Positions 1-64,000 of a stretch of 64,000 nt of DNA are shown one piece after another. Position numbers and translations under genes: made by a program. The stretch lies in assembly GCA_026399475.1 (NCBI GenBank), contig JAPLQY010000049.1, positions 1 to 64,000 on the forward strand, read 5' to 3'. The first letter of the stretch is position 1, and every line of letters starts with the position of its first letter. This DNA comes from Rhodocyclales bacterium. GTDB taxonomy: Bacteria; Pseudomonadota; Gammaproteobacteria; Burkholderiales; Rhodocyclaceae. The notes beneath the pieces are model-generated. The model worked only from the letters and a program-made list of their open reading frames with translations, had not been told where the DNA came from and searched no databases.

Positions 1-86
1 GGGCCGCTGACAAACTGATCAATGATTTCTTTCGGAATGCTCGGCAGCGCCGCCGCCTGTTTCTTCTTGCTCGTCTTGCTTGGCAT
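1..86 (-). CDS. IS256-family transposase, N-terminal fragment (runs off window)
   Basis: Reading leftwards from an ATG at 86 gives 28 codons beginning MPSKTSKKKQAAALPSIPKE and continuing IIDQFVSGP. This is the typical opening of IS256-family (mutator-type) transposases: a lysine-rich start, then a proline/isoleucine helix ending in the GP that precedes MTAEAV in relatives. A good ribosome binding site (AAAAGGAGC) sits 6-7 bases upstream. The catalytic DDE region is off the window, so whether the copy is intact is unknown. The family call rests on recognition of this short N-terminus. Confidence 0.6.
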   Translation of the reverse strand, partial: MPSKTSKKKQAAALPSIPKEIIDQFVSG

Positions 87-139
87 ACATGCTCCTTTTC
101 GACATGGTATGCCTCACACACAAAATTTCTGACAGGCTC
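1..139 (-). mobile_element. End of an IS256-family insertion sequence (cut by window edge)
   Basis: The minus strand carries the start of an IS256-type transposase, and the bases beyond it (about 112-139) read like the terminal inverted repeat of this family, with the core CACAAAATTTCTGACAG. The outer boundary near 139 is an estimate, because the other end and the target duplication lie outside the window. The element interrupts the endonuclease/exonuclease/phosphatase gene to its right. Confidence 0.55.
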
Positions 140-745
140 TCACTTCCCGACACACTCCATTCACTGGGTGAGTATTCACGTGGCGAGAATTGCACAACCA
201 TTTGGAGTCGGTACGGTATCAGGCGATCAATAAAGACATTTGACCCCGAAACGGCGGTCTGTGCTGAGATTGACACTCCGCTGGGTCCGATGATCGTGTA
301 CGGGACGATCCTGACCTACCATGGCGATACGGGACCCAAAGACAACTCCAAACCATGGGTTGAGCATGATAAAGAGATTGGTCGGCACGGAGACGACTGG
401 CATCAAATCCAGAGTCTGTTCCAACGTAAACCACTGCTTGTTGCCGGTGACTTCAATCAAACTCGGGACGGATCACGGGCATATTGTTCTCCAAAGGGAA
501 TCGACCTCCTCAACGAACAATTGCGGCGCAACAATCTTATCTGTCTGACGGACGAGGACTTCGGCGCTAGAGGAAAACTCACGGTAAGCCCATGGAGCAA
601 AACTGGGGTCAGGCACAACATTGATCATATCTGCGTTACTGAGGGGTGTTTTGAGGTTAAGCAGGTGGACGCGTGGGATCATTTTACGGGTACCCAAAAG
701 CTATCAGACCATAACGGGGTATTAGTTGATTTGGCGCTTAAATAG
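140..745 (+). pseudogene. Endonuclease/exonuclease/phosphatase family protein, 5'-truncated by the IS
   Basis: The frame carries C-terminal hallmarks of the EEP superfamily (exonuclease III/DNase I fold): VAGDFNQ with the active-site Asp/Asn, and SDHNGVLVDL with the terminal Asp-His pair. The N-terminal part of the fold, including the metal-binding Asn and Glu near the start, is missing. The open frame runs backwards into the IS end, so any ATG before about 140 belongs to the element. About 200 residues remain of the usual 230-260. Substrate is unknown because EEP proteins act on DNA, RNA, phosphoinositides and other phosphoesters. Most likely inactive unless translated from an IS-borne start. 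Confidence 0.6.
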
Positions 746-772
746 ATCCTTTCCAATCGTCGAGCTATATTC

Positions 773-1156
773 ATGAACTGGACTTATCTATCGCTTTTGA
801 TAGCAGGCATCCTGCCAGTCGCTTGTGCCGGTATCGCCAAGATTGGATTCAAGAACTACGATAATCACAATCCTCGGGCCTGGTTGGCCAAACAAACCGG
901 TTTTCGCGCACGAGCCAATGCCGCTCAATCGAACAGTTTTGAGGCGTTTCCCTTTTTCGTCGCAGGAGTGCTGCTGGCAATTCTTGCCGGCGTCGATCAC
1001 GCAAGGATCGACGCATTAGGAATTGCTTTCGTAGTGGCGCGGATTATCTACATTGCCTGTTACGTGGCGGATAAGGCGACATTGCGGTCCATTGTCTGGA
1101 GCGTTGGCTACGGATGCAACGTTGCTCTCTTTGTCTTGGCCATTATGCGTTCGTGA
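773..1156 (+). CDS. MAPEG-family integral membrane protein
   Basis: A 127-residue protein with four hydrophobic segments (about residues 5-25, 62-80, 83-102, 108-125), the topology of MAPEG proteins (membrane-associated proteins in eicosanoid and glutathione metabolism). The family pattern R-x-x-N-A-x-x-N-x-x-E-x-F-P-F is visible as RANAAQSNSFEAFPFF around residues 46-61. Bacterial members are mostly uncharacterised, and some have glutathione transferase or peroxidase activity. The start has no strong ribosome binding site. The neighbours are a broken EEP gene and a convergent sirtuin, so there is no operon context. Confidence 0.8.
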   Translation: MNWTYLSLLIAGILPVACAGIAKIGFKNYDNHNPRAWLAKQTGFRARANAAQSNSFEAFPFFVAGVLLAILAGVDHARIDALGIAFVVARIIYIACYVADKATLRSIVWSVGYGCNVALFVLAIMRS

Positions 1157-1353
1157 ATAGTCCAAGAACCATTGCATGGTAAAAGGCTGGCGATCTTCGC
1201 GCCGTTGATATATCAGAGACGGTGTTTATTCTTACGGTCTCGTTGGTCTTCCCGCCGTAGGATGCCTTCGAACTGGCAGGTCTTCGAAATGAACGCTCGC
1301 TGAACTGTACCTAGGTTGGCAATGCGACAAGACGTGGCACGTCGAATCTCGAT

Positions 1354-2115
1354 CTAACTGTCACCCCAGGCTGTCTCAACCAGTTCCGGCAAGATCTTCC
1401 CCGCCTGCCCGGATAGATTGATTGTGACCTGGTCGTCGAGAGCCGTCGGATTCGGGTTGACCTGGATCGTGATGGCTCCGCGCTGAATTGCCATCATCGT
1501 CAAACTGGCGGCCGGTTGAACGACTGACGATGTCCCGATGCAGAGAAATGCATCACAGGATCTCGCGGCATCAATGGCAGCATTCCATTCAATTTCGGGA
1601 AGCATCTCACCAAACCATACGACGCCCGGACGGATAAGTCCCCCGCAAGAGCAACGTGGCGGTTCGACATGCCGGCCGCCTTCAGGTTCCTCTGGAATCT
1701 CATTCGGATAGACAGCGGGGCGTCGACAGGCAAAACAGAAGGGACTGTCTAGTCGGCCATGCAGGTGTAACACGTCGCGACTGCCTGCTCGCTCATGCAG
1801 GTCATCCACGTTCTGGGTAACCACGGTCAGTCGCGGAACCCGAGTTTCAAGAGCGGCGATCGCAAGATGCGCGGGATTCGGTCGCGCGCGCAGCACTTTC
1901 ATTCTTCGCCATTCATACCAGCCCCATACCAGGGCCGGGTCGTTTAGAAATGCCTTGGGAGTTGCCAACTCCTCGGCATCGAATCGTTCCCATAGCCCGG
2001 TGAGCGCATCGCGAAAAGTCGGAATCCCGCTTTCGGCAGACACACCGGCGCCAGTAAAGACCAGCACATGTTTTGCGTTACGCAGTCTCCCGATCAGATC
2101 TTCCGAAATGTCCAT
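1354..2115 (-). CDS. cobB: NAD-dependent protein deacylase, sirtuin class III (CobB type)
   Basis: A 253-residue sirtuin that removes acyl groups from lysine using NAD+. Visible motifs: FTGAGVSAESGIPTFRD (NAD binding, about 20-36), TQNVDDLH (about 100-107), catalytic His in LHLHG (about 118), two zinc cysteine pairs (CFAC, and CSC before GG), and GIVWFGE-like VVWFGE. The sequence WYEWRR near residues 67-72 has the Tyr-x-x-Arg pair that in SIRT5/CobB-type enzymes binds negatively charged acyl groups, so desuccinylase/demalonylase activity is plausible. Start supported by AGGAAGTGAA before ATG. Stands alone on this strand. Confidence 0.9.
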   Translation of the reverse strand: MDISEDLIGRLRNAKHVLVFTGAGVSAESGIPTFRDALTGLWERFDAEELATPKAFLNDPALVWGWYEWRRMKVLRARPNPAHLAIAALETRVPRLTVVTQNVDDLHERAGSRDVLHLHGRLDSPFCFACRRPAVYPNEIPEEPEGGRHVEPPRCSCGGLIRPGVVWFGEMLPEIEWNAAIDAARSCDAFLCIGTSSVVQPAASLTMMAIQRGAITIQVNPNPTALDDQVTINLSGQAGKILPELVETAWGDS

Positions 2116-2179
2116 TTCACTTCCTGTCGCCGCTAAGGGTGCGCCAATGCATCCAAAAAATGCGGCATGACAACTTCCA

Positions 2180-3256
2180 TTAGCCCAAGGGAATGCCGCT
2201 GGCCAGAATTGTTACCCGAAAATCAACCTCCATCGCTTTGTTCCGAATCCCACCGTAGAAAAAGACCACGTCAGCAACGGCCGTACTGACGCTAAGGAAC
2301 TCCCTGATCAGGTCCTTTATTTCCCCAATCTGCCGTAGCTTTAGGAATTCAGGAGCACCCTCGATCAAGACCCACACACCTGATGCCGAATTCAGACGGT
2401 CTTCGCCGAGCAATGGATGGGCAATGGCTTTACGTGCTGCATCTTCGGCGGCGTTTCGTCCGCTGGCGCATCCGTACCCAATAGCACTAGACCCGTCATT
2501 GGACATGCATTCCCTGAGACTTCCTGAGTCATGTCTGAGCAAGTAATCAGATGAGGCAATGGGTTCCGTAATACCACGATACAGTCTCTCGAACGTGGTT
2601 GTCGCAGGTGACGCCCACAACAGCAAGTCTCTCTGGCAGACATGCCAGCACAGCACATCATTGGAGATTCGAAACGTCGCATTTGCAATGTCGCCCAGAG
2701 CAAGCATTCCATCGACGGCGATGTGATGGCGGCGCGGGCCTTCAGAATTGACTGGCGTGAAAGCGGCAGCAACTGTCATGACCTGATTCTTCCGTAGTAT
2801 CTCGGCAACAATCGGCGATATTGCAGTTCCGGCTATGCCGCCCATTCCCGCAACAATGAACGCAATATCGAGATCGGTCACGGCATCGGCAATCCGAGTC
2901 CTTGCGTCTTTGGCAAGCAAGCTCGCGGCGCGAGCGTCACCTGGACGCACCATTGAGTCATCGATCAGGATCTTTCGATCCGCGGCCACGCGTTGCAAAG
3001 CGCCTTCATCGATGTCGATGGCGGTCGAGTGTGTCAGGTAGGGGAGTCTTCCGTAAAGCTCGGAAAGTATCGTTCCGCCGGCACCCCCAACGGCTATTAC
3101 GCCAATTCGCGGCTCGGGCATGGATGTCGATTTGGCGGTCTGGCCTGCCGTTTCCATTGATACCTTTGGTCGTGTTCCGTCAGCGAACGCGAAGGTGGGC
3201 AGTGCCATAGTCGCCCCCAAGCAAGGCAGTGACTGAATAAACGTGCGGCGGTCCAT
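2180..3256 (-). CDS. Degenerate FtsZ-like protein with predicted Tat signal peptide
   Basis: A 358-residue tubulin/FtsZ-superfamily protein. It has a GTPase-like core beginning IGVIAVGGAGG (residues 51-61), then FIVAGMGGIAGTA (about 133-145) where FtsZ has AGMGGGTGTG, a VNSEGPRR segment matching FtsZ FEG-R, and a C-terminal part with AIGYGCASG, AAEDAARKAIAHPLL and RVTILASG, all in FtsZ order. The signature glycines are altered, and the T7 catalytic loop (NVDFAD in FtsZ) is replaced by RHDSGS near 241-246, so GTP hydrolysis is doubtful. The N-terminus reads MDRRTFIQSLPCLG with a hydrophobic stretch and AFA|D-like cleavage site: a Tat-type signal, which cytoplasmic FtsZ never has. Start chosen at 3256 because of GGGAG 7 bases upstream; the frame stays open to 3433, but that would overlap the divergent gene. 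Confidence 0.75.
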   Translation of the reverse strand: MDRRTFIQSLPCLGATMALPTFAFADGTRPKVSMETAGQTAKSTSMPEPRIGVIAVGGAGGTILSELYGRLPYLTHSTAIDIDEGALQRVAADRKILIDDSMVRPGDARAASLLAKDARTRIADAVTDLDIAFIVAGMGGIAGTAISPIVAEILRKNQVMTVAAAFTPVNSEGPRRHHIAVDGMLALGDIANATFRISNDVLCWHVCQRDLLLWASPATTTFERLYRGITEPIASSDYLLRHDSGSLRECMSNDGSSAIGYGCASGRNAAEDAARKAIAHPLLGEDRLNSASGVWVLIEGAPEFLKLRQIGEIKDLIREFLSVSTAVADVVFFYGGIRNKAMEVDFRVTILASGIPLG

Positions 3257-3300
3257 GACGGATCTCCCAAGAGTTGCGATAAGAGAACTATCTCCGCCAG

Positions 3301-3319
3301 ACCGACATGATGTGTCGCA
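3301..3319. promoter_or_regulatory. Palindrome copy 1 of TGCGACA-N5-TGTCGCA
   Basis: ACCGACA-TGATG-TGTCGCA, two mismatches from a perfect dyad, 45 bases upstream of the FtsZ-like start. One of four copies in the window (others at 3372, 4202 and 9941). The position is consistent with an operator; the binding protein is unknown. Confidence 0.5.
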
Positions 3320-3371
3320 CATGATTGGATGGCCAAGGTGTGCAAATAGGCAGCCCATGTCGGAGCAAGCC

Positions 3372-3390
3372 TGCGACACAAAATGACGCA
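3372..3390. promoter_or_regulatory. Palindrome copy 2 of TGCGACA-N5-TGTCGCA
   Basis: TGCGACA-CAAAA-TGACGCA, one mismatch from a perfect dyad, 41 bases before the DnaB-like start and 71 bases from copy 1. Copies 1 and 2 share the 175-bp divergent promoter region of the FtsZ-like and DnaB-like genes. The spacer CAAAA is identical to that in copy 3. Confidence 0.55.
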
Positions 3391-3431
3391 CACCAGAAGA
3401 TGATGTCCCTATTGAGGACCGGTCATCATCC

Positions 3432-4187
3432 ATGAAAGCTCTGAAAGCATCCCATCTGCTCGATCACGGCAGGGCATACACGGCCAACGCAGTCGTAGGA
3501 ATTCCAACCGGAGTCGACGGTCTGGATCAATGCACACGGGGCCTGCCCATCGGCTTGATGCTTCTCGCCGGCCGGCATGCCTCTGGCCACGAGCTTCTTG
3601 CACGGCAAATCGCTCTGAACGTATCTCGAACCGGCAGCACGCCAGTGATCTGGTTCAGCACAAAGTTCAGCGGCGAATTTCTAATGAGCCTGTTCCTGGC
3701 GCATATAGAGGCTGACCAAGCTCTGACCGCCAACCAGACCTTGACCATCATTGATACGCCGCGCCTGACGTTGGACATGATGAGGACCAAACTCGCTGAA
3801 CTGCTTGATATTGAAAATGGCAGCAGGGCATTGGTCATCGTGGACGACCTCGAAATTCTGTTGAAATCTTGTCCGCCAGAGTCGATTGGTAAAATCGAAA
3901 TTGCCCACCAACTCCGCAGTGCCGCCCTGGCTCACAACGCATCGTTGATGATCTGTTGCGGTCTTTCGCGCAAACTGGAAGAGCGCAAGAACAAGACGCC
4001 ATGCCTGTCTGACCTGAAAAGGATTTCCCCGTTTGTATTGGAAGCGGATCAGGTCATGGCGGCCTACTATTCCCATTACTACGAGCCGGAAGGCTTTCCG
4101 GAAGACGAGTGGAGAATTCTGATACTGAAAAATAGGAACGGATGTCACGGCAGCGTAGGTATGCCCAGAACAATGCTGCCTTGGTAG
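3432..4187 (+). CDS. DnaB C-terminal-domain (RecA-fold) protein with degenerate ATP site
   Basis: A 251-residue protein collinear with the C-terminal ATPase domain of replicative helicase DnaB: GIPTGVDGLDQCTRGLP (about 23-39), Walker A position AGRHASGHE (46-54), Walker B position ALVIVDDLEI (133-142), then LSDLKR, EADQVMAAYY and KNRNGCHGSVGM where DnaB has SDLR, DADVVMFIYR and KQRNGPTG. The Walker A Lys-Thr is replaced by His-Glu, and the catalytic-Glu strand (FSLEM in DnaB) reads FSTKF, so ATP hydrolysis is not expected. There is no N-terminal helicase-loading domain. It is divergent from the FtsZ-like gene, with which it probably shares regulation. Role unknown; a regulatory or structural partner is an inference. 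Confidence 0.7.
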   Translation: MKALKASHLLDHGRAYTANAVVGIPTGVDGLDQCTRGLPIGLMLLAGRHASGHELLARQIALNVSRTGSTPVIWFSTKFSGEFLMSLFLAHIEADQALTANQTLTIIDTPRLTLDMMRTKLAELLDIENGSRALVIVDDLEILLKSCPPESIGKIEIAHQLRSAALAHNASLMICCGLSRKLEERKNKTPCLSDLKRISPFVLEADQVMAAYYSHYYEPEGFPEDEWRILILKNRNGCHGSVGMPRTMLPW

Positions 4188-4201
4188 TGGTACCGCTGAT
4201 G

Positions 4202-4220
4202 TACGACACAAAATGTCGCA
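4202..4220. promoter_or_regulatory. Palindrome copy 3 of TGCGACA-N5-TGTCGCA
   Basis: TACGACA-CAAAA-TGTCGCA, one mismatch from a perfect dyad, 14 bases after the DnaB-like stop and about 107 bases before the DUF2779 gene. The placement suits an operator for the DUF2779-WYL operon. The sequence GACACAAAATG is identical to copy 2. Confidence 0.55.
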
Positions 4221-4327
4221 AGCAAGACGATAATGGCATTCATGATTGAGTTCCACCCTGTCCTCAACCGAAATCCCGCTTCCTGATTTTTGACCATCAC
4301 ACTCGCCGGAACAACAAAGAGAACTAC

Positions 4328-5827
4328 ATGCGCACATTTTCCAAATCCAAACTCCTGGCCTTGCGCCAATGTCCGAAACGCTTGTGGCTAGAAGTTCATC
4401 GCCCCGACTTGCGCGAAGACTCTGCCGCGACCCAAGCGAGCTTTCAGATCGGGTTCCAGGTGGGTGACATTGCCCAGCGACTTTACGATTCTGAAGGTCT
4501 CGGGGCGTTAATAGACGCGCAAACCGAGGGATTTGAACGAGCGTTCCAGCGCAGCGCGGAATTGCTTCGGACCGGACAACCCATCTTTGAAGCCGGATTC
4601 TCGGCCGGAGGAGCTCTGGCTTTCGCCGACGTCATGCTGCCTGTGCAAGCGAATGGAAAGCAGGTCTGGCGCATGGTCGAAGTGAAGTCATCGACCAGCG
4701 TGAAGGACTACCACCGCGACGATGTGGCAGTGCAAGCCTTTGTGGCTCGATCAGCGGGCGTTCCTCTGGAATCCATCTCGCTGGCGCACATCGACAGCTC
4801 GTGGGTCTATCCAGGGGATGAAGACTACCGCGGTCTGTTGAAAGAGAATGATCTGACGGCAGAAGCATTCGCCCGAACGGAAGAAGTCAAAAGCTGGATT
4901 GCCCAGGCTCAAGCCGTCGTTGGCGAGACGTCCGAGCCCGTCATGGAAACCGGGGATCAATGCGAAAAGCCTTTTGAATGCGGTTTCTATTCTTATTGCA
5001 GCCGCGACGAGCCGAAGCCGGAATGCCCCGTGTACTGGTTACCCAGGTTTTCCTCCGCTAGGGCGCGAGAGCTTGCCGTTCAAGGTGTGGACGATCTGAG
5101 AAACGTGCCCGATGTTCTGCTCAACGACAAGCAGAAACGGGTCAAGGAACACACCCAGGCCAATACGGTATTCTTTGATGCGGCCGGAGCCGCCGCCGAC
5201 TTGGCCGCCTGTAGCCTTCCCGCGTACTTTCTCGATTTCGAGACCATCCAGTTTGCCGTCCCAATTTGGAAAGGCACCCGGCCGTATCAGCAGATCACGT
5301 TCCAATTCAGTCTCCATACGCTGTCCGAGTCGGGTCATCTCGAACAAACGGCATTTCTTGATCTCTCGGGCAACGATCCATCTGAACCTTTTGCTCGCGC
5401 GTTGATCGCCGCCTGCGGTCAAGAGGGGCCCGTGTATGTTTACAACGCTGGATTTGAGACGGCACGCATCCGCGAACTGGCCGAACGTTTCCCTAACTTG
5501 ACTGAGCCGCTACTGGCCATCAACGAAAGGGTCGTCGATTTGCTGCCCATCGCCCGAGAGAGGTACTACCACCCGAGCCAGCAAGGCAGTTGGAGCATCA
5601 AGAAAGTGTTGCCCGCGGTAGTGCCAGAGTTGCGATATGACTCTCTCGATGGGGTGCAGGATGGAGGGATGGCGATGGACGCATTTCTTGAAGGCATCCA
5701 TCCAGACACCAGATCAGAGCGCAAAGTGCAAATCGAACAGCAGCTTCTGGCCTACTGCAAGCTTGATACCTACGCCATGGTGCGCCTGTGGCAGGTATTT
5801 GCCGGGCGCACTGACCTGAGTCTCTGA
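4328..5827 (+). CDS. DUF2779 protein: Cas4/RecB-like nuclease fused to a DEDD-type exonuclease domain
   Basis: A 499-residue two-domain protein. The N-terminal half resembles Cas4/RecB nucleases: C15 in QCPKRLW, PD-(D/E)XK residues D101 and E118-x-K120 (MVEVKSSTSVKDYHRDD), and a C-terminal cysteine group C212, C218, C224, together enough for a 4Fe-4S cluster. The C-terminal half is RNase H-fold/DnaQ-like: FLDFET (D303, E305), VYNAGFE, VDLLPIARERYYHP, GSWSIKKVLPA and LAYCKLDT with a final Asp. This is the DUF2779 architecture. It ends 3 bases before the WYL regulator, so the two are co-transcribed. Likely a DNA-processing or defence nuclease; partners in other genomes are not established. Confidence 0.8.
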   Translation: MRTFSKSKLLALRQCPKRLWLEVHRPDLREDSAATQASFQIGFQVGDIAQRLYDSEGLGALIDAQTEGFERAFQRSAELLRTGQPIFEAGFSAGGALAFADVMLPVQANGKQVWRMVEVKSSTSVKDYHRDDVAVQAFVARSAGVPLESISLAHIDSSWVYPGDEDYRGLLKENDLTAEAFARTEEVKSWIAQAQAVVGETSEPVMETGDQCEKPFECGFYSYCSRDEPKPECPVYWLPRFSSARARELAVQGVDDLRNVPDVLLNDKQKRVKEHTQANTVFFDAAGAAADLAACSLPAYFLDFETIQFAVPIWKGTRPYQQITFQFSLHTLSESGHLEQTAFLDLSGNDPSEPFARALIAACGQEGPVYVYNAGFETARIRELAERFPNLTEPLLAINERVVDLLPIARERYYHPSQQGSWSIKKVLPAVVPELRYDSLDGVQDGGMAMDAFLEGIHPDTRSERKVQIEQQLLAYCKLDTYAMVRLWQVFAGRTDLSL

Positions 5828-5830
5828 CCC

Positions 5831-6793
5831 ATGTCCAGACGTCCGGATTCTCTGGAAACGCTCCAGCTTTCCCACGAGCTTCTGCGGCGCATACCCAAGG
5901 GACGAACAATCACTGCTCCGGAATTGCATCAACAACTGGCGGACGCCGGGTTCGAGAGAGATATGCGGACCATCCAGCGCCAGTTGGAAACTCTTGCCGA
6001 GTTCTACGAGCTTGATCGCGACGACAGTAGCAAGCCGTACCGCTATTGCTGGAAGGAGAGGGCAAAGGGTTTGTCTCTACCCAATCTGAGTCCGCAGGAG
6101 TCATTGTTATTGATGTTGGCCGAGCAGCAATTGAGCAGTCTTCTTCCCGCTAAATTGATGAAATCCATGGAAGGGTTCTTCACCCAGGCACGCAGCCAAC
6201 TCGGCGACAAGGCATCGACCCAACGCGAACGCGAGTGGCTTCAGAAAGTACGCGTGGTCAGTACCAGCCAGCCACTTTTGCCTCCAAAGATCGATCCCTC
6301 CGTGTTCGATCAAGTCAGCAATGCGCTGTATGGTAACCAATGGCTGGAGGTCGATTACAAGAACGCCGCCGGCAAACGAACCACTGCGCGAGTCATGCCC
6401 CTCGGCTTGGCCCAACAGGGTCCGCGCATGTATCTGGTATGCCGGTTTGATGGTTACGACAACGAACGAAGTCTCGCTCTGCATCGCATTCTCTCTGCAC
6501 GTGCCTCGAATTTGACCTTTGAGCGTCCCAAAGAATTCGACCTCAAGCAATACGACGACGATGGGCGTTTTGGCTACGGGGAGGGCGAGCATGTTCGCCT
6601 GACCTTCCGCATTGAAAAGGAGGCCGGCCAGCATTTGCTGGAATCGCCGCTTTCTGTCGATCAACAGGTGGTGGAGCTGGATGATGCGTACAAAATCACG
6701 GCGACGGTTGTGCACTCAGAGATGCTCGAGTGGTGGTTAAGAGGGTTTGGGCCTGCGGTTTCGAGTGTCACGAAGTTTAGCCTACAAGAATAG
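5831..6793 (+). CDS. WYL-domain transcriptional regulator (HTH-WYL)
   Basis: A 320-residue protein with an N-terminal winged HTH (about 8-60: TAPELHQQL, RTIQRQLETL), a linker segment rich in Leu (LSPQESLLLMLAEQQL) and a WYL domain from about 150, with W-L-E-V-D-Y near residue 171. WYL regulators bind nucleotides or nucleic acid ligands, and many (BrxR/CapW type) repress phage-defence operons by binding palindromes. It follows the DUF2779 gene by 3 bases. It is the natural candidate to bind the TGCGACA-N5-TGTCGCA sites around these genes; that link is inferred, not shown. Confidence 0.85.
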   Translation: MSRRPDSLETLQLSHELLRRIPKGRTITAPELHQQLADAGFERDMRTIQRQLETLAEFYELDRDDSSKPYRYCWKERAKGLSLPNLSPQESLLLMLAEQQLSSLLPAKLMKSMEGFFTQARSQLGDKASTQREREWLQKVRVVSTSQPLLPPKIDPSVFDQVSNALYGNQWLEVDYKNAAGKRTTARVMPLGLAQQGPRMYLVCRFDGYDNERSLALHRILSARASNLTFERPKEFDLKQYDDDGRFGYGEGEHVRLTFRIEKEAGQHLLESPLSVDQQVVELDDAYKITATVVHSEMLEWWLRGFGPAVSSVTKFSLQE

Positions 6794-7034
6794 TTCTCGA
6801 TACAGCCATTCAGTTTGAAGAAGCAGCTCGGTGTCGCGCCTGCAGGGATAAATAATCTGGCTCAGACATTGGCCTGGAGCGGGGCACGATTGACGAGGTG
6901 CCTATACGTCCAGCATGATTCAGCAAGGTTAATTGCAGCGCGAAGGCAAGTGGCGACACCAAGCGTCTGGCGGCATTACGGGTTGGAGTGCCCCGGCGCA
7001 CTAAACAACATTAGTTCGCACAAAAGGATAATAG

Positions 7035-7490
7035 ATGGCGTTCACCTATGAAGAGCTTCGAAGAAGAGCATTTAAACGAGTTGCTGTCGCGCTCTTCTCA
7101 TTCTGGGAGGAGCAAAGAGAGAATCAGCCTAGATCGGCAGCAGTCCATTCGCGCATATTCGATACGCTGGTCTATAACGAATACATCAAGCTAAATGATA
7201 AAGCACCTGATCGGCAATACCCAGAGCATGTCGTTCCATGTGCATATATCCGCAATCACGCATTTGATATGTTTTGGGAAAACAAGTCGCTTGATGACGT
7301 CGCATCAATGATAGGCCGGGTTCTACGAATTGCCTACATCAAGCAAGAGGAAGCGAAGACGCTTGACGCCGTACATAAGGACACAATGCCTGACGATTGG
7401 AATCCAGAGTGCGATTCCATATTGCGGAGATTCGAAGATGAAGGCATCACCATTGCTGGACTGAAAGACACGCAAGTCGGCAATAGCTGA
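7035..7490 (+). CDS. Hypothetical protein (151 aa), no recognised domain
   Basis: A 151-residue, mostly helical, soluble protein with aromatic and charged residues in the N-terminal part (RVAVALFSFWEEQREN). There are no transmembrane segments, cysteine clusters or catalytic motif that I can see. AAAAGGAT lies 6 bases before ATG, supporting the start. It is separated by about 240 bases of unannotated DNA from the WYL gene upstream and converges on the DUF262 gene. Its base composition is more AT-rich than that of the DUF2779 operon, which suggests a different origin. Confidence 0.6.
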   Translation: MAFTYEELRRRAFKRVAVALFSFWEEQRENQPRSAAVHSRIFDTLVYNEYIKLNDKAPDRQYPEHVVPCAYIRNHAFDMFWENKSLDDVASMIGRVLRIAYIKQEEAKTLDAVHKDTMPDDWNPECDSILRRFEDEGITIAGLKDTQVGNS

Positions 7491-7522
7491 AATTCATTCC
7501 GAACAGATTCCGGTCGTTTGAA

Positions 7523-7540
7523 GGTCAGGGTTTTCTGACC
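7523..7540. terminator. Short hairpin between convergent genes
   Basis: GGTCAG-GGTTTT-CTGACC forms a six-base-pair stem with a six-base loop, between the stop codons of the 7035 and 7556 genes. No T-tract follows on either strand, so intrinsic termination is only possible, not clear. Confidence 0.3.
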
Positions 7541-7555
7541 CCAGGGGAGTTAAGC

Positions 7556-9661
7556 CTAACTATTTTGGGCACCCTGCTGCAGTTTCGCCTCGTTCAGAAA
7601 GAGCAGCTTTTCGCGATCGCCGTCGCTGAGGGAAAACTCCCACCTTGTTTCCATGAATCTCAGGAGGCGTTCTCCGCGGGTTCGGATTTGCTCCGGGCCC
7701 CAGTCCTCATTTGCCGCCACCTCGATCTCAGAGTGTGAACCGTCCGAATAACCGCTCCGGACCTTGGTGCCCGACGCGTCGAACTTGGGCTTCTTCTTTT
7801 CCAAGAACGCGTCGTTCTGCAGCGAGGAGTTGATTGACATAGATAGTAGGAGCAGGTTGCCGAGCGATCCACCGTACCTCACTCGTTCATTTTCGGGCAC
7901 GTTCTCGAACGCCGCATTCCAGTCCGACGTTGGCGTCTGCGGATAGACGTGTTCGATAGAGATGCAGTCACTTGCCGATTTCAATAGGTCGGCCCAATCC
8001 ACTTTCTGTTGTATGGAGCCAGACATAAGGTGCAGTTCGTATTCATAGAGGAAGTACCGCAATCCGGACCAGTCGTAATAGCCGGTGCCTTCGTTGAATT
8101 TCTTGAAAAGGACGTTGTGGAACTCGTCGATCCGCAGCTTTCCGTCTTGGTCGAAAGCGTACTTCAGCGCGGCATCCAGACGCTCCGATATTATCGCGAG
8201 CGTAGTCTTCCCGCGGTTCAACTCGCGCGCAAGATTGTAGAACTCGCTGCTCCGATAGTTTGAACGCGCGGAGCCCATCCGGAAGGCAATGAAGATGAAG
8301 CGCTCGATACGGCGGAAGATCCAGAGCCTTTCCTTTTCGTCCGCGACCGTCTTCAGAACAACCATAACCAGCGGCCGGAAATATCCCATTCCGATGCGGT
8401 TTAGAGGGGCTATGGCAGACTTTTCCTTGTCCGACATAGTTGTTGCGAGATGAGGATAGAAGGAGTTGAACCAGTGGCCGGCGGACTCGCGCAGGCTCGT
8501 CACGAATTCCCTGATCGCTTGCGGTGCAAGCTTGCTCCGTTTCGTTGCGACCGCCTTTTCGGGAAGCGCTGCTTCCGTATTGTCATCATCATCCGCTTCG
8601 GTTTCGGACCGCTGTTCCTCAACTGCCTCGAGCGTGACATCCCGTTCCACAAAGTCGTGCACGTTCAGGGGAGTGAAATGTTCATCCAATAGGAAGCGTG
8701 CGTAGTCGCGGCCGGTGTCTCGCGAATACTTGAAATAGCTTATCCAATGGGCCCGAAGGAAGTCGTCATCGTTTAGCGGCTTGGCCTTGTTCCGTCCGAG
8801 CTGGTAATAGACCTCTTTCCAGGCCCTGTTAATGGTGTCGCGAAGATCCTTCCTGCCCGCTTCGTCCAACTGGTCGTCCCCGTATAACGTCGAGAGGTAG
8901 ATGAGCCGGTTCTTCAGGAGTTCGAGGGCGGAGAGTTTCTTCCCGCGGTTGTTCATCGTCTCGAAAGCGACGAAGACGTCGAACTCGTCGTCGATGGCAT
9001 ACTCGTTGAAAAGGAGCCGCTTTGTCAGCTTCTTGAAAAGGTCAGTAAGGCCTTCGACGCCTCTCGCACCGTGCAAGTTGGCGATCTGCTCGAAGAAGTA
9101 ATGCTTGGCGTTACAGAGGTTCAGGGTATAAAAGGTCTCTTGGATGTCCCCCCCTCCCTGCTCGTGGAGAATGCGATGGCGGAGGTATTCCTGGCTGGGA
9201 TTGTCCTCCGTGTAACCGAACTTGTACGTCAAGAACATGTTTTTTGGGTGCATCTCGAACAGGTAGCTTTTTTCGACGTCCGAGAGCCTCAGACTGTCGG
9301 TGACGTAGATCTCTTCCGCCGACTTCAGTTGGTGTTCGGGAAGCGAACGGAAGAGATCCGCAAACGCCTGGATGAAGATGACGAAAGTCGTCAAGCGCTG
9401 CTGGCCATCGACCACGTGGTACAGCCGGTAGGCATGGTCGTTGACGAGCCAGTACTCCTTGGTGTCATTACGAACGGAGGCGCAACTAACTTTCTTTAAC
9501 GTCAGAACCCCCGTGTAGTGGGATTTCCCTTCTTTCAGATTTGCCAGGTCTTCCCAGAACGCCCGGAGTTGCTCCTTCTGCCAAGCGTATCCTCGCTGGT
9601 AATCAGGGATACGGAATATCTTTTTTTGAAAAAGATCTTCAAGTGATATTGGCTTTTCCAC
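7556..9661 (-). CDS. DUF262/DUF1524 protein, GmrSD-like type IV restriction enzyme
   Basis: A 701-residue single-chain protein with the GmrSD fusion layout. The N-terminal DUF262 (ParB/DNase-fold NTPase) shows IPDYQRGYAW (18-27) and VDGQQRLTT (84-92). A middle region includes a very acidic linker (ETEADDDDNTEA). The C-terminal DUF1524 HNH-type nuclease shows SIEHVYPQ near residue 590, with the catalytic His. GmrSD enzymes cleave DNA containing glucosylated hydroxymethylcytosine, and related DUF262 proteins (BrxU, SspE-like) act on other modified DNA. The start is GTG at 9661, with GGAG 8 bases upstream. A palindrome of the local regulon lies about 280 bases upstream. Target modification is unknown. 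Confidence 0.85.
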   Translation of the reverse strand: MEKPISLEDLFQKKIFRIPDYQRGYAWQKEQLRAFWEDLANLKEGKSHYTGVLTLKKVSCASVRNDTKEYWLVNDHAYRLYHVVDGQQRLTTFVIFIQAFADLFRSLPEHQLKSAEEIYVTDSLRLSDVEKSYLFEMHPKNMFLTYKFGYTEDNPSQEYLRHRILHEQGGGDIQETFYTLNLCNAKHYFFEQIANLHGARGVEGLTDLFKKLTKRLLFNEYAIDDEFDVFVAFETMNNRGKKLSALELLKNRLIYLSTLYGDDQLDEAGRKDLRDTINRAWKEVYYQLGRNKAKPLNDDDFLRAHWISYFKYSRDTGRDYARFLLDEHFTPLNVHDFVERDVTLEAVEEQRSETEADDDDNTEAALPEKAVATKRSKLAPQAIREFVTSLRESAGHWFNSFYPHLATTMSDKEKSAIAPLNRIGMGYFRPLVMVVLKTVADEKERLWIFRRIERFIFIAFRMGSARSNYRSSEFYNLARELNRGKTTLAIISERLDAALKYAFDQDGKLRIDEFHNVLFKKFNEGTGYYDWSGLRYFLYEYELHLMSGSIQQKVDWADLLKSASDCISIEHVYPQTPTSDWNAAFENVPENERVRYGGSLGNLLLLSMSINSSLQNDAFLEKKKPKFDASGTKVRSGYSDGSHSEIEVAANEDWGPEQIRTRGERLLRFMETRWEFSLSDGDREKLLFLNEAKLQQGAQNS

Positions 9662-10475
9662 AGTTTTTCTCCAGGAGCCCTTTTACCGGCGGCAGCGGTA
9701 CGCAACGATTAGTTTATAGATCACCTGATGATTGTAGCCCACATGCATATCCTTTTGCCCCTGCACGCATCCGCATATGATAACCGGGCATTTTCGGCGG
9801 GTTGGCGTATCGAGGAGATCATTGAGGTGCTCGCAGACGAATGTCATGTGAAGGCCCCGATTGGCAAGCCTATCGGATTTCTGTCACGAGCGTGGCAATG
9901 GAGACCTCCGAATAGGAATGGCAATATATTCCGCTAACCATGCGACATTGATTGTCGCTTGATTCGGTATTGTGCCAACTGCTAGCGCAATTTGAAATGC
10001 CAAGGTAGCTTCTCAATCGGTCCTTTCGTCGGCTCGCCAGTTCCTGCCGAGCATTTTGATTTGCGACTTGTAGCAATGTTTTTCTCTTTCAACTCCTAAA
10101 CATTGCCTTGGTGCACAAAGGAATCCGGCCTAGCTGGGTTGGTTGACGAAAAGGCTGGATCGATTGGAGGATTCCAGAACCTGCAACGATGTTCTCACCC
10201 TACCGTAGAGCGAGCGTCGGCACGTCGAGATTCGCCGGTGACAATCCAACGGAGTGCCCAAGTACCCAGCGGGATTACGTCTGAATTCTGCCCAGCACCT
10301 CGCCACGAAATTCTCGAACAGTCTAAGGTTTGGAGGCATCAACTGCACCTCTGTAAACGACTCTAGAATGATCCCCCTGCCGGCGCAGTCCGTTCCGTAA
10401 CTGACTCGAAGTGCTGTTTTGGTGGTGATGAAGCAGGCTCGCGTCATGAGCCATTCACCCTCTACCATAGGCGCC
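9662..10475. other. Intergenic region between divergent genes, contains one palindrome
   Basis: About 810 bases between the GTG of the DUF262 gene and the MBL gene. Only short frames without ribosome binding sites or recognisable products are present. The one clear element is palindrome copy 4 at 9941-9959. No tRNA fold, IS end or direct repeat was recognised. Confidence 0.5.
9941..9959. promoter_or_regulatory. Palindrome copy 4 of TGCGACA-N5-TGTCGCA
   Basis: TGCGACA-TTGAT-TGTCGCT, a single mismatch from the perfect dyad, nearly 6 kb from the other copies. It lies 280 bases upstream of the DUF262 gene and 517 bases before the MBL gene, so which one it controls (if any) is open. Confidence 0.5.
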
Positions 10476-11705
10476 ATGAAATTACGAATTCATCGTGGAG
10501 CCAATGAAATAGGTGGCTCATGTGTCGAGGTTGAATCTGCCGGCGAGCGGATTCTGATTGATGCAGGAATGCCTCTCAATTTTCCACTAGGCGCGTCTCC
10601 AAAGCCGTTTGAGGTGGATTCAAGCACGCTGTGCGCCATCATCATTTCCCACGCACATCTGGATCACTATGGACTCTTGCCGTGGATGCCATTGGTTCCT
10701 GTCGTGATGGGCGGGGCAGGGCGCCGAATTCTTCAAGCTGCGGCTCCATTCATGCCGCAACCGCCACCCAATCTATCGGGACCTGATTTGGTCAATCGAC
10801 AACCCATTCAGATCGGCCCGTTCAGCGTCACGCCGTTTCTTGTAGATCACTCTGCCTATGATGCATACGCGTTGTTGATCGAAGCGAATGGAAAACGTCT
10901 GTTCTACAGCGGGGATTTTCGAGCACATGGGCGCAAGCACGGTCTGGTTGATCATTTGATTGCATCACCGCCTGCCAATATTGATGCTTTGGTTCTTGAA
11001 GGCACCACGCTTGGTCGGATGGACTCGGCATCCATTCCGAGCACCGAGGATGATCTGGACGATGAATTGTCGCGGATCTTCCGAACGACTGGTGGTTTGG
11101 CACTAATCCAGGCATCTGGCCAGAACATTGACCGCCTCGTAACGATTTATCGCGCCTGCCTTAGAACTGGGCGAACAATGGTCGTTGATCTATACACCGC
11201 CATGATTCTGGAAGCCACAGGCAACCCGAGAATCCCTCAATCCGATTGGAACCATATGGCGCTGTGCATCCCGCATCGACAACGGATTCAGATCAAGAAT
11301 AACTGCTGGTTTGAAGCTTTGCGCCGGCATTCGAGTCGGCGTATCTACCCAAAAAAACATCTTGCAAAGAATCCTGGCAAATACGCATTGATTTTTCGCG
11401 GCCTTTGGATGCGTGACCTGGAACGCGCTGAATGTCTGGATGGAGCCTGCTTGGTTCATTCCCAGTGGAAAGGGTACTTAGCCGATCCCCGGTTCAAAGA
11501 TATTGACGCCTGGCGGCAACAACGCGGGATGGCGTTTCATCAGGTGCACACATCGGGACACGCCAGTCCGGCCGATCTGAGGCGTCTGGCGACCGCTTTG
11601 TCCCCAAAGGCTCTGATTCCCATTCACAGCGAATTCCCTGAACGTTTTGACACGATCCATTCGCGAGTTGTCAGACATGCTGACGGCGAGTGGTGGGAGG
11701 TGTGA
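10476..11705 (+). CDS. MBL-fold (RNase J/beta-CASP-like) metallohydrolase
   Basis: A 409-residue metallo-beta-lactamase-fold protein. The metal-binding motif is ISHAHLDHYG (H59, H61, D63, H64), with FLVDHSAYDAYAL (third His region), FYSGDFRAHG (bridging Asp) and the late HTSGHASPADL (beta-CASP-type His). Proteins of this type are Zn-dependent nucleases or hydrolases. The start at 10476 (MKLRIHRGANEIGG) fits the family N-terminus; upstream in-frame ATGs lack support. It is followed after 2 bases by the PcfJ-like gene, then a nuclease gene, forming a compact three-gene operon. RNA processing is likely by homology, but the substrate here is unknown. Confidence 0.8.
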   Translation: MKLRIHRGANEIGGSCVEVESAGERILIDAGMPLNFPLGASPKPFEVDSSTLCAIIISHAHLDHYGLLPWMPLVPVVMGGAGRRILQAAAPFMPQPPPNLSGPDLVNRQPIQIGPFSVTPFLVDHSAYDAYALLIEANGKRLFYSGDFRAHGRKHGLVDHLIASPPANIDALVLEGTTLGRMDSASIPSTEDDLDDELSRIFRTTGGLALIQASGQNIDRLVTIYRACLRTGRTMVVDLYTAMILEATGNPRIPQSDWNHMALCIPHRQRIQIKNNCWFEALRRHSSRRIYPKKHLAKNPGKYALIFRGLWMRDLERAECLDGACLVHSQWKGYLADPRFKDIDAWRQQRGMAFHQVHTSGHASPADLRRLATALSPKALIPIHSEFPERFDTIHSRVVRHADGEWWEV

Positions 11706-11707
11706 CC

Positions 11708-12184
11708 GTGGGAACGACAGTGGAACGTGTGTCAGAGACCGTGACGGCGCCTTTGGCTAAGAAAAAGAGGCGGAAAAGAAATCTGCGCTGGGAAAGTTTG
11801 ATCGGACAATTTGAGGCGGGCAATTATCTTGTAGTGCCTCTGACCTGTTCAAACGATCTACGCGAAGAAGGCGACCTCATGAATCATTGCGTGGGTAAGA
11901 GCTACCACCGCTGGTGCCATCACGGAGCTGTTCGCCTGTTTTCTATACGGGATCTGGATGGCCGGCGCTTGGCTACCGTATCTCTCTACTATGACCACTT
12001 CGACAAACGCTGGCGTCTTGATCGATACAAAGGGTATGGAAATCGGGACGTCTGCGAAGAACCCGTGTTTCGCGACGCCGAACCTATGGGTCACGAACCA
12101 TCCGATTTGCATTTTCTAGTGCAATATATCGTCACTTTCTATCAGCGAGTCCAGGAAATCCATGATGCCCACCAACACGTCTAA
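11708..12184 (+). CDS. PcfJ-like small protein
   Basis: A 158-residue protein with a basic start (KKKRRKRNLRW) and the core of the PcfJ-like domain: LREEGDLMNHCVGKSYHRWC, then RLFSIRDLDGRRLATVSL and a RWRLDRYKGYGN strand. PcfJ proteins occur on conjugative plasmids and in mobile elements, and their biochemical role is not established; the conserved His-Cys (HCVG) looks like an active or metal site. GTG start at 11708 with GGGAGG 7 bases before. It overlaps the next gene by 23 bases. The second PcfJ-domain protein of the window, at 22555, is much longer. Confidence 0.7.
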   Translation: MGTTVERVSETVTAPLAKKKRRKRNLRWESLIGQFEAGNYLVVPLTCSNDLREEGDLMNHCVGKSYHRWCHHGAVRLFSIRDLDGRRLATVSLYYDHFDKRWRLDRYKGYGNRDVCEEPVFRDAEPMGHEPSDLHFLVQYIVTFYQRVQEIHDAHQHV

Positions 12185-13151
12185 CGCGCATTTCCAATCG
12201 GAATTGCGTAAGGCATACGCGAGTATTTCTGGTAAGCGTCGCAGCATCCAGCTTCCCGACCCTGATCAATTTCAACTGTCTGGTGACAAGAAGACTCTAC
12301 GTTTGTACCTGACGGGAGATGCTCTGACGCGGAATATGCAAGAGAACGTTGCTGCGTTCGAAGGCTGGATTCTCGCGCTCAAGGCGTGGGAGTGCGCCGA
12401 CACGGTAGTGCTTGACTGGCGCGAACCCAGTGAAGGAAAGGCCGACGGGCACTATCAACGATTTCTGTATCGGGTCAATCGTTTTCGCGAACTCTTCCCT
12501 GATTGGTTCAGTGTGGAGCGTGAGAAATTGCTGCAAGATTCAAAGGTGACAGGTGCAGAAACCTTGTTTCTGAACGCGGCCACCAGCAATCCCAAGACAT
12601 CCCCAGCCGAGAGTTCTCAAGAAGCCAGGCTCGAAATGGATCTGGTGACGACGGGGTGGCTCACCAACGAATTTGGTCTGGATAAGATCGGTCGGCAATT
12701 TCCCGTCGGCCTTTTCTCCGATAGCGTCGCTAAATCGAAAATGATTTTCACCGGAGGCAAGAGCGCAATTGATCTCATTGGCATCGACAAGAACGGCGCG
12801 TTATGGGTTTTTGAACTTAAGGCCAAGGGAAATCAGCCTCTCGGCATCGTGAGCGAACTTCTCTTCTATACGGCAATGATGCGCGATCTTGCTCAAGGAA
12901 AGTTCAAGTACGACGACAAGTCGCCTGTTATTGATGGACGGCTGCGTCCAGGCGACGTTGTCGGCATCAAAAAGATATGCGGATGCCTGCTCGCACCCTC
13001 GTTTCATCCACTCTTGGACGGGAACCGGATCGTCAACCTTTTGAATGAATTCTCAAGCAGTCGTGCCGACATGGTCACCTACTTTCAGGTTCCGTTGAGC
13101 AACCTCGGCAACGGTGCGCAATCCACGGCCTCCTTGTTCCAGGAGGCGTGA
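12162..13151 (+). CDS. PD-(D/E)XK nuclease-like protein
   Basis: A 329-residue protein with a C-terminal restriction-endonuclease-like core: IDLIGIDKNGALWVFELKAK gives D204, E218 and K220 in the D-x(13)-E-x-K pattern, followed by a helix GIVSELLFYTAMMRDL. The N-terminal 150 residues have no family I recognise. AGGAAATCC precedes the double ATG, and the gene starts inside the PcfJ-like gene, indicating coupled translation. Its genomic partner set (MBL hydrolase, PcfJ-like, nuclease) suggests joint action on nucleic acid. The nuclease fold call is moderately sure. Confidence 0.65.
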   Translation: MMPTNTSNAHFQSELRKAYASISGKRRSIQLPDPDQFQLSGDKKTLRLYLTGDALTRNMQENVAAFEGWILALKAWECADTVVLDWREPSEGKADGHYQRFLYRVNRFRELFPDWFSVEREKLLQDSKVTGAETLFLNAATSNPKTSPAESSQEARLEMDLVTTGWLTNEFGLDKIGRQFPVGLFSDSVAKSKMIFTGGKSAIDLIGIDKNGALWVFELKAKGNQPLGIVSELLFYTAMMRDLAQGKFKYDDKSPVIDGRLRPGDVVGIKKICGCLLAPSFHPLLDGNRIVNLLNEFSSSRADMVTYFQVPLSNLGNGAQSTASLFQEA

Positions 13152-13319
13152 TTTGCCACGGAGTTGGTGTTGGATGGCAGTAGTTATTGACAGGAGGTAA
13201 AGTTATCGCGGAAGATGAAAATGCATCTGCCGCCACCTCCTTCAATGCCAACTTCCCGAAAGCGGATGAAGATAGGACCTTGTACTGGAGGCAATCGTCG
13301 TGAAAGTGACCGGAGTCCA

Positions 13320-14723
13320 ATGTATATGAGCAGGCCATCAATTCTATTTGCCACTTATTTGGGCCTTCTAGTTGCCATTTCTGGATGCTGGAACAGTGGC
13401 TTGAACAGCAAACTGGATCTAGAGGCTACTCAACAACAGCTCCGTGATGAAATCGCGAAAGCAATGAACGGGGCACCTCTCGATGAGCAGAATGTGTTGA
13501 GGGAATGGGGTGGCGACTTGCGGATTGCGATTGGAAACATTTCGGACTCTAGAAATCCATCAAAATTTGATGCGATTGCGGCGAAATCCAATTCAGATCT
13601 TTTTAATTCGTTGAAACGTAAGTCTGTGAAGGAATTATTGATTTGGTATCTGGAAGGTAAGGCGCAGCAACTCATCGCAGACAGTGAAATTACGGCTTAC
13701 GTCAAGGACAAGAGTCGTCCGAAAGCCCGCTTGATTAGTGTCACGATATCGGACGTTTACCCAAGCCGTGACGGTCAAAAAATCAGCATATATTTTGAAC
13801 CTAAGATTGAAAGCCTGAGTAGTCTTGAATTCTGGGGCGGAGTTGCAGCAATCCAGCTTTCATTGAATGAAAGTCCCACCAGTTACACGGCTCAATGCGA
13901 TATTTCTGGAAAATTCGATAAGGTTGGTAGCCAGAGTGATGAGCGTCCACGAGATGCAGCATGCAGGCTAGAAATTAGTGACCAAGAAAATGTTATGAAA
14001 ATTGAGCGTTTGCGCCAGAGCAATACTCTTAATCGTGCCACATTTAATCTACTTGATTTTCAGCCAGGCGACATAACCTACAAGGTCTCCAATTATTCTT
14101 ACAAGACTGTTCCAAACGATGACTCAATTGGTTACCGCGTCACCTACCGAAACCTAGAAGATCACGCAAGAGGAACGTCCGAAGAGATTAGACGCCTGAA
14201 CCATGCATTGGGTGTCCTGGGTGGTAAGTTAATCCAGGTTGAAAAGGTGGCGCTGCAGAATGACGGGCGCAAAAATTCTTCGGCGCCGCCAATTCCAAAG
14301 ACTTCAGACAATCAAGTCGCTCTTGCAGATCCGTCTCCGAAACAGAGCGCACCGTCTGCGGCTGCAGCCGATTTCAAAGGTATTGGTGTGGCCGCTGTTT
14401 CGACCCTCGAGGGGGCGAAAAATATATTAAAGCAGGCAGGGAAGGGGAAAGGAGGTCACCGTCTCGCGGCGATTAAATTGATAAACAAAGCTATTCGTGA
14501 ACTCGACTCCATCGTTCCTTCAACGGGTGTTGAAGCACTGGCTTCGTCTCAGCAAGTTGGATCGAAGTCAATGAAGGAAGCGATGACATCTCTCGAGCGC
14601 TTATCGAATGACCTCAAACCCTTTGAAAGTACTGGGCCTGAGGCAATTAGAAAGGCAAAGCAATTAGTCGATACCGCAGTAGCGGAAATCAGGGAAGGTA
14701 TTCGAGTTGGTGGAGATAATTGA
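13320..14723 (+). CDS. Hypothetical lipoprotein (467 aa)
   Basis: It begins MYMSRPSILFATYLGLLVA and then ISGC: a short positive start, a hydrophobic stretch and a lipobox-like A-I-S-G-C, indicating export and lipidation. The open frame extends upstream to 13215, but the start at 13320 has CGGAGT just before it and gives a proper signal. The rest is hydrophilic: an N-terminal helix-rich part, a beta-rich middle (about 120-330), a Ser/Pro/Ala linker (about 335-380) and a helical Lys-rich tail. No enzymatic motif. AT-rich codon use (many AAT, ATT, AAA) sets it apart from the neighbouring operons, suggesting separate transfer. Function unknown. Confidence 0.65.
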   Translation: MYMSRPSILFATYLGLLVAISGCWNSGLNSKLDLEATQQQLRDEIAKAMNGAPLDEQNVLREWGGDLRIAIGNISDSRNPSKFDAIAAKSNSDLFNSLKRKSVKELLIWYLEGKAQQLIADSEITAYVKDKSRPKARLISVTISDVYPSRDGQKISIYFEPKIESLSSLEFWGGVAAIQLSLNESPTSYTAQCDISGKFDKVGSQSDERPRDAACRLEISDQENVMKIERLRQSNTLNRATFNLLDFQPGDITYKVSNYSYKTVPNDDSIGYRVTYRNLEDHARGTSEEIRRLNHALGVLGGKLIQVEKVALQNDGRKNSSAPPIPKTSDNQVALADPSPKQSAPSAAAADFKGIGVAAVSTLEGAKNILKQAGKGKGGHRLAAIKLINKAIRELDSIVPSTGVEALASSQQVGSKSMKEAMTSLERLSNDLKPFESTGPEAIRKAKQLVDTAVAEIREGIRVGGDN

Positions 14724-14882
14724 ATCACATTTCGATTTCAGCATGAATTTTTGGCAGACTGACGGGTTCCAACTGACCCCAATTAGTATGAGCCGATTCT
14801 CATTAATTGCGCGGCGCTTGAACACCTTGCCTTTGGAATCACGAACGGACAACGGTTATGCAAAAAATGCTTCTTGGGCGAT

Positions 14883-16208
14883 CTACAGCACGGGTTTTTC
14901 GGTCAAAGCCAGAAACGTCTTGAGTTTCCTCATTACATTGCCACCAACCTTCCCGGCATCCTCCATCAGAGCTGCGACGGACGAGGAGGGCGGCATGAAC
15001 AATTCGACATCCATATCCAACGTCGCCTGGAACAATCCGGTGTCCGACACTACCCAACCGGTAGCGGCCAGGCATGTTTTCAATTCCGCATTGACCCCGC
15101 CATCAGGCGCATCGCGATTCACGGTCAATATCAATCTGAATCGTTCCCGCCACCCGCTCTGCATCAACGTCACCAGGGTTTCGACGGGTTCTGTCTCTCC
15201 CGCCCAGATCATGCCGCCCGACATGCGAATGCCTGACGCGTCGTAACGCAGCCGCGGCAATGCATCCAGAGTCACATTCCATTGTCCGTCGCGGAACGCC
15301 TCATCCGCCTTGATCCACTCCTGGAGCTGTTGCCAGACCTGCCGCCACCAGACCGGACGCAAACCCGGCAAATCGTCGGTCGATAAGCGCATTCTCTCGA
15401 ATGCCCAGATCGTCATGTCGATGTTCGTCATGGATTGCCCGACCAGAGGCGCAATCTCATGGAACAGATCGACCAGAACCTTGTCGGCCAAACGTTTGCC
15501 GGTGATTCGTTGCGCGAAATTGATCACCCAGACGTCGGGTTTGACGGCAGGCACGCCCATGCGGATCAACAACCATTGGAAGACCGCCAGACCCAGACCT
15601 TTAACCTTGCCGTGGAAATCTTTGTCGAACGCTGCGTGCCGCGCCCAACACCGCAATTCTTCCTGATCGGTCACGCCTATGGATGAGAAGAACGCCAACA
15701 GACCGCGCAACAGATGCGTCCGTTGCCAATGCCGGTTGTTCCACAAAAAGAGACTGGCGTCGACATTGCCTTGTTGCGTGTCCGGATAGGTTGCCAGAAT
15801 CCGTGTCAGATCATCATGGGTGTGGATGCCATGATCGGATTGGACGCGATCCCTGAAATAATTGATCGCCTTGCCTACGACTTCCGCCTGCATGTGGAAA
15901 TCTAAGACTGTGAGCATCACATCGCGCATGTAATCCTGGCTCTTCGGCGTGCGATGGATAAACGGAAGATCGGAGACCGCGGCCAACAATTTCAATCGGT
16001 CCTGCGGCGTCAAGGCATTCTTGCTGGGTTTGACGACCTTGGTCTCACCCGCATTCTTGGACGCAGTCTTTTTCGCCTTGACCTTCGCCTTATCTTTGGT
16101 CTTGGATTGGGCATCCGTCTGGGCGCCAGGCGTTACCTGGGCTTCCGGCTGGGATTCGTTGGCAGGTGTGGTCATTTCGGATGGGTTCAATTCATGGTTT
16201 TCAGACAT
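14883..16208 (-). CDS. Hypothetical protein with HhH-like domain and Lys/Ala-rich N-terminus
   Basis: A 441-residue protein. Residues 1-75 are low-complexity (SKTKDKAKVKAKKTASKN), a likely disordered nucleic-acid-binding tail. The middle (about 190-270) has a helix-hairpin-helix/HhH-GPD-like run, GLGLAVFQWLLIRMG followed by PAVKPDVWV, in which relatives carry a glycosylase-type Asp. Glycosylase activity is not proven. The start at 16208 has GGAGATTGCC before ATG; the frame opens earlier, at 16268, without a site. It is the last gene of the minus-strand mobile-element operon, 118 bases after the tandem AAA gene. Confidence 0.5.
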   Translation of the reverse strand: MSENHELNPSEMTTPANESQPEAQVTPGAQTDAQSKTKDKAKVKAKKTASKNAGETKVVKPSKNALTPQDRLKLLAAVSDLPFIHRTPKSQDYMRDVMLTVLDFHMQAEVVGKAINYFRDRVQSDHGIHTHDDLTRILATYPDTQQGNVDASLFLWNNRHWQRTHLLRGLLAFFSSIGVTDQEELRCWARHAAFDKDFHGKVKGLGLAVFQWLLIRMGVPAVKPDVWVINFAQRITGKRLADKVLVDLFHEIAPLVGQSMTNIDMTIWAFERMRLSTDDLPGLRPVWWRQVWQQLQEWIKADEAFRDGQWNVTLDALPRLRYDASGIRMSGGMIWAGETEPVETLVTLMQSGWRERFRLILTVNRDAPDGGVNAELKTCLAATGWVVSDTGLFQATLDMDVELFMPPSSSVAALMEDAGKVGGNVMRKLKTFLALTEKPVL

Positions 16209-16326
16209 GGCAATCTCCGATAGAAAATAGATCGGCATCGCCCGAGGATTCAGGCGATACCTGGGCACAACAGATGGAATGGGCCTGGAACGAGGCTCGG
16301 GGTGAGACCTGGCAGCAGGCCCTTAG

Positions 16327-18450
16327 TCAGACGCTATCCGACGCGATGAATCCGATGGATCGAGCGATGGGCTTCTTGATCGCGTGTTCGTCGCGCAATG
16401 CCTTCAACACCTGCATCGCATCAATATGGGCGGAACCCGCCGACATTCTTCGCGCGACCACCGCAAAATCTCCGGGCGTGAGATTGGGCAGATCGTTGAA
16501 CCATTGCCGCAAATCCGCCTCCCATGCCTTTCTCGGCAACATTCGCGCATCCAGACTGGACAACAACGCATGGAACATCTGGATGCGTTGATCGACGCGC
16601 AAGGAGTCGAATCGCACCTTGAGATCGAACCGTCGCAGACTGGCTTGATCCAAGACATCGAAGGCATTGGTGGTGGCAATGAAATGTCCGCGATAACGTT
16701 CGATCTGGGTCAACAATTCATTGACCTGCGTGACCTCCCACGATTGCCGTGCGCGTTCGCGATCCGTCAGAAAGCTGTCGGCTTCGTCCAGGAGCAGCAA
16801 CGCGCCTTCATCGCGAGCTTCATCGAACATCCGTCGCATCAACATCTCGGTCTCGCCCAGAAACGGACGCAACAGATCGGAAGCGCGTTTGACCAGAAGA
16901 GGTTTGTCGAGAGATCGCGCAATGTGTTCGGCCAATGCCGTCTTGCCCGCGCCAGGCAATCCGTGGAAACACGCCGTCAATCGTGGAGATTGACGGAACA
17001 TGGCCACGATCTCTCCGGCCGGAATCGAACAATTGACCCAATCGAGGTCGAAATCGACCGAATGCGTCGGAATCAAGCCGGTCTCCGGATCCTTGCCGAA
17101 TCGTAATTTGTACATGGCGCGATAGAGATAGACCGCCAGAGGTTCCAGACCGGTTTTGGCCTTGCCCGCCTGGTCCTCTTTGTTGTACCCGGAATCCTGC
17201 CCATGCCCTGAGACTTGCCCGATCACACGGGCGATCTTGCCAATCTGGGCGGGTGTCAGATCGCGATCCTCGGCAATGCCTGCCTTGAACGTATCAGTCA
17301 ATGGCAAGTCGCCCAAGGATTTGTTGATCATCGACACGCGCACGGAACGCGGCGGCGTTTTGAATCCGACCACCAGATCAAAACGTCGGGCATGGGCAGG
17401 ATCAAACCGGTCGGCCACGTTGGTGATCCAGATCGTCGGCACGGGATTGGATTCCAGTAACGTGTTCAACAACGCCTTGCCTTTGGTTCGTGATCTCCAG
17501 CTGTTTTGTTCGCGATCGAGAATCCCGTCTTCGACATCATCGAACAACACCAACGCCCGGGTATGCGACAACAAGGCTTGAGACATGCGGAATGCCGACA
17601 GACGTGATTGTTCGCGTTGGCCGTGTCTTCCGCCTTCGTCTTCGGGGACGACAAAGATCGGGACATCCAGATGTTGAGCCAGCAAGGCAGCGAATTCGGT
17701 CTTTCCGGTGCCGGGGATGCCATAGAACAACACATTGACGCCGGAAGTCTTGGCATGCATTGCGGCTTCGAGATAACGCGACAGATGTCCGAAATCTTCC
17801 TGCAGATGCGGAAAATCCTCCACGCCCAGACACGTCGGCCGGGCCGGACGCAGAAACGCATCCAATACCTTGTCGGTCGCGGTCGGATTGCAAAGGGCGG
17901 TGCACACCCGATACGTGATGTTCAGAAAATCAATCACGTTGGTGTAATGCATGACCGGCTCCAGCAATCCGATCTCAACCAGATGTCCGGTCGGTCCGAT
18001 GGCCGGCATCACATCGTCGATCCGGGCGTCGATCATGCGGGCGATGATCCATGCCGCATCCCCGCGATGCCCGCACGAATCGCCCAGATAATTCAACGCC
18101 GCGGAGAATCCATTCGATTCATGACCCAGAACGGCCAGCCAGAGCAATCGGCATTCGGTATCGGTCAATTCCAGACGGGTTCCAACCTTGCCGACCGTCT
18201 CGGAATAGAACGGACGCTCCACAAAATGCTCCTGCAGCTCGTCGTAGAGCGTCTTGCAACGACTCAACAGAACACGTGGCGTCGGACGGGCGGGCATGGG
18301 TCCGAATATCCAGCGTTGCACATTCCGGTCAAATTCAAATTCGCGCAACCAGCGTTCCGGGGTGTCGTGATCGAACAGAAACCGCAAAAACACCCAGGCC
18401 GCCTGATGATCGAATTGACTACGTTGACGCCACGATTTAGCGCGAGCCAT
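16327..18450 (-). CDS. Tandem AAA+ ATPase (two AAA modules)
   Basis: A 707-residue protein with an alpha-helical N-terminal domain of about 200 residues and two AAA+ modules. Module 1 has Walker A YGIPGTGKT (about 242-250), Walker B ALVLFDDVED and sensor-like WITNVADRFD followed by ARRFD. Module 2 has Walker A HGLPGAGKT (about 496-504), Walker B ALLLLDEADSFL and ATTNAFDVLD followed by LRRFD. The second module has a canonical DE pair; the first has DD. The double ring resembles ClpB/Cdc48-like remodelling machines but without their N-domains. It overlaps the C39-like gene by 14 bases. Likely a protein- or nucleoprotein-remodelling motor of the element; substrate unknown. Confidence 0.75.
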   Translation of the reverse strand: MARAKSWRQRSQFDHQAAWVFLRFLFDHDTPERWLREFEFDRNVQRWIFGPMPARPTPRVLLSRCKTLYDELQEHFVERPFYSETVGKVGTRLELTDTECRLLWLAVLGHESNGFSAALNYLGDSCGHRGDAAWIIARMIDARIDDVMPAIGPTGHLVEIGLLEPVMHYTNVIDFLNITYRVCTALCNPTATDKVLDAFLRPARPTCLGVEDFPHLQEDFGHLSRYLEAAMHAKTSGVNVLFYGIPGTGKTEFAALLAQHLDVPIFVVPEDEGGRHGQREQSRLSAFRMSQALLSHTRALVLFDDVEDGILDREQNSWRSRTKGKALLNTLLESNPVPTIWITNVADRFDPAHARRFDLVVGFKTPPRSVRVSMINKSLGDLPLTDTFKAGIAEDRDLTPAQIGKIARVIGQVSGHGQDSGYNKEDQAGKAKTGLEPLAVYLYRAMYKLRFGKDPETGLIPTHSVDFDLDWVNCSIPAGEIVAMFRQSPRLTACFHGLPGAGKTALAEHIARSLDKPLLVKRASDLLRPFLGETEMLMRRMFDEARDEGALLLLDEADSFLTDRERARQSWEVTQVNELLTQIERYRGHFIATTNAFDVLDQASLRRFDLKVRFDSLRVDQRIQMFHALLSSLDARMLPRKAWEADLRQWFNDLPNLTPGDFAVVARRMSAGSAHIDAMQVLKALRDEHAIKKPIARSIGFIASDSV

Positions 18451-19081
18451 GATCGACCTTTCTCAATGTCAGAACACAGGCGATGCGGACGTGCAAACGT
18501 CCGTCGGGCGTGTCGTAAATGTGATGCGCTTGCCGGCCAGGACGTACCGACAACAATCCGTTCCACGGCGACAACGGAATGGCGGCAAAGGTCGGGTCGA
18601 GAATCAACAACTGCATCGGGTTGAAATCGCGATTTCCGCGACGCGTCGGGTTCAATTCCGTGCCACCGATGCCGACGGCCAGAACCCAATGATTGAATTC
18701 GTCATTGCCGATCTGCACGATGCCCACGCCCGCGTCGTCGAGAACGGCCAGGATGGTGGCAATGCAATTGGATCGACGGATCGAACACGACAGATCGCGG
18801 GCATACGGTTTCAGAGCCGATTGCAGATGACCCGCGTGTGATCCGACGAAATATCGTCTCTCGGTCTGTTTCCACATCGACGACAAACGACGTTGTCGCG
18901 ATCTGGGCAGACCGTCGAGATCGTCGCGACGGATGATGCCCAACAAGAGCAAAGCCATGTAGGCACAATGAGGACCACAAGCTCCGTCGAGGGTGCTTTG
19001 TTGCAGATGGATGGGCATGTTCCGCACCGCAGGTCCGTGTGACGCGGCCTTGAGTGACGAATGCCAACGAAAAATGTGCAT
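18437..19081 (-). CDS. C39-like cysteine peptidase domain protein
   Basis: A 214-residue protein with a papain-like C39 pattern: LQQSTLDGACGPHCAYMALL puts the candidate Cys in GACGPHCA, then NHWVLAVGIGG carries the His and LILDP the Asp. Such domains process leader peptides or act as toxins or effectors; some are inactive. No signal peptide or transporter fusion is present, unlike classical bacteriocin exporters. The start at 19081 has GGAGATTTTC before ATG. It is embedded between RadC and the tandem AAA gene, an unusual setting. Peptidase activity is inferred from motif order only. Confidence 0.55.
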   Translation of the reverse strand: MHIFRWHSSLKAASHGPAVRNMPIHLQQSTLDGACGPHCAYMALLLLGIIRRDDLDGLPRSRQRRLSSMWKQTERRYFVGSHAGHLQSALKPYARDLSCSIRRSNCIATILAVLDDAGVGIVQIGNDEFNHWVLAVGIGGTELNPTRRGNRDFNPMQLLILDPTFAAIPLSPWNGLLSVRPGRQAHHIYDTPDGRLHVRIACVLTLRKVDHGSR

Positions 19082-19145
19082 GAAAATCTCCAATGGAAGA
19101 TGCCCACCGTGTTCCGGCAGGTCATCGAAATGAATGGAAGAACGG

Positions 19146-19739
19146 CTACAGCAAGCCGCGTTCGGCGAACGAAATCCAGTCGGCACCGGCGACGACGAAA
19201 TGATCGAGAACATTGACGTCCACCAGAGCCAGAGCCGATTTGAGGTTTCGCGTCAGCAATTCATCGGCACGGCTGGGTTCGCTAACTCCGCTCGGATGGT
19301 TGTGCGCAAAGATGACGCTGCCTGCATTCACGGCAAGAACCGTTTTGACGACCTCGCGCGGATACACGCTGGTCTGCGTCAAGGTTCCGCGAAAGAGTTC
19401 TTCACAACGCAAGACGCGATATTGCGCATCGAGAAGAACAACGACAAAGACTTCGTGTTCGCGACCGGCCAGAGAAAGCCGCAGGTAATCGCGCACCGCA
19501 CCCGGAGAAGTGAGAGCGTCGGTCGCGCGCATACGTCGGCCGAGAATGTCCAGCGCCCTGGCAATCCGCGTGTCGTCGGCAACGCGGCAGCACGCGGTTT
19601 CAACATCAGCGCGCCCGATGGCGTTGCCAGCGTTTCCGGCCGGGTTGGCAGCAGCAGGTGGGGCGCCGGAACAACGCGTTCGTTTTGATCCACGACAGAA
19701 CGGACGCCGGCGATACAAATGCAATGATTTGGTGCTCAT
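19146..19739 (-). CDS. RadC-family JAB-domain protein (mobile-element type)
   Basis: A 197-residue protein ending in the RadC/MPN+ JAB metalloprotease-like domain: an upstream Glu (CEELFRGTL), then [16 protein letters not shown] with the H-x-H-P-S-G-x(7)-D zinc pattern, then [15 protein letters not shown]. RadC-like proteins are common on plasmids, phages and ICEs; their role is unproven, though metal-dependent activity is expected. The N-terminal 75 residues are Arg/Ala-rich and not the usual HhH part. Start at 19739 with GGAG 8 bases upstream. It is part of the minus-strand module. Confidence 0.85.
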
Positions 19740-19817
19740 AAATATTCTCCAAAAATTGGACGAAACGACGCCCGGACTCTCAACGGAGAGCCCAGGCATC
19801 ACAGAGGCAGGGGTTCC

Positions 19818-20312
19818 TTACTTGATGACCAGACGTTTCTCGCGTTCCAGATGGGCACCGGGAACGGCTTGTCCATCGAGAAGCGTCTTGCGGATTTCGT
19901 CCTTGCGGATCGACAACACGATTTCCTCGCGACGATACGTGCACGGAACCAGGGTTTCGTCGTCCAGAATCACCTTGGGCGGGTTGTCGCGCACGCGGAT
20001 GACGAACTCTGGCGAGTCGATTTCATGGATGCCGACGCGCAGAAGCTGCACCAGCAAATATCCACGTAGCCAATCGACCCGGCGTTCCAGAGTTCTGCGG
20101 CGGCTGGCCATGCGTTGTTCGGCATCCTTGATGAGACTCACGTCGCCGTCGAATTGCTGGATCAACGCGGCAACGTTCCAGGACTTCGACTCCAGATCCC
20201 CCGACGCGCCTTCGAGAGTGTCGGCAATGACTTCATCGGGCAGATCGAGATCGGCCAATTGACGTGCAACGGCTACGTAGTCGTCGGCAATGCGATAGAG
20301 AGGCATATCCAT
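19818..20312 (-). CDS. Siphovirus Gp157-family protein
   Basis: A 164-residue protein with the Gp157 layout: an N-terminal LADLDLPDEVIADTLEG segment, a long coiled-coil region with ALIQQF, EQRMASRRRTLERRVDWLRG and YLL, and a C-terminal beta part (FVIRVRDNPPKVILDD). Gp157 proteins occur in phages and mobile elements next to single-strand annealing and SSB genes, and in streptococcal phages have been linked to resistance functions; the molecular role is unclear. AGGAGG stands 8 bases before ATG. Here too it lies beside a recombination-like gene. Confidence 0.85.
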   Translation of the reverse strand: MDMPLYRIADDYVAVARQLADLDLPDEVIADTLEGASGDLESKSWNVAALIQQFDGDVSLIKDAEQRMASRRRTLERRVDWLRGYLLVQLLRVGIHEIDSPEFVIRVRDNPPKVILDDETLVPCTYRREEIVLSIRKDEIRKTLLDGQAVPGAHLEREKRLVIK

Positions 20313-20324
20313 GTTCGTCGCCTC

Positions 20325-21512
20325 CTATGCCGCGGCTGGTGTCTGCGCAGAAGCTTCTTCCGCCCAGCTGTCGAGCCGTTTGAGCAACGAATTGCATTGC
20401 GTCACGTTCAACTGCTCGAACCGTGTCACCGTGCCTTTGGTCACCTTGTAGAGCCATGCCAGTACGCGTTTTTCGGCGATACCGATTTCGACGACACGTG
20501 CCTTGACCCAGGCTACGTCGTCGGGTCCGATGATCTCCAGATCGTAGGCATTTTCACCTTTAAGTGCGACAGGAGAAACCGGCGTAGTTGCTGCCGGTGC
20601 GGGCGATGCTGGAGTGGGTGATGAAAATCCGTTGTCTGCCGGAGGCGCTGCTGGACGTGCTTGACGCGGCGGACGCGGGCGCGGTGTCGTTGTACGTTGC
20701 GGCGATGTCGCCCGAGGAGGCGGTGGCAGATTGTCGCTATCCTGACTCGAAAAGTCCTCGACGTCTTGGGTAAACACCTCTGAGAGGCCTGCCAGACGCA
20801 ATGTGGCGTCGATATGCGCGGATTTCTCTGCCATTTTTAAACTTTTATTTAGATCGAAATCCTGTGACACGTGTCTGGCGCCCACACCTTCGGCGACGAC
20901 GCGGCCGTGGGCATCGTGGAGTTCGCAACGCAACATAACCTGGGTGACGGTCTGCCCGGAGAGAAAAGCGTTCTCGTAGCCGACCAGAGACGGGTAATGC
21001 ACGGTCATGCCCAGCATTCCGGTGATCTTCTCGGCGCCGGGTTTGAACAGACTCGGCTTGCTCCAATGATATTGATTCTGGCATTCCTTGGCCCTCCCAG
21101 ATCGCGCGAGATCGCATTTGTCTTTGCCGGCGATATGCACCGGTCCGAAATCGACACCTTCGACCAAGGCCGAACGCAGCCAGTCCATGAGCAATTGACG
21201 GTTCTGCTTGCGACGATCCAGACCGGCACGGAATTGATCGGCCGGAAGATCGAGAGGCGAGAGGGTGATGGCGGGGTGCGAAATCGTCATGGACGAAGAC
21301 GATGGAGCCGGATCAGCCGGCAGAGCGGGTTCAGGAATAATGGGATCGACAACGTCGTCGTGATTTTCATCGTGACCTTGCGGATAGATTCCAGTCGTGG
21401 CGATGGCCGGGGTCAGATTGCGACGGACGACACGGCGGTTGTTTCTGATCTTGGCTTGTGTGGAAGCAGCCAGGGATTGATCTTCGGCGATCTGTTCTGA
21501 TAAACGGGTCAT
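20325..21512 (-). CDS. Mobile-element protein, putative single-strand annealing type
   Basis: A 395-residue protein. Residues 1-90 are low-complexity. The conserved core (about 90-260) includes FKPGAEKITGML, MLRCELHDAHGRVVAEGVGA and LKMAEKSAHIDATLRLAGLS, ending in FTQD. The next part is Pro/Thr/Ala-rich (about 265-320), and a C-terminal helical segment follows (YDLEIIGPDDVAWVKAR). The core pattern (Lys-Pro-Gly-Ala-Glu-Lys, then Asn-Lys and Met-Ala-Glu-Lys-Ser-Ala) recurs in phage and ICE proteins beside Gp157 and SSB, suggesting a Rad52/ERF-like annealing role. I cannot confirm that without structure prediction. GGAG precedes ATG; the upstream gene ends 1 base before. Confidence 0.45.
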   Translation of the reverse strand: MTRLSEQIAEDQSLAASTQAKIRNNRRVVRRNLTPAIATTGIYPQGHDENHDDVVDPIIPEPALPADPAPSSSSMTISHPAITLSPLDLPADQFRAGLDRRKQNRQLLMDWLRSALVEGVDFGPVHIAGKDKCDLARSGRAKECQNQYHWSKPSLFKPGAEKITGMLGMTVHYPSLVGYENAFLSGQTVTQVMLRCELHDAHGRVVAEGVGARHVSQDFDLNKSLKMAEKSAHIDATLRLAGLSEVFTQDVEDFSSQDSDNLPPPPRATSPQRTTTPRPRPPRQARPAAPPADNGFSSPTPASPAPAATTPVSPVALKGENAYDLEIIGPDDVAWVKARVVEIGIAEKRVLAWLYKVTKGTVTRFEQLNVTQCNSLLKRLDSWAEEASAQTPAAA

Positions 21513-21513
21513 G

Positions 21514-21837
21514 TCAATACTCCTCGGGCAACAACAATGTGGTGGCGGATCGGTCGGCTTCGGTGATGATCCAGAGCTTGTCTTGGGTGTTTATGCGGTA
21601 TGACGACAGCAATCGCGCGCTTTCGCGCAAGGCATAGGTGTTGGCGTTGCGGTCTTCGACATCGAGGTCTCCCCAATCGCCTTGCCAGTGACGCGAGACG
21701 AAATCGAACGGAGAGAGTTCGAGACGTTTGAGCATCTCGACAGCTCCGGGTGTGGCGACAAGCTTGCCGAGAGGGAACAACGGTCTGTCAGGGATGCGAT
21801 TGAGAATGGACGGATGACGGTTGGAACAGGGAATCAT
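21514..21837 (-). CDS. Conserved plasmid/ICE-type small protein (LLPEEY ending)
   Basis: A 107-residue protein of a family frequent on plasmids and ICEs: FPLGKLVATPGAVEML, then SRHWQGDWGDL, LLSSYRI and the C-terminal WIITEADRSATTLLLPEEY. Function is unknown. The start at 21837 has AGGAG 10 bases upstream; an earlier in-frame ATG at 21942 would add 35 residues unlike the family. It heads the downstream part of the minus-strand operon, so the promoter should lie in the AT-rich gap to the right. Confidence 0.75.
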   Translation of the reverse strand: MIPCSNRHPSILNRIPDRPLFPLGKLVATPGAVEMLKRLELSPFDFVSRHWQGDWGDLDVEDRNANTYALRESARLLSSYRINTQDKLWIITEADRSATTLLLPEEY

Positions 21838-22554
21838 GATAGGTTTGCTCCTGTGATGAATGAATGAGACATCACGGTTCGCGCGAGGCGCGTCGGTCAA
21901 AACATTTCTCGCGCGAACCTCCTTCCGCATCACGCGATTCACGATTTCCGGGTGTCAAAGACGCAGACGTGCAAAGTCCACGGGCGAAAGCCGCCCTGGA
22001 CCATGAGTCCATGACGTCAAGCTCGTTTGGTTATTCTGTCTGGATAGCCGGAGATTCCGGCCGAATTCGAAACCCGAACGCCGCGATTCGCGCTCTGCGG
22101 ATCTTGTGCACGGATCCGTGCGATTTTATTGTAGCAATCGACGGTATCTGAGGCAACTAATATCTAGTAAAAACAACTAGATAGATAAACGTTCGGGTAT
22201 GGAAGAAATTGCCGTCGAGAATGTTGCTAAAAAATAGAGGCGCGAAAATAGAGGTGCGATCTATCGGACCGTCACGGTATCAGCTACAAAATTGAGTGGA
22301 ATTGTCGAAACAGAAATCGCTCAGTCGCCGGTCGCCTTTTAGCAATCAGAGAGTGAAAGATTTCAAAATGGATTCGGTTTCGATGATGATTTGGTCCATG
22401 CGTTGATCCGATTGCCATCTGAGTGAGCGTTTTCCCAGTGCGGAGAAGCGGCACAACATTAGCATCTCGACGTCCATAACTCGTCGATCGTGACGACGTC
22501 TGGAAGGCGAGCGACGACAAGTGTTCAGGATGCCACGGGCATTGTTTAGAGCGT
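21838..22554. other. AT-rich intergenic region, probable promoter of the downstream operon
   Basis: About 700 bases without a convincing gene. The stretch near 22130-22260 is AT-rich (short runs such as AACTAGATAGATAAACG) and lies upstream of seven minus-strand genes, so it is the likely promoter or control region. No clear -35/-10 pair, tRNA or IS end was identified. Confidence 0.35.
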
Positions 22555-24339
22555 TTAGATCGACCTGGTGGCGGCTTCTTTGGGAAGAGGCGTTCCCATT
22601 GTAATCAGACGTTGCCACGACCACTGCCGGGGCAAGGATTTTTCAAGTGCGGTGACAATTGGCAGCATTAGGGCATGGCGCTGCCGGACCTCCAGCGGCT
22701 TCCGGGAAATCGTCGTTTTCCAATCCAGATAAGCCTGCATCAACCTCGGTGACTCGGAAAAGTACGCTGCATGGGCGCGCACCGCCTGCCATGCCATGGC
22801 GGCAGGCGAGCCATTCCCGATCCCTTTGTGCTGTTGCACATCAAGAATCTTGCGACCATTCGGGTGCGTCCGGATCCGGGTCTCCAGTGTCGATAGATGG
22901 AGGTAGCCGCATGTCTCGTCTTGAAGGCGAACCGACCAGATTTGCGACGTGCCTTTCATGCAGTGCTCGACATAGCTCGCAACGCAGTTACCCATTCGCG
23001 CACCTTCGTCCGTCAGGTCGGTTGGGGTGAGCAGCGGGCGGATGACGATCTCCCCGTACTCGCGTACCCCGTCCCCGTCACCAAGCGCGGGCCACCGCAC
23101 GCCGCGCCAGAGTTCCGCCTGCTCGGCAAACTCGGTGACGGCGTTACGATAGGCATCTCCAAAGCGCCGCACAATCTGGCCGAGCTTCTCCAGTCCTACA
23201 TTCGCTTTCAGCGCTGCCGCAATCTCGAGCGGGCGCTTGACCGGCATGTGCGTGCACAGGTTTCTGGGATCGGGCAGTGTCCAGTACAGCGCGCGCCGCA
23301 AGGTGTCCATGAACTCGTCAATGTCCTGCCCCAGACGTGCAAGATCCTCAGGAGTGTTCTCAGAAATCTGGTAGCCGGTTTGCGCAGAACGCCTCAGCCA
23401 GAGCTGGTTCGTGGCCGTCGTGATCGGATGTCGGGAAACGCGCGCAATAGCATTGGCGGCGCTGGCAAACTGGCGCCAGGTTGCCGGATCGCGAGGCCAC
23501 CAGCTCGGCGGAATTTCGTGCAGCAGTTTTACCAAAGTGCCGAGTTGTCCGATCCGGTGATCAAGATCTTCCGGCGTCACCCCGCATAGCACCCGGATCA
23601 TCGCCTTGGATGTCTGGTAGTGCAAAGCCAGGACATCGATCAGTGGGCGGCCTTCGTCGATATCCTTGCGCACGGAGTTCAGTTGCGGCGTCATCAATAC
23701 CGGCCGCAGCAAAGGGAACACCGCCATGGCCTGGGCGCGGTTTCGCCGGATCACGGCATTGACCGTGTTCAAGTAGCTGTAGGACGAGGGTCGCAGGCCG
23801 TCTATTGCACGAGCCTGCGCAACGGCCTCTGGATCAAGACCGGATATGAATTGCGACCGGGTTGCGAGCCACTCCGCAGTGAGTCGTTCCGTGACCGAAG
23901 TCCGCAGCGCGGAAAGCGATACGGCTCCCGGTCCAGGCTTGCCGGCCTGTATAGCGGCCTGAGCAACGGCACGGGGGATAGCTGACGTGAGCTTGAGCGG
24001 ATCGTCCTGATCCAGATCTACATCGAGCAAGTCGAGGACGACGCCATGACGGGTCGCGAACTCGCCGACGATGCGCTCGCGTGAAGCGAACTCGAACGGG
24101 CGTTCGTCGATCAGACAAGCCAGGTCAGCCGCCAGAACTGCATCCGGCAACATCCTCAGCGCGACGGTGGCAATCGCCAGCCGTCTGCCGGACGATTCGA
24201 CCAACAGACGAAAGATTTGCGGCGAGGCGACGAGCCCAAGCCTCTCCACATTTTGTGGAAAGCAGGCCCATTGGCGCAAAGTCATGGTTTCGTCTTCGAT
24301 ACTTGGGCAGGACACGGCAGGCACAGCGGTAGCGTTCAT
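22555..24339 (-). CDS. PcfJ-domain protein (594 aa)
   Basis: A large helical protein whose C-terminal third holds a PcfJ-like domain: LTDEGARMGNCVASYVEHC, SQIWSVRLQDETCGYLHLST, a basic strand (RTHPNGRKILDVQQHKGIGN) and a following helix. The N-terminal 380 residues are helix-rich with several Arg/Trp motifs and no family I recognise. The NCV core parallels NHCVG of the small PcfJ-like protein at 11708. AGGAGAAAC precedes ATG. It lies 28 bases after ssb, in the same operon. PcfJ proteins are tied to conjugative elements; mechanism unknown. Confidence 0.7.
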   Translation of the reverse strand: MNATAVPAVSCPSIEDETMTLRQWACFPQNVERLGLVASPQIFRLLVESSGRRLAIATVALRMLPDAVLAADLACLIDERPFEFASRERIVGEFATRHGVVLDLLDVDLDQDDPLKLTSAIPRAVAQAAIQAGKPGPGAVSLSALRTSVTERLTAEWLATRSQFISGLDPEAVAQARAIDGLRPSSYSYLNTVNAVIRRNRAQAMAVFPLLRPVLMTPQLNSVRKDIDEGRPLIDVLALHYQTSKAMIRVLCGVTPEDLDHRIGQLGTLVKLLHEIPPSWWPRDPATWRQFASAANAIARVSRHPITTATNQLWLRRSAQTGYQISENTPEDLARLGQDIDEFMDTLRRALYWTLPDPRNLCTHMPVKRPLEIAAALKANVGLEKLGQIVRRFGDAYRNAVTEFAEQAELWRGVRWPALGDGDGVREYGEIVIRPLLTPTDLTDEGARMGNCVASYVEHCMKGTSQIWSVRLQDETCGYLHLSTLETRIRTHPNGRKILDVQQHKGIGNGSPAAMAWQAVRAHAAYFSESPRLMQAYLDWKTTISRKPLEVRQRHALMLPIVTALEKSLPRQWSWQRLITMGTPLPKEAATRSI

Positions 24340-24367
24340 GTTTCTCCTGAAAAGCTATTGGGACGGA

Positions 24368-24802
24368 TCAGAAGGGGTAGTCGTATTCTTCTTCGCCCAT
24401 GGCAGGGACGGGAGCGGAGGAATTTGGCGTTCGCGCGGAGGAAGGCGTCCTGGGCTCGCCACCGGAAGGTTTGCCGCCAAGCATCTTGAGCTCGTTGCCC
24501 TCGATCTCGGTAGTAGCGCGTTCGTTGCCGTCCTTGTCCTGCCACTTGCGGGTGCGCAGGCGCCCCTCGATATAGACGGACGACCCCTTCTTTAGATACT
24601 CCCCGGCGATCTCGGCAAGCCGCCGGTAGAGAACCACCCGGTGCCATTCCGTGGTTTCGCGAGCTTCACCCGTCGTCTTGTCCTTCCATTTGTCGGTGGT
24701 CGCCAGACGCAGATTGCAGATCGATTCGCCTGAGGCGGTGGCACGTATTTCGGGATCGGCACCGAGGTTGCCGATGAGGATGACTTTGTTGATGGAGGCC
24801 AT
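24368..24802 (-). CDS. ssb: Single-stranded DNA-binding protein
   Basis: A 144-residue SSB. The N-terminal OB fold begins [20 protein letters not shown], with the conserved [21 protein letters not shown] and [18 protein letters not shown] flexible Gly/Pro/Ser linker follows, then an acidic tip EEEYDYPF, which matches the D-D-x-x-P-F partner-binding tail. It protects ssDNA and recruits repair and replication proteins. The start at 24802 gives the canonical N-terminus although its ribosome site is weak. Small size and context suggest an element-borne copy rather than the housekeeping gene. Divergent from the WYL regulator. Confidence 0.93.
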
Positions 24803-24945
24803 GTCGTTGTCCAGTGGATGGGTTTTCGAGGGAGTTTGTGAGAACCAAGGCTCGCTAGGTGAGCCTGTTTGATTGTTTGAGTGTTTTTGTCGACCTTTAC
24901 GCAAGCTGCATCGGCGGGCCATTTCGTGACATTATTCTTGTATCC

Positions 24946-24964
24946 GGGCTCAATACTTAAGCCC
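24946..24964. promoter_or_regulatory. Inverted repeat upstream of the second WYL gene
   Basis: GGGCT-CAATACTTA-AGCCC, a five-base dyad with a nine-base spacer, 30 bases before the WYL start at 24995 and inside the divergent ssb/WYL promoter region. It could be an autoregulatory operator; the arms are short, so chance is not excluded. Confidence 0.3.
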
Positions 24965-24994
24965 CAGATTATTTTGGTTCCGACGGAGGTGGCC

Positions 24995-25975
24995 ATGAGC
25001 AATACGCAGCGCATCTACCAGATCGATCAGATGCTTGCGGACCGCAAGTTTGTTCCGCGTCAGGAGCTTCAGGAGAGGCTGGGGGTTTCCTGGGCCACCT
25101 TGAAGCGCGACCTGAACTACCTCAAGGATCGCCTCAACGCACCGATCATCTTCGATCGCGAGCTGGGTGGCTATCGGTTCGAGACGGAGGGCAAGCGAGT
25201 CGGGCCCCAGTACGAATTGCCAGGCCTCTGGTTTTCCGCCGAGGAAATTCATGCCTTGCTGACCATGCAGCACCTTCTGTCCAATCTCGATACGGGTGGC
25301 TTGCTTGGACCGCAGATCAAGCCACTTCTTGCACGCCTCACGGGGTTACTTGGCACGGCAGACAATCCGGCCGAGGAAGTCCAGCGGCGGATTCGCATCC
25401 GGACGGTGGGCGCGCGGGAATTTCACCTTGAACATTTTCAGGCCGTCGGATCGGCGCTGCTCCGACGCAAGCGCCTGATCATCCGCTACCACGCGCGGGG
25501 AACTGACAAGACCACTGAACGGGAAGTCTCCCCCCAGCGCCTGGTCCATTACCGGGACAACTGGTACCTGGATGCGTGGTGTCATCTGCGCGACGGTTTG
25601 CGGGCATTTTCAGTCGATGCCATTAACCACGCCGAGATTCTTGACCGGCGCGCCAAGGACGTTGCGGAGAAGCGCCTCGACGAAGTTCTCGGCTCCAGTT
25701 ACGGCATCTTCTCCGGCGACGTCGTTTCCTGGGCGACCTTGCGCTTCACCGCAGAGCGCGCCCGGTGGGTAGCTTCCGAGCGCTGGCACCCCAACCAGGA
25801 GGCCAGACTGCTGAAAGACGGCACATACGAACTCAAGGTTCCGTATTCCGACGACAGGGAGTTGATCATGGACATCATGAAGTACGGCGGGGATTGCACC
25901 GTCATCAGCCCGCAGGCGCTCGTGAAAAGGGTTGCGGCTGAGCTTGAGCGTGCGCGGAATCGCTATCCGAAATAG
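24995..25975 (+). CDS. WYL-domain transcriptional regulator
   Basis: A 326-residue regulator with an N-terminal HTH (RQELQERLGVSWATLKRDL) and a wing-like segment DRELGGYRF, a WYL domain with LIIRYHARG and then LVHYRDNWYLDAWCHLRDGL (about 172-195), and a C-terminal WCX-like extension (TLRFTAERARWV). The start at 24995 is fixed by GGAGGTGGCC before ATG. It is divergent from ssb and the mobile-element operon, which it may control. It is distinct from the WYL protein at 5831 (little similarity beyond the fold). Confidence 0.88.
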   Translation: MSNTQRIYQIDQMLADRKFVPRQELQERLGVSWATLKRDLNYLKDRLNAPIIFDRELGGYRFETEGKRVGPQYELPGLWFSAEEIHALLTMQHLLSNLDTGGLLGPQIKPLLARLTGLLGTADNPAEEVQRRIRIRTVGAREFHLEHFQAVGSALLRRKRLIIRYHARGTDKTTEREVSPQRLVHYRDNWYLDAWCHLRDGLRAFSVDAINHAEILDRRAKDVAEKRLDEVLGSSYGIFSGDVVSWATLRFTAERARWVASERWHPNQEARLLKDGTYELKVPYSDDRELIMDIMKYGGDCTVISPQALVKRVAAELERARNRYPK

Positions 25976-26129
25976 GACGATCCTGCTGGGCCGCACTGTC
26001 CAATCCCAATCTCAACGCCAATACTTCACTGACGCATGGCCCTTCTGATCCTCAGTAACCGTGCTTGTTCGGGAAGTTTTGCAGTATTTGGCGCTTCCAA
26101 GGCAATTCAGTTGTCGAACGGACGAAATA

Positions 26130-27047
26130 ATGGATAAACCTGAAGATTCATTGACGAGGGCGATCGCAGGCATTGCCGCGGCCGATGACAATTCGGTCCA
26201 CCTCCCTTCGATGCAGCGCGAGATTCAACGTAAGTTCGGTCGGAATCTCATCCGTCTTCAACAGTACGAGCGACTAATCAAAGCCCTCGTTGCGGAGCAC
26301 GACATCGCCGGGCCAATAGATGAGTTGCACAGCATCAAAGCGCGCCAAATTGAAGCTGTCTCAAAAAAAACATTGGGGCAGGTAGTTGGGGACCTCACTG
26401 GCGCCTACATTGCTCCCGCAATACCGGAGTCGGCTTCGCTGCAGGACGACGGACACCCCGGTGACCCGAATGTGGCCTGGGCCAGGATAAGTTTCAAAAT
26501 CGAGATGAAGGAAGATGACTTCAAGGAAACTGAACGCAAGTTGGCTGACCTCGTCAATCTACGCAACGAATTGGTCCACCACTTCCTTGAAAAGTACGAC
26601 ATCTGGACGGAAGAGGGTTGCCTGACTGCTGGCATCTACCTTGATGATTGCTTCAAGCAAATCGATACGCACTACGAAAAGCTGCGGGGGTGGGCCAAAC
26701 ATAACTTGGAAGCGCGCAACCTGATGGCAGGCTTCACGAAGTCGCCGGAATTCCGTGAATTCTTCGTCCACGGAATTATGCCGGGCGGGGCCGGTGTCTT
26801 CTGGGCCTCAAGCACCATCGTCAATCTACTGGTAGCCGCAGAGGCGACTTTTTCCAAGGATGGTTGGACACTCCTTCAGCACGCCATCGACTACATCGGC
26901 CAGCATGAGCCGAAACATACCCCAATGCGATATGGGTGCAGCAGCTGGCGCCATGTGCTCCACGAATCAGAGCAGTTTGAGGTTCGCAGGGAGCAACCGG
27001 CGCCGGGAATCCCGACGGTAACTTGGTACCGTAGCCGGGTAGGTTGA
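26130..27047 (+). CDS. OST-HTH/LOTUS-domain protein
   Basis: A 305-residue protein. The C-terminal 70 residues match an OST-HTH/LOTUS winged helix: GWTLLQHAIDYIGQHEP, then MRYGCSSWRHVLHESEQFEV and a final beta strand TVTWYRSR. LOTUS domains bind RNA (G-rich or G4) or partner proteins. The N-terminal part is helical with a run LVNLRNELVHHF, reminiscent of the R-x(4-6)-H of HEPN folds (RNELVHH), so an RNase-like HEPN is possible. The start at 26130 is chosen because residues before it are unlike the rest; no clear ribosome site. Stands alone. Confidence 0.6.
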   Translation: MDKPEDSLTRAIAGIAAADDNSVHLPSMQREIQRKFGRNLIRLQQYERLIKALVAEHDIAGPIDELHSIKARQIEAVSKKTLGQVVGDLTGAYIAPAIPESASLQDDGHPGDPNVAWARISFKIEMKEDDFKETERKLADLVNLRNELVHHFLEKYDIWTEEGCLTAGIYLDDCFKQIDTHYEKLRGWAKHNLEARNLMAGFTKSPEFREFFVHGIMPGGAGVFWASSTIVNLLVAAEATFSKDGWTLLQHAIDYIGQHEPKHTPMRYGCSSWRHVLHESEQFEVRREQPAPGIPTVTWYRSRVG

Positions 27048-27439
27048 CTCGTTCGACGCTCTTATCAAGCCAGATTGAGGATGGCTCAGGCCGAGGACTT
27101 GCCCTCTAGGTTTGGACTGGCGATTGAGTGCTCTTCGGCCATTGCCGCCGTTGACCTCGGGTCAGGTGAATGGCCGTTGTCCAGCAGGTTGCTGCCGTTG
27201 AGCCAGTCAGACCACCGAATGGCCGTTTCCTTCACCGGCGAGAGCGTGATCAGTGTCCATTGCTTTCGGTAGATGGGAATGGAAGCAGACCGCGGGCTGG
27301 TATCGATATGCTTGTAGCGGGCCATGAGAATCTCTCGGGAAGAACCTCCCCTTGGGGTCTTGTTATTCCATTTGGTTCACGGCACGATGCGTCTATGAAA
27401 AGACTTTTTCTACAGCTTCGTTAGGTTTCACTGAAGTGC
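27048..27439. other. Intergenic region with probable IS relic
   Basis: About 390 bases between the OST-HTH gene and the 27440 gene. The only recognisable content is the transposase-like N-terminal fragment described at 27086-27325. No inverted-repeat ends or target duplication could be picked out. Confidence 0.4.
27086..27325 (-). pseudogene. Transposase N-terminal relic (IS1182/IS5-like start)
   Basis: The minus-strand frame opens MARYKHIDTSPR, the stock N-terminus of a group of IS1182/IS4-superfamily transposases, but after 12 residues the sequence no longer resembles the family and stops at 79 residues. This fits a decayed or recombined IS fragment. A chance match over 12 residues is unlikely but not excluded. 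Confidence 0.4.
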
Positions 27440-28525
27440 ATGCCGACGATCTTTACTCTCAACTCGCGAAGTCATGTGATGTTGGAAGTGATGCGCGATC
27501 ACTTTAGGATCGCTGCACCACGCATGCGCCGTGAAATTCAGCGACTACACAATGATCTGATCGGAATTCTCGACTCGAAAGGCATCAAGTACGAGAACTT
27601 ACGTGCTGCACTTGTGCCTGTTATGGACAGACAAGAAGCAGCATTTATCTTTGACTCAACGGCATTCAACTCTGGCCTGTATGGCCCTGAAACATTCACG
27701 CATGTCCTCCCGTTGCTTGAGCCAACGGCCACTCAAAGCATATTGGTAGGCGACCTCCTTGGACATGACCAGCGATTGATCGTCAAGATTTTACGTGAGT
27801 CGATGGCGCTATCTCGCTCGTTCACGTTCAAACACTCGAATCTTCTCTACTGCGTCTACATCAACAACCTATCGGATCCGGCCCTGAATCGCCTACATCA
27901 AGGTCTCGCCAACTGTCCAGCTTATCTTGGCCATATTCCGACAACATTTGGCTCTCGTGCTAAGACATACGTTTCTCTCAGCGTAGCTAGCTTCGTCCTC
28001 AAGGCTGGTAAGACACTCATCGTCGCACATGAAGATGATCGAGACAATTCGGAGAACGTCAACATCACGATGTACCCGCTTGAAGAATTCGGCTACCGAG
28101 TGGCAAGTCTCCAAGGAATGTATTTTTCAATCTTTCTTGCATTCAAAATCGAACGTCCATCCTTCAAAGAATTCCAGATCGACACAGAGTTGTCGCTGAA
28201 TGCAATATCCGATGAAGTGGCGCTCTTTGACAACTTCACTGTACTTCTTGATGAAGCAAAACATGGCTACCTGATAAACGAAAAACTTGGCAAGCTAAAA
28301 AAGGCCGGGCTGGAGTCTGCTGACCGCGAGTACATTGCTGGACTAATTGAGGCTCAGTTGTCTGCTAACTACATTTACAACCTTTCGTACCTTGAAGAGC
28401 ACGACGTTATGAAGTTTAACCTCATGCTAGAAGTGCAGCGACCGATGGGATACCCTACTCGCATGACGGCCGCCCTTGAATATTTGCCTGCGAAACAAAC
28501 CCTACGCGTAATCACACTCCACTAA
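27440..28525 (+). CDS. Hypothetical protein (361 aa)
   Basis: A 361-residue, likely soluble protein. Helical N-terminus (EVMRDHFRIAAPRMRREIQRL), a middle part with mixed alpha/beta pattern, and SADREYIAGLIEAQLSANYI then YNLSYLEEHDVMKFNLMLEV near the end. No catalytic signature, zinc site or membrane segment recognised. AT-rich codon use differs from the flanking vWA and WYL genes. It is followed 93 bases later by the zinc-ribbon/deoxyribosyltransferase-like gene on the same strand, so the two may form a unit. Function unknown. Confidence 0.6.
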   Translation: MPTIFTLNSRSHVMLEVMRDHFRIAAPRMRREIQRLHNDLIGILDSKGIKYENLRAALVPVMDRQEAAFIFDSTAFNSGLYGPETFTHVLPLLEPTATQSILVGDLLGHDQRLIVKILRESMALSRSFTFKHSNLLYCVYINNLSDPALNRLHQGLANCPAYLGHIPTTFGSRAKTYVSLSVASFVLKAGKTLIVAHEDDRDNSENVNITMYPLEEFGYRVASLQGMYFSIFLAFKIERPSFKEFQIDTELSLNAISDEVALFDNFTVLLDEAKHGYLINEKLGKLKKAGLESADREYIAGLIEAQLSANYIYNLSYLEEHDVMKFNLMLEVQRPMGYPTRMTAALEYLPAKQTLRVITLH

Positions 28526-28618
28526 TGAAGCCTAACCGTTTATTCCAGAGTGGCGCTACGCCGGCAAGCCGGCTTCTCGCCTCTGAGCTCGCAGGTTATA
28601 CGTCTCTGGATCATCTCT

Positions 28619-29587
28619 ATGAGCGATAGCTGCCTGGTTTGTAATGCGCACTTGCTGGAGCCAGCCTTAAATGCTGGGGGAAAAGATGCAACGCAATTCG
28701 TATGCCCACGATGCGGACGATACGTCCTCACTAGAACATTGATCGCAACACTACCTCATACACTTGCATCAACCCCGGATGCCCCTGCAAAGTTGAGTCA
28801 CGCGCTACGACGAGCGCAGGAAGTTAGTTCCGATGTGTGCTTCTCCACGTCGACAATCGATGAAGTCTTGAAGCGTCCGCTCCCGCGACCGCAGGAGCAG
28901 GCTGATCTGCTTGTCCGGTGGTTGGCCCTAAATGTTCCCGGCCCTGGCGAACTTGTAGACCTTTCTACGGAAACACATGCAGGCATAGTTGGAGCCAAAT
29001 CAGATAGCGGTTTCGCACTCGTTCTAGATCATCTTTTTTCTGTAGGTCTATTGATAGGGCTTCAGCCAAAGTCCTTCGGCGCACAGGGCCGTGCAAAGGC
29101 AACCCTTTCATTCAAAGGTTGGGCGTACTACGAAGACCTTGCCAAAGGAAGCATCGCATATCGCAAAGCCTTCATGGCCATGAAGTTCGGCGATCCAGTT
29201 TTGGAGGGAATCGTGCGTGATGTCTTTAAGCCCGCAGCCAAACTGGCCGGATTTGATCTATTCAAACTCGACGATGTTCCAAAGGCAGGACTGATTGATG
29301 ATCGCCTCAGAGTTGAAATCCAGAGTTCTGACTTCTTGGTGGCTGATCTGACTCACGACAACCTCGGCGCTTACTGGGAGGCCGGGTACGCCGAAGGGCT
29401 TGGAAAGCCAGTAATTTACACGTGCGAGCGAAGTAAGTTTGAGGCTACAAAGACCCACTTCGACACTAACCACCATCTGACGATTGTTTGGGACCCAGCA
29501 ACTCCCGACGATGGCGCCGAGGCTTTGAAGGCCACCATTCGAGCAACGCTGCCCCAACTAGCGAAGCAAGGTGATGGCGACGTATAA
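28619..29587 (+). CDS. Zinc-ribbon plus nucleoside 2-deoxyribosyltransferase-like protein
   Basis: A 322-residue two-domain protein. N-terminus: C5, C8 and C29, C32 (CLVC ... CPRC), a zinc ribbon. C-terminus (about 190-310): AFMAMKFGDPVLEGIVRDVF, then SSDFLVADLTHDNLGAYWEAGYAEGLGKPVIYTC, the pattern of nucleoside 2-deoxyribosyltransferases and related TIR-like/NADase folds with a catalytic Glu in YWEAGYAEG. Fusions of this fold with sensor domains occur among anti-phage effectors that consume nucleotides or NAD; that role is inferred. The start at 28619 gives the zinc ribbon at the very N-terminus; ribosome site weak. Confidence 0.65.
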   Translation: MSDSCLVCNAHLLEPALNAGGKDATQFVCPRCGRYVLTRTLIATLPHTLASTPDAPAKLSHALRRAQEVSSDVCFSTSTIDEVLKRPLPRPQEQADLLVRWLALNVPGPGELVDLSTETHAGIVGAKSDSGFALVLDHLFSVGLLIGLQPKSFGAQGRAKATLSFKGWAYYEDLAKGSIAYRKAFMAMKFGDPVLEGIVRDVFKPAAKLAGFDLFKLDDVPKAGLIDDRLRVEIQSSDFLVADLTHDNLGAYWEAGYAEGLGKPVIYTCERSKFEATKTHFDTNHHLTIVWDPATPDDGAEALKATIRATLPQLAKQGDGDV

Positions 29588-29728
29588 CACCGCGTTCCTT
29601 AACGCCTGCTTTCCTAGCCCGCCTAGGTCCACTCCATGGAATCAAAACGAGTGAATCCGAACCAAAAGTCGCAGCTTGACTCATTGATATCTTTGCCGAA
29701 TCCCAGTCGAGAGTTATAACGCGACCCT

Positions 29729-32305
29729 TTAAAGATAGCTGGATGGCGTGTCATCCCAATCTGACAACAGCCACTTAGCCTCGATCGTTATTGGGAGCAA
29801 AGCTCGAAGCTCTTGAGCTTTCGCTTCCATCGTCGCTCGTTCTCCCACCATCGCTGCCAAGATTGCTATGTCCGCGCCGACCTCCTGAGCTGCAGCAGCC
29901 AGATCTTCGACGTCGGACTTGGCGATAAGCTCGCTGTTGGCTTTGACCTCACCGATTACAAACTTGCCGTCCATAACGCAGATCAAATCGACCTCTCGAT
30001 CGGCTCGACCTCCCTGTTTCTCAGGATAGTCACGGTACAGGGCAGTCTGTGGAGCAAACATGAATGATCTACGGGCTTGTTGCCGCAAGGCGCCTATGGC
30101 CCAAGCGACGGCAATCGTATCGTGCTCGCGCAAGCACGTTGCGAAGAACTCATTTAGGCGAAAGTCCAATGCGACATCGACGGGGAGTTGGTGCTCTCGA
30201 CCACAGACCTCGCATGGAATTACGTCCTTCAGGGCTTCAACACCGAGCCAGTTGCGGTGGCGGCACTCTCTGCAACTCCACTCGTGACCCCTATAAAATA
30301 TTCCGCGGTCAACGAGATAGCTCAGCGAGCGCTTAAGATCATCCTCGCGTTCGCCTAGAATTTCGTCGCGTCGCTTCTTTAGGTTCTCGTCACCTTCGAT
30401 GGCAGCCGTAAGCTCAGTCGTCCATGCGGCAAGGAGAGAATCGTAGCGTGTCCGCAGGCGGGGCACCTTGAGCTTGCTTGCTTTTTGTACGATGCGTTGC
30501 GCCAAGTTTTTCCAACCGCAGTCGTCTTCAATCACAAGCTTGCCGTTTCTAGCTTTCATCCGCCGCTGGATGTACGTTATGACTTCCTCATGCTGGCTCT
30601 GCGCTGGCGCGGCCATATCGGTGAACTTTGCACGCCAAAAGTGCGTACTCATCGTGTGCTCAATGTCGCTTAGGGAGCCAAACATCCCGATCAAACCTTG
30701 AAGGTAGCTTCCCTTGTCAGAAGGCTCTGCATAGCGATAGGCAGCTTCTTTCACCTGCCGACCTCGCAAGTCATAATAATGAAAGTGAGCCCTTTCCGTG
30801 GCCAAACTCTGGAAGATTATGGCGTCTTCCGGCTGCTTTACTTCAACGGGACCGGAATCGATGCTTACCGGTATGGACACGCTTCCATCACATCGCAGGC
30901 GTGCACCATCGGCCTCTGTGAGGTAGCGGACCAACTGTCGTCTGATTGGAAGTACCCAAGGTTCGCGCACGTTGCTAAAGCGACCAATATCGTTCAAGCG
31001 ATCAATGGACAAGTCGATATACCAGGAGCCTTGTGAGAAGATCGGGTGAATTCCTGCGCAATACGCGAGTTGCATGGGTTGGGGGTTGTTCACCGCAGTT
31101 GTCGATTGTGTGATCCCTGTCTCAGCGGTTACGGCGCTCGGATTGCCAATATTGAATCCACTCCGCACTCGTGTCGATTCTGATGGGCAGCAATCGTTCA
31201 TCGACGTGATCGCTACGAAGACTACTGACGACCTAGAAGCTTCTTGAAGTTGAGCTATAAATACTTCTAGTTCGGCCAAAATGAGTGAATAAGAGCGAAC
31301 GAATATGCGCGCGGGGCCGTTGTTTCCACCAATCCAATTGCCAGCCCGCAAGAATGCCGCGATCTTTGCCGTCTTAGCTTCGTCTGCCAATGCGGTAACC
31401 GGAACTCGCAGCGTATTGTAGCGTTGGCTCTGAGCGTCATCGAATAGAAGTCCAGCGTTCCAGCAGGAGATACGATCTTCATACGTATCGCCAACGACCA
31501 AGCAGAATCCGTCTGTCCAACTGTGCTCTGGCCTGTGTGGCTGAGCACGCAAATTCGATAGTTGTCCTAGCGTTGCGATGCCGCCTCTTTCCACCAATTT
31601 TTCGAGTACGACGTATGGATCTTGCACCTCGTCGCCATCAGTTGAACGAAAGTGCCAGCGGTTTTCAGGCGGATTATCCGGCGTTAAGATCATGCCCCGT
31701 AGGCCAAGCTGCTGGTGGATCGGGAATGGATTCACGCTGCCATTTAGCGTCCCAAAGTTGTCCTTAACGAGCCCATCGTCATTCCAGGCTGGGTAGCGAT
31801 CCAGAATATGCGTCGGCGGTACCTGATGAAACCCCGAGACGGTTTTCAAGAAAGGCAGCCAGGAGAGGGCGGTAAGTCCAGATGGGAGATTGATCCCTAC
31901 CCTTGGATGTTGCTCCCGTACATCGCGCACGCGTTTTTGTTCGAGCAAGGTAGTATCACTAAGCAGGGCTGCCAACTCTTCCAGCAAAGCCTCGTTGTTA
32001 TAGGTCAACAGTACGACGAAGTCGGGATCAAGTAACCGTAACCAGCCCTTGAAGCGTTCGGATATAGCGCCGTCAATCAACGGGACAATCAAGGATTGTC
32101 TGCCGCCATCACGACCGAAGCATTCGGCAAAGATAGCGTCGAGCCAACCGTGCGCGTCGACACCGTCTTCCAGTACATAGGCCACGCGCATAGCACGAGG
32201 TTTTGCTCTGATCTTAGGGTCTGGCTTCATAGATAATTTCGGGCTAACAAGTTTTTGCTTCCTCTCGCTATCATGCAGCATATCGGCAGAAGAACAAATT
32301 TGCAT
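29729..32305 (-). CDS. Large defence-like protein with zinc ribbon and C-terminal PD-(D/E)XK nuclease
   Basis: An 858-residue protein. The first about 660 residues have no family I recognise. Near 680-705 there is a zinc ribbon (WSCRECRHRN ... IPCEVCGRE). The C-terminus (about 770-795) reads REVDLICVMDGKFVIGEVKA, giving Asp, Glu-x-Lys of a PD-(D/E)XK nuclease, followed by VEDLAAAAQEVGADIAILAA. The long helical body plus nuclease end looks like a self-contained defence protein, but no known system is matched. Several in-frame ATGs exist near the start (32305, 32230, 32191), none with a clear ribosome site. Confidence 0.6.
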   Translation of the reverse strand: MQICSSADMLHDSERKQKLVSPKLSMKPDPKIRAKPRAMRVAYVLEDGVDAHGWLDAIFAECFGRDGGRQSLIVPLIDGAISERFKGWLRLLDPDFVVLLTYNNEALLEELAALLSDTTLLEQKRVRDVREQHPRVGINLPSGLTALSWLPFLKTVSGFHQVPPTHILDRYPAWNDDGLVKDNFGTLNGSVNPFPIHQQLGLRGMILTPDNPPENRWHFRSTDGDEVQDPYVVLEKLVERGGIATLGQLSNLRAQPHRPEHSWTDGFCLVVGDTYEDRISCWNAGLLFDDAQSQRYNTLRVPVTALADEAKTAKIAAFLRAGNWIGGNNGPARIFVRSYSLILAELEVFIAQLQEASRSSVVFVAITSMNDCCPSESTRVRSGFNIGNPSAVTAETGITQSTTAVNNPQPMQLAYCAGIHPIFSQGSWYIDLSIDRLNDIGRFSNVREPWVLPIRRQLVRYLTEADGARLRCDGSVSIPVSIDSGPVEVKQPEDAIIFQSLATERAHFHYYDLRGRQVKEAAYRYAEPSDKGSYLQGLIGMFGSLSDIEHTMSTHFWRAKFTDMAAPAQSQHEEVITYIQRRMKARNGKLVIEDDCGWKNLAQRIVQKASKLKVPRLRTRYDSLLAAWTTELTAAIEGDENLKKRRDEILGEREDDLKRSLSYLVDRGIFYRGHEWSCRECRHRNWLGVEALKDVIPCEVCGREHQLPVDVALDFRLNEFFATCLREHDTIAVAWAIGALRQQARRSFMFAPQTALYRDYPEKQGGRADREVDLICVMDGKFVIGEVKANSELIAKSDVEDLAAAAQEVGADIAILAAMVGERATMEAKAQELRALLPITIEAKWLLSDWDDTPSSYL

Positions 32306-32585
32306 CTATTCGTGATCGATAATATTTGCTGAGCAGCATGTCAGGAATCGGGAATTCGCGAATATGAAACTGCGATTCGGCTCGAATATCCCGGGCAACG
32401 TCCAGTAATGAATGCATAGCGGAAGTTGTCGTTTCGGCTCGCTAATGGCGGCAATGGCCGAACTGCGGGCGCTCGTTCTGTCCAACAATTTAGTCCCACG
32501 GAGGCCAGGGCGCATTCTGTGAGCCCCTGACCCCGTATCTTGTCTCCCATGCCTCGGCAATGACGCCGGGCAGCAAGGAGACAAT

Positions 32586-33941
32586 ATGCCGGACAACAAC
32601 TCCCCGCAGGTTCTGATCACGCCGCTAAAGCCGGCGCTGATCCTGGGCATGGCCCAGAAACTTCCCGTACTGGTACGGGTTCAGGCGCCAGACGCGCCGC
32701 CGTCGGACATGCCGGTGCGCAAGCCCTACCACCTGGCCCTCGTTATCGACCGCTCAGGGTCCATGTCCGGCGAACCGATCCGGGAGGCGGTGCGCTGCGC
32801 ACGTCACATGGTCGACCGCCTGGCGCCCTCGGATCGGGCATCGCTCATCGTATTCGACGACCGTGTCAAGACGCTGGTCGGCGCGCAACCCGTGGGTGAC
32901 CGCAAGGTCCTGCACATGGCATTGAGCCGAATCCACGAAGGCGGCTCCACCAATCTTCATGGCGGCTGGAAGGCGGGTGCCGATGACCTGCTGCCGGGCG
33001 CTGCGGATTCCGCGCTCGCCCGCGTCATCCTGCTCTCGGACGGCAACGCCAATGTCGGCGAGATCACCGAGACCGAACCCATCGCCACCCTGTGCCAGGA
33101 AGCAGCGATGAAAGGCGTGACCACGTCGACCTATGGCCTGGGCCGCGACTTCAACGAGGACCTGATGGTCGGCATGGCGAAGCGCGGACAGGGCAATCAC
33201 TACTACGGTGATGCCGCCGCCGACCTGTTCGAACCCTTCGCCGAAGAGTTCGACCTCATCTCCAACCTTCATTCGCGCCACGTCAAGCTGGCCCTCGGAG
33301 CGCCGGACGGTGTGAAGATGACGCTGCTCAACGACTACCCGGTCGAGGCGCGGGATGGGTTCCCGTTGATTCGCCTGCCCGACATTCCCTATGGCGCCGA
33401 AGCCTGGGCAATCATCGAGCTGGAAATTCCGGCCGGGCTCGCGCTTGAGTCAGGCAATCAACTCCTGCAGGTAGGCGTCACGGCTTTCACCCCGGAGGGG
33501 GCACCCATTGCGTTCCCTGAAGCCAGCCTCGCACTCAAGGCGTTGTCACCCGCGGCATGGGATGCCGTGCTGCCGGATTCCCTGGTGGCCGGGCGCCTCG
33601 CCGAGCTTGCGGTGGCACAACTGCTGGTGCAGGCAAGGAAAGCGGCGGATGCCGGCGACTGGGAGGCCATCGACCGCATGCTGGCCGATGCCCGTCAGCG
33701 CTATGCGCAGTTTCCCTGGGTGATCGAGGTGCTCGAAAGCGCAGAAGAGATTGCGCATATGCGTGACATGGCGCGGTTCTCGAAGGAGTCACTTTACAGC
33801 TCGCGGAAGATGAGCAGCCGGCTCTCCGCCAAGGACGAACTCATGTCCATGTCGACCGAGAGCACCAAGGCATCGTACTTGCGCCGCAAGAAGGCGCAGG
33901 GCAAGGCGCAGTTCGACGATCCGGATCAACCGCAACCGTAA
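32586..33941 (+). CDS. vWA-domain protein
   Basis: A 451-residue protein with a von Willebrand A domain. The metal-ion adhesion site is complete: DRSGSMSG (about 55-62), the Thr in GGSTNLHGGW (about 119) and Asp in LLSDGNAN (about 150). A beta-rich part (about 220-330) and an Ala-rich helical C-terminus (AELAVAQLLVQARKAADAGD) follow. No signal peptide or membrane helix, so it is cytoplasmic; such proteins often act with MoxR-type AAA+ ATPases, but none is adjacent. AAGGAGACAAT precedes ATG. It is followed by a TPR gene. Strongly GC-rich codon use. Confidence 0.85.
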   Translation: MPDNNSPQVLITPLKPALILGMAQKLPVLVRVQAPDAPPSDMPVRKPYHLALVIDRSGSMSGEPIREAVRCARHMVDRLAPSDRASLIVFDDRVKTLVGAQPVGDRKVLHMALSRIHEGGSTNLHGGWKAGADDLLPGAADSALARVILLSDGNANVGEITETEPIATLCQEAAMKGVTTSTYGLGRDFNEDLMVGMAKRGQGNHYYGDAAADLFEPFAEEFDLISNLHSRHVKLALGAPDGVKMTLLNDYPVEARDGFPLIRLPDIPYGAEAWAIIELEIPAGLALESGNQLLQVGVTAFTPEGAPIAFPEASLALKALSPAAWDAVLPDSLVAGRLAELAVAQLLVQARKAADAGDWEAIDRMLADARQRYAQFPWVIEVLESAEEIAHMRDMARFSKESLYSSRKMSSRLSAKDELMSMSTESTKASYLRRKKAQGKAQFDDPDQPQP

Positions 33942-33996
33942 TGCGTCGAAGGGGAGGGCGATCTCCCCGTGTGCTGCCCTCTGAAAAGGAGAAATC

Positions 33997-34530
33997 TTGA
34001 ATCAAGAGAATGACGACCAGCGGCATCTGAAGCAGGCCGAGGAACTGCTTGCCCGGCCATGCCAGCCCGACGAGGCGGCGCGGGCGCATCTTACCCTCGG
34101 ATGCGTCCATGAGCACGAGTTGGACTGGGAGGCAGCGATCGCGAGCTACCGGCAGGTGCTGGCGAACGATCCCCAGGATCCGACCGTAAAGTATTTCGGG
34201 AACAACAACCTCGGCTATTCGCTGATCCAGTTGGGCCGGTTCGACGAGGCCGAGGACTACTGCCTGGCAGCCGTTGACGTTGAGGGCCACCGCCACAACG
34301 CCCACAAGAACCTGGGCCTCGTCTATCAGGGGCAGGGTCGCTGGCTCGATGCCGCGCTCAGTTTCCTGACCGCCTATGAACTGAATCCGCGCGACCCGCG
34401 TGCCTGGCACAATCTGGAGCAGGTGCTGACAGCGAGGCCGGCGCTTCTGAGGCAGTCCAAATCCTTGCGGGCAGGTGTCGAGGCCATGCAGAAGGCCATC
34501 GCAGAGGGCGGTTGCAGCGTGATGCAATGA
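33997..34530 (+). CDS. TPR-repeat protein
   Basis: A 177-residue helical protein with three to four tetratricopeptide repeats (A-x-L-G-x-x-x-x-x-x-x-D-W-E-x-A-I-x-x-Y, N-N-L-G-Y-S-L-I-Q-L-G-R-F-D-E-A-E, K-N-L-G-L-V-Y-Q-G-Q-G-R-W-L-D-A-A). It is a likely protein-interaction scaffold for the vWA protein 55 bases upstream. AAAGGAG 9 bases before the TTG start. The frame stays open for 47 further codons past the TGA at 34528-34530, to 34674, with protein-like sequence, hinting at a premature stop. Confidence 0.8.
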   Translation: MNQENDDQRHLKQAEELLARPCQPDEAARAHLTLGCVHEHELDWEAAIASYRQVLANDPQDPTVKYFGNNNLGYSLIQLGRFDEAEDYCLAAVDVEGHRHNAHKNLGLVYQGQGRWLDAALSFLTAYELNPRDPRAWHNLEQVLTARPALLRQSKSLRAGVEAMQKAIAEGGCSVMQ

Positions 34531-34903
34531 CGGGCGTCTCCCCCGTTCCGGGCCTGGAAGCAGGTTTTGCCCGGACAAGTGCTGGACCAGGTAGTGAAAG
34601 CGGCGTTGAGGGAGATTGCTGCAGATGCCTGGGACTGGCTGCCGGCGGATCAAACTGCAGACGTGCTGCAATGAGTTTGGGCGTCACTTCCGGGCGGGCG
34701 CTAACCTTGGCAGGTGTGTTGAGTCCGCCCTGTAACCCTTGGCTCCGGAATATTTCCGCCGCAGAGATTCCACTGCCTCGCGGCGCACGAATTCTGCGGA
34801 ATTCCTCTGATTCGGTAGACTCGTGATACGGCACTGCCACGTTCGACCGGCAAGCTCGGCTGAGTGCTGCCAAGGAAGAGCCGCGGGACTTCATGGATAT
34901 CAG
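34531..34903. other. Intergenic region with an in-frame extension of the TPR gene
   Basis: About 370 bases. The first 144 continue the TPR reading frame after its stop (ending at the TGA at 34674) and include VLDQVVKAALREIAADAWDW, which looks like genuine coding sequence; a second separate small ORF is the alternative. The remainder holds nothing recognisable. Confidence 0.35.
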
Positions 34904-35749
34904 ATGATTGCACCAGAACTGCAAGAACGGCTTCGCGCTGTAAAGCACTGTGTGATTTTCACAGGTGCGGGCATGTCTGCCGAGAGCGGCATTCCGACCT
35001 TTCGCGACCGTGCGGAGGGCCTGTGGGCGAAAGTTGATCCGGCCGAAGTAGCGACGCCTTATGCCTTCAGAACGAATCCGCAATTCGTCTGGGACTGGCA
35101 CGTCCATCTCGCCGATGCCGTCCGCCGCGCCAGGCCGAATGACGGTCACGCGGTCGTTGCCCGACTTCAGGAACTCATTCCGCGCGTGACTGTGATCACC
35201 CAGAATATTGACAACCTTCATCAGGTAGCCGGGAGCAGAAACGTCATCGAGCTTCACGGCAACCTGATGCGGTTAAAGGCATTCGTGGATGTTGACGAAC
35301 TCTTCAGTGGTGACGCGAGTCCGCTGATTTGCCGCCTCTGTAATGGCTACGCTGTCGATGACGAACTCGATCCGTATGCCGGCCCCGAGGATCTGGTGGC
35401 GATTGAATTGAAGGCAGGGTCCGTTCCTCGTTGTCCGGCGTGCGGCGCTCTGCTGCGCCCGGACGTGGTGTGGTTCGGCGAACCGCTCGATCCGGGAATG
35501 CTGGAAGATGCCTTCCTGGCTGCAGAGACCTGCGACGCCTTGATCTGCATCGGTACGTCTCTTGAGGTGGAGCCCGCGGCCAGTCTCCCGTGGCGAGCGA
35601 TCAATCGGGGTGCGATCGTGATCGAGGTTAATCCTGTGCCGACCCCACTTTCCCTGGCAGCCAATGCGAGATTGGCTGGTGGGGCTGGTGAAGTCCTCCC
35701 GCACTTTGTTTCATCGGTGTGGGGCAGTCTAGGTCGCAGATCCTTGTAA
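34904..35749 (+). CDS. SIR2-family NAD-dependent protein deacetylase (second sirtuin)
   Basis: A 281-residue sirtuin: FTGAGMSAESGIPTFRD, TQNIDNLH, catalytic His in IELHGN, two zinc Cys pairs (CRLC and CPAC, separated by a long insert), RPDVVWFGE and CIGTSLEVEPA. The segment WDWHVHLADAVRR, where the 1354 sirtuin has WYEWRR, lacks the acyl-binding Tyr-x-x-Arg pair, so plain deacetylation or another NAD use is more likely. The start at 34904 matches the family N-terminus; the ribosome site is weak. It sits between the vWA/TPR pair and the Dpd island, whose genes it does not overlap. Confidence 0.88.
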   Translation: MIAPELQERLRAVKHCVIFTGAGMSAESGIPTFRDRAEGLWAKVDPAEVATPYAFRTNPQFVWDWHVHLADAVRRARPNDGHAVVARLQELIPRVTVITQNIDNLHQVAGSRNVIELHGNLMRLKAFVDVDELFSGDASPLICRLCNGYAVDDELDPYAGPEDLVAIELKAGSVPRCPACGALLRPDVVWFGEPLDPGMLEDAFLAAETCDALICIGTSLEVEPAASLPWRAINRGAIVIEVNPVPTPLSLAANARLAGGAGEVLPHFVSSVWGSLGRRSL

Positions 35750-35951
35750 CCGTAAAGAAGAACCAAGCCCGATAGACCCCGGCTAAATTGGCTGGGCAAA
35801 CTGGCCATGAGGTACATTTACCGAACCGCATGCTGTCTTCGATTGGCGATTCAGTAGAGCAGCGACTGTGGTCAGCGACATAAACCACCAACATATTTAT
35901 GGGCATTCTCCCTGGTTCTGGTAAAGTATTAATTAATAAGGAAAATAAAGC

Positions 35952-36647
35952 ATGCCAAAAGCGCTATGTTTGCTTAGCGGAGGTCTTGATTCCACAACAA
36001 GTTTGGCCATGGCCAAGGCGCAGGGGTTTGATCTCTATGCGATGAGCTTTCGTTATGGCCAACGTCATGTCGTGGAGTTGGAGTGTGCGAGAAAAATCGC
36101 CACGCAGTTTGAGGTGAAGGAACACCTCATCGTCGATTTTGACCTCCGGCAGATAGGGGGGTCTGCCCTGACGAGCGACATTACAGTCCCCAAAGATCGT
36201 CCCGTGTCTGAAATGTCACACGGGATCCCGGTTACCTACGTCCCCGCACGAAACACCATCTTTCTGTCTTTTGCTTTGGGTTGGGCCGAGGTCTTGGGTG
36301 CGTCGGATATCTTTATTGGGGTCAATGCCCTTGACTACAGTGGCTATCCAGATTGTCGGCCAGAATACATTGCGGCCTTTCAAGTGATGGCGAATTTGGC
36401 GACGAAGGCTGGCGTCGAAGGAACTCAGAGTCTGCAGATTCATACTCCTTTGATCCAACTATCCAAGGCCGACATCATTCGTAAAGGTCTTGCACTCGGG
36501 GTCGATTACGCAGAAACCAGTAGCTGTTATGACCCCGGGACAGATGGCCGCCCCTGTGGTCGATGCGATTCGTGTCAATTGCGGGCCAAAGGCTTTGCCG
36601 AGGCAGGTGTTGTAGATCCCTTGATCACGCGCTTCTCGGGGCATTGA
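35952..36647 (+). CDS. queC: 7-cyano-7-deazaguanine synthase QueC
   Basis: A 231-residue enzyme converting 7-carboxy-7-deazaguanine to preQ0 with ATP and ammonia. The PP-loop [12 protein letters not shown] (about 8-19), [29 protein letters not shown] and the zinc Cys group [20 protein letters not shown] are all present and at the usual length. It heads the Dpd gene cluster, supplying preQ0 for DNA modification. The ribosome site AAGGAAAATAAAGC is spaced a little far. queD starts 2 bases after its stop. Confidence 0.95.
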
Positions 36648-36649
36648 GC

Positions 36650-37744
36650 ATGGCTGAGCAACTTCTATACACAGCAGCTGCGAATTTCGAAGCTGCTCGT
36701 CGTGTTTCGCTTCTTCCAGAGGGGCATCGGTCACGGCGTCAGCACGGGCATAGTTTTCTGGCCGATGTTCGGTGTGCGCTCCCACATGGATGGGCGTCGT
36801 TCCCGGGTGGGGAGATCGATCAACTACGAGAGCAATTGATTGCCGCGGTTGCCCCATTAGATTACAACGATCTCAACGCCCAGTTGGAACAACCGACCGA
36901 CGAAAATCTTGCTCGTTGGGTACGTAGGCGATTGGCAATTGCCAGCATTGAAAGCGTGGGCGTTCAGAGCACAGAACATGAAGGCGTCGATCTCGATCAG
37001 AACGATAGCGCGCATATTTGGCGGCGTTATGTATTTCAGTCAGCGCACCAGTTGCCGAATGTGCCCCCTGGGCACAAATGCGGACGCATGCATGGTCACG
37101 GATTTGAAGTCATTCTGCATGCCAACCAGAACCTGGGCGGGCGAGAGATTGGGATTGATTACGACCACCTAGACGAATTGTGGGCGCCGATCCATGCGGA
37201 ACTGGATCACGCCTGTTTGAACGACATTGCAGGTCTGCAGAATCCCACCAGCGAAGTCATCTCCGCCTGGATCTGGAATCGACTCAAGCCGGAATTGCGC
37301 GAACTTTCATGCGTGACTGTCTACGAGACGGCGAGTTGCGGAGCGCATTTTGACGGTAGCCACTACCGCATCTGGAAGGAAACAACTCTCGATAGCTCTA
37401 TGCAGTTGAAACGCGCACCTGAAGGTGACAACAGACGCCGTATCCATGGTCATACCTACACCCTCCGTCTTCACCTACACGCGCCACTGGACACTGTGAT
37501 GGGCTGGACCATCGACTTTGGCGACGTGAAGGAACTGTTTGATCCAATTTTCAAGCGGCTTGATCATCACCCGTTGCACGAAATTCCTGGGTTGGTTGAT
37601 TCCGATGCGGCGACGATCGTCCGTTGGATTCGCGATCAAGCAGCGCCGCATTTGCCGCAACTGGATCGGATAGATCTCTACGAGACACGTGGTTGCGGCG
37701 TGGTCCTGAGTTGGGGCGAACTTGGCCCCGCGCTCCCGATCTAG
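36650..37744 (+). CDS. queD: QueD-like protein with three fused T-fold domains
   Basis: A 364-residue chain holding three QueD (6-carboxy-tetrahydropterin synthase) repeats; ordinary QueD is about 120 residues and forms a hexamer. Repeat 2 (about 125-240) keeps everything expected: SAHQLP, the catalytic Cys in GHKCGRMHGH, LDHACLND and the Glu in YETAS. Repeat 1 (about 8-120) has AARRVSLLPEGHRSRRQHGH, losing the first His and the Cys. Repeat 3 (about 245-360) has QLKRAPEGDNRRRIHGH, lacking them too but keeping LDHHPLHE and YETRGCG. So one site looks active and two degenerate. Product: CPH4 for preQ0 synthesis. It starts at 36650 and ends 2 bases before queE. Confidence 0.85.
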   Translation: MAEQLLYTAAANFEAARRVSLLPEGHRSRRQHGHSFLADVRCALPHGWASFPGGEIDQLREQLIAAVAPLDYNDLNAQLEQPTDENLARWVRRRLAIASIESVGVQSTEHEGVDLDQNDSAHIWRRYVFQSAHQLPNVPPGHKCGRMHGHGFEVILHANQNLGGREIGIDYDHLDELWAPIHAELDHACLNDIAGLQNPTSEVISAWIWNRLKPELRELSCVTVYETASCGAHFDGSHYRIWKETTLDSSMQLKRAPEGDNRRRIHGHTYTLRLHLHAPLDTVMGWTIDFGDVKELFDPIFKRLDHHPLHEIPGLVDSDAATIVRWIRDQAAPHLPQLDRIDLYETRGCGVVLSWGELGPALPI

Positions 37745-37746
37745 TC

Positions 37747-38382
37747 ATGGCCTATTCCGTCAAGGAGATCTTCTACACGTTACAAGGCGAAGGCGCCCAT
37801 GCGGGTCGTCCAGCAGTCTTTTGTCGATTTGCGGGGTGCAATCTGTGGTCCGGCCTCGAGCGCGATCGGGTCGCCGCCGTCTGCAACTTCTGCGACACGG
37901 ATTTCGTCGGGGTCGATGGGCATGGCGGTGGAAAGTTTCAGACAGCCCACGCCCTGGCCGAGCGCATCTCTGAGTATTGGCCTAGTGAGTCGCAAGAGCA
38001 TCGATTCGTCGTCTGCACAGGGGGCGAACCGCTATTGCAACTGGATGTTCCTTTGATCGACGCTTTGCATGGTCAAGGGTTCGAAATTGCCGTGGAAACT
38101 AACGGGACATGTGAAGCTCCGAGCGGGATCGATTGGATCTGCGTGAGTCCCAAGGGCAAGTCTGAGATCGTGTTGAAAGAAGGAAATGAGCTGAAGTTGG
38201 TCTATCCCCAGGCGGAAGCGCTCCCGGAGAGGTATGAAGAACTGAAATTCGACAGGTTTTACTTGCAGCCGATGGACGGACCCGATCGAGAGGCCAATAC
38301 ACAGGGTGTAATTGAATACTGCAAGACCCACCCTCAATGGCGTTTGAGTCTGCAAACACACAAGATGCTGGGAATTCCGTGA
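37747..38382 (+). CDS. queE: 7-carboxy-7-deazaguanine synthase QueE
   Basis: A 211-residue radical-SAM enzyme that contracts CPH4 to 7-carboxy-7-deazaguanine. Motifs: FYTLQGEGAHAGRPAVFCRF, a Cys group with the long spacing AGCNLW...(12)...AVCNFCDTDF typical of many proteobacterial QueE, CTGGEPLLQLD, AVETNGT and a C-terminal WRLSLQTHKMLGIP. The start at 37747 sits 2 bases after queD, and its stop overlaps the next start (TGATG). It works with QueD and QueC to give preQ0 for DpdA. Confidence 0.95.
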   Translation: MAYSVKEIFYTLQGEGAHAGRPAVFCRFAGCNLWSGLERDRVAAVCNFCDTDFVGVDGHGGGKFQTAHALAERISEYWPSESQEHRFVVCTGGEPLLQLDVPLIDALHGQGFEIAVETNGTCEAPSGIDWICVSPKGKSEIVLKEGNELKLVYPQAEALPERYEELKFDRFYLQPMDGPDREANTQGVIEYCKTHPQWRLSLQTHKMLGIP

Positions 38383-38861
38383 TGTGGCGTGACGATCCAA
38401 TTGATGAACCCTGGTACGCACTGGATTTCCAGATGACGCGTTGGCATTGTCCAGCAGGATTACCCGCCGCGCTGTTAGAGGAGGTCATCGAGGCCATCCG
38501 AGAAATGGATCACATCGTCCTGGAAACGATGAAATTGGTCGATCGGTTTTCGTATGGGATTGAGTCATCGGAAAAACGCTACATCCCCGAGGCCGCCTAC
38601 GAAGTATTTCGCGGTGAGTTCGAATTGGCCGAAGAGCGCTTTGTTGTCACACAGCACGGACTGAAGACGCGATGGACGCCGATGCTGGCCTCGAATAAGG
38701 AAGCCATCGACAACCTTCCTGCGAAAGCAAAGGCGCAACTTGCCAACCCGGAAGTCGCGTATTCGATGAAATACTCGGTCTCTGAAGTCATGCTGGAAGA
38801 GACCTTCAAGCAATTTCTTTCCGGTATTCATCCGGATAAAGAAACGTTCGTTTCGTTGTAG
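38382..38861 (+). CDS. Hypothetical protein in the que-dpd operon (159 aa)
   Basis: Starts inside the queE stop codon (TGATG), so translation is coupled to queE. Helix-rich, acidic, with MDHIVLETMKLVDRFSYGIES and VSEVMLEETFKQFLSGIHPD; no cysteine cluster, nucleotide motif or membrane segment. I do not recognise a family. Its place between preQ0 synthesis and dpdE suggests a role in the Dpd pathway or its control, but nothing in the sequence proves that. Confidence 0.65.
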   Translation: MWRDDPIDEPWYALDFQMTRWHCPAGLPAALLEEVIEAIREMDHIVLETMKLVDRFSYGIESSEKRYIPEAAYEVFRGEFELAEERFVVTQHGLKTRWTPMLASNKEAIDNLPAKAKAQLANPEVAYSMKYSVSEVMLEETFKQFLSGIHPDKETFVSL

Positions 38862-38877
38862 GCAAGTGGAGGTTGAA

Positions 38878-39009
38878 ATGGGAAAGACGGTCACAACGAC
38901 AACTAGGCCGACTTCCGTCAAAACTACTGATAGCGAGAAGATGATTGAACTGAAGCTGAGACCTATCATATCTGCTGTATCGGTACTCCATGCCTTGCAA
39001 TATACGTAA
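38878..39009 (+). CDS. Small ORF (43 aa) ahead of dpdE
   Basis: ATG at 38878 is preceded by an excellent ribosome site, GGAGGT, with 4-5 bases spacing. The 43-residue product begins MGKTVTTTTRPTSVKTTDSE and ends RPIISAVSVLHALQYT: a Thr/Lys-rich front and a short amphipathic tail. It fills the gap between the 159-residue gene and dpdE, in the same direction. Either a small operon protein or a leader; no family known. Confidence 0.45.
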   Translation: MGKTVTTTTRPTSVKTTDSEKMIELKLRPIISAVSVLHALQYT

Positions 39010-39054
39010 TGCCTTTGTAATATCGCCAGATGAAACTAAAAGGGGGTGACTGCC

Positions 39055-42000
39055 TTGGCAACAACCGGTGAACGAGTTGCCATAGGAGCGTTCGTTGTCG
39101 TCGCGACCGAGACGGGACGCAAGCTAGGGATCGGAAAGGTGGTCGAGATATCGGGGCACCGGGCCACAGTGGCCTATTTCGATGTGCCTGGTGAAGCGCA
39201 GCCCTTCCAGATTGATGCCCCGGTCACGGTAGTTCGAGTTGTCGCACTAGCAGAACAATCTCGCGTCTTTCGATGCGACGAAGACACCGGTCGCTGGCAG
39301 GTTGGGCGGATCGCCGACGGCGAGGGCTCTACCTGTCTAGTGGCCTTCCCGAATCAGGTGACGGCCAACCTGTCGCGTGCCGATCTTCAGGTGCGTTGGC
39401 GCAGACCGATTGCGAACCCCACTGAATTCCTGATCCGGCATGTCACCGAGACACCCCTATTTGCGGCGGCGCGATCGAATTTCATGCGGGCTGTGACGGC
39501 CCAGCGTGCCGCCTGTCATGGTATGGGGGCATTGCTATCGTCCTCGGTGCAGTTGGTGGCGTACCAGTTCAACGTGGTGCTTAAAGTTCTCCAGGATCCC
39601 ATTCAGCGCTATCTACTGGCTGACGAAGTGGGCTTGGGCAAGACCGTTGAGGCCGGCTTGCTCATACGCCAGTACACCCTCGACTCCTCAGATGCCAGGG
39701 TCCTGCTGATCGTACCGCCCGCCCTGGTGGCCCAATGGCGGCAGGAACTGACTGATCGCTTCGGACTCCTGGACTGGCTCGATGACTACATTTGGGTCGT
39801 GCCCAACGACGATCTGGCCGCTGTCGAGGCCCACCTGTCCGGAGCAGGCATGCTGGTCGTTGACGAGGCCCACCACTTGGCTCATCAGACCGATGGGGGC
39901 GATCATTCGCTATATGAGTTGCTACGTCGGGATGCGGCGAGGGTGCCGCGACTGCTGCTACTATCTGGAACCCCGGTACTCGCCGACACCTCCGGATTCC
40001 TGCGGATGCTTCACCTGCTCGATCCTGTGGTGTTTCCGCTGAACGACCTTGAGGGCTTTGAGCGAAGACTGCAGTCGCGCCAACTAGTCGCGGAGATTGC
40101 CGCCTCGCTTCTGCCAGACAACGTGTTGTCGATGGAAGGCGACCTCGACCGCTTGAGTGAGACCTTTGGCGACGACCCGACATTGATGAACCGGGTCGAA
40201 GTCCTGCGCCCCATCGTCAAGGCGCTTCCCGACGAGGAAGACGAAGAATTCTTGGTGGCGCTAGGTGCTTTGCGTGCCCACCTTTCCGAAACCTACAAAC
40301 TGCACCGCCGGGTCCTGAGAAACCGTCGCAAGGCCGTGCCATGGGCTACCCCTCAGCGCAAAGGCCTGGAGACTCTGCCCTACGTCAGCACTTGGCGCGC
40401 CGAACGTCAGCGGGTGCTTGATGAACTGCGCGTTCGCCTGGTCAACGCAGGTGGCGCTGCCACGATGGCGCGCAGCCTGTTCACCTGCGCTGTCCATCCT
40501 TGCGGCGGCGGGACCATCGAGAAGGCTCTGCTGGACCTCGGCATCTACGACGCACGCGTTCGTGACCTCGCTCAGCAAGTCGATGAACTGACTGCGCGTG
40601 CGGATGAGGAGGGCGAGCGCCAGCGCGTCACCCACGATGCCGTGCGGCGGTGTCTGAACACTCAGGGTGTGCAGGTGGTGATCTTCTGCGACGAGGCCTC
40701 CACCGCCGATGCCCTGACTCGGTCCCTTAGGACGGCACTTGGCCAGACCTTCGAGGTCTTGAGGCACGCCATCGCGGACGCCTCGACACTTGAGGACGGT
40801 CAGGTTGAGCTCTGGCGTCGATTCCTGACAGACCCCGCGCGCTGCAGGGTTCTGGTTTGCGATGCTCGCGCCGAAGAGGGTCTCAACCTCCATGGTGGCC
40901 ATAAGGTTGCCTTTCATTACGACCTTCCGGCCGCGCCTAACCGTATCGAACAACGACTGGGTCGCCTCGATCGGTACGGAGTCGGCAACGCGGTACGGTC
41001 GTTGGTCCCAGTGTGCGAAAGCGATCCCGCCGAGATGGCCTGGGTGGCTTGCCTTTCAGAAGGGCTGCAAGTGTTTTCTGCGTCCATGGCCAGCCTCCAG
41101 TACATGGTCGAGGGAACGCTGAGGAACGCGATCCAGGATTGGTACAACGAAGGCGTCGATGGCCTGATGCGCTGGAAGGACCAGTTGGCCGGTCCGACAG
41201 GCTGGGCCGCCCGGGAAAGACGTCGCATCGATCAGCAGGACAACCTCGACGCGATGGGCGACCCTCAAAGCGAGGAGTTCGATCAACTGGCAAAGGTCGA
41301 TGCCGACTGGCGCTCCTGGCGCGATGCGTTTGATGGCTTTGCGCTAGGCACCTTGCTCTTTCGCAGTCGCAGTGAGCCATGGATAGGCAATCTGCTCGAA
41401 GGCGAGCGCGTGTTCCGCTTGAACTACGTTCGCGATAACAATCATCGGACGCTGCTATCGCTGCCCGAGTTTATCGGCCAATTCCTGGGAACGATCGACA
41501 CGGAAGCTCGCCATAGCACGTCGCGCTCGCCTCTGACTTATCCGCATGCGTTTAGCCGCCACACGGTGATGTCGAAGGAGGGGCAGTCTCGCGCACTCCG
41601 CTCGTTGAGGTATGGCGCCTCTCTGGTCGAGTCACTGCACTCGTTTTGCCAGACAGATGATCGTGGCCGGGTCTTTGCCATGTGGCGCCACCGACCGGAT
41701 TACGAAGCTCGTGACGCCAGTGGCTGCGACCTTTGGTTCCGATTTGACTTTTTGGTGGAAGCCAACCTGTCCGACGCAGACGACGATGTAGCACGTGCCC
41801 TGATCCGTCGTGCCGAGCAGCACTTCCCACCGCAGTTCCACACCGTGTGGGTAGACGCGACGCGGGAGGTCACACTGGCCCCCCCGGAACATATTGCCGA
41901 GAATTACCGCAAGAGTGGGCGGGGGCCGGGGCGGGACTACAACCTCAATCCTAGTCGATGGCAGTTCCTCCAGATGCAGGACGCCGTGCCTTGGTTGCTG

Positions 42001-42303
42001 GAGTGGCGGAGTCATTGCGAAGAGGCAGAGGAGCGGGCGCTGAAGTTCATGGCCGGTCATGAATTGCTTCGCCAGCACCAAGAGCGGGGATTGGTTTCGC
42101 TACGCAGCCAGCACGCCACCCGTGTCGCTCAAGTCGAGTCGCGCCTGACACGCCTGACGGGGGCGGCTCAAGCCGCGGAACGTCGGGATCTCGAAGAGGA
42201 GGAAGTCCTTCATGGCCGATTGAGCGATGCCATCCGAGCGCCTACCATCAGCATCGATGTAGCGGGGGCTGTGTTTGCCTCCGCTGCCAACCCGTTCGAT
42301 TGA
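39055..42303 (+). CDS. dpdE: DpdE: SNF2/RapA-like helicase
   Basis: About 1,082 residues. Superfamily 2 SNF2-type motor: ADEVGLGKTVEAGLL (Walker A, about 190-200), LLIVPPALVAQW, VVDEAHHLAH (about 268) and LSGTP, then C-terminal motor VCDARAEEGLNLHGG and PNRIEQRLGRLDRYG, as in RapA-type remodellers. An N-terminal SH3-like beta segment precedes it. Start: AGGGGG is well placed for TTG 39055 (eight bases), while GTG 39046 lies in the site itself; TTG is preferred. Its stop overlaps dpdF. In the known Dpd system, DpdD-K form the restriction part; the exact role of DpdE is unproven. Confidence 0.85.
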   Translation: MATTGERVAIGAFVVVATETGRKLGIGKVVEISGHRATVAYFDVPGEAQPFQIDAPVTVVRVVALAEQSRVFRCDEDTGRWQVGRIADGEGSTCLVAFPNQVTANLSRADLQVRWRRPIANPTEFLIRHVTETPLFAAARSNFMRAVTAQRAACHGMGALLSSSVQLVAYQFNVVLKVLQDPIQRYLLADEVGLGKTVEAGLLIRQYTLDSSDARVLLIVPPALVAQWRQELTDRFGLLDWLDDYIWVVPNDDLAAVEAHLSGAGMLVVDEAHHLAHQTDGGDHSLYELLRRDAARVPRLLLLSGTPVLADTSGFLRMLHLLDPVVFPLNDLEGFERRLQSRQLVAEIAASLLPDNVLSMEGDLDRLSETFGDDPTLMNRVEVLRPIVKALPDEEDEEFLVALGALRAHLSETYKLHRRVLRNRRKAVPWATPQRKGLETLPYVSTWRAERQRVLDELRVRLVNAGGAATMARSLFTCAVHPCGGGTIEKALLDLGIYDARVRDLAQQVDELTARADEEGERQRVTHDAVRRCLNTQGVQVVIFCDEASTADALTRSLRTALGQTFEVLRHAIADASTLEDGQVELWRRFLTDPARCRVLVCDARAEEGLNLHGGHKVAFHYDLPAAPNRIEQRLGRLDRYGVGNAVRSLVPVCESDPAEMAWVACLSEGLQVFSASMASLQYMVEGTLRNAIQDWYNEGVDGLMRWKDQLAGPTGWAARERRRIDQQDNLDAMGDPQSEEFDQLAKVDADWRSWRDAFDGFALGTLLFRSRSEPWIGNLLEGERVFRLNYVRDNNHRTLLSLPEFIGQFLGTIDTEARHSTSRSPLTYPHAFSRHTVMSKEGQSRALRSLRYGASLVESLHSFCQTDDRGRVFAMWRHRPDYEARDASGCDLWFRFDFLVEANLSDADDDVARALIRRAEQHFPPQFHTVWVDATREVTLAPPEHIAENYRKSGRGPGRDYNLNPSRWQFLQMQDAVPWLLEWRSHCEEAEERALKFMAGHELLRQHQERGLVSLRSQHATRVAQVESRLTRLTGAAQAAERRDLEEEEVLHGRLSDAIRAPTISIDVAGAVFASAANPFD

Positions 42304-44864
42304 TGAATCGCATAGTGGATCAGAGGTTCGACATCACGGCCCTCATGGAGGTATGTGCCTATTGGCCTGATCGGCAAGTGTCGCTTCAAGTCGCTAGCGA
42401 CTCACTACTGGAGCGCACACGCCAAGTTCTGCACAACCTGAGCGAGCTAAACAACAGGGGCACGAGTTCGGACCTAATCCCACTTATCCGTCACGTCCTG
42501 CTGCGAGCAGCTGGCGATGAAGGTGAAGTTCCATGGCTTCGAGTGCCCACAGATACTGGATGGCCAAGTGCCGAAGAATGGAAGCAGGCTCAGTTCGACG
42601 TACTTCCCGGACCGTCGAGTTTGAATCTGCAACCCCGTTGGCCCCGCCTAAGTTTTTTGGAGTCACAGGCAGATCTTTTCGACGACGCTTTTAAGGGGAT
42701 CGTGTCTCGCCAGAAGTATGAAGTCCGCGCTGATCCAGTGTTGAGCGAAACCATGGGGTTGCCTACCTACACTGGGCAAGGGCAGCGCGAGGCCATTCGG
42801 GCACTTATGCACCTGCCACAAGGCGACGTCCTGATCGCGAACCTACCGACTGGCAGTGGCAAGAGCTTGCTGGCACACCTGCCGCCGCTAGTCGAGCAGG
42901 AGGGTCTGATGACCTTGGCCATTGTTCCGACCGTGGCCCTGGCCATCGATCAGGCAACGCGAATGAAGAATCTCCTGCATAAGCGTTACCCGCACCGAGA
43001 ATTGCCGCCACTGTCATTTCATGGGGGGTTATCCGAGGAGCAGCGGACCCAGGTTCATAGATCCATCTGGCAGGGTGAGCAGCCCATCCTCTTCACCTCA
43101 CCGGAATACGCCGTAGGTAGCCTCAGGGAACCCCTGGAGCATGCTGCAGCACAGGGGCGCCTGAATAACGTGTTCATCGATGAAGCCCATTTGGTCATCG
43201 GGTGGGGAAATGGATTCCGTCCCGCCTTTCAACTGCTGCCCGCGTTGGTTCGCATGCTACGCATTAAGGCACGTAGCCGTGACGTAAGGGTGGTACTGGC
43301 GTCTGCGACTCTCACGGCCTCAACCATTCATGATCTGCGACACCTTTTTGGTCCACCCGTACGCGTCCACGTCGTCTCGGCGGTACACCTACGCCCGGAG
43401 ATTCGGTATGCGCCTGTACCGTGCCTGGAAGAAGAAAGGCCCATGCGCGTCCTCGAGGCCGTCCAACTTGCACCGCGGCCCTTCATCCTGTATGTCACTC
43501 GACCTGATGAGGCGGACCGTTGGCTGTATCGCCTAAGGGCAACGGGACTGAGGCGAGTCAGCAAGTTTACTGGCGAAACCTCTTCGGCAGACCGAGAGCG
43601 CTTGTTGAGCCAATGGAGTGCCAACGAACTTGACGGAATGGTGGCCACTTCAGCCTTTGGTCTTGGAGTCGACAAGAGCGATGTCCGCACGGTCATTCAT
43701 GCCACGCTTCCAGACTCTCTGGACCGCTACTACCAGGAAGTGGGTCGCGCAGGGCGGGATGGACGTGCAGGGGCAGCGATACTGTTGCACACCGAATCCG
43801 ATGAAAGGCAGGCCAAAGGCATTGCAGTGCCGAAACTGGCCCGCGATGAGAACGCGCACGAGCGTTGGACCGGGATGATTGACGGCGCGCAGAGTCACGA
43901 CAAACTGCCCGAGGCCTCGTGGGTCGACCTCACGCGCCTGCGAACCCATCAGCATGTGAAGTCGAAGAAAAGCAATGCCTGGAGCGTTCGAACTTTGACT
44001 CTCATGGCTCGGGCGGGGTTGATCGAACTCGTGGCCATAGGGTCGTCCCAAAGTGCCGACCAAGACACGCCACTAAATATCAGCGAAGCCTCTCGCGCTG
44101 CCGTCCGGATCCTCGACGACGGTCACCGTGACCTCGACCACTTCGCGAAAGCTCTGGCATGCGCACGTGAAGATGTCCGTAAAGCAGGCGAGAGCGGATT
44201 CAACGCGATCACTGACGTCGCCTACGGTCATCTGGAAATCTCCGAGGCCCTGCGACAGATGTATTCCATAATGGGCGCAATCTGTGTACCGGTTTCGCTA
44301 TGCTGTGGCGGTTGCCCGACACATTGGGATGACCGCCGCCAGACAGTTTTCTACCAAGCACCCGCCACGCCGCGCTTGGCGGACTTCTCTCCCCGCTCTC
44401 TTGACAAAATCGACCGATTGGCACTGCCACGTGCCGCACCCAATCTTATTGTCATATCGGTTCAGCGCGACAATAAATTCGCCGAGACTTGCGCCCACTT
44501 GTTGGATGCCCTCGCTTCAACTGTGGACTTCCACACTGTGGCCTGGGACGAAGAGTTCGAACGAGTCCATGCCAAGCGCTTGATTCAAGCGTTACCCAGA
44601 CATCAACGACTCAACGTCCTCTTCGATACGCTGGACCTCGCCTCGCTGACGCAGATGGAGGCCGGTGCAAATGAGGTACGCGCTTTGATCTGGACTCTCC
44701 CGTCCATTGCTGTGCTCTGGAATCTACTTCTGTTGTCCAAGGCGCAACTGGAACTCTTACTGGTGCCCGCGGACCTCGCTCACCCTCACCACTCAGGCCG
44801 CAAGTTGCTCGATACTACCCCGCACGTAACGGCCATTGATCTGTTTCACCTCTTGAACCCATGA
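42303..44864 (+). CDS. dpdF: DpdF: RecQ-like helicase
   Basis: An 853-residue SF2 helicase: Walker A NLPTGSGKSLLAHLPP (about 180-195), AIVPTVALAIDQ, FIDEAHLVI (about 290), LASATLTAST, YVTRPDEADRWLYR (start of motor 2), ATSAFGLGVDKSDVRTVIH and the RecQ motif VI YQEVGRAGRDGRAGAA. A C-terminal part with Cys residues (ICVPVSLCCGGCPTHW) may bind zinc as in RecQ; no HRDC seen. The ATG is joined to the dpdE stop (TGATG). Unwinding DNA in the restriction step is the expected role. Confidence 0.85.
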   Translation: MNRIVDQRFDITALMEVCAYWPDRQVSLQVASDSLLERTRQVLHNLSELNNRGTSSDLIPLIRHVLLRAAGDEGEVPWLRVPTDTGWPSAEEWKQAQFDVLPGPSSLNLQPRWPRLSFLESQADLFDDAFKGIVSRQKYEVRADPVLSETMGLPTYTGQGQREAIRALMHLPQGDVLIANLPTGSGKSLLAHLPPLVEQEGLMTLAIVPTVALAIDQATRMKNLLHKRYPHRELPPLSFHGGLSEEQRTQVHRSIWQGEQPILFTSPEYAVGSLREPLEHAAAQGRLNNVFIDEAHLVIGWGNGFRPAFQLLPALVRMLRIKARSRDVRVVLASATLTASTIHDLRHLFGPPVRVHVVSAVHLRPEIRYAPVPCLEEERPMRVLEAVQLAPRPFILYVTRPDEADRWLYRLRATGLRRVSKFTGETSSADRERLLSQWSANELDGMVATSAFGLGVDKSDVRTVIHATLPDSLDRYYQEVGRAGRDGRAGAAILLHTESDERQAKGIAVPKLARDENAHERWTGMIDGAQSHDKLPEASWVDLTRLRTHQHVKSKKSNAWSVRTLTLMARAGLIELVAIGSSQSADQDTPLNISEASRAAVRILDDGHRDLDHFAKALACAREDVRKAGESGFNAITDVAYGHLEISEALRQMYSIMGAICVPVSLCCGGCPTHWDDRRQTVFYQAPATPRLADFSPRSLDKIDRLALPRAAPNLIVISVQRDNKFAETCAHLLDALASTVDFHTVAWDEEFERVHAKRLIQALPRHQRLNVLFDTLDLASLTQMEAGANEVRALIWTLPSIAVLWNLLLLSKAQLELLLVPADLAHPHHSGRKLLDTTPHVTAIDLFHLLNP

Positions 44865-45760
44865 GTCTGCTCAACCTTACTAACGATGGACTGCCCAACA
44901 TACTGGTTGTGTTGTATGCCACTGTGGCTAAGGCACGCACGCCAATGTCGCGCGATGATCTGATTGAAGCGATTGCTCCAGCGAACGTGGTGCAGGACCC
45001 TCGACTGGCACGAACCACGCTCATTCGCTGGACCGAGTTGGGCCTTTTTCGGGTATCAGAGGGAAGCGAGCAGATCACCCTAGCTGAAGCGCCACCTAAC
45101 GATCTGAAGAGCGATGCCGATTTCGTCCGAGCCACACGCGTCGCTGCCCGTCGTGCGACTCTGTCACAAGAAAACAACGCCGACTTGTGGGCTAAAGAGG
45201 GTGCCAGAGCGGCAGACCTGACCCGATCCTTGGCTTGGTTACTGGCACAGGACGTCTATCGCCTGAAGTTCGGCGATGTGAATTCCCTAGAACTCAATCA
45301 GATCGCCGATTCCAATCTTCGACTCATGCAGAACAACACGCGTGTCAATGGCCTACAGTTCTGGGGGAACTTCCTTGGTTTCATTCGCCAACCCGGCGGC
45401 GGAGATGTGGATCCAACCCTTGCAATACGAGACGTCTTGGATGACTGCATTGACCCTGGGGAGGAACTACCTGCGACCGAGTTCGTCCGGCGTCTTGGTT
45501 CAGCGTTGCCCGTCCTGGATGGAGGCGAGTACAGCGTCGCCGTTTTGAGTCGCCTCAATAGAGGGGCCCTGCCATCCTTGCAGCCTGGTCAACTCTCCCA
45601 TGCTCTATCGCGTGCAATGCTTGGCTTTTTGGCCGACCAGACGCTGCAGTTTCGCAATCCCTCAGATGTCGGGAGTGCGATCCTTCTCACAGGCCGAGGC
45701 GGCCCGAGGACCGATCACCGCTACACCTCGGTCCTGCGCCCAAGAAGGACAGCCAGATGA
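44861..45760 (+). CDS. dpdG: DpdG
   Basis: A 299-residue protein with an N-terminal winged-HTH-like region (PMSRDDLIEAI ... LARTTLIRWTELGLF) and a helical body (TRSLAWLLAQDVYRL). No catalytic motif. It overlaps dpdF by four bases (ATGA) and is overlapped by dpdH. Named from its place in the E-F-G-H-I-J-K-D order and its size; sequence-family confirmation was not possible here. Confidence 0.7.
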   Translation: MSLLNLTNDGLPNILVVLYATVAKARTPMSRDDLIEAIAPANVVQDPRLARTTLIRWTELGLFRVSEGSEQITLAEAPPNDLKSDADFVRATRVAARRATLSQENNADLWAKEGARAADLTRSLAWLLAQDVYRLKFGDVNSLELNQIADSNLRLMQNNTRVNGLQFWGNFLGFIRQPGGGDVDPTLAIRDVLDDCIDPGEELPATEFVRRLGSALPVLDGGEYSVAVLSRLNRGALPSLQPGQLSHALSRAMLGFLADQTLQFRNPSDVGSAILLTGRGGPRTDHRYTSVLRPRRTAR

Positions 45761-48700
45761 CGACACTCGATCGCTATTGGCCAGCGCAGAAGAACGTTGC
45801 CGAGTGTATTCGGACTGAGGCAGAAGTTGTCAACGACGCCGTGCTTCTGGCGGTCCACGAGCCTAGACCCCTGATTACCCGCTCAGCCGTTGGCACCGTC
45901 GAGCGTCGTGTTACGGAAAGAGATTTGCTCGAATCCCTGATGCGCGATGCCAGCGACGGCAGTGCTGTTCTCGTCGCAATCACGGGTGAATCGGGTGTCG
46001 GCAAATCTCACATGGTGCGCTGGCTTTATGCGCAATTGCAGAGACACCCAAGGCGGGATCAGTTGGTCATTGTTCTGGTTCCCAAGACTGCCAGCCTGCG
46101 CCAAGTCGTTGAGCGCATCCTCGAACCGCTCCAGGGGGTCGCGTATGAAAACCTACTTGCTGAACTCAGCAAGGCTGTCGAACACCTCCAACCGCGCGAA
46201 GCTGCCGCGCTGCTGGGAACGGCTCTAAGCAACGAGTTTGCCCAGAAGTTAGAGTCGGGTATGGAGGCGTTACGGCAGGCCGGCCAAGACAACCGCCCGC
46301 TTCGAGAGCGGTTGGATCTGACCAAGAAACTCCGAGATCTCATTCGTGACCCAGATGTGCTCGACGGATGGTTCAGTGCAGTACTTGAACGCATCGTGAG
46401 ACAGACGCTCGAGGGTGGCAGCGAGACACAGAAGGGAGAGTTGCGCCGCTTTGTTCCTGAGGACTTGATCATCCCCGACGATTGGTCACCGGATACCGTA
46501 AAGACGGCCGTCCAGTCGGCCCTTCAGCAGTTGACCCGGAACGATGGAGCAAGTAGGCCCTTGGCTGCCGAGATCCTTCAGGACGCGCTCGACCCTGCCC
46601 TACGCACAGTGTTTCAGTTCTCAAAAGCACTTGGCCAGAGGACGATCGAAGATATCGTCGATGAGATCCGTAAGGCGCTGCTGAAAGATGACAAGGAACT
46701 GGTCCTACTTATCGAAGACTTTGCTGCACTCGCAGGCATCCAGCAGCCTCTTCTGAACCTCATCATTGCCGAGAGTGATGATCATGCCGGGAAGCGCGTT
46801 CGTGCTCCGATTCGTACTGCGCTGGCGGTTACCGACGGTTTCCTGCCGGGTCGCCAGACGATCCTGACAAGAGCCAAGCAAGAGTGGTTCATTCCAAATA
46901 CGGAAGCCACTCCTGAGGCAACCATCGAGCGCCTGACTGACTTGGCGGGCCGCTATCTCAACGCGGCGAGGTGGGGCGTCGAGGCCCTTCAAGAACAGTT
47001 CAGAAAGAGTAAGGTCGCAGACTTGAACAAATGGGTCGCTGCGTTTCGAGAACCGCTTAGCGCCGAAGACGAGGACAAGCTGAGTGCGTTTGACACCAGT
47101 CGGCAAGGCTACCCCCTGTTCCCCCTGTCGAAGATCTCGATCGACACTATGTGCCGTCGCGAACTTCGTGTAGGCACCGAGTTGAGATTCAACCCACGCA
47201 GCTTTATTAATACCGTTCTCCGCGAAACGCTGAGTCTGCGTCCACTCTTTGAGGGGGGGGGGTTCCCGCCCCCAAATTTCAAAGGGGCGGCCCCTCCGGG
47301 GAGTGTTGTCGTGGCGCTGGCTACGCGAGGATGGCCTCAGGACCAATGTAAGCGCATTGAGGCTGTGCTTGATCATTGGGCAGGGAATCCTGGCAGTCTG
47401 GCGGAATCACCGCGGATCGGTCGGGGTGTGTTCGATGCCTTCCGCCTACCGTGGCCGTTCGCAGGTAATGGTGACGAATCTCCGTCCCCGCCCCCGCCCC
47501 CGCCCCCTGGGTCTGATGATGACAAGAATCCTCTCCCGCCTCCTCCGCTGGACGATGCGATGCCGCCCGCTCCGGAATACATCGAAGCCTGGGCAACGGG
47601 CAATATTTCAGAAATCAAGGCGCGCTATGTCCGAAACCTTCTGGAAGCGGCACTCAATGAGCGCATCGATTGGGGCACCATCCGCGTTCGCGTAAGACGC
47701 GTCGAAGCCGGGCAGATCTGGCTGCCGTTTGCTCGCATTGGCAATCCATCCAATGAGCCCAAGTTTGTGGCGGCGGATGAAACAAGACCCCTAGATCCCC
47801 TACTGAGAGCGGGACTGACGGCGCTTGAGCGATGGAGCGCCAGAGGTAAGTCGTGGGACTACCCCAAGTCGGAGGATGACTATTCGCTTGCGCAGCAGTT
47901 GCTTGACCGCCTCGAATCTCAGGTTCTTGCTTGGCATGTGAAATCGGCGGAACTCCAGGCCAGTGTGGCTCTGCGTGTTCTGCATAGGCAGGCGCTGCTA
48001 CTACGCTTAACCCGATCAATCGAACCGAAGGCGCCTGCTATATCGGACTACTGTGCGCCCCTCCAAGACGCCCTTTGGACTCCTGATCCATCTGACAAGC
48101 GTCCTCAGGCGCTTGTTGCGCAGGCCCAAGGTCGTGCAGAAGCCGCCAGAGTCGCCATCAAAGATGTCCTCACCTCCGCCGTAGGGTGTCATCAGGGCAC
48201 CGGCACCACACCCTATGCGGTTGACTTCCGGCGCATCAAGTCGGCATGGCGATTAGACTTGCCCGAGGCCGGCGCACTGCTGATCAGGGCAGAGCAGGGC
48301 GTGGCTCGATCCGCAGCAGATGAAATGCTCACGCGCATCGAGACACTGTTGACTCGCTACCGGACGGCTATTGAACCGCTACTGCCGGGAATTCGAGAGC
48401 ATCTCAATGACAGCGAGAACGCCAGTCTGGGAGCGGCACTGCTGGAACAACTGGAGCAAGCCCGCAAGGCGGGTCTCTTTCACCACACGTCGATGACGTA
48501 CGACCAAACGAAGCAAGCCGCCGCCAAACTGTCGAACGATGACGCTCGTGCCCTGATCCGGCAGGCCTTGGACTTTACCCCTCCCGAAGCTACGGCGAAG
48601 GTCGAAGCACGACTCATGGCCTGGGCCACTCTGAATATGGAGCAACTGGTCAATGTGCAAGAGGGCATCGACCACCTCGAAAAGACATTCAAAGAGTTGG

Positions 48701-48810
48701 AACGTGCCGCGGAGGCCCAACTCAAGAACACCGGCGGCGGTGATATCAGCGAGATGCTGACCGGCTTGCAGAGTGACCTCGAGCTAATCGTTCAGGAGCA
48801 AGACCAATGA
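45757..48810 (+). CDS. dpdH: DpdH: P-loop ATPase
   Basis: A 1,017-residue ATPase: Walker A ITGESGVGKSHMVRW (about 74-88) and Walker B LVLLIEDFAAL (about 315-325), then long helical parts. Between them and the C-terminal half there is a Pro-rich spacer (SPSPPPPPPPGSDD, about 575) encoded by C-rich DNA, and a run of ten G at 47253-47262 (EGGG). Starts in the dpdG stop (ATGA) and is followed by dpdI in the same way. Likely a motor or switch for the restriction complex. The G10 tract is a possible slippage site. Confidence 0.8.
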   Translation: MTTLDRYWPAQKNVAECIRTEAEVVNDAVLLAVHEPRPLITRSAVGTVERRVTERDLLESLMRDASDGSAVLVAITGESGVGKSHMVRWLYAQLQRHPRRDQLVIVLVPKTASLRQVVERILEPLQGVAYENLLAELSKAVEHLQPREAAALLGTALSNEFAQKLESGMEALRQAGQDNRPLRERLDLTKKLRDLIRDPDVLDGWFSAVLERIVRQTLEGGSETQKGELRRFVPEDLIIPDDWSPDTVKTAVQSALQQLTRNDGASRPLAAEILQDALDPALRTVFQFSKALGQRTIEDIVDEIRKALLKDDKELVLLIEDFAALAGIQQPLLNLIIAESDDHAGKRVRAPIRTALAVTDGFLPGRQTILTRAKQEWFIPNTEATPEATIERLTDLAGRYLNAARWGVEALQEQFRKSKVADLNKWVAAFREPLSAEDEDKLSAFDTSRQGYPLFPLSKISIDTMCRRELRVGTELRFNPRSFINTVLRETLSLRPLFEGGGFPPPNFKGAAPPGSVVVALATRGWPQDQCKRIEAVLDHWAGNPGSLAESPRIGRGVFDAFRLPWPFAGNGDESPSPPPPPPPGSDDDKNPLPPPPLDDAMPPAPEYIEAWATGNISEIKARYVRNLLEAALNERIDWGTIRVRVRRVEAGQIWLPFARIGNPSNEPKFVAADETRPLDPLLRAGLTALERWSARGKSWDYPKSEDDYSLAQQLLDRLESQVLAWHVKSAELQASVALRVLHRQALLLRLTRSIEPKAPAISDYCAPLQDALWTPDPSDKRPQALVAQAQGRAEAARVAIKDVLTSAVGCHQGTGTTPYAVDFRRIKSAWRLDLPEAGALLIRAEQGVARSAADEMLTRIETLLTRYRTAIEPLLPGIREHLNDSENASLGAALLEQLEQARKAGLFHHTSMTYDQTKQAAAKLSNDDARALIRQALDFTPPEATAKVEARLMAWATLNMEQLVNVQEGIDHLEKTFKELERAAEAQLKNTGGGDISEMLTGLQSDLELIVQEQDQ

Positions 48811-49532
48811 CCACACTGCTGCAACGTAGCCAGATACTGGACGCCAAACTCAAGTCGCTGACACTAGCAAAGCGGCACGCGGATGACTACAACCTCATTC
48901 AGCAGCGCACGCAAGAGTGGAACGACAGAAACGAGAAGCTTAGAGTGTTCAGGTCCCGGACCGCCTGCCTAACTCTCAGGGCGGAGGATGTTACGGAGGT
49001 GACCTCCAAGCGGGCAGCATTGCTCCAGAACGCCAGCACGGTTCTGGCGCGCCTGAACCAGGATGACGACATCAACCAACTCACGCGGGACGCGGCTTGG
49101 AAGCGCCTGTTGAAATCCGCAGAGGGATTGACTGAAGTTCTTGAGGCTGCGGGCCGCAAGGCTTGGAGCGCCTATCTGGAAGAGCGTGGCACTCTCGAAG
49201 ATCCAGTCGCGCTGCGCCTGCGTACGCCTCCAACGCCCCAGAACGATGAAGCCTTGCGGGCTTATCAGGCGAGCTATGCTGCATACCAAGTCATTGCACG
49301 TTTGTCGCTCCCTCGGACTGAAGAGGACCTTACGCTACTGACAACCCACGTCGCCGCCTGTCGTCAAGCCTTTTTGCTACTCACCTTCGACCTGCCCATC
49401 GAAGTCAAGCGCTTCTTCGAAGCCATCAATGCCGGTAGCGCAACACTGGCCCAGGTCACCCCATCGGTGCTGGAGTGGATTGCTAAGAATGGCCGACTTG
49501 ATGGATTCCGCGTTCGCAGCGCGGGCCAATGA
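48807..49532 (+). CDS. dpdI: DpdI
   Basis: A 241-residue, mostly coiled, Leu/Arg-rich protein without catalytic motif (LDAKLKSLTLAKRHADDYNL ... RKAWSAYLEE). Start and stop both overlap neighbours (ATGA), so it belongs to the complex encoded by the operon. Named by position between the dpdH ATPase and the dpdJ helicase. Role unknown; a structural or bridging subunit is plausible. Confidence 0.7.
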   Translation: MTTLLQRSQILDAKLKSLTLAKRHADDYNLIQQRTQEWNDRNEKLRVFRSRTACLTLRAEDVTEVTSKRAALLQNASTVLARLNQDDDINQLTRDAAWKRLLKSAEGLTEVLEAAGRKAWSAYLEERGTLEDPVALRLRTPPTPQNDEALRAYQASYAAYQVIARLSLPRTEEDLTLLTTHVAACRQAFLLLTFDLPIEVKRFFEAINAGSATLAQVTPSVLEWIAKNGRLDGFRVRSAGQ

Positions 49533-52500
49533 GCTTGTCGCCTGACCTGGCGCTAGCCGAGGCAGCCCTAGACCGTCTCGAGCGGTTGGAGGTGCGCGTT
49601 CTCGTCTGGGGCCTTGTCGACAGCGCGCTCAGCCTCGACGAGGTCGATGATACGCTGCGCGATGTGCTCAATGACAACCAGGAACTGGCAGCAGATCCCA
49701 ATTGCACCATCGACACAGAGGCAAGTCTTTGCCAGCGCCTTACCTCTCTCGGCTACCTGGCAGAGATTCCGGGGCGTCCAGGTGCACCTCGACGGTTCCG
49801 CACCCGGATGGCTGAAGGCATACGGCTGTTTGCGCGATTACGTCAGTTGTTCCCGCGCCGACATGAAGGTCCCGACTGGGTTAGCGGTGCCACCCTCGTG
49901 GCCGACTACCGACTGTTGTGGCGGCAGCGTAGGTATCCTGCTCGCGACTTGTCCCCGGCGACCTCCCAGGAGTTAATTGCTTCGCGAGTTTCCGATCCGC
50001 GTGTGATTGCCGCTGTTCGGGCTTGGTTCGATGCGGGTGGACCGAACTGGAAATTCGCTCGATTCCAGATCGAAGCGGCAGCACGCATCCTCGAGGCCCT
50101 GACAAACCGAGCGCTGAGAGGTACCCTGGTCTCTGCCGGCACAGGCAGTGGTAAAACCTTGGCCTTCTACCTCCCAGCACTGACCTGGCTAGCCGCCGAG
50201 CGCAAAGCGCAACCGGCGAGTCGCGGTGTCCGCGTCCTAGCCCTGTACCCACGCAATGAACTACTCAAGGATCAACTGGCGGAGGTCTATGAACAAGCTC
50301 GCAAGTTCGATGACACGTTGGGCAGGGTAGGGACGACGCTGAGCATCGGCGTCCTCTACGGCGACACTCCATACACGCTGAAGAGTGCCATCAAGAATTG
50401 GAGTAAGACACACGGAGACTGCCCGTTCTTTCGTTGCCCGCAACCGCGGTGCAACGGCAGCCTTCGGGTCAGCGGAGAGGCGGCACCTGAACACGACGGA
50501 CGCTTGATTTGCCAGCGCTGTGGCTCTGCCGTAGAAGCGCGCCATCTGCGATTTACACGAGCATCGATGACTGAGGATCCGCCTGACATCCTCTTCACGT
50601 CAGTAGAGATGATGAATCAGCGCCTAGCGGACTCAGAGATACGACATTTGTTTGGTTTGGGACCCAAAGCCTCTCGAGTTCCGGCCTTAATGCTGCTTGA
50701 CGAGGTTCACCTTTATACCGGGACCTTTGGTGCCCAGGCAGCCCATCTGTTGCGACGTTGGTCCTATCTAAGCCGCCGCCAGACCCAGTTTGTTGGCCTG
50801 TCTGCGACGATCGCCGACGGCGCCGCCTTCTTCGCATCTCTGGTCGGAATGGATCGCAGTGTCGTTGAGGAGATCGCTCCCAACACGGAGCATATGAAGA
50901 GTGAGGGAGCGGAGTACATGCTGGCCCTGCGGGGCGACCCAGTCTCTCAGGCTGCACTCCTGTCGACTTCCATCCAGGCCTTGATGCTGGCGTCCCGACT
51001 CCTGGATCGCCGTGATCAATTTGACAATGGCACTAAGCCCTTTTCCGGTTGGCGCAGTTTCGCGTTCACTGATCAGTTGGATGCCACAAACCGCCTGTTC
51101 TACGACTTGCGCGATGCCGAAGGTCGCACCGAACAAGGTCACCCCGCCAACCGCCGTCATCCCAACGGGGGCTTGGCACATCTTCGGCGCGAGAGTCCTA
51201 ATCTGCGGCGCTATGAGGGCGGCCAGGACTGGCGAGCCATTGAAGCTAATGGTCATGACCTGAGCACCCGACATCGCGTGGAACGCACAACCGCCCTCGA
51301 CACCGGCGTTAGTCACGACGCAGAGATTGTCGTGGCAACCGCCGCCCTGGAAGTAGGCTACGACGACCCTGCGGTGGGCATAGTGCTGCAACACAAGGCG
51401 CCACGCGACATGGCGCAGTTCCTCCAGCGCAAGGGACGCGCGGGGCGCACTCGTCACATGCGTCCTTGGACCATCATGGTACTGTCCGACTATGGACGCG
51501 ACCGCCTTGCCTATCAGGCCTATGAACAGTTCTTCGATCCCGAGTTGCCGCCCCGCGAACTGCCCCTGAGCAACCGCTACATCCGCCGCATGCAGGCCAC
51601 CTACGCAATCATCGACTATCTCGGGGTCGCGATGCAGCAGGGAGAGCCTGCAGGCTCTGTCTGGAGGGACCTAGGTACTCCCGGGAACCAGAATTTTGAA
51701 CGCTGGCAGAAGGCAGATGTCAATCGCATCAAGTCAACAAGCGCAACGTTCCCTCTATCTCCTCAGCAGTGGAATGTTCTCTGCAGAGAGGCCGCTAGGG
51801 GAGCGCCACCAGGAAACAACTACGCGGGAAAGAACTGGCTGCAGACCAACCTGCGCCGTAATTTCTTGGTGGCCCAGTTGGCGGCGATTTTGAAGGATCC
51901 ATCTCGCACGGAGGATCTGGCACGTCACCTGTCCAATGCCTTGAGCTTGACGCGGGAGGAAGTCGATACCTTGTTGTGGGAGCATCCTCGCCCATTGCTG
52001 CTGACGGTGGTCCCCACCGCCTTGCGGCGACTGGCCACAAACTGGCGAGCCCACGGCCAACCTGGCGCAGACCGGAACAACAAGTCTCCTCTGCCGGAGT
52101 TCATTCCCAGCACACTGTTTAGTGACTTGGCGCTGCCAGAGGTACAACTTCTCGGCGGCAGATATGATGATGTGGCTCTACCGGTGCTGCAGGCGCTCAA
52201 CGAGATGGCGCCCGGCAAAGTCTCAAGACGTCTTGACGACGCACTTTGGATCGGCCTGACACAAGAGCAACTCGCAGCAGACGTAGCCTCTGGCATCAGC
52301 GACCGTGAGGTCGATGTCGAACCATGGTACGAACTCGATTCCCAGTTTCCGTTCCATCGAGCAGAACATGGGCAGGTCATCGCGTGTGCCGCATGGCGTC
52401 CCCGCGCCATCCGACTGGGCGGATTGCCTCGCAATCCGGAGTTGCGCGACACTTCGAATGCTCGTCTGATTTGGTGCACCCAACTCTTGGGGCGGCGCGT

Positions 52501-54241
52501 GGGCAATACCTTTGAGGCCCCTGGCGACCGGGTGGGCATCGCCAGACTGGTCACTCGGGTGACGGTCCACACCCATGCAAGCCAGTCAGCCGCCACTGTT
52601 CGTCGCTATGCTATCGGCTCGAACGTCAGTCTGCGCGTGGCCTCCGGCAACACAACAGTCGACCACACGGCCCTGTGGCGATTTACGAAGGATGGACAGC
52701 CCTGCGGTGTCGGCTTTGAAGTCGAGGCCGACGCCTTGTGTTTCCATATGAACTTGCCAACTTCGCCGAGCGCTGCGCTGCTGACCGAGGATCCGGCGAT
52801 CCTGCGGGCCGCACGCACTGCCCGCTACCAGTGGGAGGCCCAACACGGGCCAACGCTGGGTGCAGTCGCCGGCAATGTATTCCTTCGCGACTGGCTCGCA
52901 CAGATCTTCAAGGTGGCCGCCGTCGCATTAGCCCAAGAGCGACAAGGCCTGTTGACCGACGCCATCGAACAGTTGCGCGCTCCCTCTGGAGCGCCACACC
53001 TACAGGCAGTTCTGATCACGATCTTCCAGTCTCCGGATCCCCCGCAAGACGACGACAACCATGCCCCAGGAACGGAACCTCGCCTGCGCGCCAAACTCCG
53101 AGAAGCGTTTGCCGACGTCGCGATACGCGACGCGCTCGCCACCCTGGCCCTGCAGTTCCTCGTCGCCCCCATCGACGCGAGCTGGGATGACTGGCTTCGC
53201 CGGGCACAGATGCAGACCTTCGCTGCGGCCCTGATCGACTCTATTCAGCAGGCCTGTCCGCAAATCGACCCCGACGATCTAATGGTCGACACCGACCCCG
53301 GACCGACCGAGTCCGGCGAGATTCGTCCCGATACGCAACTGTGGATCACGGAAGCCAATCCCGGCGGCAATGGCCTGATTGAGCAGGTCGTCGAAGCCAT
53401 TGCCACCCGCCCCGATCACTTCTATCGCCGCATCGAGGCCGCACTCCGTCCCTCTGAGTTTGAGCAGATCGACCTCCAGATGCGAGACTATGTCCAACGT
53501 ATCGGTTGCCCCACACCGGATGAGCCTTGGGTAGAGACAGCACTGGCTGTTCGATCTGCACGGTCCACGCAGGAGGCCCGACAAAGCCTGCTGCAATTGA
53601 GGCAGTTCCTGTCCGAGCAGGGCCACGCTGTATTCCACGGTTACATCTCGGCACTCAGCAACCGCATCCTGCGTCCCGACAGCCCACGGTCGCTGGACTA
53701 CCTTCTGGCCGAACTCTTAGATAGCTGGAATAATTTGGAGTGCCGTCTCGGCGTCGAAGTTGACGCCCGGATTATGTGTGCCGTGTTCAGCCGTGATGTC
53801 CGTCTGGACGGCGCTTTTACTGCGGCGGGGTTCGACTTGCCGCAACACCAGATAGAAACCTGGCGGTTTAGCATTCTGCTGGGCGTGCTCTGGGCCGGAG
53901 GACATGCATTGCGATCGCACGCGCTGCCGGTGTCCGAGCGCTTCGCGGACACCCCGATGACGACGGATCGACTTTTCCTGGCACCCTGGGTATCGAAAGA
54001 GGCAGACCCAATCGACGCGGCCTCGCCGCAGATGCTGGAGTTACTGCATGATCAATTGCGCCGGCAGGGGCAAGCGATCGTCTCGATGCCTCCGGATCCA
54101 TCCCTGATTCACCGGGTCACTTCTTTGGCGGCCACTGTTCCGGTTCAACTCGAGTATCTCAACGTCTATCCTCGGCTGACTTCCGTCGTTCGTGCCCAAG
54201 GATCCGTGGCTCTCCACTTTGAGTTGGAGGCAACAGCATGA
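49529..54241 (+). CDS. dpdJ: DpdJ: large DEAD/DEAH-type helicase
   Basis: A 1,570-residue SF2 helicase: Walker A SAGTGSGKTLAFYLPAL (about 203-220), LALYPRNELLKDQL, a zinc-binding insert CPFFRCPQPRCNG ... LICQRCGS (about 300-335), LLDEVHLYTG (DEVH, about 390), LSATI, ATAALEVGYDDPAVGIVLQH and QFLQRKGRAGRTRHM. C-terminal about 700 residues include ITEANPGGNGLIEQVVEAI, a DUF1998-like pattern of DNA-translocating helicases. It is the largest gene here. ATGA overlaps on both sides. Expected to drive DNA translocation or cleavage in Dpd restriction. Confidence 0.85.
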   Translation: MSLSPDLALAEAALDRLERLEVRVLVWGLVDSALSLDEVDDTLRDVLNDNQELAADPNCTIDTEASLCQRLTSLGYLAEIPGRPGAPRRFRTRMAEGIRLFARLRQLFPRRHEGPDWVSGATLVADYRLLWRQRRYPARDLSPATSQELIASRVSDPRVIAAVRAWFDAGGPNWKFARFQIEAAARILEALTNRALRGTLVSAGTGSGKTLAFYLPALTWLAAERKAQPASRGVRVLALYPRNELLKDQLAEVYEQARKFDDTLGRVGTTLSIGVLYGDTPYTLKSAIKNWSKTHGDCPFFRCPQPRCNGSLRVSGEAAPEHDGRLICQRCGSAVEARHLRFTRASMTEDPPDILFTSVEMMNQRLADSEIRHLFGLGPKASRVPALMLLDEVHLYTGTFGAQAAHLLRRWSYLSRRQTQFVGLSATIADGAAFFASLVGMDRSVVEEIAPNTEHMKSEGAEYMLALRGDPVSQAALLSTSIQALMLASRLLDRRDQFDNGTKPFSGWRSFAFTDQLDATNRLFYDLRDAEGRTEQGHPANRRHPNGGLAHLRRESPNLRRYEGGQDWRAIEANGHDLSTRHRVERTTALDTGVSHDAEIVVATAALEVGYDDPAVGIVLQHKAPRDMAQFLQRKGRAGRTRHMRPWTIMVLSDYGRDRLAYQAYEQFFDPELPPRELPLSNRYIRRMQATYAIIDYLGVAMQQGEPAGSVWRDLGTPGNQNFERWQKADVNRIKSTSATFPLSPQQWNVLCREAARGAPPGNNYAGKNWLQTNLRRNFLVAQLAAILKDPSRTEDLARHLSNALSLTREEVDTLLWEHPRPLLLTVVPTALRRLATNWRAHGQPGADRNNKSPLPEFIPSTLFSDLALPEVQLLGGRYDDVALPVLQALNEMAPGKVSRRLDDALWIGLTQEQLAADVASGISDREVDVEPWYELDSQFPFHRAEHGQVIACAAWRPRAIRLGGLPRNPELRDTSNARLIWCTQLLGRRVGNTFEAPGDRVGIARLVTRVTVHTHASQSAATVRRYAIGSNVSLRVASGNTTVDHTALWRFTKDGQPCGVGFEVEADALCFHMNLPTSPSAALLTEDPAILRAARTARYQWEAQHGPTLGAVAGNVFLRDWLAQIFKVAAVALAQERQGLLTDAIEQLRAPSGAPHLQAVLITIFQSPDPPQDDDNHAPGTEPRLRAKLREAFADVAIRDALATLALQFLVAPIDASWDDWLRRAQMQTFAAALIDSIQQACPQIDPDDLMVDTDPGPTESGEIRPDTQLWITEANPGGNGLIEQVVEAIATRPDHFYRRIEAALRPSEFEQIDLQMRDYVQRIGCPTPDEPWVETALAVRSARSTQEARQSLLQLRQFLSEQGHAVFHGYISALSNRILRPDSPRSLDYLLAELLDSWNNLECRLGVEVDARIMCAVFSRDVRLDGAFTAAGFDLPQHQIETWRFSILLGVLWAGGHALRSHALPVSERFADTPMTTDRLFLAPWVSKEADPIDAASPQMLELLHDQLRRQGQAIVSMPPDPSLIHRVTSLAATVPVQLEYLNVYPRLTSVVRAQGSVALHFELEATA

Positions 54242-54768
54242 GCGCCACGCGCAAGATCTTCAAGAGCGCTGTGACGTCGCAGCATGCCGTGCGGGAAGTG
54301 CTGACGATGGTCTTTGCTCAGGAAATGCTGGCACCCAGCAAAGAGGTGTTCATCGTGGCACCGTGGATCAGCAACATCGTGATTTTCGACAGCCAACTTG
54401 GTCAGTACGCCACCCTCAACCCCGAGTGGGCCAAGCACGAGATCCGTCTCGTCGAGGTTCTGGTGGCTATCGCTGCGAATGGCACCAATCTGCACATTCA
54501 CACCCGGCCAGACGATCACAACAGGGCCTTCAAGCGCCGCATCCAGGAAGCTCTAGACGATGCGGGCCTATCCGATCAACTATGTTGGTCGGACCGCAAC
54601 GCACTGCTGCACACCAAGGGAGTTTGGACGAACCGGGTGTTGATTGATGGATCGATGAATCTCACCGAAAGCGGCGTCGCCCTGAACGATGAAGCCGTGA
54701 CGGTATCGTTCGAACCCGAGCAGGTCGCAGCTGCCCGCGTCCACTTCCAACTCTATGAGCAGCCCTGA
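54238..54768 (+). CDS. dpdK: DpdK: phospholipase D-like (HKD) protein
   Basis: A 176-residue PLD-superfamily protein with a single HKD half-site: HTKGVWTNRVLIDGSMNLTESG gives the H-x-K pair and G-S-x-N (about residues 124-146). PLD-fold nucleases dimerise to make one active site, so DpdK is the likely nuclease of the restriction part. It overlaps dpdJ (ATGA) and dpdD by 14 bases. No signal peptide; cytoplasmic. Confidence 0.88.
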   Translation: MSATRKIFKSAVTSQHAVREVLTMVFAQEMLAPSKEVFIVAPWISNIVIFDSQLGQYATLNPEWAKHEIRLVEVLVAIAANGTNLHIHTRPDDHNRAFKRRIQEALDDAGLSDQLCWSDRNALLHTKGVWTNRVLIDGSMNLTESGVALNDEAVTVSFEPEQVAAARVHFQLYEQP

Positions 54769-56983
54769 TACCCAATTCGATCGCGACAAGGCGCAAGCGC
54801 TGCAAAAGGCGTTCTTTGCTGCGCCCAATCGCTGCGACCCCATGACCTTGAGTAGCAACCCGGAAGACAAGCGAGCGTTACAGACCTCGTTGCGCCGACA
54901 CGCCTCCGGAGCCACGGACCAGAGCGTGCTGCTTCCGTTCCAGGAGATCGATACCGGCCCGACGTCCTGGTTTGCCTGCGCTGCATCTGCGCAAATGCTG
55001 CGCGCCCTATTGGACGAGATCCGTGCCTTCCTCGGCCCCAGCTATGTCAACGAGCGCCCTCAGGACCGCGTCCCGGACACTGCGGACACCCACGCGCAGC
55101 CACTCATCAAAGCTGCAGGATGGCATGCCATCCGCTTTGACACACCAGGCGGGGACGGTGACATGATGGTGTTGCGGCAGTGGCGACTTTATGACGATCT
55201 GGTCAGCCGTCGCCCACGCGTTGCTTCTTACGTGCCAAGCTCGTTTCACCAACTCAGGGCCTCATTTGATCGTGCCTTGCTGGCGCGAAATGAGGCGGGG
55301 GCCCTCGCCGCCATGGCGACGTTGCGCGAGCGGTTCGGGGTCTCGGCCGAGAACCGGCAGTTCCTAGAGATCCGCCTGAACGCAGCTTTCGAGCGTTGGG
55401 ACGTCATTGCCGAGCATCCACTGCTGGCGCAACTGATCCACCTGCAGTTGCCGCCAGAGACCTACGGTGACGTGATGGAAGCGCTGTACCGGTCGAGGGT
55501 TCAGGCCTTCGAATCGGGCAATACACTCGAACCGCTGCTGCTGCAGTTCAGCCAGGCCGTCGCTGGACCCGCACAACCCCTCTTCAGCACACGCCGCACC
55601 TCGCGCCGTCCGGCCGTCCTAAAGGCGTTCGTCCTGCACGAGTTGATTCAACCAGAGCCGCAACTGGCCATCTGCGCGCGACTCCTGAAGGAAATCCCTG
55701 TTGGCGCCTTTGGCACCGTCGACCGGATCTTGCGCGAGCGATGCACTCAACACGCTGCGGAGGCAGGCATCGGACTTGCCCAGAAAGCTCTGGCCAACGA
55801 GCAATTCGATCGTGCCTGGGAGTTGTTCTGGCCCCTGACAGACGCGGTCGATGTGCTGCGTGGCCTTATCGCCTGTGCCCGCGAGTCTGACGATCCAGCC
55901 AAGGTCGCCGCTGTTCTGGCCCGACTGCACGCCACCGATGCGTCGATCCGTAACGTCGTGGAGTCTGCCTCTGCGACGCGCCTTGCGAGGTTGCGTTCCA
56001 GTTACCAGGCGCCGTTGTTACCTGACAGGCTGTCAGCACAGTTTGCGCGGTGGCCTAACGAACCCGAGGACCGATACGTCGAGCGCTGGGCTGAGTTCGC
56101 ACGAAGCGTCGATCCTAGGGCACTCCTGGCCGAAGGTGGCATGGTTGACGCCGCCATTGACACTCTGATCCGACTTGCTGTCGAAGAACCCGCGCTAATC
56201 GAGCGTCTGTATCCGCTGTGGCACGAACTGTTCATCGAGCGCACCGACCCGGATCCGCGCTTGGTACCGCTCTACCTCGAGATGCTCGAGGCGCTGCGGG
56301 CTCGGGATGTCTTTCAGCGTACCGATCAGGAACTCCTACATCAGATCCTGGTGGCCATCGTCGACAGTGGTGACGACGCGGCCTACCGTCGCTCCGTCGA
56401 TACCATTGCGAAGATCTTCGAGGTCATTCGTTCGCCTCAGGCCATGGGTTGGGCGCTGGACGTGTGCGACTCCCTCTCGCAACGTCGCGTGCGTGATGCC
56501 GACGCCCGCATGCGATTGCTCACGCAGGTATTCCAAGCATGCCAGGAGTTTAGCTCGCGGCTCGAGTCCTTGCAGGCGCATCAACTGCGCCTACTGGCGC
56601 AGGAAGCCAAGCTCGATTTGCCAAAACTGCCCGCATCGCCCTTTCCGGAGTCAGGCGAAGCACAGACCGTTGACGAGACCCCCTATCGGGTTGCGATTTA
56701 CAGTCTCGACGAAGCGGCCACCAGACGGGCCGTAGAGATCTTGAAGTCACTTCATCCGCACTGGGTGATCGACACCAATTCCGATCACGTTTGCTCGGAT
56801 CGCCTTAAGTCCCTAGCTCAGCATGCACACGTCTTCGTGTTTGCCTGGCGATGCAGCAAACACGCGGCCTACTACTGCGTCAAGTCCAGCAGCCAGAAGG
56901 AGAACCTTGTCATGGCCCGGGGCGTCGGTACCACCAGTTTGGTCGCCGCCGCGGTCGAATTCCTCCAGGGGAGGCCGAACTAG
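54755..56983 (+). CDS. dpdD: DpdD
   Basis: A 742-residue protein. Helical, repeat-like N-terminal and middle parts (ALAAMATLRERFG, AEAGIGLAQKALANEQFDRA, DDPAKVAAVLARLHATD), resembling TPR-type solenoids. The C-terminal 105 residues form an alpha/beta domain: RVAIYSLDEAATRRAVEIL, VFVFAWRCSKHAAYYCVKSS and ARGVGTTSLVAAAVEFL. No classical catalytic motif. It overlaps dpdK and ends the plus-strand operon. Named by size and context within the Dpd set; here it follows K rather than preceding E. Probably a scaffold or sensor of modification status; unproven. Confidence 0.75.
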   Translation: MSSPDTQFDRDKAQALQKAFFAAPNRCDPMTLSSNPEDKRALQTSLRRHASGATDQSVLLPFQEIDTGPTSWFACAASAQMLRALLDEIRAFLGPSYVNERPQDRVPDTADTHAQPLIKAAGWHAIRFDTPGGDGDMMVLRQWRLYDDLVSRRPRVASYVPSSFHQLRASFDRALLARNEAGALAAMATLRERFGVSAENRQFLEIRLNAAFERWDVIAEHPLLAQLIHLQLPPETYGDVMEALYRSRVQAFESGNTLEPLLLQFSQAVAGPAQPLFSTRRTSRRPAVLKAFVLHELIQPEPQLAICARLLKEIPVGAFGTVDRILRERCTQHAAEAGIGLAQKALANEQFDRAWELFWPLTDAVDVLRGLIACARESDDPAKVAAVLARLHATDASIRNVVESASATRLARLRSSYQAPLLPDRLSAQFARWPNEPEDRYVERWAEFARSVDPRALLAEGGMVDAAIDTLIRLAVEEPALIERLYPLWHELFIERTDPDPRLVPLYLEMLEALRARDVFQRTDQELLHQILVAIVDSGDDAAYRRSVDTIAKIFEVIRSPQAMGWALDVCDSLSQRRVRDADARMRLLTQVFQACQEFSSRLESLQAHQLRLLAQEAKLDLPKLPASPFPESGEAQTVDETPYRVAIYSLDEAATRRAVEILKSLHPHWVIDTNSDHVCSDRLKSLAQHAHVFVFAWRCSKHAAYYCVKSSSQKENLVMARGVGTTSLVAAAVEFLQGRPN

Positions 56984-57036
56984 TGAATCCCCAGCATCTT
57001 GTGCGTCTGCACCGACAGTCGCCACTGAAGGTGTGT
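56980..57036 (-). pseudogene. C-terminal relic of a second queE
   Basis: On the minus strand, 18 codons encode THLQWRLSVQTHKMLGIH followed by TAG; the intact queE at 37747 ends THPQWRLSLQTHKMLGIP. Fifteen of 18 residues agree, while DNA identity is clearly lower, so this is a separate queE lineage, not a recent copy. Its stop overlaps the stop of dpdD on the other strand. Upstream sequence has no further QueE similarity. It marks an old queE that lay convergent to dpdD before a deletion or rearrangement. Confidence 0.75.
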
Positions 57037-57383
57037 CTGGCAGTTCGCTACTGCAGTGGCGGTGTGTAGTCCTAATGCGCGATGGGAAGTGTTCTGTAAC
57101 AGGTAAAAGCGGGTGACGAATTGACAAGAGCAGTCGAGGGCGCTGATCTTATTTTGTTTGGGCGTCCTCGACTCATGCGGTGTACAGAGCTTTTGACCAT
57201 TTTCGAGAAACACTACAGTATGTTCAAGGCACCTGTCCGGCAAGCATTAATTCTTGCATTAGAGCGGTGGGTCATGGCAATAGCATTCTTAGGAGGTTTG
57301 GCTTAAGCGATTGTCGGACGCAGCGTCGCAGCAGTCGCGGCAGTCTGCGCGATTACAAAAGATGCATTAAGGCGGAAACCCCG
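56984..57383. other. Junction region between the two dpd operons
   Basis: About 400 bases between the dpdD stop and the dpdB2 stop. The first 53 contain the queE relic. The rest has only short frames without ribosome sites, and no clear terminator hairpin or IS end was found. It joins GC-rich (left) and more AT-rich (right) DNA. Confidence 0.5.
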
Positions 57384-58442
57384 TTATTGCTTTCGAAGCG
57401 AGTCCCGCATGACACGCATTAAATAGTGCGCCAGCGTCATGATATCCGCCGGGGTGTTCTGAATGGAATTCCATGCTCTCTGGTCGCCGGGCGCGAAATT
57501 CCAAGTACCCTCAATCCAGGCAGTCTTCTCAACAAGCGGCGCTAAGCCCTTCTGAAAGTCTTCCCAAGTGCGTGCTCCTTGGCTCAAAGCCAATACTTCC
57601 ATTACATAGCCCATAGCAACAATGCCCGCTCCGTGGACAAGTCTCGAATTCTTGGGTTTGTGGCCAGACCAAGCCTCTCGAAACACGAGACTCACCGCGC
57701 GATAGTAATCAGAGATAAGGCAAAAGCTTTTGTCGGGTCCATCCGGATTTCGCATGAACTCTCGAAGTATTCCGTCATGTATCGAGTTCATGATAACTTT
57801 TTGAATTGCAGTATCGCTAATTATTCCGCTGGGATTGGTGTGCTGATGAATCAATCCCTTAAGCGATGACGATGAATCATAGTTAAGTCTCGATGCAAGG
57901 TCAGCTGCAAATGACCGCGATGAGAATCGGTGGGGCAATCCCTCAACTGTCGGCAGTAACTCGTAAATTAGAGATTTTGGCAATGGCTTCGTGTTATTTA
58001 TCAGGACAAATTGCCTGCGCAATTCTGCGTCCGTCTTGCACAGCAGCGCCGAGACAAATACTTTGAAGTGCTTTTCTGGCAGCAAACTGAGTGCGGACAG
58101 TCGCTGCTGCCCATCAACTACCAATCCCGGAGGACCGTTCTGGGTGTTGATGGTCACTTGAACGACGTCATCTGAAACGTGTTTAACTGTTACGTTGTCT
58201 GTAAAGGCGACTACGATTGGGTTTGGAAGCACAGCATCCTCTCGTTTCAGGTAGTCCTTAATTTCCTGAATGTGCGATGCGATCTGCGGTCGTTGGAAGC
58301 CGCTAAGGTGACCCTCTCCATCCCGGGCAATGCGCTCAATAGTGGCGAACGACCAAATTTCCGCGGCTGTAGCTGTGAAGCACATTACGAAATGTTCATC
58401 GCTCTGAACGGCGCGTATGGCCGTAAACGTTAGTGTTGTCAT
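57384..58442 (-). CDS. Second DpdB/DndB-like DGQQR-domain protein
   Basis: A 352-residue protein of the DGQHR/DndB-DpdB family: SGFQRPQIASHIQEIKDYL, LPNPIVVAF, LVVDGQQRLSALSL (DGQQR at 110-114), RRQFVLINNTKPLPKSLI and YELLPTV. It aligns along its whole length with the DpdB at 59724 (GFQR, DGQQR, KPLP, ELLP, NSRLVHGAGI). DpdB proteins are ParB/Spo0J-like ATPases that work with DpdA in inserting preQ0 into DNA. The start at 58442 matches the paralogue's N-terminus and is 13 bases after dpdA, so it is co-transcribed. A doubled DpdB is unusual. Confidence 0.8.
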   Translation of the reverse strand: MTTLTFTAIRAVQSDEHFVMCFTATAAEIWSFATIERIARDGEGHLSGFQRPQIASHIQEIKDYLKREDAVLPNPIVVAFTDNVTVKHVSDDVVQVTINTQNGPPGLVVDGQQRLSALSLLPEKHFKVFVSALLCKTDAELRRQFVLINNTKPLPKSLIYELLPTVEGLPHRFSSRSFAADLASRLNYDSSSSLKGLIHQHTNPSGIISDTAIQKVIMNSIHDGILREFMRNPDGPDKSFCLISDYYRAVSLVFREAWSGHKPKNSRLVHGAGIVAMGYVMEVLALSQGARTWEDFQKGLAPLVEKTAWIEGTWNFAPGDQRAWNSIQNTPADIMTLAHYLMRVMRDSLRKQ

Positions 58443-58455
58443 AAGAGTAGTAGGG

Positions 58456-59727
58456 TCACCTAAGTTGCTTGACACGATTGTGATAGACAAACAAATTGTG
58501 CATACCACGACGGCGGTTACGGTTGCTTCCTCGGAATATGATGACTTCAATTCCCGCTGTCTTGCATATAGGACAAACGCAACTTTTCCAGGGCCTGGCT
58601 TGAAGCGTTTCTCGATAGAGTGGATTTAACTTTGCTGACAACTTGTCGCGGATGGCCACGTTGTCGTGCAGAGAAGATTCCAAAAAGACGTTATAGGAAA
58701 TAATTGCTTCGAGGGTTTCGTCAATTGAGGCTTCGTTGCGATCAAAAGCCCGCAGGGTCTTAAGTGACTTCTTCTCAAGACGTTGCAGTTCCTCCTGATT
58801 AATTTTTCCCTCCTTGGCCGCTTTTTTGAGACGCGTGTTCTCTGTAGCTTGGGGAACTCGTAAAGCAGTGAAGTACGTTAGTTCTCCAGAGTCGCTTAAG
58901 ACGTAATAGTTCTTCTTGTCATCCTTGAAGGCTCTTATTAGCGGCGATGTAGTATCAAAACTCGTTATGTCATAGCGGACGAATTGTTCGATGACATCAG
59001 CCTTGGCAAATCCCAACAAGTGAAGTCTAGTACTCGCTGGGACAGCATTCCGAATCGCTTGGACAACCAGATGGATTTGTGGCGCCTTTAGCGGAACTAG
59101 TCCCCCAACTGCTAGGTAGTCGTATCCCATAGCGCAAAGTTGTCGCGCTGCTTCGGCGATGCTGGTCGGTGACCAACCCTGTACGGCGCCAAGCGGAACA
59201 AAAGAACTTCCGTGGGCTTGGTGCTCTTTAAGGAACCGAGACGCGTTATCCAATGTGAGAGCAAATCGCATCCTGGCGTCTTCGCTTCCGCCTTCTATGC
59301 CAGAAAGGTTTTCGTCAAAATCAAAAATGATGTGATCGACCGAACATCCATGGGTGAAGCTGCAGTCATCGTAAAACTCAACCATTTCCTCTGGCGTGTA
59401 AGGTGGCGTTGGCTCCTCGGCGTATGAGAAAGCGCCACAGTCACCAAATATTGGCATCGAGGTATATTTCTGCTGATCAAGGCGCAAGAATTCACGTGCC
59501 CCAACCCGGTGAAATCTCATTGCCTGAGACTCGGTGAATTTTCCCTTGATATGTTGATCGCCGACGGTAGCCTTTGATACGAGCATTCCATCGTAGGGCG
59601 GGTTTTCGAAAAGTTCGTGGGGGTACGCGTCGTCCCAGTAAGGACGACGATTGGGAGCGTTACGATCTTCGATAAAGTCGAAGCCGGGATCCACCATATC
59701 CAGGCTGTCGCTGAAGATAAACTTCAT
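58456..59727 (-). CDS. dpdA: DpdA: TGT-like DNA-guanine transglycosylase
   Basis: A 423-residue protein that exchanges guanine in DNA for preQ0. TGT motifs remain: FGDCGAFSY (D96, as in tRNA TGT D-S-G-G-F), PLGAVQGW, YDYLAVGGLVPL, and ITSFDTTSPLIRAF with the nucleophile position D258 (FDCVxPTR in tRNA enzymes). The C-terminus has the zinc motif CVCPIC (C383, C385, C388) with H410 or H416. No PUA domain for tRNA. The start at 59727 overlaps the dpdB stop (ATGA). Third gene of dpdC-B-A-B2. Confidence 0.93.
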   Translation of the reverse strand: MKFIFSDSLDMVDPGFDFIEDRNAPNRRPYWDDAYPHELFENPPYDGMLVSKATVGDQHIKGKFTESQAMRFHRVGAREFLRLDQQKYTSMPIFGDCGAFSYAEEPTPPYTPEEMVEFYDDCSFTHGCSVDHIIFDFDENLSGIEGGSEDARMRFALTLDNASRFLKEHQAHGSSFVPLGAVQGWSPTSIAEAARQLCAMGYDYLAVGGLVPLKAPQIHLVVQAIRNAVPASTRLHLLGFAKADVIEQFVRYDITSFDTTSPLIRAFKDDKKNYYVLSDSGELTYFTALRVPQATENTRLKKAAKEGKINQEELQRLEKKSLKTLRAFDRNEASIDETLEAIISYNVFLESSLHDNVAIRDKLSAKLNPLYRETLQARPWKSCVCPICKTAGIEVIIFRGSNRNRRRGMHNLFVYHNRVKQLR

Positions 59728-60854
59728 CGAGAAGGTCTCGATAGTTCTCGGTCTAGACGAATCAAATGTTCGCTTAAGCGGGAAATGTGTTGAGTTGTGC
59801 TTTGAATCTCGTTCCAGCGCCAGTTGAGACCTTCCCAGACGCCAGATGTCCACCGACAATGCGAAGCAATGCGTGTAAGGGAATCACGAATTTCCTTTTC
59901 TGGATTTGAAGTGGAGTCGGCGCGCAACATGATCTGATCCATGAGGGCACCCATCGCCTTGATACCCGCTGAATGCATGAGACGACTGGTGTTAGGTGAT
60001 CTACCCCAAGCGTCTGGGAATGTATCGCGAACGGCAGACCAATAAGCCAGAAGCGTTTTGTACATCGCCTTTGTGTCAGTCTCAACGGAGTTTTTGTATT
60101 GGCTTAACGCACCCATCGGCGGTCGTAGATTTCTTTTAATACTATCTACTACGGCGGAATCGACAACTACCCCTTGTTGATTGTTGGCGACGGACTCTCG
60201 CCGAATCAACTTGTGGAAAGGCGATCCAGGATCTCGATTGAGAACATTGCAAAGTTCGCTAGGGAGTTTGCGACTCGCAAGATCGCGAGGGAGAAGCACA
60301 TCAACCTCCGGTAGCAATTCGTTAATCAGGCGCGTTGGCAGGGGTTTTGCCTTATTCACGAGAATGAATTGCTCTCGCTGGGTTTCAATATCCGGAGAAA
60401 TAAACGCTATTACGGGAACTGGAATCCTGTTGTTCTTTGATTTGGCAAGCGCCAGTGACCTTTGTTGTCCATCAACAATCCACGCCACTCTGCGACCTTC
60501 CGGTAACACGGGTATGGTTAAGGTTCCACCTTGTGCGACTTCAACCATGTTCTCAGGTATTGGTCCCCTGGATTGCCGGAATTCAACTTCGTTCCCGAGT
60601 GCAAGAATGATCGCATTCGGAAATAGAACCTTCTCACTGTCTAGGTAATCGACGATTGATTTGACGTGAGACTTTATTTCGCTCCTCTGAAATCCTTTCA
60701 GTTCGTCACCGTCATCGCGCTCAATTCTAGAAATATCTGCAACACGTGTGACGTCAGAGCCAAAGAGAAAAAACGCGAAAACGTCAATGCCCTGTCCTTG
60801 GGTGGTGCGCAAAGCGCGAACGAGGATTTGTTTGTTGGATGACGCTTTCTTCAT
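59724..60854 (-). CDS. dpdB: DpdB: ParB/DndB-like DGQQR protein
   Basis: A 376-residue protein: GFQRSEIKSHVKSIVDYL (54-71), FPNAIILAL, WIVDGQQRSLALA (DGQQR 128-132), REQFILVNKAKPLPTRLI and NELLPEV, SRLMHSAGIKAMG. In the characterised Salmonella system, DpdB has a ParB-like fold, hydrolyses ATP and is needed with DpdA to insert preQ0 in DNA. It overlaps dpdC before and dpdA after by ATGA junctions, indicating tightly coupled synthesis. Confidence 0.9.
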   Translation of the reverse strand: MKKASSNKQILVRALRTTQGQGIDVFAFFLFGSDVTRVADISRIERDDGDELKGFQRSEIKSHVKSIVDYLDSEKVLFPNAIILALGNEVEFRQSRGPIPENMVEVAQGGTLTIPVLPEGRRVAWIVDGQQRSLALAKSKNNRIPVPVIAFISPDIETQREQFILVNKAKPLPTRLINELLPEVDVLLPRDLASRKLPSELCNVLNRDPGSPFHKLIRRESVANNQQGVVVDSAVVDSIKRNLRPPMGALSQYKNSVETDTKAMYKTLLAYWSAVRDTFPDAWGRSPNTSRLMHSAGIKAMGALMDQIMLRADSTSNPEKEIRDSLTRIASHCRWTSGVWEGLNWRWNEIQSTTQHISRLSEHLIRLDRELSRPSR

Positions 60855-61789
60855 TTGGGTGCTCCAATCGTATTCTTGACTGTGTGGTAGATCATTTGAA
60901 ATCTGGACTGCTCACATGCTATGCCCAGGTCCCGTCGCAGTATCCGCAGCAATTCCGATGAGTGCCCTTTCCCACGCACCCAGTTGTTCCGAATTGCCGC
61001 GCCAATACCTTCATCATCCAAACGCATTCGTTTAGGTGTTTCCCGCACTCGTAGGTTTGCAAGAGACGCAAGTACGAGGGAGCGATGGGTCGTTGAGCAA
61101 GCGTTGTTGTGGCCATTAAGAAGGACTTCCCTCACAAAATGGCGAAGAGCGCGCTGCGCTAGGTCTGTCTGTGTCCCGCTGTAACCTTTACCCGCATAAT
61201 CGAGACGATCGTCGTAGGGCATCCAACTTCGCGCGAGGGAAACAGGGAGAAATTGCTCTAAGTTTTTACCAAAGAATCGCAGGCGAGCGCTTTGTTCTGG
61301 AGTTACCTGAAGCAGTTCTTCGCGAATCAATTCAACATAGGGGCGTGAGAGCGCTATCAGGACAATGTCCTCAGGATATTTCGAGAGAATATCCAAAAAG
61401 GAAATGCCGAATGGGGTTCCCTGGGATATCAGTGACCACCAAGATTGCGGAGTAGTAGCGGCGATGATCCTATTTGATATGGTATTGCTGGATCCTGAAG
61501 TAACCGTCAGGTTGTAGTTAGGTACTCGGCGATTTGACTCGACAATCCCAAGACCCGCGGACACTATGTAAAGCGAAGCATTGAGCGCGAGAGCACTGGA
61601 TTCTGCTTCTCGAAAACTGCGTCCGCAATACACGTCCCGTGCAATTTTATTGGCGGGGGCGTTCCGAAGGCGATCAATCCATTGTTTTGCTACGGCATCT
61701 ATGGATCCTTGGTCCAAGGATATTGCAGACAGGACATCAGCAATAATGCCTCGTTTGCGGTTCGTACAGTTGGTGATAACAACAGGCAT
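60851..61789 (-). CDS. dpdC: DpdC
   Basis: A 312-residue protein with a Rossmann-like front: VVITNCTNRKRG, YCGRSFREAES and LYIVSAGLGIVESNRRVPNY, the pattern of DUF6884-like/DpdC proteins, and a helical C-terminal 100 residues (VLASLANLRVRETPKRM). In the known system DpdC converts inserted preQ0 to 7-amido-7-deazaguanine (ADG). First gene of its operon; a sigma70-like promoter stands 31-59 bases upstream. Naming is from the pattern plus position beside dpdB and dpdA. Confidence 0.85.
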   Translation of the reverse strand: MPVVITNCTNRKRGIIADVLSAISLDQGSIDAVAKQWIDRLRNAPANKIARDVYCGRSFREAESSALALNASLYIVSAGLGIVESNRRVPNYNLTVTSGSSNTISNRIIAATTPQSWWSLISQGTPFGISFLDILSKYPEDIVLIALSRPYVELIREELLQVTPEQSARLRFFGKNLEQFLPVSLARSWMPYDDRLDYAGKGYSGTQTDLAQRALRHFVREVLLNGHNNACSTTHRSLVLASLANLRVRETPKRMRLDDEGIGAAIRNNWVRGKGHSSELLRILRRDLGIACEQSRFQMIYHTVKNTIGAPK

Positions 61790-61819
61790 GAGATGGCGTG
61801 GCGCAGTAAACTTGTATCA

Positions 61820-61848
61820 ATGATAATGTAAGTCATGCAGTTATTCAA
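61820..61848 (-). promoter_or_regulatory. Sigma70-like promoter of dpdC-dpdB-dpdA-dpdB2
   Basis: On the minus strand, -35 TTGAAT (61848-61843), a 17-base spacer, and -10 TATCAT (61825-61820). Transcription would begin near 61813, about 24 bases before the dpdC ATG. A further TATACT lies upstream in the AT-rich region, so a second start is possible. Confidence 0.5.
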
Positions 61849-61956
61849 GAATGTCGAAAGTATAGTGATAAATAACTGCTGAGCTTAATATTTGATGCTG
61901 GGCTTTGATTGATGCAGATGAATGCGCTGTGAGTACGAACATCCAAGGCATTCGCC

Positions 61957-62397
61957 TTATGGGGTGCGCCTGTCGAACGCGCAGTCGGCATACGCTCGTG
62001 CCACCGCCATCGCGACCCACTCCGGAGGCGCCCCGCCGAACAGGTCAGTAGCGCGTTCTTCGGCCATGGCTAGTGCATCGCGGAAGGATGTCCCGGCTCT
62101 GCGCGCGAACGAGGCATCGATCCGGGTCTGAAAGCGGGCCATGATCCAGGGGTGCTCCATGCCGAGTTCCTCGACCGGTGCATCGGGCAGAACGCCCTTC
62201 GCCATGAACTCGACTGAAGCAGCATCCAGCACGCCGACATGCCAACCAAACTCGTGGTGAAGCTTGTCCCCGAGATAATCGATTGATACCAGGCGGCCGC
62301 TCACGGGGGCCATGGTGCTGTCCCAGGCATGCATGACGAGCCCGAGGTAGCAGCCCCGGATGCGAACAATGTCGCCGGCTTGGAGGGGATCAGCCAT
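61957..62397 (-). CDS. Hypothetical protein (146 aa) coupled to the MetK-like gene
   Basis: A 146-residue protein with a beta-rich N-terminal half (GDIVRIRGCYLGLVMHAWD) that looks like a small beta-barrel, and a helical C-terminal half with FRDALAMAEERATDLF. No recognised family. Starts 8 bases inside the MetK-like gene, so translation is coupled. High GC like the two genes upstream. Function unknown. Confidence 0.6.
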   Translation of the reverse strand: MADPLQAGDIVRIRGCYLGLVMHAWDSTMAPVSGRLVSIDYLGDKLHHEFGWHVGVLDAASVEFMAKGVLPDAPVEELGMEHPWIMARFQTRIDASFARRAGTSFRDALAMAEERATDLFGGAPPEWVAMAVARAYADCAFDRRTP

Positions 62398-63490
62398 GTT
62401 CGGACTCCCCGTCCCAGAACCGGTTGCAGTTCAGATGGCCCCATCGCGCCATTTCCTGAAGCGACGGCAATGATTCGACGAGCCTTGCCGTGATCACGGC
62501 GTTGCCCGTCACGACCGGATCGAGCGTATAGGCGACGGATCTTCCGTCGGCGAGAACCTCCGCATGCACCGGGGCATCGCAGCCGGGGATGTACTCCAGC
62601 GTGACGACCGCCTCGCGCACGTTCAGACGAGCCACCGCCTGCACGGCCAGATCGCGCGCGAGGTAGCCGCCGAGTCGGTCGACCTTGTTCAGATCCTTGC
62701 CGGACCAGGCGCCGCCGCCGATGGGGACCGTCGGGCCGTAGGCGTCGACGACCAGTTTCTTGCCGGAAAGGCCATTGTCGCCGTTCGGGCCGCCGGCGAT
62801 GAACATGCCGGCGCCGTTGAGCACGATGTCCGGCAGGTTCTTTCCGGCACAGGCGTTCTCCACCGCTTCCTCAGCAATGCGGCGCAACAGCAGCCAGTTG
62901 CTACCTTCATGGTGGTTCAACGAGATCGATACGTGCACCGGTTGCCAGTGCGTTCCGTCCGACTGCATCCGCACGATCACCTTGCCGTCAGGACCGACCT
63001 CGCCCGCGCCCTTTGCGATCCGCAATCGCCACAGCTCCTTCCCGATCTGCCTGGCGAGCCAGTGAGCGGGCGGCAGGTGATCCGTCTCCGCCATATGGTT
63101 GGCGTAGCCGATGCAGATGGCCTGGTCGTCGGACAAGTGGCGCAATTCGCGCTCGCCCTCCTCGAACGGGCCGCGGCAGAAAGCCGTGGTGATCTCCAGC
63201 AGATCGGGAGACGGCCCCCAGAGGAGGCCTGCCGCATCGACGCCATACCCTGCCGAGGCATAGGTGTCGCGCACGATGGCCTCGACATCGAGTTTCGCCA
63301 GCACTTCCTGGTGGGCGGCCATTCGTCCGGTGAGGAAGAACTTGTCGAAGACGCAGGCGGCTTCGAGGCCGCATTGTCCGCGCGGATCGCGCTCGCGGAT
63401 AAACTGGACGATTCCGTCCACGGCGGCGTCACACAGCTTGTCGGGATGTCCTGGGAGGACGAATTCGGCGGTTTCGGTGCGTAGTGGCAT
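62390..63490 (-). CDS. Divergent S-adenosylmethionine synthetase (MetK-like)
   Basis: A 366-residue MetK-family protein (usual about 384): PGHPDKLCDAAVDG (HPDK, methionine/ATP site), DDQAICIGYANHM for GDQGxMFGYA, VGPDGKVIVRM, and the strongly conserved P-loop-like GGPNGDNGLSGKKLVVDAYG followed by GGGAWSGKDLNKVDRLGGYLARDLA. Catalytic His, Asp and Lys residues appear kept. It would make SAM from ATP and methionine, but the divergence and the vWA neighbour argue for a specialised copy. AAGGAG 9 bases before ATG. An active enzyme is likely; the housekeeping role is doubtful. Confidence 0.85.
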   Translation of the reverse strand: MPLRTETAEFVLPGHPDKLCDAAVDGIVQFIRERDPRGQCGLEAACVFDKFFLTGRMAAHQEVLAKLDVEAIVRDTYASAGYGVDAAGLLWGPSPDLLEITTAFCRGPFEEGERELRHLSDDQAICIGYANHMAETDHLPPAHWLARQIGKELWRLRIAKGAGEVGPDGKVIVRMQSDGTHWQPVHVSISLNHHEGSNWLLLRRIAEEAVENACAGKNLPDIVLNGAGMFIAGGPNGDNGLSGKKLVVDAYGPTVPIGGGAWSGKDLNKVDRLGGYLARDLAVQAVARLNVREAVVTLEYIPGCDAPVHAEVLADGRSVAYTLDPVVTGNAVITARLVESLPSLQEMARWGHLNCNRFWDGESEHG

Positions 63491-63507
63491 GTCTGTTTCT
63501 CCTTGGA

Positions 63508-64000
63508 TCAGACGAGGGCCGGCAGCTGCCATGCCCTGCCGTGGATAGGGGCCAGGAAGGTCGCTTCCCCTGGGCTGGTGATGACGCCGTGTACCTTCAC
63601 GCGGGCCTTGTTGAGTTTTTCGACATGGGATGACGGGATCGACCCCACCCAGCCGTCGGTGACGATCAGGGCTTTCTTCACTTTCGTTTTAAGGATGTGC
63701 GAGGTCACCACGTCGATGGAGGTGCCTCCGGTCGTATCGAGCACGCCTTTCTTCAATTGCCCGTGGCTGATGTCCGATACGGCCGTGCTGAACAGGTGGA
63801 TCGTCGGGGCGACGTGATCGAGCAGCGTCACCAAGGCTTCGTAGAGCGCCTTGACCACGCCGCTCATGGATCCGGAGACATCGACATAGACATGCACGCG
63901 TTCGCTGCGGGCAAGCCCGGACAGCGACGATTCGGCGCGGAAGAAGAGGGGCGCATTGCCCGTGCAGGCAAGCACTTCGGCGCGCCGGTCGAGCATGCTC
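63508..64000 (-). CDS. vWA-domain protein, C-terminal part (runs off window)
   Basis: The frame is open to the window edge, so the N-terminus is missing. The visible part has a vWA metal site: VDVSGSMSG, the Thr in DTTGGTSID and Asp in LIVTDGWVG. The protein ends 17 bases before the MetK-like start. It is not closely similar to the vWA protein at 32586 beyond the fold. Likely cytoplasmic; partner ATPase, if any, lies outside. Confidence 0.75.
   Translation of the reverse strand, partial: SMLDRRAEVLACTGNAPLFFRAESSLSGLARSERVHVYVDVSGSMSGVVKALYEALVTLLDHVAPTIHLFSTAVSDISHGQLKKGVLDTTGGTSIDVVTSHILKTKVKKALIVTDGWVGSIPSSHVEKLNKARVKVHGVITSPGEATFLAPIHGRAWQLPALV

Follow-up and report, generated by a model that had tools for sequence, protein, structure and literature searches.

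An FtsZ-like gene in a defense island

The stretch of Rhodocyclales DNA analyzed here (the window; 64,000 nucleotides) encodes, at positions 2180 to 3256 on the minus strand, a 358-residue protein that we call Tat-FtsZ (P0001), an accessory FtsZ with a Tat-type N-terminus, described from its translation and from Pfam, NCBIfam, PDB, and Foldseek comparisons. Its reading frame is open as far as 3433, upstream of the ATG at 3256, and a Shine-Dalgarno-like GGGAG (3264 to 3268, minus strand) lies 7 nucleotides before this ATG. On the same strand, 65 bp beyond the end of the P0001 gene, is a Sir2-family gene (1354 to 2115). Divergent from P0001 and 176 bp away is the gene of a short DnaB-like RecA-fold protein (3432 to 4187, plus strand) whose Walker A motif, GRHASGHE, looks degenerate by eye; next come genes for a DUF2779 protein with a weak Cas4-like match (4328 to 5827, plus strand) and a WYL-domain regulator (5831 to 6793, plus strand). 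A double AAA ATPase (AAA2; 16327 to 18450, minus strand) is encoded in the same island, 13 kb from P0001. Near the Tat-FtsZ gene, at 7556 to 9661, is a GmrSD-type restriction protein that also matches the PADLOC models HEC-06, Orf5, and SspE, and PADLOC placed the Dpd genes DpdE, DpdF, DpdG, DpdK, and DpdD, presumably concerned with 7-deazaguanine in DNA, at 39046 to 56983. With its Dpd and GmrSD genes, the window is a defense island. No family of PADLOC-DB 2.0.0 matched P0001 itself at an E value of ≤0.01. A PTPS-domain gene (36563 to 37744) lies upstream of the Dpd genes.

The preliminary description had P0001 following FtsZ from the nucleotide-binding glycines to the C-terminal domain, and this was borne out. 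Both domains expected of the FtsZ/tubulin superfamily are present, each above its curated Pfam cutoff: the Tubulin/FtsZ GTPase domain (Pfam Tubulin, E value of 1.9e-17, residues 51 to 202) and FtsZ_C (1.4e-11, residues 255 to 355). In a sequence search of PDB, 49 of 49 distinct matches at an E value of ≤1e-5 were FtsZ. The NCBIfam ftsZ model (TIGR00065) matched residues 46 to 355 with an E value of 3.3e-38, and the score, 132 bits against a cutoff of 295 bits for the canonical FtsZ equivalog, makes P0001 FtsZ-like and not a standard FtsZ. The AlphaFold model (mean pLDDT of 60.8, below 50 for residues 1 to 46; pTM of 0.55) was built with 3 sequences in the alignment and was therefore used for the fold alone. 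Structure prediction returned an FtsZ fold, FtsZ accounting for all 50 Foldseek matches listed (best E value of 2.8e-26, probability of 1.00); the best match had a TMq of 0.52 and an rmsd of 13.7, so the domain orientation in the model is untrustworthy. The source genome encodes TatC; an ordinary FtsZ, about 30% identical to P0001, on a different contig (C88); and, on a third contig (C65), a GTPase-only FtsZ-like protein. Because this genome is rated 9% contaminated, the contig of the window could be foreign.

A Tat-type N-terminus recurs among accessory FtsZs

Residues 1 to 25 of P0001 (MDRRTFIQSLPCLGATMALPTFAFA; 3182 to 3256, minus strand) were recognized by sequence patterns as a Tat-type signal with a predicted cut after AFA. 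The protein begins MDRRTFIQSL, with the two arginines at residues 3 and 4, and runs to AFA-DG, with the putative cleavage site between residues 25 and 26. Twenty-one uncharged residues follow the arginine pair, no charge occurs from T5 to the AFA-D site, and R29 and K31 come shortly after the hydrophobic stretch. This N-terminus passes a Tat-substrate pattern made for this analysis (twin-arginine motif, uncharged stretch, and A-x-A-like site), built on the Tat consensus.

Eight distinct full-length accessory FtsZs, P0001 included, were collected, all by their similarity to FtsZ and not via their neighbors; four GTPase-only proteins (P0005, P0007, G667, and G529) were counted apart. Forty-four ordinary FtsZs (42 distinct) were chosen from the fetched loci by their T1/T4 motif, so T1 and T4 conservation is built into this set; counts of the T7 loop, tail, and signal are unaffected. 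The start M-x-R-R-x-[FL]-[LIF]-[KRQ] was present in six of the eight full-length accessory proteins, and the Tat-type motif was found in none of the 42 distinct ordinary FtsZs within their first 100 residues. Besides P0001, the six comprise P0002 (MDRRTFLK) and P0003 (MKRRTFLR), both on contig 30 of genome G022, which is of the same genus as the source genome; P0004 (MKRRSFIR), on contig 126 of G022; P0006 (MNRRKLFQ), on a Rhodoferax antarcticus plasmid; and P0008 (MKRRIFLQ), on a plasmid of "Candidatus Thiodictyon syntrophicum." One of the four GTPase-only proteins, P0005 of genome G014, begins (GTG)-NRRLFLQ. M1, R3, and R4 are invariant across the six full-length proteins, and the other five are 27 to 32% identical to P0001. 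The public annotation of P0008 begins 36 codons later and leaves out the Tat-type signal (L067:12001-12109).

All seven Tat-type proteins have an A-x-[AGS] signal-peptidase-like site at positions 22 to 30 and 15 to 22 uncharged residues after the arginines, and a Shine-Dalgarno-like string precedes five of the seven starts (absent before P0004 and P0006). Among the 1,936 longest open reading frames of at least 150 residues in the window and the collected loci, M.RR.[FLM][LIVFM][KRQ] opens seven, every one a copy of a Tat-FtsZ locus; P0001, P0002, P0006, and P0008 are outside this count because their longest frames begin upstream of the signal, and the count becomes 15 of 1,936 when a start at any methionine up to residue 100 is allowed. 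The motif thus appears on accessory FtsZs more often than chance would suggest. Other measures were less discriminating: the NCBIfam TAT_signal model (TIGR01409) did not match the N-terminus of P0001 and matched three of the seven Tat-type N-termini, all below cutoff, and N-terminal hydrophobicity gave no separation (1.38 for the signal-less P0009 versus 1.29 to 1.85 for the seven). Third codon positions of the signal-coding DNA agree at 3 to 12 of 26 sites among the Tat-type genes, indicating that this DNA was not recently shared.

The Tat-type signal peptide proposed earlier, with its RR-x-F motif and AFA site, is accordingly well founded as a recurring sequence motif, and P0001 is a predicted Tat substrate. 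Its conservation among homologs holds in part. Six of the eight full-length proteins share the motif, but the nearest homolog of P0001, P0009 of genome G196 (36% identical in the alignment, and present there in two identical copies), has its start at the FtsZ core, which leaves no space for a signal, and in P0010 of genome G151 a Pfam FtsK_gamma domain, above cutoff, takes the place of the signal.

Accessory FtsZs are sparsely distributed. Within the genus, G022 has three extra full-length FtsZs and G014 one GTPase-only protein. Extra divergent full-length FtsZs occur in at least 2 of 398 other genomes of the order (G196 and G151), and none was seen among the matches listed for 369 other genomes of the class. 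Up to five candidates were scored per genome in these searches and matches were listed in part, so the counts are lower bounds; a small match in G761 was left out. A search with P0009 of 18 genomes of the family of G196 gave only the pair of copies in G196 itself and two matches of 29% identity, taken for ordinary FtsZ. P0005 had no match in plasmids, and an IMG/VR scan and a first scan of GTDB contigs gave no confirmed relative.

Altered loops and loss of the C-terminal peptide

In the alignment, the T4 (nucleotide-binding) loop of P0001 reads GMGGIAGTA against GMGGGTGTG (2822 to 2848, minus strand), and the T7 (synergy) loop reads R-H-D-S-G-S against N-x-D-x-x-D (2519 to 2536, minus strand). 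In Escherichia coli numbering, the equivalent of N207 is R, that of D212 is S, and that of D209 is kept (D243). The T7 loop is thus altered, as the preliminary description had noted; calling the catalytic loop lost was an overstatement, since the D209 equivalent remains. The T7 asparagine is replaced in seven of the eight full-length accessory FtsZs (R in P0001; G in P0002, P0004, P0008, and P0009; D in P0006; S in P0010) and kept in P0003 alone. D209 is kept in all eight and D212 in seven, P0001 being the one that has lost it, whereas the 34 ordinary cores examined all retain N, D, and D. By pattern match, the C-terminal conserved peptide was present in one of the eight (P0008) versus 40 of the 42 distinct ordinary FtsZs, and P0001 is without it. 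From known FtsZ biochemistry, such changes in the T7 loop (in P0001 also T4) and the tail would be expected to stop GTP turnover and tethering, and GTP turnover has probably been lost.

P0001 therefore resembles canonical FtsZ (TIGR00065) in having both domains, the T1 glycines, and the D209 equivalent, and differs from it in scoring less than half the cutoff, in its altered T4 and T7 loops, in its missing C-terminal peptide and its Tat-type N-terminus, and in coexisting with the ordinary FtsZ of the genome.

The pairing of a missing tail with a new N-terminus could be explained if the N-terminal module were an uncleaved membrane anchor that substitutes for the lost C-terminal tether, the FtsZ domains staying on the cytoplasmic face. 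Most members do lack the C-terminal peptide while carrying a new N-terminal module (Tat-type, or FtsK-gamma in P0010), the GTPase-only protein of G667 has a hydrophobic N-terminus by eye, and the placement of R29 and K31 in P0001 would suit a retained segment. We nevertheless think an anchor unlikely: the full RRx[FL][LIF][KRQ] motif occurs in seven proteins together with signal-peptidase-like sites, and P0008 has both a signal and a C-terminal peptide.

Phylogeny and origins of accessory FtsZs

A tree was inferred from 46 FtsZ cores with the N-termini trimmed off; the accessory FtsZs stand on long branches in it, which calls for caution. P0003 groups with five ordinary FtsZs (support of 97/78), of which four are known members of its genus, and is 59% identical to an ordinary FtsZ of the same genus over residues 69 to 357. 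P0008 falls within mostly gammaproteobacterial FtsZs together with rhizobial, Desulfobulbaceae, and G814 rows (99/95), and P0001 and P0009, the latter without a signal, form a pair (100/98). Single clades were rejected for the seven Tat-type proteins (p-AU of 2.6e-52), for the six full-length ones (4e-6), and for all 12 accessory proteins (0.007), as was the grouping of P0003 with P0008 (0.0013), a pair picked after inspection of the tree. When the other ten accessory rows were removed, a 100/100 branch still separated P0003 from P0008 (p-AU of 0.005). The Tat-FtsZs do not form one clade and seem to have more than one origin, at least two of them having apparently come separately from ordinary FtsZ; either Tat signals were gained repeatedly or an old signal stayed in place while the core behind it was exchanged. 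Descent from a resident ordinary gene is shown at the genus level, by the sequence relationships of P0003 only.

Kinship with resident FtsZ matters for the possibility that the protein is an energy-gated division poison. Tat is driven by proton-motive force and moves folded proteins; the translocon would normally remove the protein, and a collapse of proton-motive force at infection would leave it inside to jam or cap host FtsZ. Loss of the T7 asparagine and of the tail could give a dominant-negative subunit, and P0003, at 59% identity, is close enough to ordinary FtsZ of its genus to be consistent with such an action. P0001, however, is only about 30% identical to the ordinary FtsZ of its genome, which makes their copolymerization doubtful, and P0009 has no signal by which it could be removed. 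We judge this mechanism decidedly unlikely.

Gene neighborhood and relation to known systems

Each of the eight full-length accessory FtsZ genes has at least one AAA2, DUF2779, or WYL gene no more than 5 kb away. AAA2 (an interrupted gene in Thiodictyon) is at most 2.6 kb from the FtsZ gene in seven of the eight and 13 kb away in the window, where the DnaB-like gene (3432 to 4187) occupies the place before DUF2779 and WYL that AAA2 has in G022 and Rhodoferax. In G196, FtsZ-AAA2 is divergent from DUF2779-WYL, and the DUF2779 and WYL proteins are 79 to 81% identical to those of the window. The gene directly after FtsZ encodes a Sir2 protein both in the window (65 bp away) and in Thiodictyon (81 bp away), although the two Sir2 proteins are only 23% identical. 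On a Sphaerotilus plasmid, BREX genes stand beside a WYL-AAA2-Sir2 set. The accessory FtsZs thus share a recurring, defense-type setting. In the four GTPase-only cases (P0005, P0007, G667, and G529), no AAA2, DUF2779, or WYL gene was found in the stretch examined.

The association is asymmetric. We had expected AAA2 loci usually to carry FtsZ, and this was ruled out: FtsZ was in the examined flank of 1 of 32 AAA2 loci in GTDB contigs, several flanks ending at contig ends. Loci L069 to L071 have no FtsZ, and none is annotated within 7 kb of the AAA2 set on a Diaphorobacter plasmid. The cassette therefore does not need FtsZ. No recurring gene was apparent by eye upstream of AAA2.

These neighbors also bear on two further explanations. 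A periplasmic FtsZ-like scaffold would account for the joining of a Tat-type signal to the two FtsZ domains, but the T4 and T7 loops are degraded in P0001, the neighbors give no hint of envelope building, and the periplasm is not known to have a GTP supply; we find such a scaffold hardly credible. Decay of a duplicated FtsZ, with an N-terminus that resembles a signal by chance, would fit the long branches, the motif losses, and the signal-less P0009. It is very improbable in light of the intact 358-codon frame with its Shine-Dalgarno-like site, the motif in seven proteins, two of which the tree holds apart, and the recurring neighbors.

AAA2 matches IetA models of the IetAS system (PADLOC), best over its second AAA domain. 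It differs from IetA in having two AAA domains, with best PDB matches that are Cdc48/p97-like (tested on the G022 relative), and no subtilisin-type partner was found among the neighbors put through Pfam; one locus has an M41-domain protein. At L024:4627-5979, a protein with a Peptidase_M41 (FtsH-type protease) domain and no AAA match is encoded between AAA2 and a Tat-FtsZ.

Extra FtsZ-superfamily proteins beside a normal FtsZ, FtsZl1 and FtsZl2, have been described (Makarova and Koonin 2010, PMC2875224), as has a Sulfolobus solfataricus FtsZ-like protein with N-terminal transmembrane helices; the part of that paper covered here holds no mention of a Tat signal. It gives FtsZl1 a coiled coil with a helical domain and a vWA/GTPase/OmpA context, whereas the neighbors of P0001 are Sir2, DnaB-like, DUF2779, and WYL genes and FtsZ_C ends at residue 355 of 358, which leaves no room for an FtsZl1-type C-terminal part. 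FtsZl2 differs, by the same account, in an extra C-terminal region of ∼300 residues and in having no linked genes. Among the best-ranked papers from a search of the open-access literature, none was seen to describe a Tat-bearing FtsZ or an FtsZ-AAA2 cassette, and the terms "signal peptide" and "Tat" do not occur in the main text of PMC9871819.

A proposed role as an FtsZ mimic

For a fast-evolving, tail-less, altered, and repeatedly derived FtsZ located in a defense-type cassette, a mimic or decoy is a better fit than a protein that works in division. We tentatively propose, short of even confidence, that P0001 imitates the host FtsZ in altered form, is directed to the Tat pathway, and serves as an accessory of an anti-phage-type cassette, its export and function being read from sequence and gene context. 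It is a copy of FtsZ that has lost its C-terminal tether peptide, has an altered T7 loop (in P0001 also T4), and has gained a Tat-type signal. It accompanies a mobile, defense-type cassette with genes for a double AAA ATPase resembling Cdc48, a DUF2779 protein, a WYL regulator, and at times Sir2. Phage proteins directed against FtsZ would find an FtsZ surface on the mimic, which itself would stay out of division. As Tat exports folded proteins, the mimic could be kept at the membrane or carried across it and so be separated from the Z ring; the signal would bring it in folded form, perhaps with a bound partner, to the membrane and then out of the cytoplasm.

FtsZ is already known both as a target of phages and as a cotrigger of immunity: according to the part of PMC13423816 covered here, T7 Gp0.4 binds FtsZ at its synergy-loop face, and CapRelEbc senses Gp0.4 bound to monomeric FtsZ. 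The proposed mimic would share with CapRelEbc the participation of FtsZ in phage sensing, and differs in that CapRelEbc uses the host's own FtsZ; an extra FtsZ gene is not mentioned in that part of the report. The finding of Tat-FtsZs links to this 2026 report of FtsZ within a phage-sensing complex.

Several observations weigh against the mimic reading or limit it. P0003 keeps its T7 loop and P0008 its C-terminal peptide; an exported mimic could encounter phage proteins in the cytoplasm only until its export is complete; and, with P0009 lacking a signal and P0010 having a DNA-binding domain instead, export cannot be essential to the role of all members. A more specific version, quite improbable in our estimation, is an export-coupled decoy. 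Tat-FtsZ would fold in the cytoplasm, capture a phage protein made against FtsZ, and be expelled with it by the Tat translocon; piggyback export of a bound partner occurs for some Tat substrates. Hosts that re-make the decoy from ordinary FtsZ as phage inhibitors change would explain the separate origins and fast divergence.

FtsZ is treated as a cytoplasmic protein. If the mimic reading holds, Tat-FtsZs in defense-type islands would show a bacterial division protein turned into an immune or conflict component, and they would make export of a tubulin-family protein directly testable.

Other FtsZ-like candidates

Several candidates were set aside. Rhizobial plasmid matches H2 to H4 aligned from residue 1, and H2 (L028) proved to be an ordinary FtsZ with no signal. 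Of 24 phage records with a match, none of the 15 listed begins before residue 69, and they were taken for host FtsZ. Second copies in G101, G390, G813, G814, G149, G181, G450, G464, G787, and G810 look like ordinary or split FtsZ, those of G390 and G814 serving as ordinary rows in the tree, and a candidate in G453 was dropped for its weak C-terminal match.

Further loci merit record. GTPase-only FtsZ-like proteins with no C-terminal domain are encoded at L026:8787-9509, near a gene with a weak, sub-cutoff Phage_CRI match, and at L124:1315-2070, with a Tat-type start; another GTPase-only protein, at L138:7320-8291, has a long hydrophobic N-terminus with the look, by eye, of a membrane anchor. 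The FtsZ-like protein of G151, fused to its N-terminal FtsK_gamma domain, is encoded at L120:543-1757, divergent from an AAA2 gene. In G196, the FtsZ-AAA2-DUF2779-WYL cassette occurs twice on one contig (L118 and L119), ∼0.8 Mb apart, with identical FtsZs.
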